From positions 1 to 55,361 of the forward strand of contig JAHITX010000043.1 of assembly GCA_018817425.1 (NCBI GenBank): a stretch of 55,361 nt of DNA, given 5' to 3'. Source of the DNA: Pseudomonadota bacterium. Lineage in GTDB: Bacteria; Desulfobacterota; Desulfobacteria; Desulfobacterales; RPRI01. Position 1 is the first letter of the stretch, and each line of letters opens with the position of its first letter. The translations under genes and the position numbers were made by a program. The notes beneath the pieces were generated by a model, which saw only the letters and a list, made by a program, of their open reading frames with translations, was not told the DNA's origin and searched no databases. This document shows, in pieces, positions 1-55,361 of this stretch.

Positions 1-15
1 CATGGTATACTCCTT
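1..15 (-). promoter_or_regulatory. Start codon and RBS of a gene leaving the window leftwards
   Basis: Read on the minus strand, the first three bases form an ATG, preceded at the usual distance by AAGGA (positions 11-15 on the plus strand). This looks like the translation start of a gene whose body lies outside the window, divergent from the MFS gene at 359. Nothing can be said about its product. Confidence 0.5.
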
Positions 16-47
16 TCACAATAGTAATTGTTTGTTATTATTGAAAG
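13..47. promoter_or_regulatory. Imperfect dyad upstream of the divergent gene
   Basis: CTTTCA at 13-18 followed by AATAGTAA mirrors TTATTATT followed by GAAAG ending at 47, with a few mismatches and one bulged base. The dyad overlaps the presumed ribosome binding site of the leftward gene, so it could be an operator or an mRNA structure. The rest of 48-346 is AT-rich and shows no convincing gene. Confidence 0.25.
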
Positions 48-358
48 TGAATATATCATGCTAATGCCATAAAATCAATAGTTATTGTAATATAATTAGT
101 CATTTATAATATTATTCGTTCGCTTAAGTTAATGACATTGAATGGCAACAATCAGATAGGTAATGAGACCTACTATGACTTGCACAATGATGCTGTACAG
201 ACTTTTTGTGATTAGTTGTTATCCAGAATAAGCCACTAATTAGTAAGAAAAATAAATAAAAGATCGGTTTTGCCCGGATATATATCAACTCCGCATTATC
301 AGATTCACAACAAATCATTTAAGGCTGTGAGAAAAAATATTTGAGAAGGAGGAATGTT

Positions 359-1657
359 ATGGTCGAAAACAAAATATTTTACGGTTGGGTACTTGTTCCC
401 ATTTTTGGGTTAATTTATCTGATAAATGTTGGTTTCCCCATTGTTGGCGCCAGTGTTACGAATACATATATGATTCAGGATCTTAACTTGGGGCGAGGCA
501 TACTTGGATTAGGATTTACCGTGTCTGGACTTTTCGGTGGACTTTCCTCTCCAATTATTGCTTTTTACATAAAAACCAGAGGGGTACGGTTTACTTTGTT
601 TATAGGTAGTTTATTCTTAATTCTGGGGGCTTTACTAATGGGTACGGTAGTTACCAAGGGATGGCAATATGTTGCTGTCTTTGGGGTACTTTTAGGAATC
701 GGTAGTGGATTCGGCAGTATGATTCCCGTTCAGGCCGGGATTACCCTATGGTTTAGAAAAAAAAAGGCCTTAGCCATGTCACTTGCTATAACAATAGGAA
801 GCCTGGGAGGATTTCTTGCTCCCCCGTTGCTGAATAAGATTATTTTTGTTGCTGACGGGAATTGGCGAATTGCTTGGTTTTTCATTATCGGCTTACTTAT
901 TCTCTCGGCTATTTTGATTCTTTCATTAGTTAAAAACAAACCCTCTGATATGGGACTGATTCAGGACGGCGCAAATAACTATGCAGAAACTTCCTTATCT
1001 GTTGACGCAAAAAGTACTGCTCCCATGGAAGTATATCGCAGCACCGTAGAATGGAAGGTCTCCGATGCCATAAAAACTCATACCTTTTGGCTGCTTTTTG
1101 TTTCTTCACTAGCATTTGTTGGCCCGATGATGTTCTTTATGGCTCATGCTGTCATTTATCTACAGGATATGGGGCATCCAGCGGGCATTTCGGCGATGGC
1201 TGTGAGTTATTACATGCTTTTCAGCCTTTTTGGGAGGTTGTTAGGCGGCAGTTTTGCGGATCGCTTTGAGCCTCGCTATATCTGGGCCGCCGGTCTTTTG
1301 CTCGAGGCAGTGGGTATACTTTTCTTCCTTGACGCGAAGAGTGTGGCCAGTATTTACCTTTTCGCCATTCCCGTTGGGGTGGGTGTAGGGGCGGCATCGA
1401 TCTGCTGGCCAACCTTGATAGGCAATTATTTTGGGACAAATTCATTCGCTTCGATTATGGGTACCCTTTTCCCTGTCGTTCAACTTTTCGGAGCTTCTGC
1501 CCCTTTTTTTGCTGGGTTGGTATATGATACCCAAGGAAGTTACCGCATGGCTTTTATTGCTTCAGCGGCTTTAGCCTTCATCGGAAGTATTGTTATATTT
1601 TTCACAAAACCTCCTAAAACTATTGCAGCAAAAAGTCACCCGGTAGCTGCATCGTAA
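359..1657 (+). CDS. MFS transporter, oxalate/formate antiporter (OFA)-like
   Basis: This 432-aa protein is a twelve-helix major facilitator permease of the inner membrane. It opens with the FYGW segment typical of the OFA group and has a central hydrophilic stretch (about residues 190-235) between two six-helix halves. ATG at 359 is chosen because a strong AGGAGG lies at 347-352, six bases upstream; a longer TTG-started reading would place that RBS inside the gene. OFA-group members usually carry carboxylates or other organic anions. The substrate cannot be read from sequence, but the position in front of two AOR modules suggests a carboxylate or a hydrophobic acid tied to this pathway. A short hairpin after the stop may end the transcript. 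Confidence 0.85.
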   Translation: MVENKIFYGWVLVPIFGLIYLINVGFPIVGASVTNTYMIQDLNLGRGILGLGFTVSGLFGGLSSPIIAFYIKTRGVRFTLFIGSLFLILGALLMGTVVTKGWQYVAVFGVLLGIGSGFGSMIPVQAGITLWFRKKKALAMSLAITIGSLGGFLAPPLLNKIIFVADGNWRIAWFFIIGLLILSAILILSLVKNKPSDMGLIQDGANNYAETSLSVDAKSTAPMEVYRSTVEWKVSDAIKTHTFWLLFVSSLAFVGPMMFFMAHAVIYLQDMGHPAGISAMAVSYYMLFSLFGRLLGGSFADRFEPRYIWAAGLLLEAVGILFFLDAKSVASIYLFAIPVGVGVGAASICWPTLIGNYFGTNSFASIMGTLFPVVQLFGASAPFFAGLVYDTQGSYRMAFIASAALAFIGSIVIFFTKPPKTIAAKSHPVAAS

Positions 1658-1673
1658 AGATTTTTAATTAAGC

Positions 1674-1694
1674 AAGAGTCACAGAGAGACTCTT
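1674..1694 (+). terminator. Short hairpin after the MFS gene
   Basis: AAGAGTC and GACTCTT form a perfect 7-bp stem with a 7-base loop, 17 bases after the MFS stop. The T tract behind it is poor (CTTCTAAT), so termination strength is doubtful. Confidence 0.35.
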
Positions 1695-1889
1695 CTTCTA
1701 ATACCCATATGGTAAAGTTTTTCATCCAAAGCATAAAGACAGCTTTCAATATCACGAAGGTTTTCGCGATAGGCCAATTGAATAAATGCCATGCATAAAA
1801 ATTAACCATAGTATGTAAAAGAGCGGACACGATACTTACCATTAAGTTATCTATGATTAATCGAAAACTACCCCAAGAGGAGGATTGTG

Positions 1890-2423
1890 ATGGAAGAGAC
1901 TCATGAGCAAAAATCCCTAAAAAGGCGATTTCACCCATTGCCAGTCAATGTACCGCTATCTAAAGGAGTTTTACTTGTTGACGATAGAAGGTGTACCGGA
2001 TGTATGAACTGCATGTACGCATGCACACTTTACAACGACGGTGTGGCTGCCCCGGAGATAGCTAGAATACAGTTGAATGCATATAGTCATCACATATTTG
2101 ATATTGCAGCTCAACCATGCCTGCAATGCGTTCAGCCTCAGTGTCTGCGCTTTTGCCCTCAGGGAGCTATCCGCATTGATGAGGAATCAGGAACAAATGC
2201 CAGGATTATAGTTGAGAAGAAATGCATTGGTTGTCAGGAATGCATTGAGGTTTGCCCCTTTACACCCCCTCGTATAAGGTTTGACAGTGTAAAGAAAAAG
2301 GCGATTAAATGCAATCTTTGCGGTGGAGACCCACAGTGCGTTAAGGCATGCCCAATTGGGGCTTTGATATACTACACGAACCCGGAGGGTGTTATTTCGG
2401 GATATGGGGCAGGAGGTATATAA
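1890..2423 (+). CDS. Four-cluster ferredoxin-type electron-transfer subunit of AOR module 1
   Basis: The 177-aa cytoplasmic protein has sixteen cysteines in four cluster-binding groups: C35/38/41/45, C77/80/85/89, C112/115/118/122 and C141/144/150/154. This is the pattern of DmsB/HycB-like subunits with four [4Fe-4S] clusters. ATG at 1890 follows GAGGAGG at six bases; the GTG three bases earlier is less likely. The AOR gene starts four bases after its stop, and the AOR ribosome binding site lies inside its last codons, so the two are almost certainly co-translated as a complex. Similar pairs are known in AorAB-type aldehyde oxidoreductases and in BamBC of class II benzoyl-CoA reductase. Which of these it resembles more cannot be settled by eye. 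Confidence 0.88.
   Translation: MEETHEQKSLKRRFHPLPVNVPLSKGVLLVDDRRCTGCMNCMYACTLYNDGVAAPEIARIQLNAYSHHIFDIAAQPCLQCVQPQCLRFCPQGAIRIDEESGTNARIIVEKKCIGCQECIEVCPFTPPRIRFDSVKKKAIKCNLCGGDPQCVKACPIGALIYYTNPEGVISGYGAGGI
2411..2418 (+). promoter_or_regulatory. RBS of AOR 1 inside the ferredoxin gene
   Basis: AGGAGGTA lies within the final codons of the ferredoxin gene and eight bases before the AOR ATG. This arrangement indicates translational coupling of the two subunits. Confidence 0.6.
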
Positions 2424-2426
2424 GCT

Positions 2427-4505
2427 ATGGCAGAACTATATGGATATGCCGGTAAGATTCTGAGAGTTGACTTAACAAGCGGGGTGATAAGCGAGATCCC
2501 ATGTGAGCAGTACTTGCCTAAGTATATGGGCGGAAGAGGTTTGGCGGCCAAGCTCTATTGGGATGAGATACCGCCGGAGGTTGGGGCATTTGACCCGGAA
2601 AACAGACTGATAATTGCAACCGGCCCATTAACCGGGACCGGTGCGTTGGGAGGCGGACGATGTGAAGCTACAACAAAGTGTCCTGCTATGTATCCTACTC
2701 AATCCTTTACAACCGCCAACGCAGGCTATATCGGCCCTGAACTGAAATATGCGGGATATGATGCTCTCATCGTCCAAGGTAAGGCTAAATGCCATGTATA
2801 CTTATGGATATGCGATGGCAAGGCAGAGGTTAGAAGGGCTGAGGATTTATGGGGTCTAACTACACGCCAAACCCGCGAAAATTTGTGGAAAAAACATGAC
2901 AAGAAAGCCAAAGTGGCTTGTATTGGGCCTGCCGGAGAGAATTTGGCCACGAGTGCTATCATTTCAGTTGAAGTCAACTCTGCCTTTGGCAAGGGTGGAA
3001 TGGGCGCGGTTATGGGGTCCAAAAACCTGAAGGCGATAGCAGTGCGCGGAACAGGTAGAATAAAGGTGGCAAACCCTGAGAAATTACTAGGAATAAATAA
3101 AATTAGAATGCGCTTTCACAACATCAAGGCTGGAGAAACGAGAGTAATAAATGGGAAAACCACTATAGGTACTGCAATGATAAGGAATAGTCCAACATTC
3201 GCGTCTTCTATGCTCGCTGATGAAGCGAAACAAGGCAGGGTAAAGATAAAATTGGGCGGATGCCCAGGATGCTCCTTAAATTGTCGTAATAAAGCAGAAT
3301 TTACGGACAATTCTTTGCCCAGCGGTTCTGTTGAATGTGCTGACGGATTTGTTTGGGCGATTCCTGAAAAGATGGCTACGGGCGGCAAAAAAATTATCGG
3401 AAGGCTTTCCTGGGAAGCCTCTATGCTCATTGATGATATGGGGATAGACAACCTACAAGTATTGGTCGTTGGTCTATTTTCTGGCTTGAAGAAGCTCGAT
3501 AAAAAAGATAAATACACGAATTTGTTATACGGCGGAGACTGGCTCTACCAGGGCTACTTAGCAGGAATTTTAAATGATGCTAACACCGGACTGCCTTGGG
3601 ATAAGTTCGGTAGCCAGGAATTTTTGAGACAATTATTGAATATAATGGCTTACAGAGAGGGCTTTGGGGATATCCTCGCGCAAGGTTTAGGGCCGGCAAC
3701 AAAATACATTATAGAGCATGAGGAATTTGGGTCCAATAGGAAACAAATGGAATATATCTATCAGCGGATTTGTCCAAAGGCGGGGAAACTCGGTAATCCT
3801 CAGGAACGGCATAGTTTTCATGCACCTGATCCGATTAGGGCTATTTATTGTGCGGTAGGGGATCAATTCGGTCAAGAACCTGAACCAGGGTGGTGTGGTA
3901 AATGTGAGCCTTGGTATTCCCCAGGTTTAGATTCTAAAGTTATCATAAAATGGCTTGGCACGGATAAAATAAAAGACCCTTACTACTGGGGTCCCGAGGT
4001 AGCAAAAGCCGTTATCGCTCACGAAGACATTGCGGCCGTGACAGACAGCTTGGTTGTTTGTTCTAAGTTGGACTATGGCATGTATCCAACAGTGATTGGG
4101 CATCATGCTCCTGATTGGCCCAATAAACTTCTTGTGGACTGGGAAGAGCTTGTTGAAAACAGTCCTAATGGGGGCCCTGAGTACTTGAGTGCGATCCTCG
4201 GAGTAGAAATGACACCGGAAGATGTATGGAAACAGGGCGAGAGGATCGTTAACCTGGTGAGGGCCATATGGGTAAGGGACGGATATACTGAAGGCAAATA
4301 TGACACATACTGGGATGCTGTTTTCGAGGAAGAAAATGCAGAAGGTAATAAAGTAACGCCAAAAGAAAAATTCGAAAATGCAATAGTTGATTACTATAGT
4401 TTGAGGGGATGGAAAGCCGGGGTGCCAACGCGTGCAAAGCTTGAAGAGCTGGATTTAAAGGATGTGGCTGATGAGTTGGATACCTTGGGTAAATTGCCTG
4501 CATAA
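2427..4505 (+). CDS. Aldehyde:ferredoxin oxidoreductase family protein (tungsten enzyme), module 1
   Basis: The 692-aa catalytic subunit carries a bis-pyranopterin tungsten (or molybdenum) cofactor and one [4Fe-4S] cluster. Family marks are the N-terminal GYAGKILRVDL, the glycine-rich GGRGLAAKLYW, the block around residues 185-205 (GKGGMGAVMGSKNLKAIAV), and cluster cysteines C279, C282, C286 and C545. Characterised relatives oxidise aldehydes to acids with ferredoxin, or reduce acids or aromatic CoA esters (BamB). At 692 aa it is longer than the usual 600-620 aa enzymes, and segments around residues 435-520 look expanded, which may mark a substrate other than simple aldehydes. It is paired with the four-cluster ferredoxin just upstream. 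The tupABC transporter in this window would supply tungstate. Confidence 0.9.
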   Translation: MAELYGYAGKILRVDLTSGVISEIPCEQYLPKYMGGRGLAAKLYWDEIPPEVGAFDPENRLIIATGPLTGTGALGGGRCEATTKCPAMYPTQSFTTANAGYIGPELKYAGYDALIVQGKAKCHVYLWICDGKAEVRRAEDLWGLTTRQTRENLWKKHDKKAKVACIGPAGENLATSAIISVEVNSAFGKGGMGAVMGSKNLKAIAVRGTGRIKVANPEKLLGINKIRMRFHNIKAGETRVINGKTTIGTAMIRNSPTFASSMLADEAKQGRVKIKLGGCPGCSLNCRNKAEFTDNSLPSGSVECADGFVWAIPEKMATGGKKIIGRLSWEASMLIDDMGIDNLQVLVVGLFSGLKKLDKKDKYTNLLYGGDWLYQGYLAGILNDANTGLPWDKFGSQEFLRQLLNIMAYREGFGDILAQGLGPATKYIIEHEEFGSNRKQMEYIYQRICPKAGKLGNPQERHSFHAPDPIRAIYCAVGDQFGQEPEPGWCGKCEPWYSPGLDSKVIIKWLGTDKIKDPYYWGPEVAKAVIAHEDIAAVTDSLVVCSKLDYGMYPTVIGHHAPDWPNKLLVDWEELVENSPNGGPEYLSAILGVEMTPEDVWKQGERIVNLVRAIWVRDGYTEGKYDTYWDAVFEEENAEGNKVTPKEKFENAIVDYYSLRGWKAGVPTRAKLEELDLKDVADELDTLGKLPA

Positions 4506-4617
4506 CGATTTACTACAAACCATGATTGTACCAATAATTGTCCTCACATCCAAACAAAGGGAGTACATGCTAACCAGCGAGAGGCATATGACCTGTCGCT
4601 ATTTACAATGTTTATAT

Positions 4618-6204
4618 TTAGCTCTCTTCACCCGTTGTATTAGACTTGTTTTTAGCAGTATAAATAAACGCTCTTTGGCGAAGGGAATTTGTATTAACAA
4701 AGCTCCATAATGCATCTAACTCCGCTCTGGAGATATCCGGTTCATTAATCAGAATAGAATTTATTTTTTCCGTTTGCTTAGCGGCAACTTTAAGCCAGCG
4801 CTGAATCGTGTCAAACTTCACTTCCATATGTTTCGCCACATGCTGCAGAGGCATTCCCTTGGCCAAAAGCTTAAGGGCACACAGAACTTTTTCTTCCGGA
4901 GAGCGTATATCATAAAAGATGGTTCCTGTTCTTATGCAAAAAGATTTACCGCATTCTTTGCATTGAAATCGGCGGCCTATAGTTCCATTCTTGGTTTTGT
5001 ATGTTCCGTTGGAAATAATAGTACCTTTTTCTGTATTACCATAAAGGGCGCATTTTGGATTTTTACATACTTCTATTTTTGACTTAATATATTGCTTCTT
5101 CCCATGTTGTATATAGCACTTATTTTCTTTAACGGTTGAAGGTAGTTGGTCAACGAGTGAGGGTAGTTTACCAACTACTGAAGGTGATCTGTTTTCTTTT
5201 ATCTTCATCGGCCGTTGCTTTTCTATGGTCAGATTCTTGGTCATCAGTTTCTCGTCAATGTGTTCAATTACATATCTAATAGGTCCATCGGATTTCAGGA
5301 AACTATCCAACTTTATTTCATAAATTGCAGGATGACTCTTAGCGAGTTCGCATTCATAGTCTCTTATAAAGTTCATGCCCATGTTTTTAGTAATTAATTC
5401 TGACTCTTTTGTAACAAGATGATTGACAAGCAGATATCTTTCTTTCTTTTTTATTTTGTAAAGGTCTCGTATGCCACCTAGGATCACCCATGACGCAGAG
5501 CTGATATTGACCGCCAATGCAGAATAACAGAAAAAAACTCCTTCATTTTGCGCAATAATATCATTGATGGTTTCGGTTGTGACATAATCTTCGATGGTCT
5601 TTTTTTTAATTAGATTTCGATATGTATCAATTTTTATAGGTAAACAGATTTTATGACCCATGTAATGATTCCAAACATCTAGTATAATGTAATTCATTTC
5701 AGGTAGTATAGATGCGGCTTTCTTAATCACATCTCGTTGCAATAGTATTTTGGGACCATAGAGATCTTGATGACATGAAAGAAACATATCAATGTGCTTG
5801 TCTTTTGTAATAATGACTTTCTTCAGCATGGAGTAGTATTCTGAGATTTTGCTGTGTTTGAATAAATCAAGGGAGGCATAATGCGATTGTTCTATCGAAT
5901 AATACATAAACATTCTTTTTTGCAGCGAATACCAAATGGGTTGTTCTGCATTGAGAGCCAGCAAAGGCGCCATAGGAATTCCTGTGATTTCAGAAATATC
6001 ATGGAGATTATCAATTCGTGCACTTTGACGATTAGCTTCCCAATTCTGTAATTCCCGAACACTTATTTGGATTGATTCTGCAAATGCCTCCTGGCTCAAA
6101 CCACGCCATTTCCGGTATTCTTTTAATAGAGCTCCAAGGGATGTATAGAGTTTGGCATTATCAAACGAAAGGGTTTTTCGTGGTAATGATATTTTAGATG
6201 TCAT
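4618..6204 (-). CDS. Chimeric regulator: XRE helix-turn-helix fused to an IS1-transposase-like zinc ribbon and HTH
   Basis: The 528-aa protein starts at ATG 6204 with GGAG six bases upstream. Residues 22-85 are an XRE/Cro-type HTH (LGALLKEYRKWRGLSQEAFA, then RELQNWE). Residues 90-330 form an unrecognised middle region whose GHKICLPI...TIEDYV segment faintly recalls GNAT-type sensor domains. Residues 380-428 are a zinc ribbon (C380, C385, C415, C418) followed by RTGTIF, and residues 437-475 a second HTH, together like InsA of IS1 elements. Residues 495-516 (ELDALWSFV, then RAFIYTA) match the start of the InsB catalytic domain, after which the protein ends. It would bind DNA but not transpose. 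It is the only minus-strand gene in the first 48 kb and lies between the two AOR modules, suggesting control of them. No inverted repeats or partner ORF of an intact IS were seen. Confidence 0.75.
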   Translation of the reverse strand: MTSKISLPRKTLSFDNAKLYTSLGALLKEYRKWRGLSQEAFAESIQISVRELQNWEANRQSARIDNLHDISEITGIPMAPLLALNAEQPIWYSLQKRMFMYYSIEQSHYASLDLFKHSKISEYYSMLKKVIITKDKHIDMFLSCHQDLYGPKILLQRDVIKKAASILPEMNYIILDVWNHYMGHKICLPIKIDTYRNLIKKKTIEDYVTTETINDIIAQNEGVFFCYSALAVNISSASWVILGGIRDLYKIKKKERYLLVNHLVTKESELITKNMGMNFIRDYECELAKSHPAIYEIKLDSFLKSDGPIRYVIEHIDEKLMTKNLTIEKQRPMKIKENRSPSVVGKLPSLVDQLPSTVKENKCYIQHGKKQYIKSKIEVCKNPKCALYGNTEKGTIISNGTYKTKNGTIGRRFQCKECGKSFCIRTGTIFYDIRSPEEKVLCALKLLAKGMPLQHVAKHMEVKFDTIQRWLKVAAKQTEKINSILINEPDISRAELDALWSFVNTNSLRQRAFIYTAKNKSNTTGEES

Positions 6205-6617
6205 AATATTCTCCACAACATATGAACACAAAGTGAAGTCGCTGACAAAAAATCAAGAGCCGTTAAATAGATCTAATGTAGTTGATTATTAAGATAGCTA
6301 TTTTCTATTCAGAAAGTATTAAAGCAAAAACGAGTAAAAAGAAATAATTTTATCTCCATGCAAATAATATATACGAAACATAATTGATTTACAAATGGAA
6401 TTTTGAAAAAATCTTTTTGATATAAAAAAATAGTATTGGACTAGTCAATTCTGGTAGAGTCAGGTTCTCTGACAAAACCTGAAATGAAAAATCCGATTGA
6501 ATAGTAGTAATTTAATGAGCTGCCATTAGCAATCCGGCAGAGTTCAAAATCACTATGACTTTCTGTCCAAATACTGGATATAAACACGAAACATAAGGAA
6601 GCAAGAGGGATTAGATT
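6205..6617. other. Divergent intergenic region between the chimeric regulator and the CrtC-like gene
   Basis: This 413-bp AT-rich stretch must hold promoters for both directions. I see no clear -35/-10 pair, no long dyad and no credible gene. An AGAGGG sits nine bases before the ATG at 6618. Confidence 0.5.
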
Positions 6618-7598
6618 ATGGAAAGAAATTCGGAATTTTATAGACCTCGTGAAAAAGACCAAGCTTTTCATCCAATGCCAGGGTGCCCTGAAGCGTGTCA
6701 GTGGTGGTTTCATGACGGTATATTCACTAACGGATTTTGCTTGCAACTTATGTACTATATAACTCACTCGAAGGCCAGTATCTGGTTTCATGTCTGTGAT
6801 TCAGATGGAAACTTTACGAAACTGATGCCTGTTTTTCACACCACAGCAGTAGTTGCTTCAACAGAAACCTGCGACGTTAGGATTGGCGATAACCGCATGC
6901 ACGGCAAATTTCCCAGATATGAGCTGCATTTTCGTAGTGACGATACGGGAGCGGATCTCGTTTACGAATGCCTCACCCAGGGGTTTATGGAACCTCCTGA
7001 TGGGGTTTTCCTTGGCCGAGAGCAATGTCCGGCTACCCCAATATATGTTTCCTATATCTGTCGTCCCCGATGTAGGATTACCGGTAAGTTGGTCATTGGG
7101 GGTAAAGAGATCCCTGTTAATGGGGAGGGCTATGCGGATCATCAGTGGAAAAATGCTGGCATAGGAGAGTTTCAGTTCCACTTCTGGAATTGGGGGAAGA
7201 TATATTTACCCAAGCACACTATTGTTTGGCAGGATGCGCAATTAAGCCAATCTTTTGGTTACCAAAGAGCCAAGTGGCTGTGGGCACTAAAAGGGGAAAA
7301 GCTAATCGAGTATTTAAAAAATGCTGACATGTATGTGAAGTTAGACGACCTTGAAATAGAGCCGGAGTCAGGAGTTACTTATCCTAGAAAGATGGTTCTC
7401 ATGATCGATGAGCGTAAGATCAAGGGGACTGCAACCTATAAAGTGAAGCGTTTAATACACAACTTCCCAATTGGCCCGGGCCAACAGTTTGGATTGAGAC
7501 GTTACTTTTGTTATCTATCTGACTGCCACTCTGAATTCGAAATAGAAGGTGAAAAGATCGTAGCTGATTCAAGGGAAATCATTGATATAGGGCTATGA
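6618..7598 (+). CDS. CrtC/AttH lipocalin-like protein (carotenoid hydratase superfamily)
   Basis: The 326-aa soluble protein has no signal peptide. It matches the two-lobed beta-barrel family that includes hydroxyneurosporene synthase CrtC, kievitone hydratase and AttH. The telling motif is GEGYADHQW at residues 169-177, equivalent to the family's G-Y-x-DH-x-W; the second half has the typical barrel strands ending in a charged FEIEGEKIVADSRE. CrtC-type members hydrate isolated C=C bonds of isoprenoids, and other members act as cyclases. Placed between two AOR modules, it could hydrate or isomerise a hydrophobic unsaturated substrate without oxygen; that role is inference. Codon use is like its neighbours. 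Confidence 0.65.
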   Translation: MERNSEFYRPREKDQAFHPMPGCPEACQWWFHDGIFTNGFCLQLMYYITHSKASIWFHVCDSDGNFTKLMPVFHTTAVVASTETCDVRIGDNRMHGKFPRYELHFRSDDTGADLVYECLTQGFMEPPDGVFLGREQCPATPIYVSYICRPRCRITGKLVIGGKEIPVNGEGYADHQWKNAGIGEFQFHFWNWGKIYLPKHTIVWQDAQLSQSFGYQRAKWLWALKGEKLIEYLKNADMYVKLDDLEIEPESGVTYPRKMVLMIDERKIKGTATYKVKRLIHNFPIGPGQQFGLRRYFCYLSDCHSEFEIEGEKIVADSREIIDIGL

Positions 7599-7786
7599 TA
7601 GTCAAGCCGTTGAGCAGCAAGAAAGCCTTGAGACAATATAGTAAAGTATTTCAGGATCAAGGGCGAATTCAGCTTTCCGGTTAATACTATCAGGTCAAGA
7701 ATCGCTTGGCTTGTTTTGAAAAGTTGCGGAACCGATTAATCCTGGGCTAATTATTATATATCAATATGTTAATAAAGGAGTCGATT

Positions 7787-8017
7787 ATGGCTGAAACACT
7801 AATACAGGTGAAAACGGAGAACTGCTCGGGCTGTATGCGTTGTTGCTTAGCTTGTTCATTTTATAATACTATGGAAAGAGTTTTTAGCCTGGCAGAATCA
7901 CAGATTGTTGTGACTCCTGACGAGAGTAATGCCTGGTTTAGTATAGATTTTCGGGAAGACTGCCTCGGCTGTGGTATTTGTGTGGAACATTGCGATTTCG
8001 GTGCCTTAATAGAATGA
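7787..8017 (+). CDS. Small two-cluster ferredoxin of AOR module 2
   Basis: The 76-aa protein carries two CxxCxxCxxxC groups (C13/16/19/23 and C59/62/65/69), so two [4Fe-4S] clusters. An extra cysteine at position 20 and a missing proline after the last cysteine of each group (ACSF, HCDF) differ from classic ferredoxins. ATG at 7787 has AAGGAG six bases upstream. The AOR gene follows after 133 bp. It is presumably the electron acceptor or donor for AOR 2, a shorter analogue of the four-cluster protein of module 1. Confidence 0.85.
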   Translation: MAETLIQVKTENCSGCMRCCLACSFYNTMERVFSLAESQIVVTPDESNAWFSIDFREDCLGCGICVEHCDFGALIE

Positions 8018-8150
8018 TGAATTCGTATTACAAGAACTTTGATAATATCAAATAAGTTCGGTTTTTGATTTCGTTTCATAATAGGATGTCATTTATAGCA
8101 AAAAATGATTTATCTAATATAGTTGTGGAGTAATTAATAGGGAGACTACT

Positions 8151-10019
8151 ATGGGAAAGCCAGGCGGCTATGCCGGAAAAATCCTGAAAGTTAATTTAAA
8201 GGAAAAAGAGATATGCAGTGAATCAATTTCCGAGGATTGGATCTCGCGCTATCTCGGAGGCCTTGGCATAAGTTTTAAGTTGGCCTATGACAATGCCCAG
8301 CCCAAAGAGGATGCCTTGGGACCGGGAAATACTCTCATCTTTAGTGCAGGTCCCTTTGTTGGTACTTTAATTCCGGGCGCCTGCAAGACTAATGTTGTCG
8401 CCAAGACTCCTGTTTCTGGATTCCTTGGAATTTCCAGCACCGGACATTTGGGTATGTTAAAGTTTACCGGTTATGATAATTTAATGGTCACCGGGAAAGC
8501 AGATCATCCGGTTTACCTTAAAATAGATGACGATGTGGAGATTTGCGATGCAAGAGATCTCTGGGGTAAGGATACCTGGGAGACTACAGAAGCCCTCTGG
8601 CAAAAGTTGGGCAAGCAGTATGTAGTTGCCTGTATCGGACCTGGCGGGGAAAATCATGCTGTTCAGGCCAGCATCATTGTAAACAAGTATTCTGTCTATG
8701 CCCAATCGGGAATGGGAGCGGTAATGGGATCGAAGAATCTCAAGGCTATCGCTATTTACGGGTCTAAGGCCATTTCTGTGGCTGATCCAGGCAGATTTAC
8801 CGAATTAATAGATAAGGCTTATCAACAGTCTATTGGAAGTAAAAAAGAAACTATCAAAGCCTTCAGAAAGTGGGGAACTCTCGGTGCCATGGGGCCGCCG
8901 ATCTCTCCATTTGGCCCGCATGAATACAAAAATTACCGCGAGATTGTTCCGGCAGATCTACCCAGCCACTTTCCTCTCGACAAATTTATGAGCGAGATAA
9001 AAATAGGAGATATCTCATGCATGGGTTGTCCTGTTGGCTGCAAACACCTTATTCGGATCTTGAAAGGAGAAAAGGTCGGAGATGGCATGGCTGTTTCCTG
9101 TCTTGTTGGGGGTTTTCACGGATTTGCCGCCCACTGTGCGATCGAAGGATGGGAGGATGCCATAAGGTGTGATGAATTATGCAATCGTCTGGGTATGGAT
9201 TATCTATCTACCGGCTCTGCACTGAGTTTTGCAATCGAGCTTTACCAGGAAAAAATCATAGATAAAACCGACACCGATGGGATAGAGTTAGATTGGGGAG
9301 CAGCAGAGGAAGTGCAGGAACTGCTCCGAAAGATGGTCTTCAGGCAAGGATTAGGGAATATACTAGCCGATGGATTGATCAAAGGGCCCCAGCTTATCGG
9401 GAAAAATTCTGAGAAATATTCAGTCCATGCGAGGGGGCACGCGATTTATTACGATCCACGGCGAGGAATGTCGCCTGATTTATTCAGCGTCATGCTTAAC
9501 GCTGAGGGAGGTAGATTTCACACACCCGGTTGGGCGGGTAAAGTAATGACCAAGGAGTACCTCGAAAAGAATTTTGGGATGCCATCGGATCAAGCAGAAC
9601 AAGCTGCCACAGATTTGGAGGGATTTGGATTGGCGCGGTTTGCCAAATGGGCAGAGGATCACGCTACAATGTTCGATAGCCTTGGCCTGTGCCAGATGCC
9701 CGTGCATCAGCAGGTGGAATTAAGTGTGTGGGCCGGTCTCTATGAGTCTCTGACAGGTATTAAGATAAACGGGGAAAATCTCATGCAAGCTATGGGGCGT
9801 GTCTGGGATATAAGGAGGATGTATAACCTTCGGGAAGGGCGTACCAGAAAGGATGATCGCTTCATTGCCCGGCGCTTTGTTTCAGAGCGTCTTGTCTCTG
9901 AGGATGAGGACCATGATCCTGTAAACGAAAAGAGATTCGATGCGCTGCTGACGGAATATTATAAAGAAAGAGGGTGGGATCAAATAGAAGGCACCGTAAA
10001 ACAAATGAGCAATTTTTAA
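8151..10019 (+). CDS. Aldehyde:ferredoxin oxidoreductase family protein (tungsten enzyme), module 2
   Basis: The 622-aa protein has the full AOR layout: GYAGKILKVNL at the N-terminus, GGLGISFKLAYD, GMGAVMGSKNLKAIAIYG at about residues 188-204, and cluster cysteines C290, C293, C297 and C514. AGGGAGA lies before ATG 8151. It is closer to the standard family length than the 692-aa enzyme upstream and differs from it widely outside the motifs, so the two are not a recent duplication and probably act on different substrates or steps. Expected activity is ferredoxin-linked oxidation of an aldehyde to an acid, or the reverse, in the cytoplasm. Confidence 0.9.
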   Translation: MGKPGGYAGKILKVNLKEKEICSESISEDWISRYLGGLGISFKLAYDNAQPKEDALGPGNTLIFSAGPFVGTLIPGACKTNVVAKTPVSGFLGISSTGHLGMLKFTGYDNLMVTGKADHPVYLKIDDDVEICDARDLWGKDTWETTEALWQKLGKQYVVACIGPGGENHAVQASIIVNKYSVYAQSGMGAVMGSKNLKAIAIYGSKAISVADPGRFTELIDKAYQQSIGSKKETIKAFRKWGTLGAMGPPISPFGPHEYKNYREIVPADLPSHFPLDKFMSEIKIGDISCMGCPVGCKHLIRILKGEKVGDGMAVSCLVGGFHGFAAHCAIEGWEDAIRCDELCNRLGMDYLSTGSALSFAIELYQEKIIDKTDTDGIELDWGAAEEVQELLRKMVFRQGLGNILADGLIKGPQLIGKNSEKYSVHARGHAIYYDPRRGMSPDLFSVMLNAEGGRFHTPGWAGKVMTKEYLEKNFGMPSDQAEQAATDLEGFGLARFAKWAEDHATMFDSLGLCQMPVHQQVELSVWAGLYESLTGIKINGENLMQAMGRVWDIRRMYNLREGRTRKDDRFIARRFVSERLVSEDEDHDPVNEKRFDALLTEYYKERGWDQIEGTVKQMSNF

Positions 10020-10431
10020 CCGTCTCTATAAGGGGGAAAGTTAAATAGTAAAGTAGAAACCACGACGGACTTATTACCATTTTACGTCAGTATACTGCCG
10101 TAAGTAGTGTGTAGATAGCAAATATGATCATAAAAGAGTTTCCCTGAAAGATCATAGTGGCAGTTGAGATCATTATTAGCAAAGAATGAAGGATTGAGGG
10201 AGTAAATACGGTGGGAGATTGTGAGGCTCTCAGCAATGCATTGGGCTACATTTTCGATGGTCATGATGTGGTTTTATAGAAACTGCCGTGGCTCGTTATG
10301 AACACATATGAGATGATGGAAGGTTTTTCTTTAATGGTGTCAAATACTATAAAGAAGGAGGAAAAAAGGAATAGGCTGAGCTATAAAGTTGTTGCTAAGA
10401 CACTTTGCAAAGTAAAAAAGGAGGCATTGTT
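10020..10431 (+). other. Intergenic region before the envelope-transport genes
   Basis: No convincing gene is seen. An AAGGAGG-like tract near 10353 is not followed by a start codon and may be a remnant; the functional AAGGAGG is just before the ATG at 10432. A 60-codon minus-strand frame at 10082-10264 lacks an RBS and family resemblance. Confidence 0.4.
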
Positions 10432-11970
10432 ATGAGGTCTAAAAGAAGAATTAGAAGAAAAGGATTGTTATATGTTTTTGCCATAACGGCTATCTTGGGG
10501 CTATTCACACCTGAAATCAGGGCTGGGGTGGGGAGCACTGTAACAACCTTCCATGGTTATCTCGAATCAAGCTATGTTCTGCGTGATACAACCGGAATTC
10601 AAAACGGCTTTTTCGAAGAAGCAGAAGGAGTTCAGCAGAGAAACACTTTGAAATTCGATCTTGATATCGATCCCGGATCTAATCTGGAATGGGGGAGTTT
10701 TCGGGTTTTGAAGGCTCATATGACCTTTCGCGGGGCTTATGACTCTATATACGATTTGAGGGGTAATGAATATCATGACATCCGTGAAAATATGGGACTG
10801 TCGCGCTTTGACTATGGCAAGAAGGATGTCAAATTTGAGAATGATTTGCGAGAGGCTTTTATTGATTTTCGTTATAGTGGGGCTTTAGGTAACTTCTTCT
10901 TCAGACCCGGAAGGCAGATTGTCTCCTGGGGTGAGGCTGGGGGTAACTCCACCCTTTTGGATGTTATCAACCCCAAGGATCAATCTAATATGATGTTTTT
11001 TCAGAACCCTGATGATGTAAAAATTCCACTCTGGATGGCGCGGTTAAACTACAGCCTTCCTGTTATGAGGGGTTTGGGTGTTAATTTTGATTTTCTCTGG
11101 GTTCCCGATATCCGCCCCGCGCAATTCGGGCCTCTTGACAGTGTTGCCGGTGACCCATCGGTAGGTTTAAAGGCACCTTATGTAAGTATCCTGTTTGGCG
11201 GTTTTAAAGGCTATAACGTCGAACAGCGTGTGCCTACTGAAGAGCAGGAATACGGTGCGAAAGTAACTGTTGATATCAAGGATAATTTAAGTATTTCAGC
11301 TACTTACTTCCGAGACGTTAACAATGATGGTGGCACAGTGTTAGTCCCTGCAACAAGTACTTTCTTGTTAACTCACAATATACAGCATGTTTACGGTGCT
11401 TATTTTAGTTATAATATTTTGCCCTTGGACCTCATTATCAGAGGTGAGATTGCTCGTCACACAGGCGATCCGATTTCGCGCTATGGCGCTGAGCCAAGCA
11501 ACAAAGTGCCGGGTGGTCTGGCATTATTTCGTTTGAAACCAACTACCCGGTGGATGCTGGCGCTTGACAAGAAGTATATGCTTCCCTTTCTTACCACTCA
11601 TGAAAGATCGAATTTAGGTTTCGAGTGGATACATGAGAAGATCAACGAATGGGATAGTGTCTTCAATAAACCGGAATCGCAGAAAGCGGGCTCCAAGCAA
11701 AGGGATTTGGATATAATTAGCTTTTTTGTATCATGGAGTTTGCTCGAAGGCAGGATCGCTCCTACGTTTGCTGCCGCTTGGATTCCCAGCCGGCCTGGAG
11801 CAGGAGGTGAATCGGGATATATTCACCCTGTAGTATCTTGGCAGATAAGCAACGATTTTTATTCCAGTATTGGATTACACGCCTTCTTGGGAGATAAGAC
11901 TGCCAAGACCGGCTTTGCGGGACTTGTTACTACGAGCGAGTTGACCTTAAAGTTAGGTTATAACTGGTAA
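10432..11970 (+). CDS. DUF1302-type outer-membrane beta-barrel protein
   Basis: The 512-aa protein has a signal peptide (RRIRRK, then a hydrophobic core, cleavage after about residue 31, EIRA). The mature part is rich in alternating strand patterns with aromatic girdle residues and ends in LTLKLGYNW, as expected of a beta-barrel. The segment RPGRQIVSWGEAGG followed by LDVINPKD is characteristic of DUF1302. ATG 10432 follows AAGGAGG. In other Proteobacteria DUF1302 genes sit beside DUF1329, RND/MmpL and YCF48-like genes in clusters for steroids, terpenoids and other hydrophobic compounds; the same order occurs here. The likely role is an outer-membrane channel for a hydrophobic substrate. Confidence 0.8.
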   Translation: MRSKRRIRRKGLLYVFAITAILGLFTPEIRAGVGSTVTTFHGYLESSYVLRDTTGIQNGFFEEAEGVQQRNTLKFDLDIDPGSNLEWGSFRVLKAHMTFRGAYDSIYDLRGNEYHDIRENMGLSRFDYGKKDVKFENDLREAFIDFRYSGALGNFFFRPGRQIVSWGEAGGNSTLLDVINPKDQSNMMFFQNPDDVKIPLWMARLNYSLPVMRGLGVNFDFLWVPDIRPAQFGPLDSVAGDPSVGLKAPYVSILFGGFKGYNVEQRVPTEEQEYGAKVTVDIKDNLSISATYFRDVNNDGGTVLVPATSTFLLTHNIQHVYGAYFSYNILPLDLIIRGEIARHTGDPISRYGAEPSNKVPGGLALFRLKPTTRWMLALDKKYMLPFLTTHERSNLGFEWIHEKINEWDSVFNKPESQKAGSKQRDLDIISFFVSWSLLEGRIAPTFAAAWIPSRPGAGGESGYIHPVVSWQISNDFYSSIGLHAFLGDKTAKTGFAGLVTTSELTLKLGYNW

Positions 11971-12037
11971 CTATGAGGGATAAATAAACCCACAAGTGGC
12001 TTGTTGCCCGCTTGGGCAATTGATGAGGAGGAAAAAA

Positions 12038-13369
12038 GTGAAAACAAAAACAACAAGAGTTTTGGTGTGGTTGGGATGGTCGCTATTTACGGCTTTGCTA
12101 ATGCTTGGGGGAGTAAGTCCTGCTCAGGAGACCAAGGATATTGCCAAGACGATAGATAGTAACAACGTTGCACAATATAAAAATATGCTTATGCCGGCTC
12201 TTTACAGGGCTGTGGAAAGGGGAGACTTCATTCTCCAAACGGGTAAATTAAATTATGAATATAAGCACTGGGATAAATTTGTAGCGGCGGGTAAAAAGAA
12301 TGACGGTAAATTCGATCTAAATGCCGAGGGTGATTTAATTGATAAAGGCTCGGGGAGACAGGTTCTTCGCAATGTTTATGGCTTTCCTTTTCCCAACGTC
12401 AATCCATCGGATCCCAAGGCTGGCGAAAAGATAATGTGGAACTTCTACTATAATAAACATCGTTTGATGGGTGTCAGATATTATAGCCGTATTTCGTGGA
12501 TACACAAAGATAAAGGTGAGCATCGTTTTATCATCGGGGACAGTCTTAACAACCACCTCTTGGGCCGGCCACCGGAGCTTGCAATCACTGAGAGCCAAAA
12601 TCCCAACCATTATTCTTACGTTGAGCTTAGTCTGGTACAAGAGCCCTTCAGCATGTACGGAATGAATTCATTGATGTACGATAAGCTCGACTGGCCTGAT
12701 ATTACACAGTTCAACTATATCCCTTCTATTCGCCGTATTCGGCAAAGTTCCGGCGTCGAGCGGTCTGACCCATATATGGGAAGTGATTCCTGGACGGATC
12801 TGGGTTTTAGTTGGTGTGGAAAAAACAAAACGATGGAATGGAAACTTGTGGGAGAGCAGACGATCCTCGTTCCGTTTACCTCCGCTTTGAAGATTCATGC
12901 CAAGTCTGACCCCGATGGAACGCTTTTCATGCAGGTACCGACGATAAAATTTGGCTTTAATACTCCGGGGTGGAAAGGTGCCAAATGGGCAACCACCAAC
13001 GCAATCTGGGTGCCAAGGAAGTGCTGGATCATTGAGCAGATGCCAAGAAATCGTTATTATGCCTGGGGATTGCACACAAATTATGTTGATCAGGATACCT
13101 GCCTGATCTGGATGAAGGAAGTGAAGGATAGAGCCGGACAGTTCCGAACCTGGACAATGTCCACCTATGGCTTGCAAGAAGGCGAAGATGGCAATAACAA
13201 TGTGGGATTAAGGGATGCCCAGGTAACTGTTGACGAAAAAGCTCGCCATGCCACCATTGGGTGGTTTTTGACTCCCAAGACTCCGGAAGGGTACGCGATT
13301 TTTGAACCTCTTTCCAGGATGCCGTTGGATTGGTTTACTAAGGACTATTTAATGTCCATGTCCAAATAA
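12038..13369 (+). CDS. DUF1329 family periplasmic/outer-membrane lipid-trafficking protein
   Basis: The 443-aa protein is exported: residues 1-34 form a signal peptide ending in SPAQE. It starts at GTG 12038, six bases after GAGGAGG; an earlier in-frame ATG would bury that RBS. DUF1329 proteins are thought to share the LolA/LolB-like half-barrel that holds lipids. Visible family traits are VYGFPFPNVNP, FNYIPSIRRIRQ followed by SDPYMGSD, and the C-terminal basic/aromatic strands. It follows the DUF1302 gene by 67 bp. The pair probably passes a hydrophobic molecule between membranes with the RND protein downstream. Direction of transport is unknown. Confidence 0.8.
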   Translation: MKTKTTRVLVWLGWSLFTALLMLGGVSPAQETKDIAKTIDSNNVAQYKNMLMPALYRAVERGDFILQTGKLNYEYKHWDKFVAAGKKNDGKFDLNAEGDLIDKGSGRQVLRNVYGFPFPNVNPSDPKAGEKIMWNFYYNKHRLMGVRYYSRISWIHKDKGEHRFIIGDSLNNHLLGRPPELAITESQNPNHYSYVELSLVQEPFSMYGMNSLMYDKLDWPDITQFNYIPSIRRIRQSSGVERSDPYMGSDSWTDLGFSWCGKNKTMEWKLVGEQTILVPFTSALKIHAKSDPDGTLFMQVPTIKFGFNTPGWKGAKWATTNAIWVPRKCWIIEQMPRNRYYAWGLHTNYVDQDTCLIWMKEVKDRAGQFRTWTMSTYGLQEGEDGNNNVGLRDAQVTVDEKARHATIGWFLTPKTPEGYAIFEPLSRMPLDWFTKDYLMSMSK

Positions 13370-13420
13370 CAGGCAAATCCATAACGATTTTAGAATAGGA
13401 TTAACTGAGGCGATTTTAAT

Positions 13421-13471
13421 GGGGACTAATTTCACCATTTTACGGTTTTAAAATGCTTGAAATTAGTCCCC
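13421..13471. repeat. Long palindromic hairpin (REP-like)
   Basis: GGGGACTAATTTCA at 13421-13434 is matched perfectly by TGAAATTAGTCCCC at 13458-13471. The interior adds CATTTTA/TAAAATG, so about 21 bp of stem can form. It lies 51 bp after the DUF1329 stop. With no T tract it is more like a REP-type palindrome or a transcript-stabilising hairpin than a classic terminator. Confidence 0.65.
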
Positions 13472-14088
13472 AAGATTTACAAAAAATAATCAACAGGAGA
13501 AAAACTTCGACCAGTGTCATTTCCAAAATTATATTACCCGGCTGTATATATTCATTGAAATGCCGGTGCTTATACCAAGAGGTAATAAATATTGAAAATG
13601 TCTTTTGCGGATGAATAAAAAATATTAATTTTCTGATATTTTTAAGAATATGTTTTAGGAAGAAATTATATTCAAGTTCTTAAATGAAATGACTTTGCTC
13701 GTAAAAATATTTTTTCAAAAGCGGTATCGAGGGTAGTAGTTTTTCGGGGCCATCAATAACAGGGTGTTAAAATAACGGCAATTAGTCTATTCAAATCTTT
13801 GCATAGAAGCATCTAATATTCTCACGAATCGGTATTAAGCCTTCGGAGAATTCAACCCTATTGATAGTTTACTAATCAACGCCTTGATTCCAACGGCCTG
13901 GGCGACTATTGAAAAAACTATAGAAAAGCCAAAATCCATATGGGCTTTAACATAAATATGATGTCAACACCGACAGCTTTGCCTTGATTCGGATATTTTA
14001 TTACCTATCTGCCCATAGTGATTTATTGCCATGAAACTCATGGAGAGCACATCCGTATCAAAAGAATACGGTGATTACGAATACAAAG

Positions 14089-14132
14089 AAATACGAACTT
14101 CGTGATGCCGGCAGTACTGTAAGTTCGTATTT
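14089..14132. repeat. Second hairpin before the RND gene
   Basis: AAATACGAACTT at 14089-14100 pairs perfectly with AAGTTCGTATTT at 14121-14132. The 20-base loop holds its own palindrome, TGCCGGCA. A terminator followed by an internal promoter, or a regulatory mRNA fold, is possible. Confidence 0.55.
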
Positions 14133-14234
14133 TTCAGAGAACAAAAACATTCCCGGTTATATGCAAAAACTTAACCGGACATCTCAGTGGTTTTGAAGAA
14201 ACAAATATAAATTGTGAGATATGAGGAGTAATTG

Positions 14235-16652
14235 ATGACAAGCGAACATAAAAAGACAATTTGGTTAAAGTTGGTTGAATTTCATGTTGGTCATCCGGTT
14301 CTGATGCTTATATTAATTGTTTTGGGCACCCTCTTCTTCGGTTACAATTGTTTAAACCTTAGGATCCACACCGATTTTTTCGATCTCTATCCTCCCAAAC
14401 ATGAGTATATCAAACTTTATAAGCAATATCGCAACATGTTCGGCACGGCAAATGTTATGACCATGGTTCTGGAGGTAAAAAAAGGGGATATCTACAATGT
14501 GGAAACCATTAAGAAGGTTGATCTGATTACCCAGGAAATCATGGCCGTAAAAGGGGTGGATAACTTACAGATTATCTCCTTGACCCATCCAAGGCTCAAG
14601 AATATCGGTGTGGGGGCAAGTGGTTTAAGAATCAGTCCGATCGTGAAAGTATTACCTGAAACACCGGAGGAGTTGAGATCTCTAAAAGAGAGGGTTTATA
14701 CCAATGAGGGGGTGCGGGGCGTATATGTTTCCCCCGATGACAAAGCGGCTTTGATATCCGCCGGTTTTTGGGAAGAAGGTCTGGACTTGGATTATCTTTT
14801 TAAGGAAATGCAAAAGATTAAGTCGAAAGTCGATGACTCTAATCACACCCTTTATATTACCGGCTATCCCATGCTTTATGCTTGGATAGCCCACTATGTC
14901 CCTCAGCTTTACAATGTCTTTATCGTGACTGCGGTGGTGATGCTCATCATGCTGTGGTGGTATTTTCGCAGCTTCATGGGGGTATTCATCCCCATGATTT
15001 CCGCTGTGGTCAGCGCAATCTGGGGCTTGGGTTTTGCGGCAACGCTGGGAATAAACATTGACCCGCTTGTTCTGGTAATACCACTGCTTTTATCGGCAAG
15101 GGCATTGAGCCACTCTGTCCAGTCCATGGAACGTTACCATGAGGAATATGCCACTATCGGGGAGCAGAAAAAAGCCATCATCAGCGCTTACGGCTATCTT
15201 TACAAACCCGGTATTTTGGGACTGATCACCGATGGTCTGGGCGTACTCACTATTGCTGTGGCAAGCATTCCTTTGATGCGGAATCTGGCCATCTACGGTA
15301 GTTTTTGGATTATCTCTATCTATGTCAGTTCGATCGTAATGCATCCGGTTTTGGTTTCTCTCCTGCCACCGCCGCGGGCCAAGCATTTAAAGAAGGATCA
15401 GCTTGCAGCTTTGGACAAGGATGCGGCACGTGAGAAACTGAGAGAGATCACGGCACGTCCCGGTGATAAAATATACATAAAGATTGGTGAGTTTTTTATC
15501 TCCCTGACTCAGGGGTTCCGGAAGTGGATTGTTCTGGCTTTGGTTATTATAGTTATCTTTGGAGGCGGTTATTTAACGCAAAAACATTTGAAGGTAGGTG
15601 ATACCAGCGCAGGCAAGGCTATACTCTATTCTGATCATCCCTACAATATAGCCGCGGATATTGTTAATAAAGATTTTATAGGCGCTAGTCAGATGGTTGT
15701 CGTTGCCGAAGGCACAGAAAATAAGGAAGGTTCGATAGCGGATGCGGCTACGGTAAGAGTTATTAATGAATTGGGGATTTATGCCCGCGACAATATCCCA
15801 GCCGTGGGCGGTGCCATAACCATAAGCGATATGATAAAAACAGTTTTCCGGATGTTTCATGATGGGCATCCAAAGTGGGCTATGTTGCCCGAAAAACCAT
15901 TGGATGTGGAACAGGTTCTGCGTTTAATCAGTGGTTCCACAAGCGGAGGTGAGATGGATCGCTACGTATCCTTCGATTATACCAATGCAACCATAATCCT
16001 CTATTTCCGCGAGTATAATAACCAGGTCATTAAGGATGCCATTGCAACACTTAAGCAATATATTGATGATAACCCAGTCGATAAGATAAAATTTCGTTTG
16101 GCCGGTGGTATTTTAGGTATTCTCGCTGCAGTGAACGAGGAAGTGGAATGGTCCTACTGGATAAATATGGCGCTCATCTTTGGCTTTACATTCCTGTTTT
16201 GCACAATTGCATATCGGACCTTTTGGGGTGCGCTAGTCTTGTTTATCCCCCTATTGTTGTCGCAGGTGCTGAGTGATCTTTTGATGCTCGGGCTGGGGAT
16301 TGACATGAACATCAATTCCCTGCCTGTGGCCTCGGTGGGCGTGGGTATAGGCGTTGACTACGGCATCTATATTCTAAGCCGCCTGTCGGAGGAATACCAG
16401 TTCAGCAACGGCGATTACAAAAAGGCACGTTACCTGGCAATCACTACAACAGGGAAAGCGATCATTTTTACGGCATCGACCCTGGTTGTTTCTGTTATTT
16501 TCTTTGCTTTTGCCAGTTTCAAATTTCAGGCTGAGATGGCGATTCTTTTGGCATTCCTGTTAGTTGCCAACATGGTTGGGGCACTAACTGTTCTGCCAGC
16601 TTTGGTCTCCATCGTGGGCCCTGAAAAGATATTGCCCAAGTACAGGGCATAA
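14235..16652 (+). CDS. RND superfamily (MmpL/HpnN-like) inner-membrane permease
   Basis: The 805-aa protein has two repeats, each with one helix, a large periplasmic loop and a five-helix bundle (helices near residues 19-36, 225-385, 432-450 and 640-800). The second bundle contains SVGVGIGVDYGIYILSR near residues 699-715, the proton-relay region of this superfamily. The TDFFDLYPPKHEYIKLYKQYRNMF loop start resembles the predicted-exporter group moving lipids, hopanoids or hydrophobic catabolites. ATG 14235 follows GAGGAG by six bases; a TTG three bases earlier is less likely. With DUF1302, DUF1329 and the YCF48-like gene it makes up a trans-envelope set. No membrane-fusion protein is present, as usual for this group. 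Confidence 0.85.
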   Translation: MTSEHKKTIWLKLVEFHVGHPVLMLILIVLGTLFFGYNCLNLRIHTDFFDLYPPKHEYIKLYKQYRNMFGTANVMTMVLEVKKGDIYNVETIKKVDLITQEIMAVKGVDNLQIISLTHPRLKNIGVGASGLRISPIVKVLPETPEELRSLKERVYTNEGVRGVYVSPDDKAALISAGFWEEGLDLDYLFKEMQKIKSKVDDSNHTLYITGYPMLYAWIAHYVPQLYNVFIVTAVVMLIMLWWYFRSFMGVFIPMISAVVSAIWGLGFAATLGINIDPLVLVIPLLLSARALSHSVQSMERYHEEYATIGEQKKAIISAYGYLYKPGILGLITDGLGVLTIAVASIPLMRNLAIYGSFWIISIYVSSIVMHPVLVSLLPPPRAKHLKKDQLAALDKDAAREKLREITARPGDKIYIKIGEFFISLTQGFRKWIVLALVIIVIFGGGYLTQKHLKVGDTSAGKAILYSDHPYNIAADIVNKDFIGASQMVVVAEGTENKEGSIADAATVRVINELGIYARDNIPAVGGAITISDMIKTVFRMFHDGHPKWAMLPEKPLDVEQVLRLISGSTSGGEMDRYVSFDYTNATIILYFREYNNQVIKDAIATLKQYIDDNPVDKIKFRLAGGILGILAAVNEEVEWSYWINMALIFGFTFLFCTIAYRTFWGALVLFIPLLLSQVLSDLLMLGLGIDMNINSLPVASVGVGIGVDYGIYILSRLSEEYQFSNGDYKKARYLAITTTGKAIIFTASTLVVSVIFFAFASFKFQAEMAILLAFLLVANMVGALTVLPALVSIVGPEKILPKYRA

Positions 16653-16757
16653 TATCAGAACAGATTGCCATTGCGTTGCCGGGGTACAGATTTCAATTTT
16701 TATTACCCCGATAACAGCACATGATCAAATACGTAATCACAGAGAGGAACAAAATAC

Positions 16758-17777
16758 ATGAAAAGAGAGGTTGAAAATAAGATGGAAAGGAAAAGTACCC
16801 AACTTATTATCCTGGTGTTGCTGTCCGCATTATTAATATTTTCCAGCGGCCTTGCTTTTGCTGTGTCCAAGAAGCATGGGTTCAGAAATAGTATGTTTTC
16901 AGTATGTTTTATAAATGAGCAGGAAGGTTGGGCGGTAGGCGACCGGGGAGAAATCGAGCATACCACAGACGGAGGTTTGAACTGGGAGAAGCAGGATGCC
17001 GAGACAAACATGTTGCTTTTATCCGTTTCCTTTTGCAATCCCAAAGTAGGATGGATTGTAGGGAAAGGCAGTACGATCCTTTATACGGTTGACGGCGGCA
17101 AGACATGGAGCAAGCAGACTGCACCGGAAAGAAAGCATCTATTTGCGGTAAAAGCCCTTAGCCCTGAGAAATGTGTGGCTGCAGGTGATTGGGGAGCGAT
17201 TTTCTATACGGGTAATAGCGGGAAAACCTGGGAAAACAAAACATGTCCAAAGGATGTTATTTTTTACAGCATGACTTTCGTTGGAGAAGAAGAGGGCTGG
17301 ATGGTTGGTGAGTTTGGCACAATATTATACACGAAGGATGGAGGTATAACCTGGAACCCTCAGGATACAGGAACTGAAAACACGCTATTCGGGGTATCTT
17401 TTACTTCGAATCATCAGGGGGTTGTGGTAGGGTTGAGCGGCACGGTGCTAAGGACCGAAGACGGCGGAAAGACGTGGAAAACACTTACCCTGGCACGCGA
17501 TGATAAAGGGGAGTATCCAACGTTTTATGAAGTTAAAATGCAGGGCAATTTTGGTATTGCGGCAGGAGACCGTGGGGAGATAATGACGAGCGAAGATGGC
17601 GGAAAGACGTGGCAGCCTACCGAAGTTTCAATGGATATAAAGCTATCCTGGTTCAGCGGACTTGATTTTTTGAGTGAGAAAAAAGCAATCATAGTTGGCG
17701 CGCGCGCGATGACCATCATAACTGAAGGCAATCAGATAAACCTGATGGGTTATATGCCTAATGGCCAGTCAAATTGA
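16758..17777 (+). CDS. YCF48-like/BNR-repeat periplasmic protein
   Basis: The 339-aa protein has an N-terminal signal peptide (hydrophobic core, cleavage after LAFA, about residue 35) and at least six copies of a beta-propeller repeat with DGGxTW cores and GWxVG strands, so a complete propeller is likely. YCF48/HCF136 assists photosystem II assembly in phototrophs, but paralogues commonly sit beside RND, DUF1329 and DUF1302 genes in heterotrophs. Here it likely acts as a periplasmic partner of the transporter. The start could be ATG 16758 or ATG 16782; each has GAGAGG about ten bases upstream. Confidence 0.8.
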   Translation: MKREVENKMERKSTQLIILVLLSALLIFSSGLAFAVSKKHGFRNSMFSVCFINEQEGWAVGDRGEIEHTTDGGLNWEKQDAETNMLLLSVSFCNPKVGWIVGKGSTILYTVDGGKTWSKQTAPERKHLFAVKALSPEKCVAAGDWGAIFYTGNSGKTWENKTCPKDVIFYSMTFVGEEEGWMVGEFGTILYTKDGGITWNPQDTGTENTLFGVSFTSNHQGVVVGLSGTVLRTEDGGKTWKTLTLARDDKGEYPTFYEVKMQGNFGIAAGDRGEIMTSEDGGKTWQPTEVSMDIKLSWFSGLDFLSEKKAIIVGARAMTIITEGNQINLMGYMPNGQSN

Positions 17778-17944
17778 AAGTAGTCTAAAGCAATATAGTA
17801 AAACCGTTATTTGGTGCATGATTTTGGAGCATCAAAGAGAAAGAAGAGAATGCCAATTAAATCTTGGCGGAGACGGTAAAAAGATACAGCTAAGATAAGA
17901 ATGATCATCAATATACTTTTAGTTTAAGAGAAGGGACATGTTAC

Positions 17945-18706
17945 TTGGAAGCAGAATTTCAAAACAAGGTGGCTCTTATTACCGGTGAATCTATGGGGAT
18001 TGGTCAAGCTATTGCGTTGGCTTTTGCAAGGGAAAATGCAAAGGTTGTTATTGCTGGTATTATGACAAATGGTGGTGAAGAGACTGTCCGGATGATCAGA
18101 GAAACTGGCGGCGATGCCTATTATATCAACACTGATATCAGCCAGCGAATTGAGATAGAGGAGATGATACTGGAAACTATCGGAATATATGACCGTATTG
18201 ATTACGCCTTTAATAACGCAGAGATCGGTGTGAATTTAGCATTAACAGCAGATATCTCAGAAGAAGACTGGGATCATCTTATGGACATCAATCTAAGGGG
18301 GGTTTGGCTATGTATGAAATATGAGATACATCATATGTTAAAGCAGGGAGGTGGGGTTATCGTAAATATGTCGTCAGCTTCGGGATTGTATGGGACGCCT
18401 TACCAGTGCGCATATTCAGCCAGCACGCATGGGATATTGGGGTTAACAAAAACAACTGCTCTGGAGTATGCCAAATCGGGTATTCGTGTGAATGCCATTT
18501 GTCCGGGCCAGATCCACACTTTTGGGGCGGAGGAACACTTTAAACGTGATCCGGAAGCAGAAGCAAGGCTCAATAATACTATGCCGATAGGAGAGCTTGG
18601 GGTGCTGCTGGAGATTGCCGAGACTGTACTGTGGCTCTGTTCTGATGGGGCTTCATCTATTACCGGTCAATTTGTGGCTATCGACGGCTGGAGATCCGCA
18701 GTATAA
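17945..18706 (+). CDS. SDR-family oxidoreductase lacking the catalytic lysine
   Basis: The 253-aa protein is a classical short-chain dehydrogenase by fold: TGxxxGIG at residues 13-20, N116 in the DINLRGV helix, S144 in NMSSASG, and Y157. The catalytic YxxxK motif reads YSAST, with Thr161 where lysine is expected (codon ACG), and the usual NNAG is NNAE (residues 90-93). Either activity is lost or chemistry is altered; relatives with identical surroundings normally read YSASK. It probably starts at TTG 17945, since no in-frame ATG fits and AGAAGGG lies upstream. A second SDR follows 257 bp later. Confidence 0.8.
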   Translation: MEAEFQNKVALITGESMGIGQAIALAFARENAKVVIAGIMTNGGEETVRMIRETGGDAYYINTDISQRIEIEEMILETIGIYDRIDYAFNNAEIGVNLALTADISEEDWDHLMDINLRGVWLCMKYEIHHMLKQGGGVIVNMSSASGLYGTPYQCAYSASTHGILGLTKTTALEYAKSGIRVNAICPGQIHTFGAEEHFKRDPEAEARLNNTMPIGELGVLLEIAETVLWLCSDGASSITGQFVAIDGWRSAV

Positions 18707-18873
18707 TTAAGTCATCTAATATCCTTAGATTGATCGTTCATTTGCCATTTTCCATGTTTCACGCGAATTTGTTGATTATGATAAACAAGGGAAACTGAAA
18801 GAAAAAAGGAAAAGGCAGCGTAACTATCCTATCGTCTTCTGTCTCAGGTAAGATATTTCGACTACAAATTTAA

Positions 18874-18897
18874 CATTTTTCCGGGGACAGAAAAATG
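18874..18897. repeat. Hairpin between the two SDR genes
   Basis: CATTTTTC and GAAAAATG form an 8-bp perfect stem around CGGGGACA. It could attenuate or separate the two SDR transcripts. No T tract follows. Confidence 0.35.
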
Positions 18898-18963
18898 GAC
18901 AATTTGTTTGCTATAAAACAGGACAAATCTCTTTGTTAATAACACTAAAATGGAGAATATAAT

Positions 18964-19725
18964 ATGCGATTTGAAAATAAGGTAGCCATAGTCACAGGGG
19001 CGTCCGGTGGCATAGGCTTAGCCATCGCCAGAGCTTTGGCTGGAGAATGCGCCAGTGTTGTGCTGACGGATGTGCACAAAGAGGTAGCAGAGCAAGGTGC
19101 TGAGGACATCAATACAACCGGAGGTAAGGCATTGGCGTTAAAGGTTGATGTAACCAGCGAATACGATGTCAAGGAGATGGTTCAAAAGAGCATTGCCAAA
19201 TTTGGCCATGTGGATATCCTGGTCAACTCTCACGGTCCTAAGACCGATCACTACGCTTTTAAACGTTTTCACGAAACTGAACTTGAATCGTGGAGAGTGG
19301 AAACAGATATACTCTTTATTGGCACCCTTTTGTGTTGCAAAGCTGTCATACCCCAAATGCTTGGGCAAAAAAAGGGCAGGATCATTAATATAGCTTCGGA
19401 TTCCGGCAAACACGGGACGGCTAATCTTGCCATTTATTCAGGGTGCAAAGCCGCGGTAGCAGGCTTCACCAGAGCTATTGCCCTGGAGTTAGCCGGAGAT
19501 GGTATAACTGTCAATTGTATATCTCCCGGGCCGGTCAACACTCCAGCCCTGGCTAAGGCTATGACCAAATATTTGGGCATCCAAGACAAGTATGTGTCCG
19601 CGGTGCCTGTGGGGAGGCTGGGAGAGCCGGAAGAAATAGCAGCCATGGTCGCTTTTTTATCCTCTGAAGATGCCAATTGGATTACTGGCCAAGATTACAG
19701 CGTCAATGGTGGCTTAAGAATGTAG
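18964..19725 (+). CDS. SDR-family NAD-dependent oxidoreductase, intact
   Basis: The 253-aa enzyme keeps every classical SDR element: TGASGGIG (residues 11-18), D36 after strand 2 (points to NAD rather than NADP), NSHG for NNAG, S145, and Y158-x-x-x-K162 (YSGCK). It ends in the usual ITGQDYSVNGG. TGGAGA lies before ATG 18964. It would oxidise a secondary alcohol or reduce a ketone, possibly a hydroxyacyl-CoA or cyclic alcohol; FabG- and BadH-like enzymes look similar. It fits as the step after a hydration by the CrtC-like protein, but this is inference. Confidence 0.88.
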   Translation: MRFENKVAIVTGASGGIGLAIARALAGECASVVLTDVHKEVAEQGAEDINTTGGKALALKVDVTSEYDVKEMVQKSIAKFGHVDILVNSHGPKTDHYAFKRFHETELESWRVETDILFIGTLLCCKAVIPQMLGQKKGRIINIASDSGKHGTANLAIYSGCKAAVAGFTRAIALELAGDGITVNCISPGPVNTPALAKAMTKYLGIQDKYVSAVPVGRLGEPEEIAAMVAFLSSEDANWITGQDYSVNGGLRM

Positions 19726-20076
19726 TAAAATGACTTTAAGGTTTATTCCTTGTATCCTCTTATTTCTTTCTTATTGATAGGAGTATTGGAATCTTATAAA
19801 TATATAAGTATTTACAAAGCTATGATGCAATGTTGCCCTGATAATTTCAGTTTTATCATGTAGCTTTCCCATTCATCTCGAAGCTCAAAGTCGGCCAATG
19901 ACACGATAGGAGGCACTCAGGCTGGAAAAAAGGATCAAGAAACTGCCAATAAAGAAGAAGGTCGGGGTTTTCGACATTTGAATTTTATCTATCATTTCAG
20001 CTTTTAATACACTACACGCATCCCTACGAATGGATCCAAAAAGTCTATTGCCAAAAGATAGCCTTTATAGCACATG

Positions 20077-20100
20077 ACATATGTCAAATTTGTCATATGT
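20077..20100. promoter_or_regulatory. Palindromic operator-like site 1
   Basis: A 24-bp near-perfect palindrome: ACATATG, then TCAAATTTGT, then CATATGT. It agrees with site 2 at 20471 at 20 of 24 positions with the same spacing, so one regulator probably reads both. It stands 33 bp before the decayed CcsA copy. Confidence 0.6.
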
Positions 20101-20132
20101 CGATTTAGCCACAGTAGAGCTGGAGGTTGCTA

Positions 20133-20325
20133 AGAATTATAATTTTGGGTGCAGTGCTGTTTTTGATGGCTGAATATATTGGAACCCATTGGTGTCTGAG
20201 AGGATGGGGGGGATTTCTGGCAATGAGGCGCGGTCTTCTTCCAGTCCACTTTGGTAGTAATATTTTTCATGTTGGCTATTCATATTCTATGGTCGAATCA
20301 TCGTCCGGGAAGTTGGAGGCCGCGG
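20133..20325 (+). pseudogene. Decayed partial copy of the CcsA-like gene
   Basis: Base by base this stretch follows 21091-21290, codons ~165-235 of the CcsA-like gene. Shared runs include TTTTGGGTGCAG, CATTGGTGTCTGAGAGG, TTCTTCCAGTCCAC and ATCGTCCGGGAAG. Indels shift the frame after the HWCLRGWGG segment. No homologue of the first two-thirds is present. It is a leftover of a tandem duplication or rearrangement of the operon start. Confidence 0.75.
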
Positions 20326-20440
20326 CTTGGCATATTTTAAGGAACCCATGGGTTATCTATTCCTTTCCAAAAGTTACTAAAGGTATGCACAGGTTATTTA
20401 TGGTTACTATAAAAATAATAATGCAATATTAAAAAAAATA

Positions 20441-20470
20441 TTGACAAGAACTAACATTTGTAACTATGCA
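20441..20470 (+). promoter_or_regulatory. Candidate promoter of the CcsA-ExbD operon
   Basis: TTGACA at 20441-20446 is a perfect -35. At 18 bp spacing TATGCA (20465-20470) is a weak -10. Palindromic site 2 begins at the next base, a placement suited to repression. Confidence 0.4.
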
Positions 20471-20494
20471 ACATATGACAAATTCGACATTTGT
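20471..20494. promoter_or_regulatory. Palindromic operator-like site 2
   Basis: ACATATG, ACAAATTCGA, CATTTGT. It has the same architecture as site 1 (ACATATG-N-CAAATT-N-G-N-CAT-N-TGT) and overlaps the start region of the candidate promoter. Confidence 0.6.
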
Positions 20495-20598
20495 TATTCC
20501 ATTCAATAGAAATTGGAAGCTGCTGATAAACTGCCACTTTTTCATAAATTTTTATATCATGTATGTATGATGGAAGTATTTTATCGATACGGGTGCAT

Positions 20599-21348
20599 AT
20601 GAAAAATACTCTGATTTTATTTTATGCAATAACTTTTTTATTTTATTTTTTGACCTTTGGGTTTTGCATACTTCGCAAAAAGATTTTAGAAAATCTCATG
20701 GCTCTGATTGGGTTGATTGCTAATGTAATTTGTATGGTTGTCCTTATGGTGTGGTCAGGACACGCACCTGTTTACCGGCTTTTTGAGTCTCTAATGTTAG
20801 GGGCGTTAATCCTATCAGTATTGGGGTTTTTGTTTAGCAGGCAGGAAGGGAAAATTCCTGATCTGAGATTCTGGGTATGGCTCGAGATATTGCTTATTAT
20901 GGGTATAGCTGCTTTTGTAAGAAAAGAACCCAGCCCATTCGGATATGATTATGATGATCTTTATATCATTATGTTTCATGCTCTACGGATAGCAGTGGTT
21001 TCATTAACCTTGTTTTCGTCAGCTCTTTATATTCAATCCCGCTTTGATAGCCGCAATAGCAATTCTCTGGCTTTTTACCGTGCACATCTGGGAAGAAATT
21101 TTTTAATTTTGGGTGCAGCGCTGTTTTTTATAGCGGAATATGTTGGAATCCATTGGTGTCTGAGAGGGTGGGGAGATTTCTGGCAATGGGGTGCAGGGTT
21201 CTTCCAGTCCACCCTGATTGTTATGTATTTTATGTTGGCAGTTCATATTCCGGGTTCTAACCATCGTCCGGGAAGCTGGAGACCCAGACTTGGTATTGTA
21301 TCCGGTTTTCTGATTTTAGCTCTGATGGCGATCAGGAGTATTATATGA
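20599..21348 (+). CDS. CcsA/CcmC-like haem-handling membrane protein
   Basis: The 249-aa protein has about seven hydrophobic helices and conserved histidines at 55 (SGHAPVYRLFESL), 127 and 185, typical of CcsA, which with ResB exports haem and attaches it to apocytochromes c. The segment after H185 (WGDFWQWGAGFF) occupies the place of the WWD motif, but the WD..E part is replaced, so haem or substrate binding may differ. The start is uncertain: ATG 20599 opens directly into the first helix, while ATG 20563 adds twelve residues. The stop overlaps the ResB-like start (ATGA), so the two are translationally coupled, as in cytochrome c synthetases. Confidence 0.75.
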   Translation: MKNTLILFYAITFLFYFLTFGFCILRKKILENLMALIGLIANVICMVVLMVWSGHAPVYRLFESLMLGALILSVLGFLFSRQEGKIPDLRFWVWLEILLIMGIAAFVRKEPSPFGYDYDDLYIIMFHALRIAVVSLTLFSSALYIQSRFDSRNSNSLAFYRAHLGRNFLILGAALFFIAEYVGIHWCLRGWGDFWQWGAGFFQSTLIVMYFMLAVHIPGSNHRPGSWRPRLGIVSGFLILALMAIRSII

Positions 21349-22178
21349 GCAGGATTACGGAACGCCTTTCATCACTTAATTTTGCAGTATGGACCTTCGT
21401 TGTCCTTTTATTGTGGTTTGTCTGGGGATTGATACTGGCGTCAAATAAAGACTTCTTTAAATTGTTCAAGGAGATGAATTCTGTACTGACAATAGATTGG
21501 CTTATAAATCCCTTACAGGGAACAACTCAGCTAAAGCTTTGGTTTATAGGGCTTTGTCTGGTCATGGTTGGTATGGGCGTCAACCTTATCTTTTGTTCCT
21601 GGAATCGCATCTTAAAAATGATGCGGCATCGTTTCAGCGGGGCAAAACTCTTTATGCTGATAGTACATATCATTTTTGGTTTTGTTGCGCTTGGACATCT
21701 GGGAGGTTTCATGATGGGTTACAAACACGGGGATGTATCTCTTTTTAAGAACGAAGTGTTTTCGCTTGAAAACACTTATGATCTGAAAATAACTGATATC
21801 CATTTTGTAGATGACCCCAAAGTGCTTCAAAAATCACGAAGAGAAATCATGAATAATGAATTAAACTATAATAAAAATTATGCAGAAGTGACACTTAACG
21901 AGGGAGACCGTTTACTGGCTAAAGGCCGCATTTATCTGCTCAGGCCGTTATATTACAAAGATATTCAGATTACTCTGAAATGGTTTCTTTCCCCGGTTAA
22001 CGAAGACGAAACCTTACACGCCTTGCCCGGCGTAAAATTGGCAATAGCCTGCAATCCGGTGCTGCAGGCATTTCTTGTTATTTATCCGTTAATGATATTG
22101 GGAATAGCAATTCATTTAATTATGACTTGGAAACATCCTGATAAAGGAGACACGAAAGAAGGACCAACTTCGATATGA
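21345..22178 (+). CDS. ResB/Ccs1-like cytochrome c biogenesis protein
   Basis: The 277-aa protein shows four hydrophobic helices (about residues 14-32, 65-87, 103-123 and 245-265) and a periplasmic domain between helices 3 and 4. This is a shortened version of the ResB layout, with early SSLNFAVWTFVVLLLW typical of the family. It partners the overlapping CcsA-like protein in system II cytochrome maturation. Full ResB proteins are usually 400-550 aa, so this is a compact or specialised form. A dedicated pair next to a protein with a CxxCH motif (24269 gene) suggests the pair serves that protein. Confidence 0.75.
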   Translation: MSRITERLSSLNFAVWTFVVLLLWFVWGLILASNKDFFKLFKEMNSVLTIDWLINPLQGTTQLKLWFIGLCLVMVGMGVNLIFCSWNRILKMMRHRFSGAKLFMLIVHIIFGFVALGHLGGFMMGYKHGDVSLFKNEVFSLENTYDLKITDIHFVDDPKVLQKSRREIMNNELNYNKNYAEVTLNEGDRLLAKGRIYLLRPLYYKDIQITLKWFLSPVNEDETLHALPGVKLAIACNPVLQAFLVIYPLMILGIAIHLIMTWKHPDKGDTKEGPTSI

Positions 22179-22219
22179 ATTTTAGATTTAAGTTTTGTGG
22201 TTACGAGGAGGAGAGAGAA

Positions 22220-24235
22220 ATGAAGTTCTTTAAGATTTTTGGCTTATGGTTAGTTTTTTCGATTATTACATTTTTGTTGATTAATGTTTCTTTGGCTGAA
22301 GAATCGAACTCAGAGACACAAGTTTATGAATTGGGAGAGGTTATTGTTACCGGGCAACAGCAAGCGGTTAATTTGGCTACAACTGTTACTGAAGTAAGTT
22401 TGGAAGACATCAAGCAAAGAGGAGCTCAAACAGTTGCGGATGCGCTTGAACTTTTGCCTGCTGTTGATGTCCAAAGGGGTGGAAAGGGTCAGGCTTTTGT
22501 AAGTCTTAGGGGATTTGATCAAAGAGATGTCAAGGTTCTGATCGATGGCGTGCCCTCCCTTGAGACTTATTACGGAACTGTTGATTTAACCATGATTCCT
22601 ATTGATGCAATATCCAAAATTACGGTAACCAAAGGGGCATCTTCTGCACTCTATGGTGCCAACACTATGGGAGGAGTTGTAAACATTATAACAAAAAAAG
22701 GAAGTAAAAAACCGTTTACGGAAATTACTACTTCATTTGGGGATTATAACACCAGAAAAATAATTTTAAATCATGGAGCCCAGGTTGGAAAATTTAATTA
22801 CTGGTTGACATATGGCTATCAAAGTTCCGACGGTTACAGTCTTTCAGATGATTTTAACGAAAACAATTCTACGGTTGGATTGGGTACTGAATATAATGAA
22901 GATGGAGGTAAAAGGGATCTTAGTGATTATATAAAACGCACATTTCACGCCAAAGTCGGTTTTGATCCGGATCCGGATACCAGTATCTATTTATCATTTG
23001 ACTATCATAATAATGAACGCGGGGTTCCGACCGAGTACAGCCGGTATTGGTCTTTTGACAAGTGGGATCAGTGGCATCTTAATCTGGCAGGAGAAAAGAA
23101 ATTCAACGATATTGTTACACTCAAAGCAAGAGGGTTCTACGTTAAACATAAAGATACTTTGAAGGATGTAAGCTGGGATGCTAATCATACAACTTCAAGA
23201 AAATGGTTTGAGGAAAGTTCATATTATGATTATTCATCAGGAGGAATGCTGCATGCTTTTCTCGACTTTAAAAAGTGGAGTTATCTGAAGCTCGGAATAA
23301 ATTATACAAGAGATAATCATAAACAACAAGATTATCTTGATTCCGCTTCTATGGGTGTACCGGGTTTTACACCCAAGGAAGATTATGAATCTGAGACATA
23401 CACCTATGCGATTGAAGATGAAATCAAACCTTTGGACAACCTTTCATTCGTACTTGGTTTAAGCTATGATTATTTTAAACCTAAAAAAGCTTATGATCAG
23501 CCTGTGCCGGATAGTATCGACACTTTTAATCCGCAGTTTGGGGTGGTTTATGATTTAAATAAGGATACCAGCCTGCATGCTTCGGTTGCGAAAAAAACCA
23601 GGTTCCCTAAGCTTATAGAACTTTATAGTAATCATGCTGGTGGTAATCCCGATCTTGATCCACAAAAAGCCATAACTTACGAAGTCGGAATTTCCCGTGA
23701 TTTCACTGAAAAAATTAAAGGAAGCGTGGCTTATTTTTATAATGACATTGATGATCTTATAGAAAGAGTTCGAGATCCTGTATCCGGTGACAGAATATAC
23801 GTAAATATCAATAAGGCAAAGATAGAGGGTGTGGAGGCCAGCCTTGACTTTCATTTAATAAAAGATCTCTATATTAATGCTAACTACACATATATGTCTA
23901 CAGAGGACGATGCCAACGATGACCGCGAATTGGAAAACAGGCCCCGACACAGAATAAATCTGGATGTGCGCTATCTTTTTCCGTTTGGGCTTTCAGCAAG
24001 TGTTCAGACTTCTTACACTCAGAGACAATACTGGGAAGATACAAGCTACAATTGGGAGAAACTGCCGGATTATCTTCTGCTTAATGCCAGACTTGCACAA
24101 AGAATCGGTAAGTTTGGGGGCCTTGATTCCGAAGTGTTTATCCAGGGAACTAATTTGACGGACATAGATTATTATGAAGGAAGTGGTCCTGAGCCAGGCC
24201 TGAATTTTCTGGCTGGTTTTAGTTTGAGATATTAA
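22220..24235 (+). CDS. TonB-dependent outer-membrane receptor
   Basis: The 671-aa protein has a signal peptide (residues 1-27), a TonB box region (ELGEVIVTG), a plug domain (residues ~45-160: VADALELLPAVDVQRGG, LIDGVPS, ITVTKGASSALYGANTMGGVVNIITKKG) and a 22-strand-type barrel. ATG 22220 follows GAGGAGG. Its plug is of the BtuB/CirA class (vitamin B12, catecholate siderophores, small cofactors). Encoded with its own TonB, ExbB and ExbD, it forms a self-contained uptake system. The ligand is unknown; the tetrapyrrole methylase and haem genes around it make a metal-tetrapyrrole or metallophore a reasonable guess. Confidence 0.88.
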   Translation: MKFFKIFGLWLVFSIITFLLINVSLAEESNSETQVYELGEVIVTGQQQAVNLATTVTEVSLEDIKQRGAQTVADALELLPAVDVQRGGKGQAFVSLRGFDQRDVKVLIDGVPSLETYYGTVDLTMIPIDAISKITVTKGASSALYGANTMGGVVNIITKKGSKKPFTEITTSFGDYNTRKIILNHGAQVGKFNYWLTYGYQSSDGYSLSDDFNENNSTVGLGTEYNEDGGKRDLSDYIKRTFHAKVGFDPDPDTSIYLSFDYHNNERGVPTEYSRYWSFDKWDQWHLNLAGEKKFNDIVTLKARGFYVKHKDTLKDVSWDANHTTSRKWFEESSYYDYSSGGMLHAFLDFKKWSYLKLGINYTRDNHKQQDYLDSASMGVPGFTPKEDYESETYTYAIEDEIKPLDNLSFVLGLSYDYFKPKKAYDQPVPDSIDTFNPQFGVVYDLNKDTSLHASVAKKTRFPKLIELYSNHAGGNPDLDPQKAITYEVGISRDFTEKIKGSVAYFYNDIDDLIERVRDPVSGDRIYVNINKAKIEGVEASLDFHLIKDLYINANYTYMSTEDDANDDRELENRPRHRINLDVRYLFPFGLSASVQTSYTQRQYWEDTSYNWEKLPDYLLLNARLAQRIGKFGGLDSEVFIQGTNLTDIDYYEGSGPEPGLNFLAGFSLRY

Positions 24236-24268
24236 TTCAAGCAAAGACTTATAAATAAGGATATTTAT

Positions 24269-26056
24269 ATGAAAAACTTTAGTTTTTGCATAGCACTTAT
24301 TATGGTTCTATGGCTTGTTTCGTATCCCTGTGCTGCTTCTTCTAACACAGTGAGTATAACAGGGCTGGTCAAGCAGCCAATGAATCTGTCGATTGATGAC
24401 CTTAATGGGTTTGACTCCATTAAGGTTCAGCTTAACGAAGTCATGACAGACGGCAGTTTCAGGGGTGTTTTCCTTTACAGGGGAGTACCGCTTAGAGCGC
24501 TTCTGGAACTGGCTTATATAGAAAAGGAAGAAAGCGCCTTTGGCAAAAAAGTGGATTTGGCCATTCGTATAAAGGGAGAAAACGGCAAAGTCGTAGCCCT
24601 TTCATGGGGAGAGGTTTTTTACAGGAACCCTGGAAGAATCATTATTGCCACATCTGCCCAGCCTATTATGCCAAAGCATTCCTGTACAGGATGCCACAGT
24701 CCTGAAGAATACCAGCCTCGTATGGACAAATTGAAAAGAAATATTGATTTTCCCAAACTGGTCATATCAAGTGACACTTTTGCCGATCGTTCTCTGGATG
24801 GTGTCACATCTATTGAGGTTATTGACTTGAGGCCCAAAATGCCGTCTGAAAAATCAGAAAAATTTTACTCAAAAGATTTTTCCATTATTGGTGCCAATAT
24901 TAATAATAAAGACTTTAAAACACTTTCGGGTTTTCCAAGAACAAAGATGACCATCAAACATCTTGGGGAAGGCAAAGGCTTCCACGGAATAGATCGTTTT
25001 GAAGGGGTGTTTTTCAAGTCTTTGCTTGATACAGTGGAACTAAAACCGGATTTGGCTCAGGTGTTTCTTGCATCAGCTCCGGACGGATATCGTAGCCTTT
25101 TTTCATACGGTGAAATATATCTTGATACTACAGGTGATCGTTTGCTGATTGCGGACAGACTTGGTGGTAAAGATATCGAAAACGGAGGTAAATTTGTACT
25201 GGTTCCGCCGGATGATCTTATGAGTGACCGCGATGTGAAGGCATTGCAAAAAATTGAAGTACTTTCATTAAAACGCCCAGCTAAGATATATATCATCGGT
25301 GTGGGTTGCGGTGACACTAATCTTATTACCCTTAATGCCATCTCATCTATGGCCGAAGCCGATGCTTTTGTGGTATGCGATGATATTTTGAAGCGTTTTG
25401 GTAAATACATGGGCAAAAAGCCGGTTCTTTTTGATCATTACAAATCTTCGCCTCCGAAGGTCAGAAAAGAAAATCCGGGCATGTCAGAACCTCAAATCGA
25501 GGCAAAATTGGCAGAGAAAAGAAAAGAATATGCTGTAATTATCCAAAATGCTCTGGATAGTAATAAAACCGTGGCAATTATGGATTATGGAGATCCTACA
25601 ATTTGGAGCGGATGGAGCTGGCTTAGACAGTATTTTCCTCAGGATCAGATTGAAGTGATTCCGGGGCTTAGTTCTTTCAATGTTTCAAACAGCATGATTC
25701 GAAGACGTATCGGTTGCAATGGTTCCATTGTACTTACAACACCAATGGGGATTCAAGAAAATCCGGAAATGATTAAAAACATAGCCGACAAAGGTGAAAC
25801 TCTTGCCATCTTTATGGGATTAAAAGAAGTGCCTGCTTTGGCTGCAAAGTTTAAAAAGGATTTTAAAACGGATACTCCGGCATATTTGGTCTATAAGGCA
25901 GGGTATTCCGGAAGTGAACATGTTATCCAAACAGATTTAAATGGCCTTGCGGATGCGGCTGGCAAGTACCATGAAAAATTTCTGGGTCTGATCTATGTGG
26001 GTCGTTGCCTTAGCGAACTGGAAGGTGCCTGTTACGAAAAAAAATCTCACAATTAG
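24269..26056 (+). CDS. Exported fusion: CxxCH and two sulfite-oxidase-fold domains plus tetrapyrrole methylase
   Basis: The 595-aa protein begins with a signal peptide (residues 1-24, SYPCAASS). Residues ~27-190 resemble the molybdopterin-binding fold of sulfite oxidases (GVFLYRGVPLRALLELA; KLVISSD and SIEVIDL at the end), interrupted by C139-T-G-C142-H143, a haem c motif. Residues ~203-335 look like a second, degenerate copy (FEGVFFKSLLDTV). Residues 339-590 match the SAM-dependent tetrapyrrole (corrin/porphyrin) methylase fold, with IYIIGVGCGDTNLITLNAI as the glycine-rich start and VIPGLSSFNV later. That methylase class acts on uroporphyrinogen or precorrins in the cytoplasm, so an exported form is odd. 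The catalytic cysteine of sulfite oxidases was not recognised. It sits between the receptor and a permease. Confidence 0.7.
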   Translation: MKNFSFCIALIMVLWLVSYPCAASSNTVSITGLVKQPMNLSIDDLNGFDSIKVQLNEVMTDGSFRGVFLYRGVPLRALLELAYIEKEESAFGKKVDLAIRIKGENGKVVALSWGEVFYRNPGRIIIATSAQPIMPKHSCTGCHSPEEYQPRMDKLKRNIDFPKLVISSDTFADRSLDGVTSIEVIDLRPKMPSEKSEKFYSKDFSIIGANINNKDFKTLSGFPRTKMTIKHLGEGKGFHGIDRFEGVFFKSLLDTVELKPDLAQVFLASAPDGYRSLFSYGEIYLDTTGDRLLIADRLGGKDIENGGKFVLVPPDDLMSDRDVKALQKIEVLSLKRPAKIYIIGVGCGDTNLITLNAISSMAEADAFVVCDDILKRFGKYMGKKPVLFDHYKSSPPKVRKENPGMSEPQIEAKLAEKRKEYAVIIQNALDSNKTVAIMDYGDPTIWSGWSWLRQYFPQDQIEVIPGLSSFNVSNSMIRRRIGCNGSIVLTTPMGIQENPEMIKNIADKGETLAIFMGLKEVPALAAKFKKDFKTDTPAYLVYKAGYSGSEHVIQTDLNGLADAAGKYHEKFLGLIYVGRCLSELEGACYEKKSHN

Positions 26057-26072
26057 TATTAAGTTGTGAATA

Positions 26073-27443
26073 ATGAACAATGTAAATGATAACGCCGGTG
26101 CCGGATTAAAGCGACAAATCGGATTGGGTACTTCGATAATTCTGGTAATAGCCAATATGATCGGCACCGGCATATTCACAACTTCAGGATTTATTATTGA
26201 ATCTCTGCAAGATCCAAAAGCCTTGCTTATTTGCTGGATAATTGGCGGGGTTTTCGCACTGTCCGGTGCTTTATGTTATGGAGAACTGGGTTCCATATTC
26301 CCCAGGGCAGGTGGTGAATATGTATTTTTAAAGGAATGTTTTGGGGAACGGCTGGGATTTCTTTCAGGTTGGATATCACTTATTGTGGGATTTTCAGCGC
26401 CGATAGCAGCATCCTCAATTGCCTTTTCAAAATATTTTTTCAATTCCGTTTTTGAAAGTAAAGGTTTACAGGTTCAGGATTCGTTGTTATTGGCAAATGC
26501 CCCATCGGTTTTAGCAATAGGAATTATTTTGTTGTTTTCTTTTGTTCATTGTTACAGCGTTTCAATAGGAAGCCGTGTGCAAAATGCGCTTACAGGTTTT
26601 AAAATTTGTCTTATTTTATGTTTTGTTGTTGCCGGTTTTTTATACGGCAAGGGTTCTATGTCCCATTTTTCAATCGAATTTGATCCGACTATACTGACTT
26701 CAGGTGGTTTTGCTACTTCTTTGATATTTATTTCCTTTGCATACAGTGGCTGGAATGCGGCCGCTTATATGGGAGGTGAGATAAAAAATCCTTCCAAGAA
26801 TATACCCCTTTCTCTTTTTATCGGGACAGTTGTTGTCATTTGTTTGTATCTGCTTCTTAATTTACTTTATGTATATGCCCTTTCATTAAATAGCATGAGC
26901 GGGAAATTAGAAATAGGTGCTGTGGCTGCTGCTGGACTATTCGGTCCCAATGTAGGCAGGTTTTTTTCGGGTGCCGTTACAATATGTCTGCTTTCGGTAG
27001 TCAGCGCCATGATAATGGCTGGTCCCAGAGTTTATTATGCTATGGCAAAAGACGGGTTATTTTTCAATCTGTTTTCAAGATTAACAAAAACACAAAGGGT
27101 TCCGGCTTATGCCATAATATTGCAAGCCTTGATTGCAATTATAATGGTGATTACTTCATCTTTTGACAAGCTTTTGCTTTATATCGGATTTACACTTTCA
27201 ATTTTTGCAGTGTTAACTGTATTGGGTTTGATGTATTTACGCGCTCGCATGCCGGATTCGAAACAAACTTATAAAACCTTTGGTTATCCAGTGACCCCGC
27301 TTATTTTTATTTTGGGAAATATGTGGATTATAATATTTTGTGTAAAAGAAAATCCTATAGTGACATTCTATGGCGCATTAACTATTATTTCAGGGTTGAT
27401 ATTCTATTTTATTTTTAAAAGAAGACAGGAACGTGGGGATTGA
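26073..27443 (+). CDS. APC superfamily amino-acid/polyamine-type permease
   Basis: The 456-aa inner-membrane protein has twelve helices and the APC signatures GLGTSIILVIANMIGTGIF (residues ~16-34) and the GELGSIFPRAGGEYVFL segment near residue 70. Members exchange or import amino acids with cations. It starts 16 bp after the fusion gene, and its end overlaps the tonB start by eleven bases, so it belongs to the operon. It may import an amino-acid-like product or ligand released in the periplasm. Confidence 0.85.
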   Translation: MNNVNDNAGAGLKRQIGLGTSIILVIANMIGTGIFTTSGFIIESLQDPKALLICWIIGGVFALSGALCYGELGSIFPRAGGEYVFLKECFGERLGFLSGWISLIVGFSAPIAASSIAFSKYFFNSVFESKGLQVQDSLLLANAPSVLAIGIILLFSFVHCYSVSIGSRVQNALTGFKICLILCFVVAGFLYGKGSMSHFSIEFDPTILTSGGFATSLIFISFAYSGWNAAAYMGGEIKNPSKNIPLSLFIGTVVVICLYLLLNLLYVYALSLNSMSGKLEIGAVAAAGLFGPNVGRFFSGAVTICLLSVVSAMIMAGPRVYYAMAKDGLFFNLFSRLTKTQRVPAYAIILQALIAIIMVITSSFDKLLLYIGFTLSIFAVLTVLGLMYLRARMPDSKQTYKTFGYPVTPLIFILGNMWIIIFCVKENPIVTFYGALTIISGLIFYFIFKRRQERGD

Positions 27444-28125
27444 AAAACAAACAAAAAAACACCCCAACCGGTTATTATACTTTTTAATATTAATATCATT
27501 GGGGATTCATCTGATTCTGGCGGTTAAAATATCAGGATTTTACACCCCAGATTTGCTCAGTTATATTGAATTAGAGCTTAAAGATATTAGCAAGCCATTT
27601 ATTCGGGAAATTCCCAAGCCACGCCGCCGTATAAAAGAATTTCAGTTACCTGAAAATCATAGGATATTAAAAATAAATCGAATTCAACCGCCTCAAAATA
27701 TTCCCATGAAAATCAAAACGCCTGAAATATCTTCTAACGGCATTGTAGAAAATATCCCCATGCCTGACCTGTCTTTTGGTTCTCTTCATGTAAGCCAATG
27801 GCAGCCTGAGATATATAATGTTGAGTCCGGTGATTATTCTACCGCGGAAAGTTATCTTGAAATGGTAAAATTGCGGATCGAACAAAATAAAAAATACCCT
27901 GACAAAGCTCAGAGACTCCAAATAGAAGGACGAGTTCCTGTGGTCTTTGTAATAACTCCGGAAGGAAATGTTCGGGATATTAAAGTGATTATGCCTCAGC
28001 ATGTGCTTCTTGATGAAGCGGCGGTGAAGGCTATAATGAATGCGGTCCCCTTTCCAAGACCTCCTGTAAATATTTTTAAAGGTGCTGTCCCTGTTCGGGT
28101 GGTTGTTGTGTTTGAATTAACATAA
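27433..28125 (+). CDS. tonB: TonB energy transducer
   Basis: The 230-aa protein has a short cytoplasmic N-terminus, one membrane anchor (residues ~15-33) and a proline- and charge-rich spacer (KPRRRIKEF, RIQPPQNIP). The C-terminal TonB fold covers residues ~140-230 (VPVVFVITPEGNVRDIKV, AVKAIMNAVPFPRPP). It transmits proton-motive force from ExbB/ExbD to the receptor. GTG 27433 lies within the permease gene, so the two genes are coupled. Confidence 0.88.
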   Translation: MGIEKQTKKHPNRLLYFLILISLGIHLILAVKISGFYTPDLLSYIELELKDISKPFIREIPKPRRRIKEFQLPENHRILKINRIQPPQNIPMKIKTPEISSNGIVENIPMPDLSFGSLHVSQWQPEIYNVESGDYSTAESYLEMVKLRIEQNKKYPDKAQRLQIEGRVPVVFVITPEGNVRDIKVIMPQHVLLDEAAVKAIMNAVPFPRPPVNIFKGAVPVRVVVVFELT

Positions 28126-28187
28126 AAACTTTAGATGCTTTGTTAAATGATAACGTTATTACATTAGTGTAAATTGGATAGATAGTA

Positions 28188-29957
28188 ATGACTTTTTATA
28201 AAAATTTATTTTTATGTATCATTTGCCTGATATTTTTGCTTTGGCCTCAGGCGACGTGGTCTGATGGAAAAATCAAGAACAGAGATGCTAATAATGACGG
28301 CAAGGACGATCAGATTGCACATTTTGATCAGAAAGGACGTTTAATTAAGCTTGAAATTGACAGTAATGCCGATGGAATAATGGACAGGTTCCAATATTAT
28401 AAAAATGGTAAACCTGTGTGTGTTGAAAAAGACCTTGATTATAATCAAAAGATCGACTGCTGGGATTTTATAGAAGATGAGAAGAGAGTAAGGCAGGAAA
28501 AGGACAGCACCGGTAATGGAAAAGTCGATCAGATTATATACTTTGATATGAAAGAGAAGCCTTCAAGGATTGAAAAGGATTCAACAGGAGACGGTTATTT
28601 AGATACGATTTTTAATTTTGATAAAGGAGTACTTGCAAGCTCAACAAGAGATACCGATGCAGACGGAAAAATAAATATCTGGCAGACATATCAAAACGGA
28701 AAGCCTTTAGAAAGAAAAGAAGATCTGGACGGTGATCTGCAAGTTGAAAAAATTATATTGTTTGATGATGAAGGCCTTACAAAAGCAATCAAAATGGATT
28801 CGGACAAAAGCGGTAATATGGATACTTTCCGGTTTTTTGATAAAGGAGTTATCGTTTTACAGAAAAAGGATATGGATTCCGACGGCTGGTTTGAATCTGT
28901 AATTATATTTAAAAACGGAAAAGTATTTGTAGAACAAAAAGATTCAAACAATGATAAGGCATTTGATATAACCCTGAAATTTAAAAACGAAAAGCCTTTT
29001 TACCAGGAAAAAGACACTAACTTTGATAGAATAACGGACTTCTTCTGTGATTTCGATTCAAAAGGACTTCCGGCAGTAATCAAGGAAGATAGCAGGTATA
29101 CGGGAAAAATAGACCGTATAAGACATTTTGAAAACGGCGAGATAAAAAAGATGGAATATGATTCCCAGGGGGATGCATTCATAGACCAGATTACCTTTTT
29201 TAAAGACAGTAAACCGATCTTGCAAACACTTGATGAAAATAAAGACTCAAAGCCTGATATAAAGATTTTTTTCAACCGGAAGGGAGAAAAACAAAAGGTT
29301 GAAAGTGATACCAATTATAACGGCAAACCTGATACTTGGCAGTACTACGAAAATGAAAAAATCGTAAGATTGGAAAAAGATGAAAATGAAAACGGTGCAG
29401 TTGATCAAAAATTGTATTTCGACAAAAACGAAAAAAGAACAAAACTACTCATGGATCAGGATCACAATGGTAGGTTCGAAACAACACAATGGTTTAACCG
29501 TCCGGATTGGGATGTTGTTATAGAAAAGGATATTGATGGAGATAAAAATACGGATGCCCGCCATTACTACAAAGATAATATTTTAAGGATTAAGGAAATA
29601 GATGAAAACGGTGACGGGAAGGTGGATCTTGTTGAATATTATGATAAAAACAAAAAGCTTGTAAAGAGTAAGGAAGATATTGGAAACTCCGGTATTTTAA
29701 ATACTGTCTGGTATTATGACGGCAAGCAAGAAGCTGTTCGAGCCGAAAAGGATGTTGATGGAGACGGTAAGATTGATACCTGGTTTTACTATGAAAAGGG
29801 TCGTGTAGCAAAAGTTGAAGAAGATTCAAACCATGATGGCAAACCCGATATCTGGGAAGAATATGATGAATCCGAAGCAGTAGTAAAGAAGTCAAAGGAT
29901 CTGGATTATGACGGGATTGTCGATGTGGTGGAAGATAATAAGAATACAGAGAAATAA
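28188..29957 (+). CDS. Exported EF-hand-like repeat protein in the TonB operon
   Basis: The 589-aa protein has a signal peptide (residues 1-25, ending ATWS) and otherwise consists of about twenty-four tandem ~23-residue units. Each has an acidic loop of the DxDxDG/DxNxDG type followed by an aromatic pair and a lysine-rich turn (for example DANNDGKDDQ, DADGKINIWQTY, DENGDGKVDLVEYY). The loops match calcium-binding EF-hand or thrombospondin-3-type loops, suggesting a long Ca-stabilised rod or solenoid in the periplasm or on the surface. It lies between tonB and exbB, where no such gene is normally found. No enzymatic domain is visible. Confidence 0.75.
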   Translation: MTFYKNLFLCIICLIFLLWPQATWSDGKIKNRDANNDGKDDQIAHFDQKGRLIKLEIDSNADGIMDRFQYYKNGKPVCVEKDLDYNQKIDCWDFIEDEKRVRQEKDSTGNGKVDQIIYFDMKEKPSRIEKDSTGDGYLDTIFNFDKGVLASSTRDTDADGKINIWQTYQNGKPLERKEDLDGDLQVEKIILFDDEGLTKAIKMDSDKSGNMDTFRFFDKGVIVLQKKDMDSDGWFESVIIFKNGKVFVEQKDSNNDKAFDITLKFKNEKPFYQEKDTNFDRITDFFCDFDSKGLPAVIKEDSRYTGKIDRIRHFENGEIKKMEYDSQGDAFIDQITFFKDSKPILQTLDENKDSKPDIKIFFNRKGEKQKVESDTNYNGKPDTWQYYENEKIVRLEKDENENGAVDQKLYFDKNEKRTKLLMDQDHNGRFETTQWFNRPDWDVVIEKDIDGDKNTDARHYYKDNILRIKEIDENGDGKVDLVEYYDKNKKLVKSKEDIGNSGILNTVWYYDGKQEAVRAEKDVDGDGKIDTWFYYEKGRVAKVEEDSNHDGKPDIWEEYDESEAVVKKSKDLDYDGIVDVVEDNKNTEK

Positions 29958-29992
29958 TTTAAACATTAATAAATATCAGGGGGTGTATCGAT

Positions 29993-30610
29993 ATGCTCGA
30001 ATTCTTTTCGAAGGGCGGTATATGTATGTGGCCGATTCTTCTGTGTTCGGTTGTATCATTGGCTATTTTTATTGAGCGGCTTATATGGATCGGCAAGATG
30101 CGTAAGCGCGGACAAGGACTTGAGTCTAAGGTAACTGAGAAGCTGAAAAACAGGGATGATAATGATGCTTACAGGATTGCGGGCGAGAGTGATTCTCCCA
30201 TGGGGCATGTATTGGTAAAAGCCATGGAAGTAAAAGACCAGGACCGGGAAACCATTGAAACTGTAATTGCTCATGCGACGGATGAAGAGGTTCAGGGCCT
30301 TTCGCGTTATCTTCAGGCATTGGCGACTATGGGCAATATTGTGCCTATGATGGGGCTTTTAGGCACGGTTATGGGTATGATTAAAGCATTTATGGTTATT
30401 CAGGAAATGGGAGGCAAGGTCAATGCTTCGGTTCTTGCCGGAGGTATCTGGGAGGCCATGCTGACAACAGCCTTTGGTCTTGCGGTCGCTCTTCCTATTG
30501 TTGTTGCTCACAGTTATCTTCTTTCAATGGTAAATGGCTATGAGTCAAGAATTCAGCAGGGCAGCGTTTTGTTTTTGAAAACCATATCATCTCTTAGAAA
30601 TAAATCTTAG
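29993..30610 (+). CDS. exbB: ExbB/TolQ/MotA-family proton channel protein
   Basis: The 205-aa protein has three helices (residues ~10-27, ~108-135 and ~150-175) and the MotA/TolQ/ExbB core MGNIVPMMGLLGTVMGMIKAF followed by LAGGIWEAMLTTAFGLAVALP. It forms the pentameric channel around ExbD that powers TonB. Start ATG 29993 follows CAGGGGG. The exbD gene begins twelve bases after its stop. Confidence 0.9.
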   Translation: MLEFFSKGGICMWPILLCSVVSLAIFIERLIWIGKMRKRGQGLESKVTEKLKNRDDNDAYRIAGESDSPMGHVLVKAMEVKDQDRETIETVIAHATDEEVQGLSRYLQALATMGNIVPMMGLLGTVMGMIKAFMVIQEMGGKVNASVLAGGIWEAMLTTAFGLAVALPIVVAHSYLLSMVNGYESRIQQGSVLFLKTISSLRNKS

Positions 30611-30622
30611 AAGGAATGTTTT

Positions 30623-31030
30623 ATGATTAAAAGCCGTAAAAAGAGGGCAATTTATGAAGTGCAGATGCCGCTTACCTCACTTATTGATATTGTTTTCATG
30701 CTGCTGATTTATTTTCTTCTGACTACCAATTTTATGGTGGATGAAGGAATAAAGATCAAGCTTCCTCAGGCGAAAGCATCAAAGCCCCAGGTGGAGGAAT
30801 CCATCACAATATTTGTGGATAAAGACGGCAGATCATATCTAAACGACCAGGTCGTTACGATAGGCGAACTTTTCAATAAGGTGAAGGATATGGTCGGGAA
30901 TGACAAGGATAAACTGGTAGTGGTAAGGTCCGACAGGGGAGTAATACTCAACAAGGTGGTCAAGGTTATGGATGTCGCCAAGGCCGCCGGAGCTGGCAGG
31001 CTTTGTCTTGCTACGGAAAAGGATTTTTGA
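30623..31030 (+). CDS. exbD: ExbD/TolR-family proton channel protein
   Basis: The 135-aa protein has one helix with the essential aspartate D22 (PLTSLIDIVFMLLIYFLLTT) and a periplasmic domain with the typical ITIFVDKDGRSYLNDQVV pattern. It completes the TonB/ExbB/ExbD motor and is the last gene of the operon that starts with the CcsA-like gene. Confidence 0.9.
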   Translation: MIKSRKKRAIYEVQMPLTSLIDIVFMLLIYFLLTTNFMVDEGIKIKLPQAKASKPQVEESITIFVDKDGRSYLNDQVVTIGELFNKVKDMVGNDKDKLVVVRSDRGVILNKVVKVMDVAKAAGAGRLCLATEKDF

Positions 31031-31126
31031 GTTTTTACAAATTCAATAGATCTTGGCTTTAGCCTTAAAAGAAGCATCCAAAGTATTTTAAAACTCTACA
31101 ATATTCATTAACTTCAGAGAGGATCA

Positions 31127-32443
31127 ATGCTATTGTTACACTCAAAATTCAATAATCTCATGATTATCATCTTTTGTTTTTATTTCTCTTTTGTTGTCGC
31201 CGGTTGCTGTGAAGGCCCCCTTAAGCACACGTTTTCCGATATTTCTCTCACGGCTCAGCCGGAAGTGTCTAATTCTCCATCACGCATCCAAAAGGCTGAT
31301 GCACCTGAGAGAATTATTTTAAATCTGACCTTAACGCCTTCAACCAGCCAGGCGGTAACATGGCGCACGAACTTTCCCATGTTTTACCCCCAGGCCCAAA
31401 TTGCACCTGCAACCGGATTTGCTATCTTTAACGAAAAAGCACACACCGTGAATGCTGAAACACAAACGGTTTCCTTGGAAGACGGCAGTGTGGTGTTTCA
31501 CCATGCTGTGGTTTTTGAATCCCTTGTCCCCGACACGTTGTATGTATTCCGGGTGGGGATTGAAGGGCGTTGGAGCGAATGGAGCCAGTTCAAAACCGCC
31601 TGTAGTGGGCAGGTATCTTTTACGTTTGTCTATTTTGGCGATCCCCAGGAAGAGATCAAATCCAAGTGCTCGCGGATTTTCCGGGCTGCTTATAAAAAAG
31701 CCCCGAATGCTAATTTCTGGCTTTTTGTCGGCGATCTTGTGGATAACGGCGGCAAGGACGAAGAGTGGGAGGAGCTGTTTGATGCCCTTGGCTGGATACC
31801 ACGGACTACCCCGTTGATCCTTTTGCCCGGCAACCATGAGTACCCTGATAAAAGATTCGTTTACGGAGCGGATTATAAATTGTTTAGTCTGTGGCGTCCT
31901 CACTTTACCTTACCCGAAAACGGACCCGCTGGTTTGGAAGAAACTGTCTATTATATAGACTATCAGGGGGTCAGGCTGGTGATGCTCAACGGAAACGAGA
32001 GGTTGGAAGATCAGGCCCGATGGCTGGACGGTATTTTATCCGAAAATCCACAACTTTGGACGATCGTGGCTATTCACCAGCCGATGTATTCCACCGGAAA
32101 ACGGCGCAACAACAGCATGCTTCGACAACTGTTTGCCACGATATTTGATAAACATTCAGTGGATCTTGTGCTACAGGGCCATGATCATAGTTATAGCCGC
32201 ACATATAAGATTAAAAATGGTATCAGAGTGGACCCGAATAAACAAGGAACCGTTTATGTCATCTCCGTCAGTGGCCCGAAGTCCTATCCCATCAACACAC
32301 TACATCACAATCTGATGGAGAAAACAGGAAACGGAAGGCAGTTATTCCAAGTGATCAGCGTAAACAGTGCTCGTTTGAAATATGAGTCCTTTGATGCAAC
32401 GGGAGCGCTTTATGACATGTTTATACTCAATAACAGAAAATGA
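31127..32443 (+). CDS. Purple-acid-phosphatase-like metallophosphoesterase lipoprotein
   Basis: The 438-aa protein has a lipobox (FVVAGC, residues ~23-28), so it is probably membrane-anchored outside the cytoplasm. Residues ~55-150 are an Ig/FnIII-like N-terminal domain (LNLTLTPSTSQAVTWRTN) and residues ~160-400 a calcineurin-type phosphoesterase. Metal ligands are visible in YFGDPQE, FVGDLVDNG, LLPGNHEYPD, AIHQPMYS and LQGHDHSYSR. It would remove phosphate from an unidentified ester. GAGAGG precedes ATG 31127. It follows exbD by 96 bp, so it may or may not share that transcript. Confidence 0.85.
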   Translation: MLLLHSKFNNLMIIIFCFYFSFVVAGCCEGPLKHTFSDISLTAQPEVSNSPSRIQKADAPERIILNLTLTPSTSQAVTWRTNFPMFYPQAQIAPATGFAIFNEKAHTVNAETQTVSLEDGSVVFHHAVVFESLVPDTLYVFRVGIEGRWSEWSQFKTACSGQVSFTFVYFGDPQEEIKSKCSRIFRAAYKKAPNANFWLFVGDLVDNGGKDEEWEELFDALGWIPRTTPLILLPGNHEYPDKRFVYGADYKLFSLWRPHFTLPENGPAGLEETVYYIDYQGVRLVMLNGNERLEDQARWLDGILSENPQLWTIVAIHQPMYSTGKRRNNSMLRQLFATIFDKHSVDLVLQGHDHSYSRTYKIKNGIRVDPNKQGTVYVISVSGPKSYPINTLHHNLMEKTGNGRQLFQVISVNSARLKYESFDATGALYDMFILNNRK

Positions 32444-32498
32444 TTTATAAACTATTAATAGCCTAACTTATTGAATATATTAAATAAAAACAATAGTT

Positions 32499-32529
32499 GT
32501 AATTTATAGCTATTTTTGGTAATTTATAG
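32499..32529 (+). promoter_or_regulatory. Direct repeats at exactly 20-bp spacing upstream of the HTH/PBP regulator
   Basis: GTAATTTATAG occurs at 32499-32509 and again at 32519-32529, two helical turns apart on the same face of the DNA, right before the AAGGAGG at 32537. It is a likely binding site, perhaps for autoregulation. Confidence 0.45.
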
Positions 32530-32552
32530 TTTTTATAAGGAGGGTGTCTAAT

Positions 32553-33464
32553 ATGAAAGAACTGATATCAACAAAAGAAATAGCCAAATTTCTTGGAATT
32601 AATGAAAAGATGGTTTATGCTCTCATTACTGAAAAAGGGCTCCCGGCTACAAAAATAACTGGTAAATGGCTTTTTCCCAAGCATCTTGTAGAGCAGTGGG
32701 TAGAAAACAGTACAATTAACTATCCTGAGCCTGCCAATACCCTTCCTCCTTACCATGGACTGCTAATAGTATCAGGGAGTAATGATCTTCTTTTGGATAA
32801 ATCTTTAGCGCTTTTTAATAAATTTTATCCTGATAATGTGGCCGTTTTTGGAAACCTTGGCAGCATGGGGGGGCTTAGAGCCCTTCGGCAAAATATGTGC
32901 CACATTGCTTCCAGTCATCTTCTTGAAGAAAATGAAAATGACTATAATTTTAATTTTGCATCCAAGGAACTTGGAGATATGCCTGCTGTTTGTAATTTTT
33001 GCAGGCGTGAGCAGGGGCTTATAATTCAAAAGGGAAATCCTAAAGGAATCTCAAAAATAGCTGATCTTGCAATGCCTAAAGTTTGCATTGTAAACCGGCC
33101 TCTTGGAACAGGTACAAGACTGCTTTTTGATCGGGAGTTAAGCAAAGCCGGTATAGATTGTGGGAAAATTAAAGGGTACGATAATGAGGTATCGAGACAT
33201 ATTGATGCGGGCATTGAAGTATTGACGGGGCGGGCTGATGCTGCTGCCTGCATCCGATCTGTGGCTTCTCTTCTGGGACTTGATTTTATTCCACTTCGGT
33301 GGGAACGCTATGATCTTCTTATTCGAAAGGAACGATTTTTTGATAAAGGGGTCCAACTGTTTTTAGGGTTATTGCATGAAGATTCATTCCGGGAGGCTGC
33401 AAATCAGTTTGAAGGTTACGACACAAGCTTAAGTGGAAAAATGGTATTTCCTATAGAAAGTTAG
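32553..33464 (+). CDS. HTH regulator with PBP-like (molybdate/tungstate-type) domain
   Basis: The 303-aa protein has an N-terminal excisionase/MerR-like HTH (residues 1-52, STKEIAKFLGINEKMVYALI, then KWLFPKHLVEQWV) and a C-terminal PBP-like domain of the kind also found attached to MoeA (LLIVSGSNDLLLDKSLALF, NRPLGTGTRLLFDREL, TGRADAAACI). AAGGAGG lies nine bases before ATG 32553; an in-frame GTG at 32544 abuts the RBS and is unlikely. It stands 49 bp before tupA, so it probably senses tungstate, molybdate or a cofactor precursor and controls tupABC and perhaps the AOR genes. Confidence 0.82.
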   Translation: MKELISTKEIAKFLGINEKMVYALITEKGLPATKITGKWLFPKHLVEQWVENSTINYPEPANTLPPYHGLLIVSGSNDLLLDKSLALFNKFYPDNVAVFGNLGSMGGLRALRQNMCHIASSHLLEENENDYNFNFASKELGDMPAVCNFCRREQGLIIQKGNPKGISKIADLAMPKVCIVNRPLGTGTRLLFDRELSKAGIDCGKIKGYDNEVSRHIDAGIEVLTGRADAAACIRSVASLLGLDFIPLRWERYDLLIRKERFFDKGVQLFLGLLHEDSFREAANQFEGYDTSLSGKMVFPIES

Positions 33465-33513
33465 GCATAGATTTTTAGTTTGAACAATAAAAACACTATT
33501 AAGGAGGATTTTG

Positions 33514-34350
33514 ATGAAACGTAATTTTGGAGTTTTTTTGATCGCAACAATTGCTGTTTTTTCTCTTGTATTTTGCAGTCCTGTTATGGGAAAAGATGCC
33601 GGGATGCTGCGCTTGGCCACAACCACAAGTACCGATAATACGGGTTTGTTAGACTACCTGAAACCATATTTTGAGAAAGAGACAGGAATTGATATTGAGT
33701 GGGTTGCAACCGGGACCGGCAAAGCGCTTAAGCTTGGTGAAAACTGCGATGCGGATGTACTTCTTGTTCATGCGCCTGATGCTGAAAAAAAATATGTTGC
33801 CGATGGTTTTGGCATAAATCGCAATGTTGTTATGTATAATGACTTTGTAATAATTGGTCCTGCATCGGATCCGGCAGGCATCACGGGTAAAAGTGTTAAG
33901 GAAGCTTTGAATGCGATTTTAGAAAAAACGCAAAAGTTTGTGAGCAGGGGCGATCAATCGGGAACGCATAAGGCCGAAAAAAAATTATGGAAGGAAAGCG
34001 AAATTTCGGTTCCTGATAAAGAAAGCTGGTATGTACAGTCGGGCCAGGGGATGCTTTCTACTATAAATATGGCGGCGGAACTAAACGGATATACTCTTAC
34101 GGATCGTGGAACCTATATAAAATACGAAGACACAATGAAGGGAAATCCTCCGTTAAAAATTCTTGTTGAGGGCGATGAGTTGCTTAAAAATATTTACAGC
34201 GTTATCGAGGTGAATCCACAAAGATGCAGTAATGTTAAATCGGATCTGGCCGCAAAATTCTCAAACTGGATGTCAAAGCCGTCTACTCAAAAGCTGATTA
34301 ATGATTTCAAGCTTTCAGGAAAACAACTTTTTTATGGTTTTTCAAAGTAA
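33514..34350 (+). CDS. tupA: Tungstate ABC transporter substrate-binding protein
   Basis: The 278-aa periplasmic protein has a signal peptide (residues 1-26). It carries the TupA marks TTTSTDNTG (residues 36-44) and SRGDQSGTHKAE (~146-157), which hold the oxyanion; molybdate-specific ModA lacks the TTTS motif. ATG 33514 follows AAGGAGG by six bases. TupA selects tungstate over molybdate, matching the two tungsten-type AORs in this window. Confidence 0.92.
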   Translation: MKRNFGVFLIATIAVFSLVFCSPVMGKDAGMLRLATTTSTDNTGLLDYLKPYFEKETGIDIEWVATGTGKALKLGENCDADVLLVHAPDAEKKYVADGFGINRNVVMYNDFVIIGPASDPAGITGKSVKEALNAILEKTQKFVSRGDQSGTHKAEKKLWKESEISVPDKESWYVQSGQGMLSTINMAAELNGYTLTDRGTYIKYEDTMKGNPPLKILVEGDELLKNIYSVIEVNPQRCSNVKSDLAAKFSNWMSKPSTQKLINDFKLSGKQLFYGFSK

Positions 34351-34386
34351 GATAGGCTTTTTGTTATTCGTTAATTAAGGTCAAAA

Positions 34387-35073
34387 ATGAATTTTCTTAT
34401 TGATGCTTTGCTTCAGGCATTTAAATTATTAGTCGGTGGAGACGGAGAAACTTATTCAGCTGTTTTTGCTACACTGAAGGTATCCACATATTCTATGGTG
34501 GCCAGTCTGCTGATAGGTATGCCGCTTGGTTTTTTGCTTGGGCATCATGATTTTTTATGGAAAAAGCATGTAAGAACTTTTGTTGATACCCTGATGTCGT
34601 TGCCCACTGTGCTGGTCGGGCTTTTGGTTTATGCGCTTTTAACTTATAGAGGACCGCTTGGGCAATATGGACTGCTATTTACTTTAGAAGGTGTAGCCAT
34701 AGGCCAAACGGTTCTCGCCCTGCCTATTGTGGTTGCGCTCACAGCAGCGGCTGTTGAAAGTATTGATGATAAGTTGCGGGTAACATTTATATCTCTTGGA
34801 GCCAACCCCAGGCAAATTCTTTTTTCAACTCTCTGGGAAGCGCGTTACAGTATACTTTCTGCATGTATGAATGCCTATGGCAGAGTGCTTACAGAGGTTG
34901 GGATCGCCATGATTGTAGGCGGAAATATAAAATGGCATACGCGAACCATTACCACGGCCATTGCACTTGAAACAAACAAGGGCGAGTTTGTCATGGGTGT
35001 AGCGCTGGGACTTGTCCTGATGGCTATAGCAGTTGTTGTTAATTATTCTCTTTCATTTCTAAGAAATCGTTAA
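34387..35073 (+). CDS. tupB: Tungstate ABC transporter permease
   Basis: The 228-aa protein has five to six helices and the ABC permease EAA-type loop (ISLGANPRQILFSTLWEAR, residues ~135-153). Its GRVLTEVGIAMIVGGNIKWHTRTITTAIALE stretch is highly typical of TupB. It is the channel for tungstate between TupA and TupC; the genes are 36 and 5 bp apart. Confidence 0.92.
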   Translation: MNFLIDALLQAFKLLVGGDGETYSAVFATLKVSTYSMVASLLIGMPLGFLLGHHDFLWKKHVRTFVDTLMSLPTVLVGLLVYALLTYRGPLGQYGLLFTLEGVAIGQTVLALPIVVALTAAAVESIDDKLRVTFISLGANPRQILFSTLWEARYSILSACMNAYGRVLTEVGIAMIVGGNIKWHTRTITTAIALETNKGEFVMGVALGLVLMAIAVVVNYSLSFLRNR

Positions 35074-35078
35074 TAATC

Positions 35079-36107
35079 ATGCAAACACCTGCTTATCAGC
35101 TATCGAATATTAAAAAATATTATAACCGGCATCCGGCTGTTGATATCAAAGAATTAACACTTGTTGCCGGTTCTATAACCGGGGTTGTTGGTCCTAACGG
35201 GAGCGGTAAGAGCACTCTTTTAAGCATGCTTGCTTTTGTAAACAGCCCGTCAGAAGGCACAATATTATATAAAGGCCAAAAAGCCCATCCCTTTTCCGAA
35301 GCAGTCCGTTTTCGTGTAAGTCTGTTGCCTCAGGAACCTTTTTTGCTTAAACGAACGGTTTTTGAAAATATTGTATATGGATTAAAATTAAGAGGTTTTA
35401 ACAAATCGCAGTATTTGAAAAAGGTGAATGATGCTTTAATGCTGGTAGGGCTTTCTCCAGTGGGTTTTTCCGGCCGCAAATGGTATCAGCTTTCGGGGGG
35501 AGAGGCACATAGGGTTGCTCTGGCGGCCAGGCTTGCATTAAAACCGGAAGTTCTTATTTTGGATGAACCTACAGCCGGTGTGGATGCTGCCAGTGCTCAG
35601 CAGATCATGGACAGTGCGTTTATGGCTTCTAAGGAATGGGGCACGACTCTTATTATTGCCGGCCATGATTGGAAATGGCTTCATGAAATCTGTGATAATG
35701 TCATACAGATGTTTAAAGGAAAGATTGTTGGAAAAGGTCTTGAAAACATAATTTTTGGCCCATGGAATCAGGTTTCAACAGGGTTGTATGAAAAGCTCCT
35801 TGATGACGGGCAGCGTATTCTTGTGAAAGGGGACTCTCCTTTACCGACTTGTGCGGCTATTATTCCGCATACTAATATTGCCATAAGCTCAAAACCGCCG
35901 GGTCGTAAGCCGGCTGAACATTTACTAAAAGGAGTGCTTTTCCAGCTTTCATTTGAACCGGGAATAAATGCAGTTATGGCTTTTATACGTGCAGGCGGCC
36001 AGGCATTTACTCTTCGAATTCCCTTGGATAAAGCCAAAGAAAATAATTATTACCCCGGTCAGAGTATTTATATCACTTATCCCATCTCATCTGTTGTCTG
36101 GTATTAA
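35079..36107 (+). CDS. tupC: Tungstate ABC transporter ATPase
   Basis: The 342-aa protein has Walker A GPNGSGKST (~39-47), Q-loop LLPQEPF, signature LSGGEAHRVALAARLAL and Walker B LILDEPTAGVD. After residue ~240 there is an extra ~100-residue part (RILVKGDSPLPTCAA, LLKGVLFQLSFEPG, FTLRIPLDKA, YPGQSIYITYPISSVVW) resembling a TOBE/Mop-type oxyanion-binding domain. This could inhibit transport when tungstate is plentiful, as in ModC. Some TupC proteins lack it. Confidence 0.9.
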   Translation: MQTPAYQLSNIKKYYNRHPAVDIKELTLVAGSITGVVGPNGSGKSTLLSMLAFVNSPSEGTILYKGQKAHPFSEAVRFRVSLLPQEPFLLKRTVFENIVYGLKLRGFNKSQYLKKVNDALMLVGLSPVGFSGRKWYQLSGGEAHRVALAARLALKPEVLILDEPTAGVDAASAQQIMDSAFMASKEWGTTLIIAGHDWKWLHEICDNVIQMFKGKIVGKGLENIIFGPWNQVSTGLYEKLLDDGQRILVKGDSPLPTCAAIIPHTNIAISSKPPGRKPAEHLLKGVLFQLSFEPGINAVMAFIRAGGQAFTLRIPLDKAKENNYYPGQSIYITYPISSVVWY

Positions 36108-36283
36108 AATACTAATAAAATCACAAAGCACATAAAGCCTAAAAAAACTCTTTACCTTTAGAAGTTTAGATGAAATATTAATATCGTTTTTATATGGAAC
36201 CAAAACAAATAAATGGAGTATGAAGTGGCGGTATTATATAGCTATATAAGCTTTTTATGGTGCCTGCCCTTTATTGGAATTTT

Positions 36284-37285
36284 ATGAATAAATTTGATGA
36301 TGTACATGTAGAAAGATTATATCCGTATCTTGCCGTATTCAGAATCCCTTATTTTTCTTCCGGCAATGAAAAGGCTTTTGCCAATGTTTTTCTGATTATT
36401 GATGATGAGTTGATGCTAATTGATACTGGTCCTTTTACAGACAGCAAAAGTGAAAAACTTTTATATGCCCTTAATCAGTCAGGTTTTGATATAAAAGATA
36501 TATCGAAAATTGTATATACACATGCGCATCCCGATCATATGGGCGGAGGAATAGGACTTGGCGAATATACAAAAATCAGACATTGTGCATACCACAAAGC
36601 AAAACAATGGGCAGAAAAATATGGTGAATATGTCAGTTTGGTAAAAACAATTGCAAAAAACATTTTTTCAGAGCAATTATTTTTGCATCCTAAAGTAAAA
36701 GATATCTATTTTGATGTAATAGATCATTTCTGGAATCCCACATATGGTGAAATAGGAATAGATGAAGAACTGGATGATGGTGATTTAATCAGTACAGGAA
36801 AGCTTAAGTTCAGAATAGTTTTCACCCCCGGTCATAGCCCTTGGGATATAAGTTTATGGGAAGAAACAAAATCTTTACTTTTTTCAGGTGATTTTCTTCT
36901 TGGTAAAAGCTCTACACTAACAGGAGGTTTGAATAATTTTGGCTCCGATCTGATATCGTATGACTCGTCTTTAAAAAAGATAAATCAATATCTTGATAAG
37001 ACAAAAGAAGTATTTCCTTCTCACGGGCCTTCAATAAAGTCCTGCTCGGGGCTTACAGATCCTGTGCTTTCTATTGTAAAAAGCAGAGAAGATAAGATAT
37101 TTAAAGCTATATCTGATAAAGACCACACACTGATGGATTTAATGAAAGTTGTTTATCCCTCGTTAGACAGTGTTATTGTGCTTGCAAGATGTCTTGGAAT
37201 AGTACTTACACATATTGAAAAACTTGAAAATGAATCAAAAATTTATCGTTATAAGGATAAAGATGAAGTACATTTTGCCCTATAG
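36284..37285 (+). CDS. Metallo-beta-lactamase-fold hydrolase
   Basis: The 333-aa protein has the zinc site T-H80-x-H82-x-D84-H85 (THAHPDHMGG), then TPGHSPWDISLWEE and LLFSGDFLLG supplying later ligands, and FPSHGP near the end of the fold. The C-terminal ~70 residues form a helical tail as in the LACTB2-like/glyoxalase II-type group. The substrate is unknown, perhaps a thioester. ATG 36284 has a weak TGGA upstream; ATG 36257 in the same frame adds nine residues. Its stop codon lies inside the left arm of the foldback element. Confidence 0.82.
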   Translation: MNKFDDVHVERLYPYLAVFRIPYFSSGNEKAFANVFLIIDDELMLIDTGPFTDSKSEKLLYALNQSGFDIKDISKIVYTHAHPDHMGGGIGLGEYTKIRHCAYHKAKQWAEKYGEYVSLVKTIAKNIFSEQLFLHPKVKDIYFDVIDHFWNPTYGEIGIDEELDDGDLISTGKLKFRIVFTPGHSPWDISLWEETKSLLFSGDFLLGKSSTLTGGLNNFGSDLISYDSSLKKINQYLDKTKEVFPSHGPSIKSCSGLTDPVLSIVKSREDKIFKAISDKDHTLMDLMKVVYPSLDSVIVLARCLGIVLTHIEKLENESKIYRYKDKDEVHFAL

Positions 37286-37405
37286 ACTTCCAGATAATAT
37301 TTTGGGCTGCGTTATCAGTCGCCCCCTTCGACAACGTACAGAATGTACGTTTTACTCAGGGCGGCTCCTTCTGGCCTTGCCGAAAACATTATCTGAAAGT
37401 CTATA
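37281..37405. repeat. 125-bp foldback element with 27-bp inverted arms (MITE/REP-like)
   Basis: The arms at 37281-37307 and 37379-37405 are inverted copies matching at 24 of 27 positions (TATAGACTT...CAGATAAT on the left). Inside is a perfect hairpin AACGTACA-GAA-TGTACGTT at 37333-37351, and GTCG/CGAC flank a C-rich run. The element supplies the stop codon of the MBL gene (37283-37285) and fills most of the gap to the MmgE/PrpD gene. No coding frame. Confidence 0.75.
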
Positions 37406-37429
37406 ACCTTGATGGTACAAAGGGGGAAT

Positions 37430-38827
37430 ATGGGTGTAACAGCAGAGATTGCCCGCTTTGCAGCGGAAATAAAATACGAAAATTTACCGTCTTTTGTTGT
37501 TTCTGAAACCAAAAAACTTCTTCTTGATACTATTGGCTGTGCTATAGGTGGAATAAAAACACAAAAAGGCGATGCTGCAATTCGTCTGGCGCTTATACTG
37601 GGAGGGCAAAGAGAGAACAGTCTTTGGGGTACAAGTGAGAAAGTGGGTGCGGCACAGGCTGCATACGCCATAGGAGAGTTGATGAATGCCCTTGATCATG
37701 AAGCATTGCTTTCTCCTCCCGCACATGCCACACCCTATATACTTGCCGCTCCTCTTGCAATAGGTGAAATAAAAAAAGTATCCGGAAAGCAATTGATTTT
37801 AGCTTCTGCAATTGCTCATGAACTTGCAACCAGAATTGCATCTGCAATGGTTTTTGGGCGAAGGTTTTCTGTAGAGCTTCCCGATAGAAAAATTGCGATG
37901 ACACTTCCCACACCCGGATATGGTGTGTGTGCTTTTGGCGGAGCTGCTGCCGCAGGCAGGCTTTTGGGGCTTGATGCAGACAAAATAGCCCATGCAATGG
38001 GGATAGCCGGTTATAACGCACCGGTTCCTATGGTAGGTAAATTTGTAAGCTCTGCTTGTGTTTCTGATCCTAAGTATATGTCTTCCGGGTTTTTATCTTT
38101 GTCACAAGTAATTGCTGTGCTGTCCGCCGAAATGGGATCGACTGGAGATGTTGAAGTATTGGATGGTGATCATGGTTTCTGGAGGGCTTTTGGTTGTGAC
38201 CAGTGGATGCCCGAATACATAACTCAGGGATTGGGAAATAAATGGGTATTTCCGGAAAGGCTGTTTTATAAAAGATATCCATGCTGCGGTGTGATGCAAA
38301 ACGCGCTATGCCATTTGGAAGAAATTGTCACGGTAAATAATATATTACCCGAAGATATAATGGAAATTACCGTTAAACTTGGTAGCCTGGCTGATTTTCC
38401 TTTATGGAAAACAAGAGATGTTAAAACAAATTCACAAGCGCAGTTTAGCGTACCTTTTGTTTTCGCGGTTGCAGCACACAGGATAGAGACAGGCCCTGCC
38501 TGGCAGTTAAATGAAACTCTTGAGGATAGGCGTATTCATGAGTTTATGAAAAAAATAAAATTGATTACCGATCTTGATGATAATGCCGGTTTAAGGCCGG
38601 AAATTGAAGTTGTGGTGCATAATGGGTCAGATAAAAAGACTTATGCCAAGTCAGGCATTTCACAGAAATATGAAATGACGGATGATGATATCACGGATAA
38701 GTTTAAAAGTAATACATGTTTGCTTTTAGATGAGAAAGAGATTAAAAAAGTTATAGCAGATATTAATAATTTGGAAGAAATCGGTGATATATCGGAGATA
38801 TTAAAAATTTTCAATAAATCCGATTAA
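37430..38827 (+). CDS. MmgE/PrpD family protein
   Basis: The 465-aa cytoplasmic protein belongs to the 2-methylcitrate dehydratase/cis-aconitate decarboxylase/iminodisuccinate epimerase superfamily. Visible traits are KKLLLDTIGCAIGG near residue 30, ELMNALDHEALL near 88, HPC-like segment KRYPCCGVMQNAL (~280), and a SFxVQFSVPFVFAVA-like block at ~345. AAGGGGG lies just before ATG 37430; two earlier in-frame starts would add six or seven residues. No methylcitrate cycle genes are nearby, so the substrate (a hydroxy acid to dehydrate or decarboxylate) is open. Confidence 0.85.
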   Translation: MGVTAEIARFAAEIKYENLPSFVVSETKKLLLDTIGCAIGGIKTQKGDAAIRLALILGGQRENSLWGTSEKVGAAQAAYAIGELMNALDHEALLSPPAHATPYILAAPLAIGEIKKVSGKQLILASAIAHELATRIASAMVFGRRFSVELPDRKIAMTLPTPGYGVCAFGGAAAAGRLLGLDADKIAHAMGIAGYNAPVPMVGKFVSSACVSDPKYMSSGFLSLSQVIAVLSAEMGSTGDVEVLDGDHGFWRAFGCDQWMPEYITQGLGNKWVFPERLFYKRYPCCGVMQNALCHLEEIVTVNNILPEDIMEITVKLGSLADFPLWKTRDVKTNSQAQFSVPFVFAVAAHRIETGPAWQLNETLEDRRIHEFMKKIKLITDLDDNAGLRPEIEVVVHNGSDKKTYAKSGISQKYEMTDDDITDKFKSNTCLLLDEKEIKKVIADINNLEEIGDISEILKIFNKSD

Positions 38828-38838
38828 GGAGATAAGCA

Positions 38839-39432
38839 TTGATTCATCCAGATACCAAATTACATTTTATAAATGATGAACTTGGTTACGGAGTAGTAGC
38901 CACCGGATTTATTCCTAAAGGTACGGTAACCTGGGTTCTTGATAAACTGGATCGCGTATTTTTGCCTTTGGAAATAGAAGAATTTCCGAAGGAGTTTGTA
39001 GATGCTGTGAGCAAATACTGTTTCAGAAATAGTACCGGGAGCTATGTTCTGTGCTGGGACAATACCAAATTCGTAAACCATAGTTTCAATCCTAATTGTA
39101 TGATTACTGCCTTTGATTTTGAAATATCCATAAGAGATATTAAAGCAGGCGAGCAAATAACAAACGACTATGGGTGTTTTAATATAATCAGATCTTTCAG
39201 GCCAAATGATGAAGGTAAACGGAGAAAGATAGTTTATCCTGATGATCTGGCTAAATACTACCAAGCATGGGATAAGAAATTACTTTCCGCTTTAAAAAAA
39301 ATTAAAAATGTCGATCAGCCATTGTTTGAATTTATAAGTGTAGATTTATGGGATAAATGTTGCAGGATTGCAAACGGAAAAGAAGAAATGGTTTCGATTT
39401 TAAACTGCTATTACAAAGATCCTGTTGAATAA
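38839..39432 (+). CDS. SET-domain protein
   Basis: The 197-aa protein shows the SET fold: GYGVVATGFIPKGTVTW at the start, FVNHSFNPNC (residues 78-87, SAM/knot asparagine N80 and H81), and GEQITNDYG (104-112) with the catalytic-type tyrosine Y111. SET proteins methylate lysines; bacterial ones are scattered and their targets mostly unknown. TTG 38839 is the start, with AAGGAGA six bases upstream. It lies 11 bp after the MmgE/PrpD stop and 42 bp before recB, so it may share a transcript with either. Confidence 0.82.
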   Translation: MIHPDTKLHFINDELGYGVVATGFIPKGTVTWVLDKLDRVFLPLEIEEFPKEFVDAVSKYCFRNSTGSYVLCWDNTKFVNHSFNPNCMITAFDFEISIRDIKAGEQITNDYGCFNIIRSFRPNDEGKRRKIVYPDDLAKYYQAWDKKLLSALKKIKNVDQPLFEFISVDLWDKCCRIANGKEEMVSILNCYYKDPVE

Positions 39433-39474
39433 AAACAGGCTCAACTAATAATTACCCCAAAAACCAGCTAACCT

Positions 39475-42400
39475 ATGAAACAGTTTGATCTAATTAATGC
39501 ACAGCTAAACGGAACTAACCTTATAGAGGCAGGGGCAGGAACAGGTAAAACTTATACGATAGAAAGTCTTTTCGTAAGGCTTATTATTGAAAATAAGCTT
39601 ACAATAGATCAAATTTTAGTTGTAACATTTACGAAAGCAGCTACTGAAAATTTAAAAGAAAGAATCAGAAGCAAACTCACAAAGGCAAAAGAAGCTTTCT
39701 CTGCCGACACAAAAGATAAGAAGTCAGATGATGCATTAATTGAAGCTCTTTGTGAAAAATATGAAAATCATGCGCTTGTCTCTGATTTGTTAAGCAACGC
39801 ACTTATTAATTTCAATGAAGCTGCAATATTTACCATTCATGGCTTTTGCGCAAGAATCCTTTCCGATTATTCTTTTGAAACAGGAAACCTGTTTGATACC
39901 GAACTTGTTACCGACCAGACGGATTTGATATTAGAAATTGCAGAAGATTTCTGGAGAATTAATTTCTACAGGGCAGAGCCTGAATTTATAAACTACAGTT
40001 TAAAACAGATATCCGGGCCGCATTATTTTTCAAGACTTGCTTCAAAACAGATATTTCATCGGATAAGGATAATACCCGAAGTTAATAAACCTGTATTAGA
40101 AAAGCTTTCCGAATATCGAAGTATCATTAAAGAAGTAAAAAGTATATGGATAGCATCTAAAGATGAAATATTGGTTTTGCTTTCCGATCCTGTTTTAAAA
40201 GGAAATATATATGGAACTATAGTACCTGTAGAAAAAGGATTGTCTAAAAGAGAGATTAAAATACAATCTATGTTTTCCGGGATGGAAAGATTTTTAGATG
40301 ACAGGCATGTTAGCTTTCCTCTATATGATAAATTTGAATACTTTTGTTCGGAAAAAATAAAAAAATCAACAAAGGCAAAACAGACAAGCCCTTCCCATAA
40401 ATTATTTGATCTTTGCGAAATGCTACTAGAAACAAGTAATGAAGTAAAAGCTGAGTTTGACAGATACATCATTTATCTTAAAAAGGCATTTATAACGTTT
40501 GCAGATAAAGAGCTTGAAAAACGGAAACAAAGCAAGAACATCCAATATTATGATGATCTTTTAACCAAAGTAAAAGATGCCATTTTAAGTCATGACGGCA
40601 ATGATCTTGCCGCATCGATTCGTAAAAAATACAAGGCAGCACTAATTGACGAGTTTCAGGATACCGATATTATACAGTATGAAATTTTTTCCAATCTTTT
40701 TGATTCTAAAGAAAGTGTTCTTTTTATTATCGGAGATCCTAAACAGTCTATATACAGCTTTCGCGGAGCAGATATATTCTCTTACATCAAAGCAGCTGAA
40801 AAATCGGATAAAAAAAATACTCTAATAGAAAACTGGAGATCTTCTCCGGGTTTGATTGAGGCTGTAAATGCGATATTTTCCGGTGTAAAATACCCGTTTG
40901 TATTTGAAGGGATTTCCTTTATAAAAGGCATACCAGGACATAAGGAAAAATGCATAAGCGAAAAGGAGATTTGCTTATCCGGTGCGCCTTTAACGCTGTG
41001 GCATCTTTTTACAGATGACTATACTCAAAACAACAAGGCTATCACGAAGAATAATGCTGAAAAAATAATTTCGGAATCTGTAGCATCAGAGATTTTACGC
41101 CTCCTTAAATCAGGTTATAGCGAAAAAGCGGAAACTGTTAAGCAAAGTGATATTGCCATACTTGTAAGAACAAACACACAGGCTGCGATGGTAAAAAATT
41201 CACTTTCAAAAAGAAGGATTCATTCTGTAATATACAGTATTGATAATGTCTTTGATTCCGATGAAGCTATGGAACTTGGAAGAGTTTTGGCTGCTGTTTC
41301 TGATCCATCTAATGAAAGTAAAGTTAAATCAGCCATCATAACCGATATCTTTGGTGTTACAGGCGAAGAGATAAATTCTTATGAACATAATCCTGTGTTA
41401 CTGGAGAAATGGCAATCTTTATTCATTGAATGTCAGCGTTTATGGAATAAATACGGCTTTATTAAGATGTTTGGTTATTTGATGAAGAAAAAAAGAATTA
41501 AAGAGCGCCTTGCTTTATTTTATGACGGGGACAGGCGAATAACAAATTTACTTCACCTTTCAGATATTTTGCATAAGGTATCGATAGAAAAAAAACCGGG
41601 CATTACCGGACTTATAAGATGGTTTGCAGAACAAAGGGATATTTTACGGCAAACTCAGGAAGAACATTTGCTGCGCCTTGAAACAGATGATGATGCTGTA
41701 AAGATTGTTACGATACATAAAAGCAAAGGTCTTGAATTTCGCATTGTTTTTTGTCCTTTTAACTGGCATGGGTCCGAAGTAAGAGATGAGGAAATACTGT
41801 TTCATGAACAAAGCAGTGACAGGAATCTGGTGCTTGATCTTGAAAGAAATGATAACAGCATATTTCTTGCGGCAAAAGAGATGCTTTCTGAAAACCTAAG
41901 ACTTTTATATGTCGCCTTAACAAGAGCAAAAGAAAAATGCTATCTTGTATGGGGGCGAATAAATACAGCAGAATCATCCGCACTGGCTTATCTTCTTCAT
42001 TATGCCCGAAGCAATGAATATAATGGTGATAAAGAAATCACTTTAGCTGTAAAGGATTATTTTAAAAGTCAGGAGACTGCAAAGCTTCTTTATAATCTGG
42101 AAGAAATTTCAAAAAATGCAGGCGGGGCAATTAATGTTTCTGTTATTCCTCCTTCCGACACCGACAAATACTTTCCTTGTGAAAAAAATGTTGAGCAGTG
42201 TTTTGCCAGAGTATTTACAGGAAAAATTGATGATATCCATAGAATCTCAAGCTATTCATCTCTTGTGGCAAGCAGTTATACTGGCCATGATGGCAGAGAT
42301 TTAGATTCGGAAGCAAGAAGCTTTGTAGAAAAATTATTTGAAAAGCAAGCAAATGCCGACCAAACGGATATATTTTCATTTCCAAGAGGAGCAAGACCCG

Positions 42401-43128
42401 GTACTTTTTTTCATGATCTTTTTGAGAATATGAGTTTTCTTGATTCGGATTTTAAGGATAGAGAAAAACTTGTTGATGATAAGCTTATAGAATATGGATT
42501 TGAGACAAAATGGAAAGACACTGTATGCGACATGATAAAGAAAGTACTTGGAGCCGGTTTGAATGCTTATTTATCTTATGATGATAATGAGAAATCATTG
42601 AAATTGTCAAAAGTAGATATTAAACAAAGAATTAATGAAATGGAATTTTATTTTCCCTTAAAAATGATTAGTCCTCAAATAATCAGAAAAATCTTTTATG
42701 ATTATGGGAACATTAAAATAAATGATGAATATCCCGGCTGGATAGAAAATCTTTCTTTTTCTCCGTCAAAAGGTTTTATGAAAGGCTATATAGACATGGT
42801 CTTTTACTCCAATGATAAAATTTATATTGTTGACTGGAAATCAAATTATCTTGGCGGCAGTCTCGGAAATTATCAAAAAACAAATCTTGCCAAAGTAATG
42901 GACAAAGAATCATATATACTCCAATACCATTTATATTCGCTTGCTCTCCACCAGTATTTGAGAATTAAATACAAGGAATATAATTATAGTGATTCGTTTG
43001 GTGGAGTATTTTATATTTTCTTACGCGGAGTAAACGATTACATAGCTCCCGGTTCGGGGATATTTTTTGATTTGCCGGATATATCTTTAATTGATGCACT
43101 TGGAAAAGCGATGATACCTGGGTATTAG
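39475..43128 (+). CDS. recB: Exodeoxyribonuclease V beta subunit (helicase-nuclease)
   Basis: The 1217-aa protein has UvrD-type helicase motifs: EAGAGTGKTYTIES (Walker A, ~19-30), TFTKAATENLKERI, LIDEFQDTD (~393), IGDPKQSIYSFRGAD, IVTIHKSKGLEF and LLYVALTRAKEKCYLVWG. The C-terminal RecB nuclease covers ~940-1217, with GYIDMVFYSNDKIYIVDWKSNYLGG near 1104-1127 supplying catalytic acids and the lysine. It unwinds and trims double-strand ends for RecA loading. recD follows after nine bases. recC, usually upstream of recB, is absent here; the preceding gene is a SET protein. Confidence 0.92.
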   Translation: MKQFDLINAQLNGTNLIEAGAGTGKTYTIESLFVRLIIENKLTIDQILVVTFTKAATENLKERIRSKLTKAKEAFSADTKDKKSDDALIEALCEKYENHALVSDLLSNALINFNEAAIFTIHGFCARILSDYSFETGNLFDTELVTDQTDLILEIAEDFWRINFYRAEPEFINYSLKQISGPHYFSRLASKQIFHRIRIIPEVNKPVLEKLSEYRSIIKEVKSIWIASKDEILVLLSDPVLKGNIYGTIVPVEKGLSKREIKIQSMFSGMERFLDDRHVSFPLYDKFEYFCSEKIKKSTKAKQTSPSHKLFDLCEMLLETSNEVKAEFDRYIIYLKKAFITFADKELEKRKQSKNIQYYDDLLTKVKDAILSHDGNDLAASIRKKYKAALIDEFQDTDIIQYEIFSNLFDSKESVLFIIGDPKQSIYSFRGADIFSYIKAAEKSDKKNTLIENWRSSPGLIEAVNAIFSGVKYPFVFEGISFIKGIPGHKEKCISEKEICLSGAPLTLWHLFTDDYTQNNKAITKNNAEKIISESVASEILRLLKSGYSEKAETVKQSDIAILVRTNTQAAMVKNSLSKRRIHSVIYSIDNVFDSDEAMELGRVLAAVSDPSNESKVKSAIITDIFGVTGEEINSYEHNPVLLEKWQSLFIECQRLWNKYGFIKMFGYLMKKKRIKERLALFYDGDRRITNLLHLSDILHKVSIEKKPGITGLIRWFAEQRDILRQTQEEHLLRLETDDDAVKIVTIHKSKGLEFRIVFCPFNWHGSEVRDEEILFHEQSSDRNLVLDLERNDNSIFLAAKEMLSENLRLLYVALTRAKEKCYLVWGRINTAESSALAYLLHYARSNEYNGDKEITLAVKDYFKSQETAKLLYNLEEISKNAGGAINVSVIPPSDTDKYFPCEKNVEQCFARVFTGKIDDIHRISSYSSLVASSYTGHDGRDLDSEARSFVEKLFEKQANADQTDIFSFPRGARPGTFFHDLFENMSFLDSDFKDREKLVDDKLIEYGFETKWKDTVCDMIKKVLGAGLNAYLSYDDNEKSLKLSKVDIKQRINEMEFYFPLKMISPQIIRKIFYDYGNIKINDEYPGWIENLSFSPSKGFMKGYIDMVFYSNDKIYIVDWKSNYLGGSLGNYQKTNLAKVMDKESYILQYHLYSLALHQYLRIKYKEYNYSDSFGGVFYIFLRGVNDYIAPGSGIFFDLPDISLIDALGKAMIPGY

Positions 43129-43137
43129 AAATTAACT

Positions 43138-44985
43138 ATGAATAAAAGTTATGTAAAATCATTATATAATAAAAATATATTTACAAATATTGATTTGCAT
43201 TTTGCCAAGTTTATCAATGAACTCGAAAATGTGGATGATTCCGATCTTTTTCTTGCCGCAGCACTTGTCAGTAATGCTGCCGGAAACGGTGATGTATGCC
43301 TTGATCTTAAGACTTTTGCAGGAAAAGTAATTCTTGAAAAAGGAGAAGACTATAAAAGGCTTGCATGTCCTTTGCTTGATATCTGGACAGAAAAGCTGAA
43401 AATATCAAATGTTGTTGGTAAACCCGGTGATTACAGTCCATTGGTACTTGATGATAAGAACAGGCTTTATTTGCACAAATTTTGGTATTACGAAAATACT
43501 CTTTCAAAAGCCATAAAGAATAAAGCAGACGATGATATAATCTGGCCTGATATAAAACTTGATGAAAATCATGTAAGAAAGCTTCTTGATAAATATTTCC
43601 CCGATGTTTCCGGTGAAAGGATAAACCTCCAAAAGCTTGCCGCTCTTGTATGTGTATATAAAAGATTATGCATTATGTCAGGTGGTCCAGGCACAGGAAA
43701 AACAACAGCAATAGCAAAAATTCTTGCTGTTTTGATAGAAGTTGAATCCGGCGATAAACCAAAGATTTATTTGTGTGCTCCAACAGGAAAAGCTGCTGCA
43801 AAGCTTTCCGAGTCCATCAGAAATACAAAGAAAAATATTGATTGCTCGGATGATATAAAGAATTTGATACCCCAGGATGCCTATACAATTCACAGGATGT
43901 TAAAAACTATTCCCGGCTCTTCCGCTTTTCATTATAATGCCGACAATAAACTTCCCGCAGATATAGTCGTTATTGACGAGGCATCCATGGTTGATCTTGC
44001 GCTGCTTGCAAAACTTGTTGAAGCTTTGCAAGATGATGCCAGGCTCATCCTTGCAGGAGATAAAGACCAGCTTGCTTCTGTTCAAGCCGGGTCGGTATTG
44101 GGAGATATTTGCAACAGAAGTGATATGACCGGATATCCGATTAAGCCATATAAAAAATTATATGCTAAAATTGAAGATGGCATTGATGTTATATCTGGTA
44201 AAAACAGCTTAAATGACTGTATCGTAGTTCTTAAAAAAAATTACCGTTTTTCAAAAGACAGCAGGATTGGCCGGTTAAGTATGGCTGTTAATAAAGGTGA
44301 AACGGAAAATGCTATTGAAATTTTAAAAGAGAAAAATGATGATGAAATATGCTGGGAAGAAAATAATAATCAAAAAGAACTTTATCGCGTTCTTGAAGAA
44401 AAGATAATTGAAGGATATTCTTCCTATCTTAAAATTGATGATCCAATAGCCGCTCTTTATTTGCTTGGTCAATTTAAAATATTATGTGCTGTAAACAAAG
44501 GGCCTTTCGGCATTGATGGTATAAACTCTTTCGCCGAATCAGTGCTGGCAAAAAAAAGGTTTATAGATATTTCAAGCCAGTGGTACAGGGGAAGGCCGGT
44601 TCTTATAAAGGAAAACAGCTATAACCTTGGTCTGTTTAATGGTGATATGGGTATAATTATGCCGGCACGAGATGAAGATGATAACCTGTATGCATATTTT
44701 GGCAGTAATATGGAAGCTGAAAGAAAATTCAAACCCGGTATTCTCCCCAAACATGAAACAGCTTATGCAATGACCGTTCATAAAAGCCAGGGCTCCGAAT
44801 TTGACAATGTTGTAGTAGTCCTTCCGGAAAAAGATTACCCGGTATTGACAAGGGAACTGATATATACAGGCATTACAAGAACCACGGGAAAATTGACTAT
44901 AGTCGGGACCGAGAGCATACTAAGAACTGCAATATTAAGAAAAACTCAAAGAACATCCGGGTTAAATGATGCTCTTTGGGGATAG
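43138..44985 (+). CDS. recD: Exodeoxyribonuclease V alpha subunit (5'-3' helicase)
   Basis: The 615-aa SF1B helicase has Walker A GGPGTGKTTA (~182-191), CAPTGKAAAKL, DAYTIHRML, VIDEASMVDLAL (Walker B), LAGDKDQLASVQAGSVLGDI and C-terminal MTVHKSQGSEFDNVVVVLP. Length and order match RecD of the RecBCD complex. The nine-base gap to recB indicates co-expression. Confidence 0.92.
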   Translation: MNKSYVKSLYNKNIFTNIDLHFAKFINELENVDDSDLFLAAALVSNAAGNGDVCLDLKTFAGKVILEKGEDYKRLACPLLDIWTEKLKISNVVGKPGDYSPLVLDDKNRLYLHKFWYYENTLSKAIKNKADDDIIWPDIKLDENHVRKLLDKYFPDVSGERINLQKLAALVCVYKRLCIMSGGPGTGKTTAIAKILAVLIEVESGDKPKIYLCAPTGKAAAKLSESIRNTKKNIDCSDDIKNLIPQDAYTIHRMLKTIPGSSAFHYNADNKLPADIVVIDEASMVDLALLAKLVEALQDDARLILAGDKDQLASVQAGSVLGDICNRSDMTGYPIKPYKKLYAKIEDGIDVISGKNSLNDCIVVLKKNYRFSKDSRIGRLSMAVNKGETENAIEILKEKNDDEICWEENNNQKELYRVLEEKIIEGYSSYLKIDDPIAALYLLGQFKILCAVNKGPFGIDGINSFAESVLAKKRFIDISSQWYRGRPVLIKENSYNLGLFNGDMGIIMPARDEDDNLYAYFGSNMEAERKFKPGILPKHETAYAMTVHKSQGSEFDNVVVVLPEKDYPVLTRELIYTGITRTTGKLTIVGTESILRTAILRKTQRTSGLNDALWG

Positions 44986-45137
44986 AAAAAAAGTTTATAA
45001 AAAAAACAGTTAATACTTTACTTTTTTGTGCCGATATAGTAATAAGCGTTTCCAGCAATTAACTGATAGGGGTTTTCTGCCTGTTTATCTTTCATGGCCT
45101 GTATTTTGATTAGGATAAAAAGGGGACTGTTGCGGGT

Positions 45138-45974
45138 TTGAAGAAATATCAAAAGATACTCTCAAAGATTCTGCTTATAATTGCAATTTATAGTTTTATT
45201 TTACCATCAACTGCTTTCGCGCAGCATACTATAAAAATCGGAGGTACCGGCTGTGCTCTTGGAGCAATAAAAATAATATCCAAAGATTTTGAGAAAGCAT
45301 ATCCTGATATAAAAGTTATCGTATTGCCGAGTATAGGAAGCGATGGAGCCATAAGAGCCATATCAAACGGTGCAATAGACATCGGGCTTTGTGGCAGGCC
45401 CTTAAAAGAAAATGAAACAAAACTTGGTTTAAAGGTTATTGAATATGCAAAAACACCCTTTATTTTTGTTGCAAATAAAGATGTAAATATATCGGATACT
45501 GATACCAGCGATATTATAAAAATATACAAAGGTGAAAAACAAAAATGGTTTGATGGAAGACGTATCCGCCTTATACTTCGCCCAAACGAAGAGGCCGACA
45601 CGCTTATTTTACGCAAAATATCTTCCGAAGTAAATAATGCCGTTGATATTTCTAAATCCCGCTTAGGAATGCAGGTAGCTCTTACCGATCAGGAAAACGC
45701 TGATAAAATCGAAAGTATTCCAGGAGCATTCGGAACGTTTACTTTAACACAGTTTATAGCCGAAAAACGTTCGGGCATCAAAATTCTCTCCTTTAATGGT
45801 GTAACGCCTAATACTGAAAATCTCACAAATGGGTCCTATAATTTATCAAAACAGTTTTTGATTGTAATAAATAAAGACAGCTCTGCTTTAGTACATAAAT
45901 TTATAAATTTTATAAAAACACAGCAAGGCAAGGATATACTGGAAAATACGGGAAATTTGGTTATTCTAAAATAA
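45138..45974 (+). CDS. PstS-like periplasmic substrate-binding protein
   Basis: The 278-aa protein has a signal peptide (residues 1-28, ending TAFAQ). Its PBP domain has a PstS/ModA-like start (IKIGGTGCALGAIKIISKDFEKAYPDIKV) and SNGAIDIGLCGRPLKENE, close to the phosphate-binding loop family but without a clear SAG phosphate signature. It probably starts at TTG 45138. It stands 16 bp before a hybrid histidine kinase with no transporter genes, so it may act as a periplasmic sensor feeding the kinase rather than in uptake. Confidence 0.8.
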   Translation: MKKYQKILSKILLIIAIYSFILPSTAFAQHTIKIGGTGCALGAIKIISKDFEKAYPDIKVIVLPSIGSDGAIRAISNGAIDIGLCGRPLKENETKLGLKVIEYAKTPFIFVANKDVNISDTDTSDIIKIYKGEKQKWFDGRRIRLILRPNEEADTLILRKISSEVNNAVDISKSRLGMQVALTDQENADKIESIPGAFGTFTLTQFIAEKRSGIKILSFNGVTPNTENLTNGSYNLSKQFLIVINKDSSALVHKFINFIKTQQGKDILENTGNLVILK

Positions 45975-45990
45975 AACAAAGAGGTGGTAT

Positions 45991-48186
45991 ATGCTACCCG
46001 AAAAGAATGTAACCTTAGTTATTACCTGTTTGTCAGTAATTGTTACTTCATTACTTGTAATTATATTTCCCCTTGGATATTTTTATATTTCTTATCTTGA
46101 TATGTCATCTGCTCTTAAAATCGATGCAGAACTTAATGCAAACATAGCCCAAAAAATAATAAATGCAAATCCGGAATACTGGCAATTTGAAAAAGCCAGA
46201 TTGTATGAATGCCTGTCTATACGTCCAAAAAATGGAATTCAGGAAATACGAAAAATAACAAATAATCAAAATGAGATTGTTGCACAGAGTGCTGGTGATT
46301 TGGTTTCTCCTGTTATGATGAGATCTTATGATATCATGGACTCAGGTCTTGTTGCGGGCAAAATAAAGGTTTATCGATCTTTGCGACCTGTTATAAACAA
46401 TGCCGGTTTAATAGCTTTGTTGATATTACCCTTTGGCCTTGGGGCATTTATAGCATTGCGAATTATGCCGATACGGGCAATATCCCGCATAGAAAAGGCG
46501 CTTAAGCAATCCTATAGTAAAATGGAAAAAACAGTAGAAGAACGTACTGCTGAATTAAGAAAGACTAATAAAACTTTGCTGGCGGAAGTTAACAAGCATA
46601 AATTGACGCATGAAGCGTTGCGAAGAAGCGAAGAACAATATCGTGCGCTGGTTGAGACATCTACGGATGCTATAATAACAACAAATGGTAAAATGGAAAT
46701 AATTCAATGGAACAGTGCCGCTTCAAGAATATTTGGTTATAACAAAGAAGAAATTATAGGCAAGCCTTCTGATATTATTGTTCCTGAGAAATATTTTGAT
46801 GAACATATAAGTACTTTTAACCAGGATATAGAATCTGTTTTATCTGATTTATCAAAATATGCCGGAAAGACTGTTTCCCTTGAAGGTCGGACCAAAGAAG
46901 GTATATTTGTGCCTCTTGAACTTACAGTATCTGCATATAAAAGAGAAGGCTCCTTGATAGTAACATATATAGTGAGGGATATGACAGTACGCAGGCGGTT
47001 AGAAGAAAAGCGCCGGGAATTGGAAACAAAGCTACAGCGTGCGGAAAAAATGGAAGCTATAGGCATATTGGCAGGCGGGGTTGCTCATGATCTTAATAAT
47101 GTTATCGGAGTTGTGATAGGATATTCGGAATTGCTTCTTACATATAAAGAAATAGATGAATCAGGCGAAATAAAATCCCGGCTTATGACTATTATTAAAA
47201 GCGGTGAAAGAGCTGCTGCTATTGTTCATGATATGCTAACTTTGGCAAGAAGGGGAGTTCATACCGAAAAAGTAATAAATCTCAATACTGCAATTATGGA
47301 ATATCAGAACACACCTGAATACCAGAAATTGTTGTCCTTTAACCCCAACATCCTGGTAAATACTCAACTCAAACCGGATTTGCCAAATGTTTTAGGGTCT
47401 CCCGTTCATTTTGGTAAGACGATTATGAATCTTGTTTCCAATGCCGTCGAAGCCATGCCGAAGGGTGGAACTTTGACTATCAAAACGGACTATGAATATG
47501 TGGAAAGCTCGATACAGGGATATGAGGAAATTAGTGTGGGAGATTATGTGATTGTATCTATTTCAGATACTGGTGAAGGTATATCGAATGGGGATTTAAA
47601 ACATATTTTCGAACCGTTTTATACAAAAAAAATTATGGGGAAAAGCGGAACTGGGTTAGGGCTTTCCGTTGTCTGGGGAACTATAAAGGATTACGACGGG
47701 TATATTGATATTAAAAGCGATATAAATAAAGGTACAATTTTTAACCTTTATTTTCCAACAACACAAAAGGAGATAAGCAGCGAGACTACATCCATAGCTG
47801 TATCCGAATATATGGGTCATGGGGAGTCAATAATAGTAGTTGATGACATTAAGGAACAGCGTGAGATGGCCGCCAGCATGCTTGCCAGCCTTAATTATAA
47901 TGTGATGACTTTTCCAAGCGGCGAAGAAGCGGTAGGATATCTGAAAAGAGGAGAAAAAGCAGATCTGATATTACTTGATATGATCATGAATCAAGGCATG
48001 GACGGACTGGATACATATAAGAATATTCTTACCATCCGTACAAAACAAAAAGCTATCATAGTCAGTGGTTTATCAGAGACTGATCGAGTCAGCAAGGCTA
48101 AAAAGCTGGGCGTAAGCGCTTATATCCAGAAGCCCTATATGCTTGAAAAGCTAGGATCTACAATTAAGGAAAGCTTATTAAATTAA
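45991..48186 (+). CDS. Hybrid histidine kinase with PAS and C-terminal receiver
   Basis: The 731-aa protein has a helix (9-31), a periplasmic loop of ~100 residues, a second helix (~135-155), a coiled coil (TVEERTAELRKTN) and a PAS domain (~210-330). HisKA follows with H366 (GVAHDLNN), then the ATPase part (DTGEGISNGDLKHIFEPFYTKK, GTGLGLSVVWG), then a receiver (VVDD, phospho-acceptor D663 in LLDMIM, K in IQKPYM). The coupled upstream PBP protein suggests that it responds to a periplasmic ligand. No separate output regulator is adjacent. Confidence 0.88.
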   Translation: MLPEKNVTLVITCLSVIVTSLLVIIFPLGYFYISYLDMSSALKIDAELNANIAQKIINANPEYWQFEKARLYECLSIRPKNGIQEIRKITNNQNEIVAQSAGDLVSPVMMRSYDIMDSGLVAGKIKVYRSLRPVINNAGLIALLILPFGLGAFIALRIMPIRAISRIEKALKQSYSKMEKTVEERTAELRKTNKTLLAEVNKHKLTHEALRRSEEQYRALVETSTDAIITTNGKMEIIQWNSAASRIFGYNKEEIIGKPSDIIVPEKYFDEHISTFNQDIESVLSDLSKYAGKTVSLEGRTKEGIFVPLELTVSAYKREGSLIVTYIVRDMTVRRRLEEKRRELETKLQRAEKMEAIGILAGGVAHDLNNVIGVVIGYSELLLTYKEIDESGEIKSRLMTIIKSGERAAAIVHDMLTLARRGVHTEKVINLNTAIMEYQNTPEYQKLLSFNPNILVNTQLKPDLPNVLGSPVHFGKTIMNLVSNAVEAMPKGGTLTIKTDYEYVESSIQGYEEISVGDYVIVSISDTGEGISNGDLKHIFEPFYTKKIMGKSGTGLGLSVVWGTIKDYDGYIDIKSDINKGTIFNLYFPTTQKEISSETTSIAVSEYMGHGESIIVVDDIKEQREMAASMLASLNYNVMTFPSGEEAVGYLKRGEKADLILLDMIMNQGMDGLDTYKNILTIRTKQKAIIVSGLSETDRVSKAKKLGVSAYIQKPYMLEKLGSTIKESLLN

Positions 48187-48198
48187 TTTCTACCTCAA

Positions 48199-48233
48199 AG
48201 GCTTTCGGCTTATTTCGCCTAAGTCAGAAGCCT
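48199..48233. terminator. Weak hairpin between convergent genes
   Basis: AGGCTT at 48199 and AAGCCT at 48228 can pair across the gap between the kinase stop and the MsrAB stop. The stem is only 6 bp and the T run is poor. Confidence 0.2.
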
Positions 48234-48286
48234 GTTATGTTACTACAGATGTCAGTGAATTTTCTCTCGGCATTAAACAGTATATA

Positions 48287-49396
48287 TTATTTTGTATCTT
48301 CAAATAACTTCATATATTCGCAGTAACCTTCCTTTTCAAGATTTTCTTTAGGAATAAATCTTAATGCTGCTGAGTTCATGCAGTATCTGTTGCCGGTTGG
48401 CTGTGGACCGTCAGGGAATACATGTCCCAGATGAGAATTGCCATCTTTACTTCTTACTTCTGTACGTAAGGAAAAAAAGCTTACATCTTCTCTTTCAACA
48501 ATATTTTTAGGCTCAAGAGGCTTTGTAAAGCTTGGCCATCCGGTTCCCGATTTATATTTATCCTTTGAGCTAAACAATGGTTCTCCCGATACTATATCAA
48601 CATATATTCCTTCTTTTTTATTGTCCCAGTATTCATTTTTAAAAGGAGGTTCCGTGCCTTCTTCCTGTGTTACTTTATATTGCAAAGAAGTAAGCTTTTT
48701 CTTATTGGCTTCAAAATCAGACTTAGCTTTTTTTAGTGCCGGCAAAGGACAAAATTTGTCGCCTTCATTTTTCCCCCACACTTCGTTTATAAACCAGTCT
48801 CTACCCGATCCTTTCCGGTAAGCTTTATAATGAGAAGGGTTTTTCTTGTAATACTCCTGATGATAATCTTCTGCATTATAAAACTTTGTAAAAGGTATAA
48901 TCTCTGTTACAACAGGCTTTGCATACTTTCCTGATTTATCCAGTTCTTCTTTGGAAACCTGAGCCTGTTCTTTTTGTTTTTCATTATGATAAAAAACAGC
49001 AGACTTATATTGTCTTCCGCGGTCGGCAAACTGGCCGCCTGCATCAGTTGGATTAATATGTCGCCAGAAAACCTGTAAAAGTTCTTTGTAAGTAACAACA
49101 GAAGGGTCATAAAAAACCTGTGCTGCTTCCAGATGCCCTGTTGTTCCGCTGCATACTTCTTCATAAGTCGGATTTTCTTCTTTACCCCCTGTGTAACCGG
49201 AGATAACTTTTGTTACGCCTTTAACTTTTTCAAAGTCTGCTTCCGAACACCAGAAACATCCACCTGCAAAAGTAGCCGTTTCGATATTTTTATTTTCTTT
49301 TGTCATTTTGTCACCAGCCTTGCTTTGGTTGCCGTTAAATAAAATGTATCCGGTAATAGCTAAAAAAGAAAAAATAATTACCATGAAGATTTTCAT
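48287..49396 (-). CDS. msrAB: Peptide methionine sulfoxide reductase MsrA-MsrB fusion, exported
   Basis: The 369-aa protein starts at ATG 49396 (AGGGGGG eight bases upstream; a GTG nine bases earlier abuts the RBS). Residues 1-22 form a signal anchor, so it works in the periplasm. MsrA covers ~40-200 with GCFWC (46-50), and MsrB ~235-369 with catalytic C339 in [11 protein letters not shown]. MsrB lacks the CxxC pairs of zinc-binding forms (VSGEPLF where C-x-x-C is usual). It reduces both S and R methionine sulfoxide of envelope proteins. It is transcribed opposite to the kinase; the decayed higB begins 50 bp beyond its start. Confidence 0.92.
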
Positions 49397-49446
49397 AGCC
49401 GACACCCCCCTTTTTTTGTATTATGATTTATAATAAGCACTGATTC

Positions 49447-49543
49447 TCAATAAGGCAATGAATCAACCAGTATTGCCAAAAAATAACGCTTAAAATTTGT
49501 TGACGGCGATGCTTACATAGTTGATTATGATGATTACCATTAA
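49447..49543 (+). pseudogene. Decayed 3' end of a higB-type toxin gene
   Basis: Reading across small lesions gives SIR, then INQY (49447-49473), then RLKFVDGDAYIVDYDDYH and a stop at 49541-49543. This matches the C-terminal third of HigB/RelE toxins (WSIxxNxxyR...DGdAYiv.YeDYH). A two-codon interruption with a stop (CAATGA) and a 13-base insertion at 49474-49486 break the frame. The first two-thirds of the toxin are not recognisable. It directly precedes the higA stub. Confidence 0.7.
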
Positions 49544-49612
49544 TAAAGTGAGTTAAATGAAAAAAATGGCCAGACAACCAACACATCCAGGCAAAATTAT
49601 TAAAGAAGACTA
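49528..49612 (+). repeat. 85-bp direct repeat, left copy
   Basis: It matches 54859-54943 at 80 of 85 positions without gaps, at an offset of 5331 bp. It spans the last codons of higB and the first 18 codons of higA. Confidence 0.9.
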
Positions 49613-49613
49613 A
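49557..49613 (+). pseudogene. higA stub (first 18 codons)
   Basis: ATG 49557 opens a frame reading MKKMARQPTHPGKIIKED, then TAA. The intact gene at 54888 starts the same way with one amino-acid difference (I for A at position 5). Similarity ends exactly at the right edge of the repeat, so this is the truncated left copy of the antitoxin gene. Confidence 0.8.
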
Positions 49614-49951
49614 ATCATTAAATGCAAGTAGATAGAAACATATCTAAACAACTCAATTTCGTGTTTCCTATCTGCCAGATTTTTTCAGGTCGCAACAAGT
49701 GCTTAATATCCCGACCTTTCTCCATTAACCTTGTAACCTTTTAATATTGACATATTCACAATAAAATGTTTTATTTCAAGCCTATTCAATGATTTTAGTA
49801 TCTTATTCCTGTTTCACTAAAGATTTTTCAGATATTCTCAGTATTGTTGAGATTGTTAGATGCAAGGATAATGCAAGTATCTTTGACAATTCAAAAGCTC
49901 CATTTATTCAAACGAAATAAAGTCAAATTTTGATGCTGGGAGGAGGGCACT
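49614..49951 (+). other. Gene-free left flank of the insert
   Basis: 338 bp without a gene. An imperfect hairpin (AGATAGAAACA at 49630 with TGTTTCCTATCT at 49662-49673) is followed shortly by TTTTTT and may be a terminator. AGGAGG at ~49942 serves the PAS gene. Confidence 0.45.
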
Positions 49952-50956
49952 ATGATAACGGCTCGGATAGACCAGATATCCGAAGATATCGTAGAGACAA
50001 TACACGAACCCCTTTTGGTGCTGGATTCAGATCTGAAGGTTATCTTAGCAAACCGAAGTTTCATTGATTCATTCAAGGTAGCACGGAAAAAAACTTTAGG
50101 CAATTTTATCTATGACCTCGGTAATAAACAGTGGTATATCCCCAAACTGCGGGAACTGCTGGAAGACATCCTTCCCGAGAAGGCAACCTTCGACAACTAC
50201 GAGGTCGAACACGACTTTGCCACAATCGGCAGGCGCACAATGCTTTTGAATGCCCGGCAGATCCAAAGAGGGATGGGCAAGGATCGGATCATCCTGCTGG
50301 CCATCGAGGACATCACCGCGCACAAACAGGCGGATCAGGCACTGCAAGAAAGCGAAGCAAAATTCCGGAATCTATTTCAAAATCATTCCGCCGCCAAACT
50401 AATAATTAACCCCGATACCGGAAATATTGTTGAAGCCAATAGATCGGCTGAAAGATTTTATGGGTGGTCGGTGGATCAACTCAAAGAAATGCGAATTCAG
50501 GACATCAACACCTTATCGGGCGAGCAGGTTAAAGCAGAGATGGAAAAGGCCATGCTTCTGAAACGTACTTACTTCGAGTTTCGCCACCGGTTGTCCGATG
50601 GATCCTTTAAGGAGGTGGGTGTATACAGCGGTAAAGTTGACATCAATGGAAAGGCTCTGCTCCATTCCATCATTCATGATACTAGCGAGCGCAAGCGGAC
50701 AGAAGAACAAAAGGACAGGTTGGTTTCAGACCTTCAAAAGGCACTATCAGAGGTTAAAACCCTTCAAGGCTTAATACCCATATGCGCTTCATGTAAAAAA
50801 ATACGTGACGACAAAGGGTATTGGAATCAGATTGAATCCTACATTCAAGATCGTTCTGACGCTGAATTCAGTCATGCTATTTGTCCTGAATGTGCGAAAA
50901 AATTGTATCCTGATATGGATATTTTTGATGATAATGGCGAGGTTACAGAGGACTAA
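49952..50956 (+). CDS. PAS-domain protein with C-terminal cysteine motif
   Basis: The 334-aa soluble protein has two PAS domains (~5-130 and ~130-255), then a coiled coil (QKDRLVSDLQKALSEVKTLQG). The C-terminal module reads LIPICASCKKIRDDKGYWNQ with a later CPECAKKLYP, a probable zinc-binding tail common at the end of PAS or receiver proteins in Desulfobacterota. No kinase, cyclase or HTH output is present, so it is a sensor or adaptor whose partner is unknown. Base composition is visibly richer in GC than the rec and kinase genes, like the autotransporter downstream. Confidence 0.82.
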   Translation: MITARIDQISEDIVETIHEPLLVLDSDLKVILANRSFIDSFKVARKKTLGNFIYDLGNKQWYIPKLRELLEDILPEKATFDNYEVEHDFATIGRRTMLLNARQIQRGMGKDRIILLAIEDITAHKQADQALQESEAKFRNLFQNHSAAKLIINPDTGNIVEANRSAERFYGWSVDQLKEMRIQDINTLSGEQVKAEMEKAMLLKRTYFEFRHRLSDGSFKEVGVYSGKVDINGKALLHSIIHDTSERKRTEEQKDRLVSDLQKALSEVKTLQGLIPICASCKKIRDDKGYWNQIESYIQDRSDAEFSHAICPECAKKLYPDMDIFDDNGEVTED

Positions 50957-51243
50957 TACTGCATAATGGAATTCAAGGATGATTATCCTATTCTTGAAAT
51001 TCTGTTGGAAAAGCTGAAATCAATGTCTTACGTTCCTGGTCCGGTAAGACAAACCTTAATCCCTTATTAAGATATATCCTAAGAGTAAAATATGCCATAG
51101 ACTATTTTGAATGCCTAATTATACAAATATATGATCGTGAGCCTATTGCCTTAATAGGGAACGATGGGTTCTAACGGGGATTGTCTCAGGTGACTGTGGT
51201 TTCTATCCAATCGCCCCTTAACCAATCAGTTGGGAGCAATAAA

Positions 51244-54200
51244 ATGGCTTATTGGCAAGATAAACAAAAACCCATGAAGTTGGATAGGAGCATTAAATAC
51301 ATATTTTGTCTGCTGGGAGTTTTTCTTGCATGCGGGATTTCCTTTGCCGAGCCGCCTCCTTCATCCTTTGATCTTCGAGATATCAATGGCGACTCGTATA
51401 TCGGCCCGGTCCGTGATCAGGGCGTCTGCGGCAGTTGCTATTCGTTCGGTGCTCTGGCGGCTGCTGAGAGCGTTTATAACCGGCATAATGGCCTTTATGA
51501 CTCGGTAGTAGTAGATTTTTCCGAATCCTTTATTATCTGGAGCCTGAGCCCCCTCTATGAAGGATTTGATGGTTGTGACGGAGCCAGCTATGATTATGAA
51601 GAATTAACCGGACTTGTGGAGCATGGTGTGCCTATGGAGGCAGACTTTCCTTATGTCCAGATTGATCCAGGTCCGGATAATCACCACTGGGATGCGCCAC
51701 GGGTAGGTTTCACCGAATGGTATCGTATCCCCCCCAATGATATCGAGACGACCAAGCGTATCATCCGGAGGTTTGGAGCGGTTGATGTCGCCGTCTTCGT
51801 TGATGGGGCCTTCCAGGCTTACCCGGGTGGCATCTTTCAGAACACGGGCACTGCGGCCAATTCATTTCTACCATACTATAGCAGCACAAACCATGCAGTG
51901 TCGCTCGTAGGCTGGGAGGACGATCCAGGTGACGGAGGAATGGGATATTGGATACTCCGCAATAGCTGGGGCACGACCTGGGGCGAAGACGGCTATATGA
52001 GGATAAGATACACCTCTGCCAGGGTGAGTATGGAGGGAACATATCTTATCTATGAGGCCTGGGGCGGAGAAGATGTGTCCTGGGAGAATGCGGGAGAGAT
52101 CCAGGCTGTTCCCTGGAGCGCGGGCGGGACAATGAACGCGCACGCCGTGGATATCTGGACGGGCGAAGAAAGTACCGTGACCAACACCGGAACCTTGTCC
52201 GCCACTGCTGCGGCTGATGCTGATTTGACCACGGCCAGAGGCGTGTATTTATGGGGCGGACCGCAGGGGAGCGTGACCAATCAGGGCTTGATTTATTCCA
52301 CGGCAAGCAGCCTGCAAAACCAGGCCATTGCCTATGGGATCTGCGCCCAGGCCCATGAGGTCCGGAATACGGGGCAGATCTCCGCCAGCGCCTCAGCATC
52401 GAACGATCAGGCACTGGCGTATGGTGTTTTGCTGTTCAACGGCGGCAGTGAGGTTGATCTTCAAAACAATGGGCAGATTACTGCCGGGGCCGAGGGTGTG
52501 AATGCCAGGGCATATGGCGTGTGGACCGACAGCCGCTTACACAGCACTGTTGTCAACAACGGCCGGATCATCGCAAACGCTTCGAGTAAATCCGCAACAG
52601 GAATCTTACTCAGTGGCGGACCCTCGAGTGTCACCAACACCGGCCGCATCGAAGCCACAGCGGATTCAGGATACGCATTCGGGGTAGCCGCATATGCTGA
52701 TGCGACCATTGTAAACAGCGGCAGTATCCTGGCGTCAGGGCCTGATCCATACTCTATCTACTCTGATGGTTTTTTTAATATGCGGTTGATCCTCCAGACG
52801 GGTTCGGCTTTGTTGGGGTTTGTAAGCCTTGATGGAAATGATGACTATGTGGAATTGCAGGGCACCGGCACTGAGGATGAGGTTTTCCTCGGTGTTGAGA
52901 CACTGAAAATGTCCGGTGTGGACTGGACCCTTACGGGGAGTTCAGCCTTTGGTTCCATCGGCATCCAGCGAGGCCGGCTGCGGATAAACGGCGCTATTTC
53001 CGGACCGACAACTGTTGAAGCCTCTGGCACGCTGGGGGGGTATGGGATACTTACGGGCAATGTCTTCAATCAGGGCATGGTAGCACCGGGCAACTCCATC
53101 GGCACCCTCACCGTTGCCGGGGACTACACCCACACTGCCGGTGCGGTTCTGGAAACCGAGGTGGGCAGTGGCGTCTCCGATCTTTTGGCGGTCACAGGCA
53201 CGGCCGATATTCAGGGAGGCACACTACAGGTTGTGCCATACGGTTACGCTACTGCAGGCGATTACACATTTCTGACCGCAGGCACGCTCCAGGGTGCCTT
53301 TGACCAGGTTGACACCCCGGCAGTACTGAATGCCGCGTTGAGCAGTCTATCCCCCAATGCACTGTCCATGAGCATAACCCGAAACAGCTATCAGTCACTG
53401 GCGGCGGATCATAACCAGACCAGTGTGGCCAGTGTCATGGATCAGGTCCGCCCTCCAGCTGTCGGCGACATGGCCGTTGTTCTCAATCAGGTTGACACGC
53501 TGAGCCTTGGAGGCGTTCGGGATGCTATGGACGATCTGATGCCAAAGCTTCATGCCGGGGCAAGCTCTACGGCACTGGCCAATGCTCACAGGAGCATGGA
53601 CTACATTCGTATTCGCGGAAGGAACCTGCGGAGTCACCGCAATCCGGAGGTAGGCCAAACCCGCTTCAAGGGACTGATGTTGGCCTCTGTTGATAATTGG
53701 ATGCCAGGCATGGGGCTGCCGGAAGAGCCCAGAAACAGCAGCAAGGCTGAAGAGGCGTCCTTGATCTCCAATCCCGGCATGTGGTTCAACTCCCTGGGAT
53801 CCTATGCCAAATACAAGGACACATCCGAGAGCCCTGCCTTTCGGGAACGTGTGTGGGGTTTTATGCTGGGGCTTGAGTTCCGGATCAATGACAGCCTGAG
53901 GGGCGGTGTGGCAGGAGTATTTTCCGAAGAACGACTTGAAGAGGCCGCCTCACGGAGCATCAGCGAAATTGATTCATATCGAGGTCTGCTTTACGCCTTG
54001 TGGGACGATGCAGCCCAGGCCGGTGGATACTATGTGGAGATAGCGATCGGCTTCGGGCAGAACCGGTTTGACTCGGAGCGTTCGATTGCTTTCCTGAACC
54101 GAACTGCCTTCAGCAAACATGACGGACAAGACTATTTTGCTTCCATAAACGCCGGTCATGACTGGACCATTGACCGCTGGAGATTCGGCCCGACCATGGG

Positions 54201-54609
54201 GATAGGATATGTCTATCTTCACGAGAAAGGCTACGGGGAACACGGTGCGGGTGCGGCAGACCTGAAGATCGATTCCCGTAATTCAGATTCACTGCTGAGC
54301 CTGCTGGGCTTCCACGTCACAAGGTTCTTTAAGCTTGAAAAATCTGTTCTGATCACTGAATTACGGGCCCGGTGGGATCATGATTACCTGGCAGATTCGG
54401 AATCGCTTCGTTGCCGGCTTACCGCGGCCGGACCTTCCTTCGACATTTCAGGCCGGGATAGGGCCAAAAACTCTGTACTTCTGGGTGCGGGTCTGAAAGC
54501 CGCATTCAGTAAAAAAATAACCGGGTCTCTTGATTATGACTGTATGCTCCGGAACAGCGATGGCTATACGTCGCATATGTTTAATGTGGGTCTGAAGATA
54601 TTATTCTAA
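51244..54609 (+). CDS. Autotransporter with papain-like (C1) cysteine peptidase passenger
   Basis: The 1121-aa protein has a signal peptide (~residues 12-35, ISFA). A C1 peptidase follows with Q59 and C65 (QGVCGSCYSF), H217 (NHAVSLVGW) and N240 (NSWGTTWGEDGYM), so the active site is complete. Residues ~285-720 are a beta-helical passenger of ~20-residue repeats (VTNTGTLSATA, VRNTGQISASA, VVNNGRIIANA). Residues ~720-840 resemble the autochaperone region (GTLGGYGILTGNVFNQG, APGNSIGTLTVAGDY). The last ~270 residues are an autotransporter barrel ending in F (VGLKILF). ATG 51244 has GGGAG upstream; a TTG at 51181 would add 21 residues before the signal. It is GC-rich compared with most of the window. 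The role is probably surface proteolysis. Confidence 0.88.
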   Translation: MAYWQDKQKPMKLDRSIKYIFCLLGVFLACGISFAEPPPSSFDLRDINGDSYIGPVRDQGVCGSCYSFGALAAAESVYNRHNGLYDSVVVDFSESFIIWSLSPLYEGFDGCDGASYDYEELTGLVEHGVPMEADFPYVQIDPGPDNHHWDAPRVGFTEWYRIPPNDIETTKRIIRRFGAVDVAVFVDGAFQAYPGGIFQNTGTAANSFLPYYSSTNHAVSLVGWEDDPGDGGMGYWILRNSWGTTWGEDGYMRIRYTSARVSMEGTYLIYEAWGGEDVSWENAGEIQAVPWSAGGTMNAHAVDIWTGEESTVTNTGTLSATAAADADLTTARGVYLWGGPQGSVTNQGLIYSTASSLQNQAIAYGICAQAHEVRNTGQISASASASNDQALAYGVLLFNGGSEVDLQNNGQITAGAEGVNARAYGVWTDSRLHSTVVNNGRIIANASSKSATGILLSGGPSSVTNTGRIEATADSGYAFGVAAYADATIVNSGSILASGPDPYSIYSDGFFNMRLILQTGSALLGFVSLDGNDDYVELQGTGTEDEVFLGVETLKMSGVDWTLTGSSAFGSIGIQRGRLRINGAISGPTTVEASGTLGGYGILTGNVFNQGMVAPGNSIGTLTVAGDYTHTAGAVLETEVGSGVSDLLAVTGTADIQGGTLQVVPYGYATAGDYTFLTAGTLQGAFDQVDTPAVLNAALSSLSPNALSMSITRNSYQSLAADHNQTSVASVMDQVRPPAVGDMAVVLNQVDTLSLGGVRDAMDDLMPKLHAGASSTALANAHRSMDYIRIRGRNLRSHRNPEVGQTRFKGLMLASVDNWMPGMGLPEEPRNSSKAEEASLISNPGMWFNSLGSYAKYKDTSESPAFRERVWGFMLGLEFRINDSLRGGVAGVFSEERLEEAASRSISEIDSYRGLLYALWDDAAQAGGYYVEIAIGFGQNRFDSERSIAFLNRTAFSKHDGQDYFASINAGHDWTIDRWRFGPTMGIGYVYLHEKGYGEHGAGAADLKIDSRNSDSLLSLLGFHVTRFFKLEKSVLITELRARWDHDYLADSESLRCRLTAAGPSFDISGRDRAKNSVLLGAGLKAAFSKKITGSLDYDCMLRNSDGYTSHMFNVGLKILF

Positions 54610-54695
54610 CAACTCAAGTTTCGCACCCATTTTTTTATCAAAACTTAAACAGTAAGGGCTGAAATAAACTGCTACCAGCAAACATTATATATGTA

Positions 54696-54857
54696 AGCCA
54701 CTTTCAAAACGTTTCAGTATGGTCAAGCTAAAGGCGGGAGAAAATTTCAACCACAGGAATACATTTAGTATTTCGAGGATAGCGCTAATGCTTCACTTCG
54801 TGCGAAATTTGAGCCCAACGCAGAGATTGGCCAAAATGGGGCGTTTTGAAACTGGCT
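54696..54857. repeat. 162-bp segment bounded by 16-bp inverted arms
   Basis: AGCCACTTTCAAAACG at 54696-54711 is mirrored at 54842-54857 with one mismatch (CGTTTTGAAACTGGCT). The right arm ends one base before the right copy of the 85-bp direct repeat. It may be a small mobile element or the end of the insert that split higBA. Confidence 0.55.
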
Positions 54858-54858
54858 C

Positions 54859-54943
54859 TGATGATTACCATTAATAAAGTGAGTGACATGAAAAAAATGA
54901 TCAGACAACCAACACACCCAGGCAAAATTATTAAAGAAGACTA
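54859..54943 (+). repeat. 85-bp direct repeat, right copy
   Basis: It is the partner of 49528-49612, differing at five positions. It contains the last three codons plus stop of higB (GAT TAC CAT TAA) and the start of intact higA. Confidence 0.9.
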
Positions 54944-55172
54944 TTTGGTTCCACTTTCCATCACTGTTACTGAATTGGCTTCGATTCTTGGTGTATCAAG
55001 AAAGACATTATCTAAAATCATAAATGAGAGGGGAGCGATAACCCCTGATATGGCTCTTCGTCTATCACGTGCTTTTGATACTTCATCCGATTTGTGGATG
55101 AATCTGCAAAAAAATTATGCCTTATGGCAGGCAGAACATGCCTCCGGTTCCTGGCAACTAGTAAGTGTTTAA
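54888..55172 (+). CDS. higA: HigA-family antitoxin / addiction-module XRE regulator
   Basis: The 94-aa protein starts RQPTHPGKIIKEDYLVPL, the hallmark of HigA antitoxins, and has an XRE HTH at residues ~28-75 (VTELASILGVSRKTLSKIINE, then DMALRLSRAF). It binds the toxin and the operator of the module. ATG 54888 is taken because it is conserved in the left repeat copy, where a stop codon precedes it in frame. The higB toxin expected just upstream is missing; only its last codons remain here, with a decayed piece at 49447. It therefore stands as an orphan antitoxin. Confidence 0.88.
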   Translation: MKKMIRQPTHPGKIIKEDYLVPLSITVTELASILGVSRKTLSKIINERGAITPDMALRLSRAFDTSSDLWMNLQKNYALWQAEHASGSWQLVSV

Positions 55173-55309
55173 TTGTAAGCGCTTAATTAACCCCATCTTC
55201 ACAAACCATTCAGACTATGCCAAGAGCTGGTCGGGAAAAACTGTACAGTTGCTTAAGTGGTAAAGCTGTTCTAAATTGATTTTAAAATATAGAAAGGAGC
55301 AGCGGTAAA

Positions 55310-55361
55310 ATGAAGAAATTAAGAAGGAATCATGGAGCAACGTTTAAAGCAAAAGTAGCGA
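55310..55361 (+). CDS. IS3-family transposase OrfA, start only
   Basis: The frame runs off the window after 17 codons, MKKLRRNHGATFKAKVA, the usual opening of IS3-family OrfA proteins (MKK-RRNHs-FKAKVAL). AAAGGAG lies upstream near 55292. A left terminal repeat may start at about 55242 (TGTACAGTTG), beginning with TG as IS3 ends do, but this cannot be confirmed without the other end. Confidence 0.7.
   Translation, partial: MKKLRRNHGATFKAKVA

What the first reader, a model, noticed from the sequence alone, without database searches (positions are those of the whole stretch)
20599..31030. Self-contained TonB uptake operon with haem-maturation and tetrapyrrole-methylase parts
Nine tightly packed genes combine CcsA/ResB, a TonB receptor, a secreted CxxCH-methylase fusion, an APC permease, a Ca-loop repeat protein and a full TonB-ExbB-ExbD motor. 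I know no described system with this set. It could import a metal-tetrapyrrole or metallophore and modify or strip it in the periplasm with a dedicated cytochrome.
Basis: partly seen in the sequence, partly recalled or inferred. Interest (0 to 1): 0.75.

Follow-up and report, generated by a model that had tools for sequence, protein, structure and literature searches.

The report
TonB uptake operon linked to tungsten
A nine-gene outer-membrane uptake operon of an uncultured sulfate-reducer-like bacterium, whose core genes recur in its phylum, often next to known tungstate and molybdate importers, so it probably helps anaerobes collect scarce tungsten, although this has not been tested in the laboratory.

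Summary
The nine genes are real and co-directional. The fusion protein is a secreted tandem of two sulfite-oxidase/PruR-fold domains, with a CxxCH haem motif in the first, plus a CobM/CbiF-like tetrapyrrole-methylase domain.

The haem-motif half occurs in one frame with the methylase in 20 of 40 main-group loci. It keeps company with one receptor clade, CcsA and ResB. Markers of tungstate/molybdate uptake (TupA, WtpA, ModA or a TaoR-type regulator) lie in 15 of 40 such loci against 0 of 40 control TonB-receptor loci. In one genome the module is fused to a TupA-like domain. In the window a TaoR-type regulator and tupABC follow 1.5 kb downstream.

I read it as TonB-dependent tungsten/molybdenum acquisition, the haem protein handing the metal to the ABC importer. 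The metal-tetrapyrrole reading is not supported, though not excluded. An APC permease travels with the methylase (15 of 22 loci against 0 of 18); their role is open. A 2012 genome paper noted a similar gene set and guessed at metal transport. Nothing biochemical is shown.

The parts
20076..20101 (.). 26-bp near-perfect palindrome, possible operator
   Evidence: with its copy the only places in the genome at up to 3 mismatches; no palindrome of this sequence in the regions taken upstream of 13 relatives' operons
20137..20318 (+). decayed duplicate of the 3' part of ccsA
   Evidence: 182 bp, 82% identical to about 21101-21281
20471..20494 (.). second, imperfect copy of the palindrome, about 105 bp before ccsA
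20599..21348 (+). divergent CcsA-like WWD membrane protein, 249 aa, about 8 TM segments by hydropathy
21345..22178 (+). ResB-like membrane protein, 277 aa, 4 TM segments by hydropathy
   Evidence: no useful library match
22220..24235 (+). TonB-dependent receptor (Plug + barrel); start by eye
   Evidence: in one clade with the other fusN-locus receptors
24269..26056 (+). secreted fusion: signal peptide (by eye and hydropathy), two sulfite-oxidase/PruR-fold repeats with one CxxCH (aa 1-334, 'fusN'), TP_methylase domain (aa 338-595, 'fusC')
26073..27443 (+). APC-superfamily permease (AA_permease_2), 11 TM segments by hydropathy
   Evidence: goes with the methylase domain
27433..28125 (+). TonB
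   Evidence: PF03544 51.3 bits
28188..29957 (+). secreted repeat protein with 11 D-x-[DN]-x-[DN]-G loops
   Evidence: between TonB and ExbB here; also before ExbB in TonB clusters without fusN (L127, L164)
29993..30610 (+). ExbB
   Evidence: PF01618 107.9 bits
30623..31030 (+). ExbD
   Evidence: PF02472 103.7 bits
31127..32443 (+). purple-acid-phosphatase-like protein; membership in the system uncertain
   Evidence: no homologue in the other surveyed loci
32544..33464 (+). TaoR-type regulator (HTH_17 + PBP_like)
   Evidence: PF12728 and PF12727; relatives divergent from the receptor gene in L043, L044, L087, L104
33511..34350 (+). TupA, tungstate-binding protein
   Evidence: NF041772 356.8 bits, cut-off 400, only NCBIfam match at E 1e-15
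34387..35073 (+). TupB permease
   Evidence: NF041773 281.4 bits, cut-off 320, best match
35079..36107 (+). TupC ATPase
   Evidence: NF041774 157.2 bits, cut-off 400, best of 146 families

Best explanation
A TonB-dependent acquisition system for tungsten (in some lineages probably molybdenum). Inferred working: the receptor, driven by TonB-ExbB-ExbD, brings a tungsten species (oxyanion, thio-anion or chelate) into the periplasm. A secreted tandem sulfite-oxidase/PruR-fold protein carrying one c-type haem, matured by the neighbouring CcsA-ResB pair, receives it, possibly changes its redox state or ligand, and hands tungstate to TupA (or WtpA/ModA) for ABC import. Shown: the parts, their recurrence, linkage to tungstate/molybdate importers, one covalent fusion to a TupA-like domain, one receptor clade. 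Inferred: substrate, direction of transfer, haem attachment, chemistry. The fused methylase domain and the APC permease are an add-on of unknown role; the best guess is binding or methylation of a chelator.
For: Tungstate/molybdate markers in 15 of 40 main-group loci against 0 of 40 control receptor loci; 13 of 28 against 0 of 34 when only loci of 13 kb or more count; 13 of 40 if the two loci with a lone TupA-like gene (L035, L038) are dropped (Fisher p 7.6e-5). Three different binding-protein families recur: TupA-like, WtpA (over curated cut-off in L048, L083, L085) and ModA (over cut-off in L099). In six loci (L038, L047, L048, L083, L085, L099) they lie on the same strand 80-248 bp from a gene of the set. 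One 596-residue protein joins a TupA-like domain and the haem-motif module, with tupA, tupB, tupC downstream (L102). A TaoR-type regulator is divergent from the receptor gene in 4 loci and downstream in 2. All 32 receptors taken from fusN loci (30 main, 2 distant) fall in one clade holding 1 of 40 controls, support 0.946. Window: AOR gene at 8151-10019 and tupABC at 33511-36107. Weaker: molybdopterin oxidoreductases in L035 and L039, MobA-like proteins in L096 and L099. Distant relatives: WtpA beside L107 and L108, ModA beside L109, AOR beside L112.
Against: 25 of 40 loci show no such marker within what is held; 15 of these are 13 kb or longer. Cobalamin genes lie near L089. L086 has a FecCD-type importer instead. 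tupA-like genes occur in 146 of 192 genomes of the class, so genome-wide co-occurrence says little. Five of six intact main-group proteins without CxxCH still have CcsA/ResB nearby, so the pair need not serve that motif. The L102 locus has no receptor nearby. The TupA-like domain of the L102 fusion scores 133 bits against a cut-off of 400. No Moco riboswitch in the window or in 34 of the 49 loci. The loci are related by descent, so the p-values are too small. No member of the distant group L049-L051, L110, L111 has a marker.
Confidence: 0.6

Rival explanations
1. Salvage of metal-pterin cofactors: the receptor imports tungstopterin/molybdopterin or a pterin chelate, the PruR-like pockets bind the pterin, and the freed tungstate goes to TupA.
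For: Both repeats match PruR, a periplasmic pterin-binding protein (Z about 14 over about 121 residues; PruR passages), and Moco enzymes; linkage to Tup/Wtp/Mod.
Against: A shared fold shows no ligand. The Cys stretch of sulfite dehydrogenase faces a non-Cys residue (alignment; that this Cys ligates Mo is recalled), and the review says PruR itself likely cannot hold Moco. Pocket residues were not tested.
Confidence: 0.2
2. Import and periplasmic stripping or modification of a metal-tetrapyrrole, or synthesis of a novel porphyrin metallophore (PMC3543383).
For: TP_methylase domain; secreted methylase-like proteins in other TonB clusters; cobalamin genes near L089; haem-handling CcsA-like protein.
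Against: 18 of 40 loci have no methylase match; of these 9 carry tungstate/molybdate markers, against 6 of the 22 with one. Against the one cytoplasmic homologue aligned, the methylase-like family has lost the GRGGEE stretch and gained a long insert.
Confidence: 0.15
3. Co-location by shared regulation only: the receptor serves iron or haem and is merely co-expressed with tungsten genes.
For: The receptor's best NCBIfam hits are siderophore, haem and B12 subfamilies; the 25 families shown are all below cut-off. FecCD importer in L086.
Against: Fusion to a TupA-like domain in one polypeptide (locus L102); WtpA between the haem-motif gene and the receptor gene on one strand in L083 and L085.
Confidence: 0.15

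Closest known systems
TupABC / WtpABC / ModABC tungstate and molybdate ABC importers
   Same: Sit next to, and once fused to, the haem-motif module
   Different: Known as inner-membrane systems; the main texts of PMC6147048 and PMC5517513 hold neither 'TonB' nor 'outer membrane'
PruR periplasmic pterin-binding protein
   Same: Secreted, sulfite-oxidase fold, without the Mo cysteine
   Different: PruR is about 170 aa, works with DcpA, and no haem is mentioned in the passages seen; here two repeats, CxxCH, next to a TonB receptor
Sulfite oxidase/dehydrogenase family
   Same: Fold, Z 16.1 over 135 residues at 2.6 A to 2blf_A; PF00174
   Different: No Cys among the invariant or nearly invariant columns of the fusN alignment; two repeats
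System II cytochrome c synthase (CcsBA/ResBC)
   Same: Adjacent CcsA-like and ResB-like genes with a WG-x-x-W-x-W motif in the window and most relatives
   Different: Below curated cut-offs in the window; Asp/Glu of the canonical WWD motif (recalled) not seen
Pelobacter carbinolicus genes around Pcar_0191-0195 (PMC3543383)
   Same: TonB channel near molybdopterin-binding and c-type proteins, and TP methyltransferases, one also a c-type cytochrome (passages)
   Different: Noted in a genome paper only; no tungstate importer tied to it in the passages seen; its sequence was not compared here

Membership tests
TonB-dependent uptake system | Receptor with Plug and barrel plus TonB, ExbB, ExbD | tested here: met
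Sulfite-oxidase-family molybdoenzyme | Cysteine ligating Mo | tested here: not met
   Cys stretch of 2ca3_A faces a non-Cys position in the HMMER alignment (a weak match of E 0.014); no Cys among invariant or nearly invariant columns; which Cys ligates Mo is recalled
Sulfite-oxidase-family molybdoenzyme | Sulfite-oxidase fold | tested here: met
   on a model of mean pLDDT 91.1
PruR pterin-binding protein | Pterin-binding Trp160/Tyr104 (A. tumefaciens numbering) | not tested
   residues named in PMC13259868 (passage); no residue map made
c-type cytochrome | CxxCH motif on an exported protein | tested here: met
   33 of 41 main-group sequences, the window's included; haem itself not shown
System II cytochrome c synthase | CcsA over family cut-off | tested here: not met
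   22.4 bits against 29.9 in the window; 41.8 in relative L086
Tetrapyrrole methylase | PF00590 domain | tested here: met
   106.1 bits, cut-off 27.8
Tetrapyrrole methylase | SAM binding and methylation of a tetrapyrrole | not testable with these tools
   GDP and PG-x-S motifs kept in most, GRGGEE stretch of the cytoplasmic homologue lost
Precorrin-4 C11-methyltransferase (CobM/CbiF) | Score over the equivalog cut-off | tested here: not met
   69 bits against 259.65
TupABC tungstate importer (downstream) | TupA over the equivalog cut-off | tested here: not met
   356.8 against 400, yet the only NCBIfam match; TupB 281.4 against 320
TaoR-type regulator | HTH_17 plus PBP_like domains | tested here: met
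   domain make-up from a PMC11980592 passage

The most novel reading that the evidence does not exclude
A periplasmic, SAM-dependent methylation module: secreted methylase-fold proteins, fed with SAM by a dedicated APC permease, modify metal chelators handled by several TonB systems, and here one is fused to a haem-bearing pterin-fold protein that serves tungsten uptake.
Probability: 0.12. Interest if true: 0.9.

Novelty: new variant of a known kind. Interest (0 to 1): 0.62.

Why it matters
How tungsten, present in traces and often sulfide-bound (general knowledge), crosses the outer membrane of anaerobes is not described in the papers that my searches listed. If right, this names a TonB route for it, gives a role to a haem-bearing relative of sulfite oxidase, and makes a testable link between receptor, haem protein and TupA. 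The secreted methylase with its permease poses a separate question, since SAM is not known to be available in the periplasm (general knowledge).

Tried and rejected
Moco riboswitch as a regulatory link: at gathering scores the only Rfam match in the window and 34 of the 49 loci is one tRNA; L035, L036, L015, L047, L048 and others were not scanned. Palindromes before ccsA as a shared operator: only two places in the genome at up to 3 mismatches, and no palindrome of that sequence in regions before 13 relatives' operons, three of which hold other palindromes. A shared TTTATAG-like motif before the window's TaoR-type, AOR and ccsA genes: not kept in the relatives looked at, save one site in L044. 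Genome-wide co-occurrence with TupA: uninformative, 146 of 192. Phosphatase 31127-32443 as a recurrent partner: no homologue in other loci; L090 has another phosphatase-like gene that also finds only itself. FmdE-like secreted protein: full-length only in L035 and L117, a weak hit in L142. Profile of repeat 2 against PDB sequences: no believable match. Wza/GfcC-type rows in the VIA list (Z 6-7) were taken as a common arrangement. The full-length model's methylase part superposes poorly (TM about 0.4 by target length), so no geometry is argued from it.

Rows dropped or kept apart: L082 (same genome as L035); nine loci kept apart from the main group, which was set by profile score, not by a tree (main at least 198.6 bits, the rest at most 107.5): L049, a broken copy with four stops, and L050, L051, L107-L112, distant relatives. 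Of those nine, L107, L108 and L109 carry markers. With L049 counted the main figure would be 15 of 41. L105 has a frameshift-like stretch where CxxCH should be and L106 is truncated. L093 counts as methylase-positive only through a separate reverse-strand cobA-like gene; in L104 the two halves lie in different frames.
Full report
What is there. Nine co-directional genes lie at 20599-31030: a CcsA-like WWD membrane protein, a ResB-like protein, a TonB receptor, a secreted fusion protein, an APC permease, TonB, a secreted D-x-[DN]-x-[DN]-G repeat protein, ExbB and ExbD. Pfam supports six of them over cut-off. CcsA is below its cut-off (22.4 against 29.9) and ResB matches nothing useful. On the same strand follow a phosphatase-like gene, a regulator with HTH_17 and PBP_like domains, and tupABC. 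That make-up is called TaoR in a PMC11980592 passage; the TaoR paper itself (Rajeev 2019) is not held. An AOR gene lies at 8151-10019.

The fusion protein. Residues 1-334 ('fusN') are two related repeats (hhalign probability 99.5, E 1.7e-22); the first carries an insert with CxxCH. A model of mean pLDDT 91.1 matches sulfite dehydrogenase (Z 16.1, 135 residues, 2.6 A), the W/Mo-containing oxidoreductase entries 1xdy/1xdq (YedY, name recalled) and the pterin-binding protein PruR (Z about 14 over about 121 residues). The cysteine stretch of sulfite dehydrogenase has no Cys counterpart in a weak sequence alignment, and no Cys is among the invariant or nearly invariant columns. Residues 338-595 ('fusC') are a TP_methylase domain, nearest CobM/CbiF but far below that family's cut-off (69 against 259.65 bits).

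Spread. In the class, 14 of 192 genomes hold a clear fusN by my reading (17 with a broken and two weak ones; 35 if methylase-only hits are counted). In the phylum, 30 of 395 hold a match, 4 of them distant only. A named-genome scan found two loci, in an uncultured Desulfobacterium (TRIP AH-1) and in Desulfobacteraceae UBA5623. Other phyla were not sampled. I fetched the surroundings and searched six-frame translations with profiles built from these loci: 49 loci, of which 40 form the main group by profile score. In 20 of the 40, fusN and fusC share one open frame. Controls are 40 other TonB-receptor loci from 28 genomes that hold a fusN locus, picked by hand from the strongest Plug matches, at most two per genome.

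Linkage. Markers of tungstate/molybdate uptake (TupA, WtpA, ModA, TaoR-type regulator) are in 15 of 40 main loci and 0 of 40 controls (Fisher p 1.2e-5); with loci of at least 13 kb, 13 of 28 against 0 of 34. The loci share ancestry and some share a genus (L043/L044, L083/L085, L089/L091), so the p-values overstate. Curated models confirm WtpA in L048, L083 and L085 and ModA in L099 over cut-off; TupA is the only NCBIfam match for the TupA genes tested but under its 400-bit cut-off (window 357, L102 free copy 252, L102 joined copy 133, L038 124). The other marker genes rest on my profiles alone. In L102 (G523) one 596-residue protein is a TupA-like domain joined to fusN, with tupA, tupB and tupC downstream. 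Gene order varies while the set stays: for example tbdr-ccsA-resB-fusN-wtpA (L048), fusN-wtpA-tbdr-caloop-exbB (L083, L085), ccsA-resB-modA beside apc-fusN-fusC-tbdr (L099). Receptor genes are in 33 of 40 loci, CcsA in 25, ResB in 23; in controls CcsA and ResB are each in 1 of 40, the same locus, L117. TonB, ExbB and ExbD are no commoner than near control receptors (9, 10, 9 against 12, 9, 9 of 40).

Receptors. In a FastTree of 72 receptors, all 32 from fusN loci (30 main, 2 distant) fall in one clade with a single control (L117, support 0.946). L117 itself holds a receptor, a secreted FmdE-like protein, a secreted methylase-like protein, CcsA and ResB. Receptors were picked as the best match per locus to a profile built from fusN-locus receptors, 500 residues or more; the tree is midpoint-rooted.

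Methylase and permease. An APC gene is in 15 of 22 loci with a fusC-like match and 0 of 18 without (p 5.9e-6), and in 0 of 40 controls. Of the seven without it, L093 has only a separate cobA-like gene, and L037, L094 and L104 are contigs or stretches of 12 kb or less; L038, L092 and L103 are true exceptions. Methylase-like proteins of about 280-305 residues with signal peptides (by eye) also sit in other TonB clusters: Pfam confirms two methylases, DUF4198 and an APC permease in the window's own genome (L157); the other clusters (L159, L161, L163, L164 with an APC; L158, L162, L165 without one in the stretch held) rest on my profiles. Their GDP and PG-x-S motifs are largely kept, so SAM or a similar ligand may bind; that is inference.

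Against. Twenty-five of 40 loci show no tungsten or molybdenum marker. L089 lies near cobalamin genes (L091 alike by sequence). L086 has a FecCD importer. Five of six intact proteins without CxxCH (L045, L047, L093, L098, L101; not L103) still have CcsA/ResB nearby, so that pair may do more than attach haem to fusN. L102 has no receptor nearby. TupA-like genes are near-universal in the class (146 of 192).

Literature. In listings and in the passages opened, searches gave no paper tying a TonB receptor to tungstate; only open-licence PMC papers are searched. PMC3543383 (passages) noted in 2012 that TonB channels of Pelobacter carbinolicus lie near molybdopterin-binding and c-type proteins and tetrapyrrole methyltransferases, one of them also a c-type cytochrome, and proposed metal transport and novel porphyrins. 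That is prior notice of much of this gene set. [quoted passage not shown] PMC10102598 (passages) ties tupABC and its regulator to tungsten in Desulfovibrio.

Verdict. A real, recurrent gene set; most likely TonB-linked tungsten (or molybdenum) acquisition (0.6). The mechanism beyond that is inference.

Noticed in passing
L157:4098-8247 (window's genome), L159, L161, L163, L164, L165: Secreted tetrapyrrole-methylase-like proteins next to TonB receptors, several with DUF4198 proteins and APC permeases, in clusters without the haem-motif module.
   Followed up: partly
window 20127-20360: Decayed 82%-identical duplicate of the 3' part of ccsA upstream of the operon, with a palindrome before it and a second copy after it.
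   Followed up: partly
window 45138-48186: A PstS-like binding protein (PBP_like_2) directly before a hybrid histidine kinase: possible ligand-sensing pair.
   Followed up: no
window 51181-54609: Autotransporter with a papain-like cysteine protease domain.
   Followed up: no
L117:2545-3270 (-) and L035:15698-16459 (+): FmdE-like proteins with apparent signal peptides, beside the receptor or importer genes.
   Followed up: partly
L135 (window's genome, C93): Sister receptor of the fusN-locus clade, followed by what reads as a FecCD-type importer with a Peripla_BP_2 protein.
   Followed up: partly
L090:4604-5365: DUF364/DUF4213 'putative heavy-metal chelation' protein between two fusN-type genes.
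   Followed up: no
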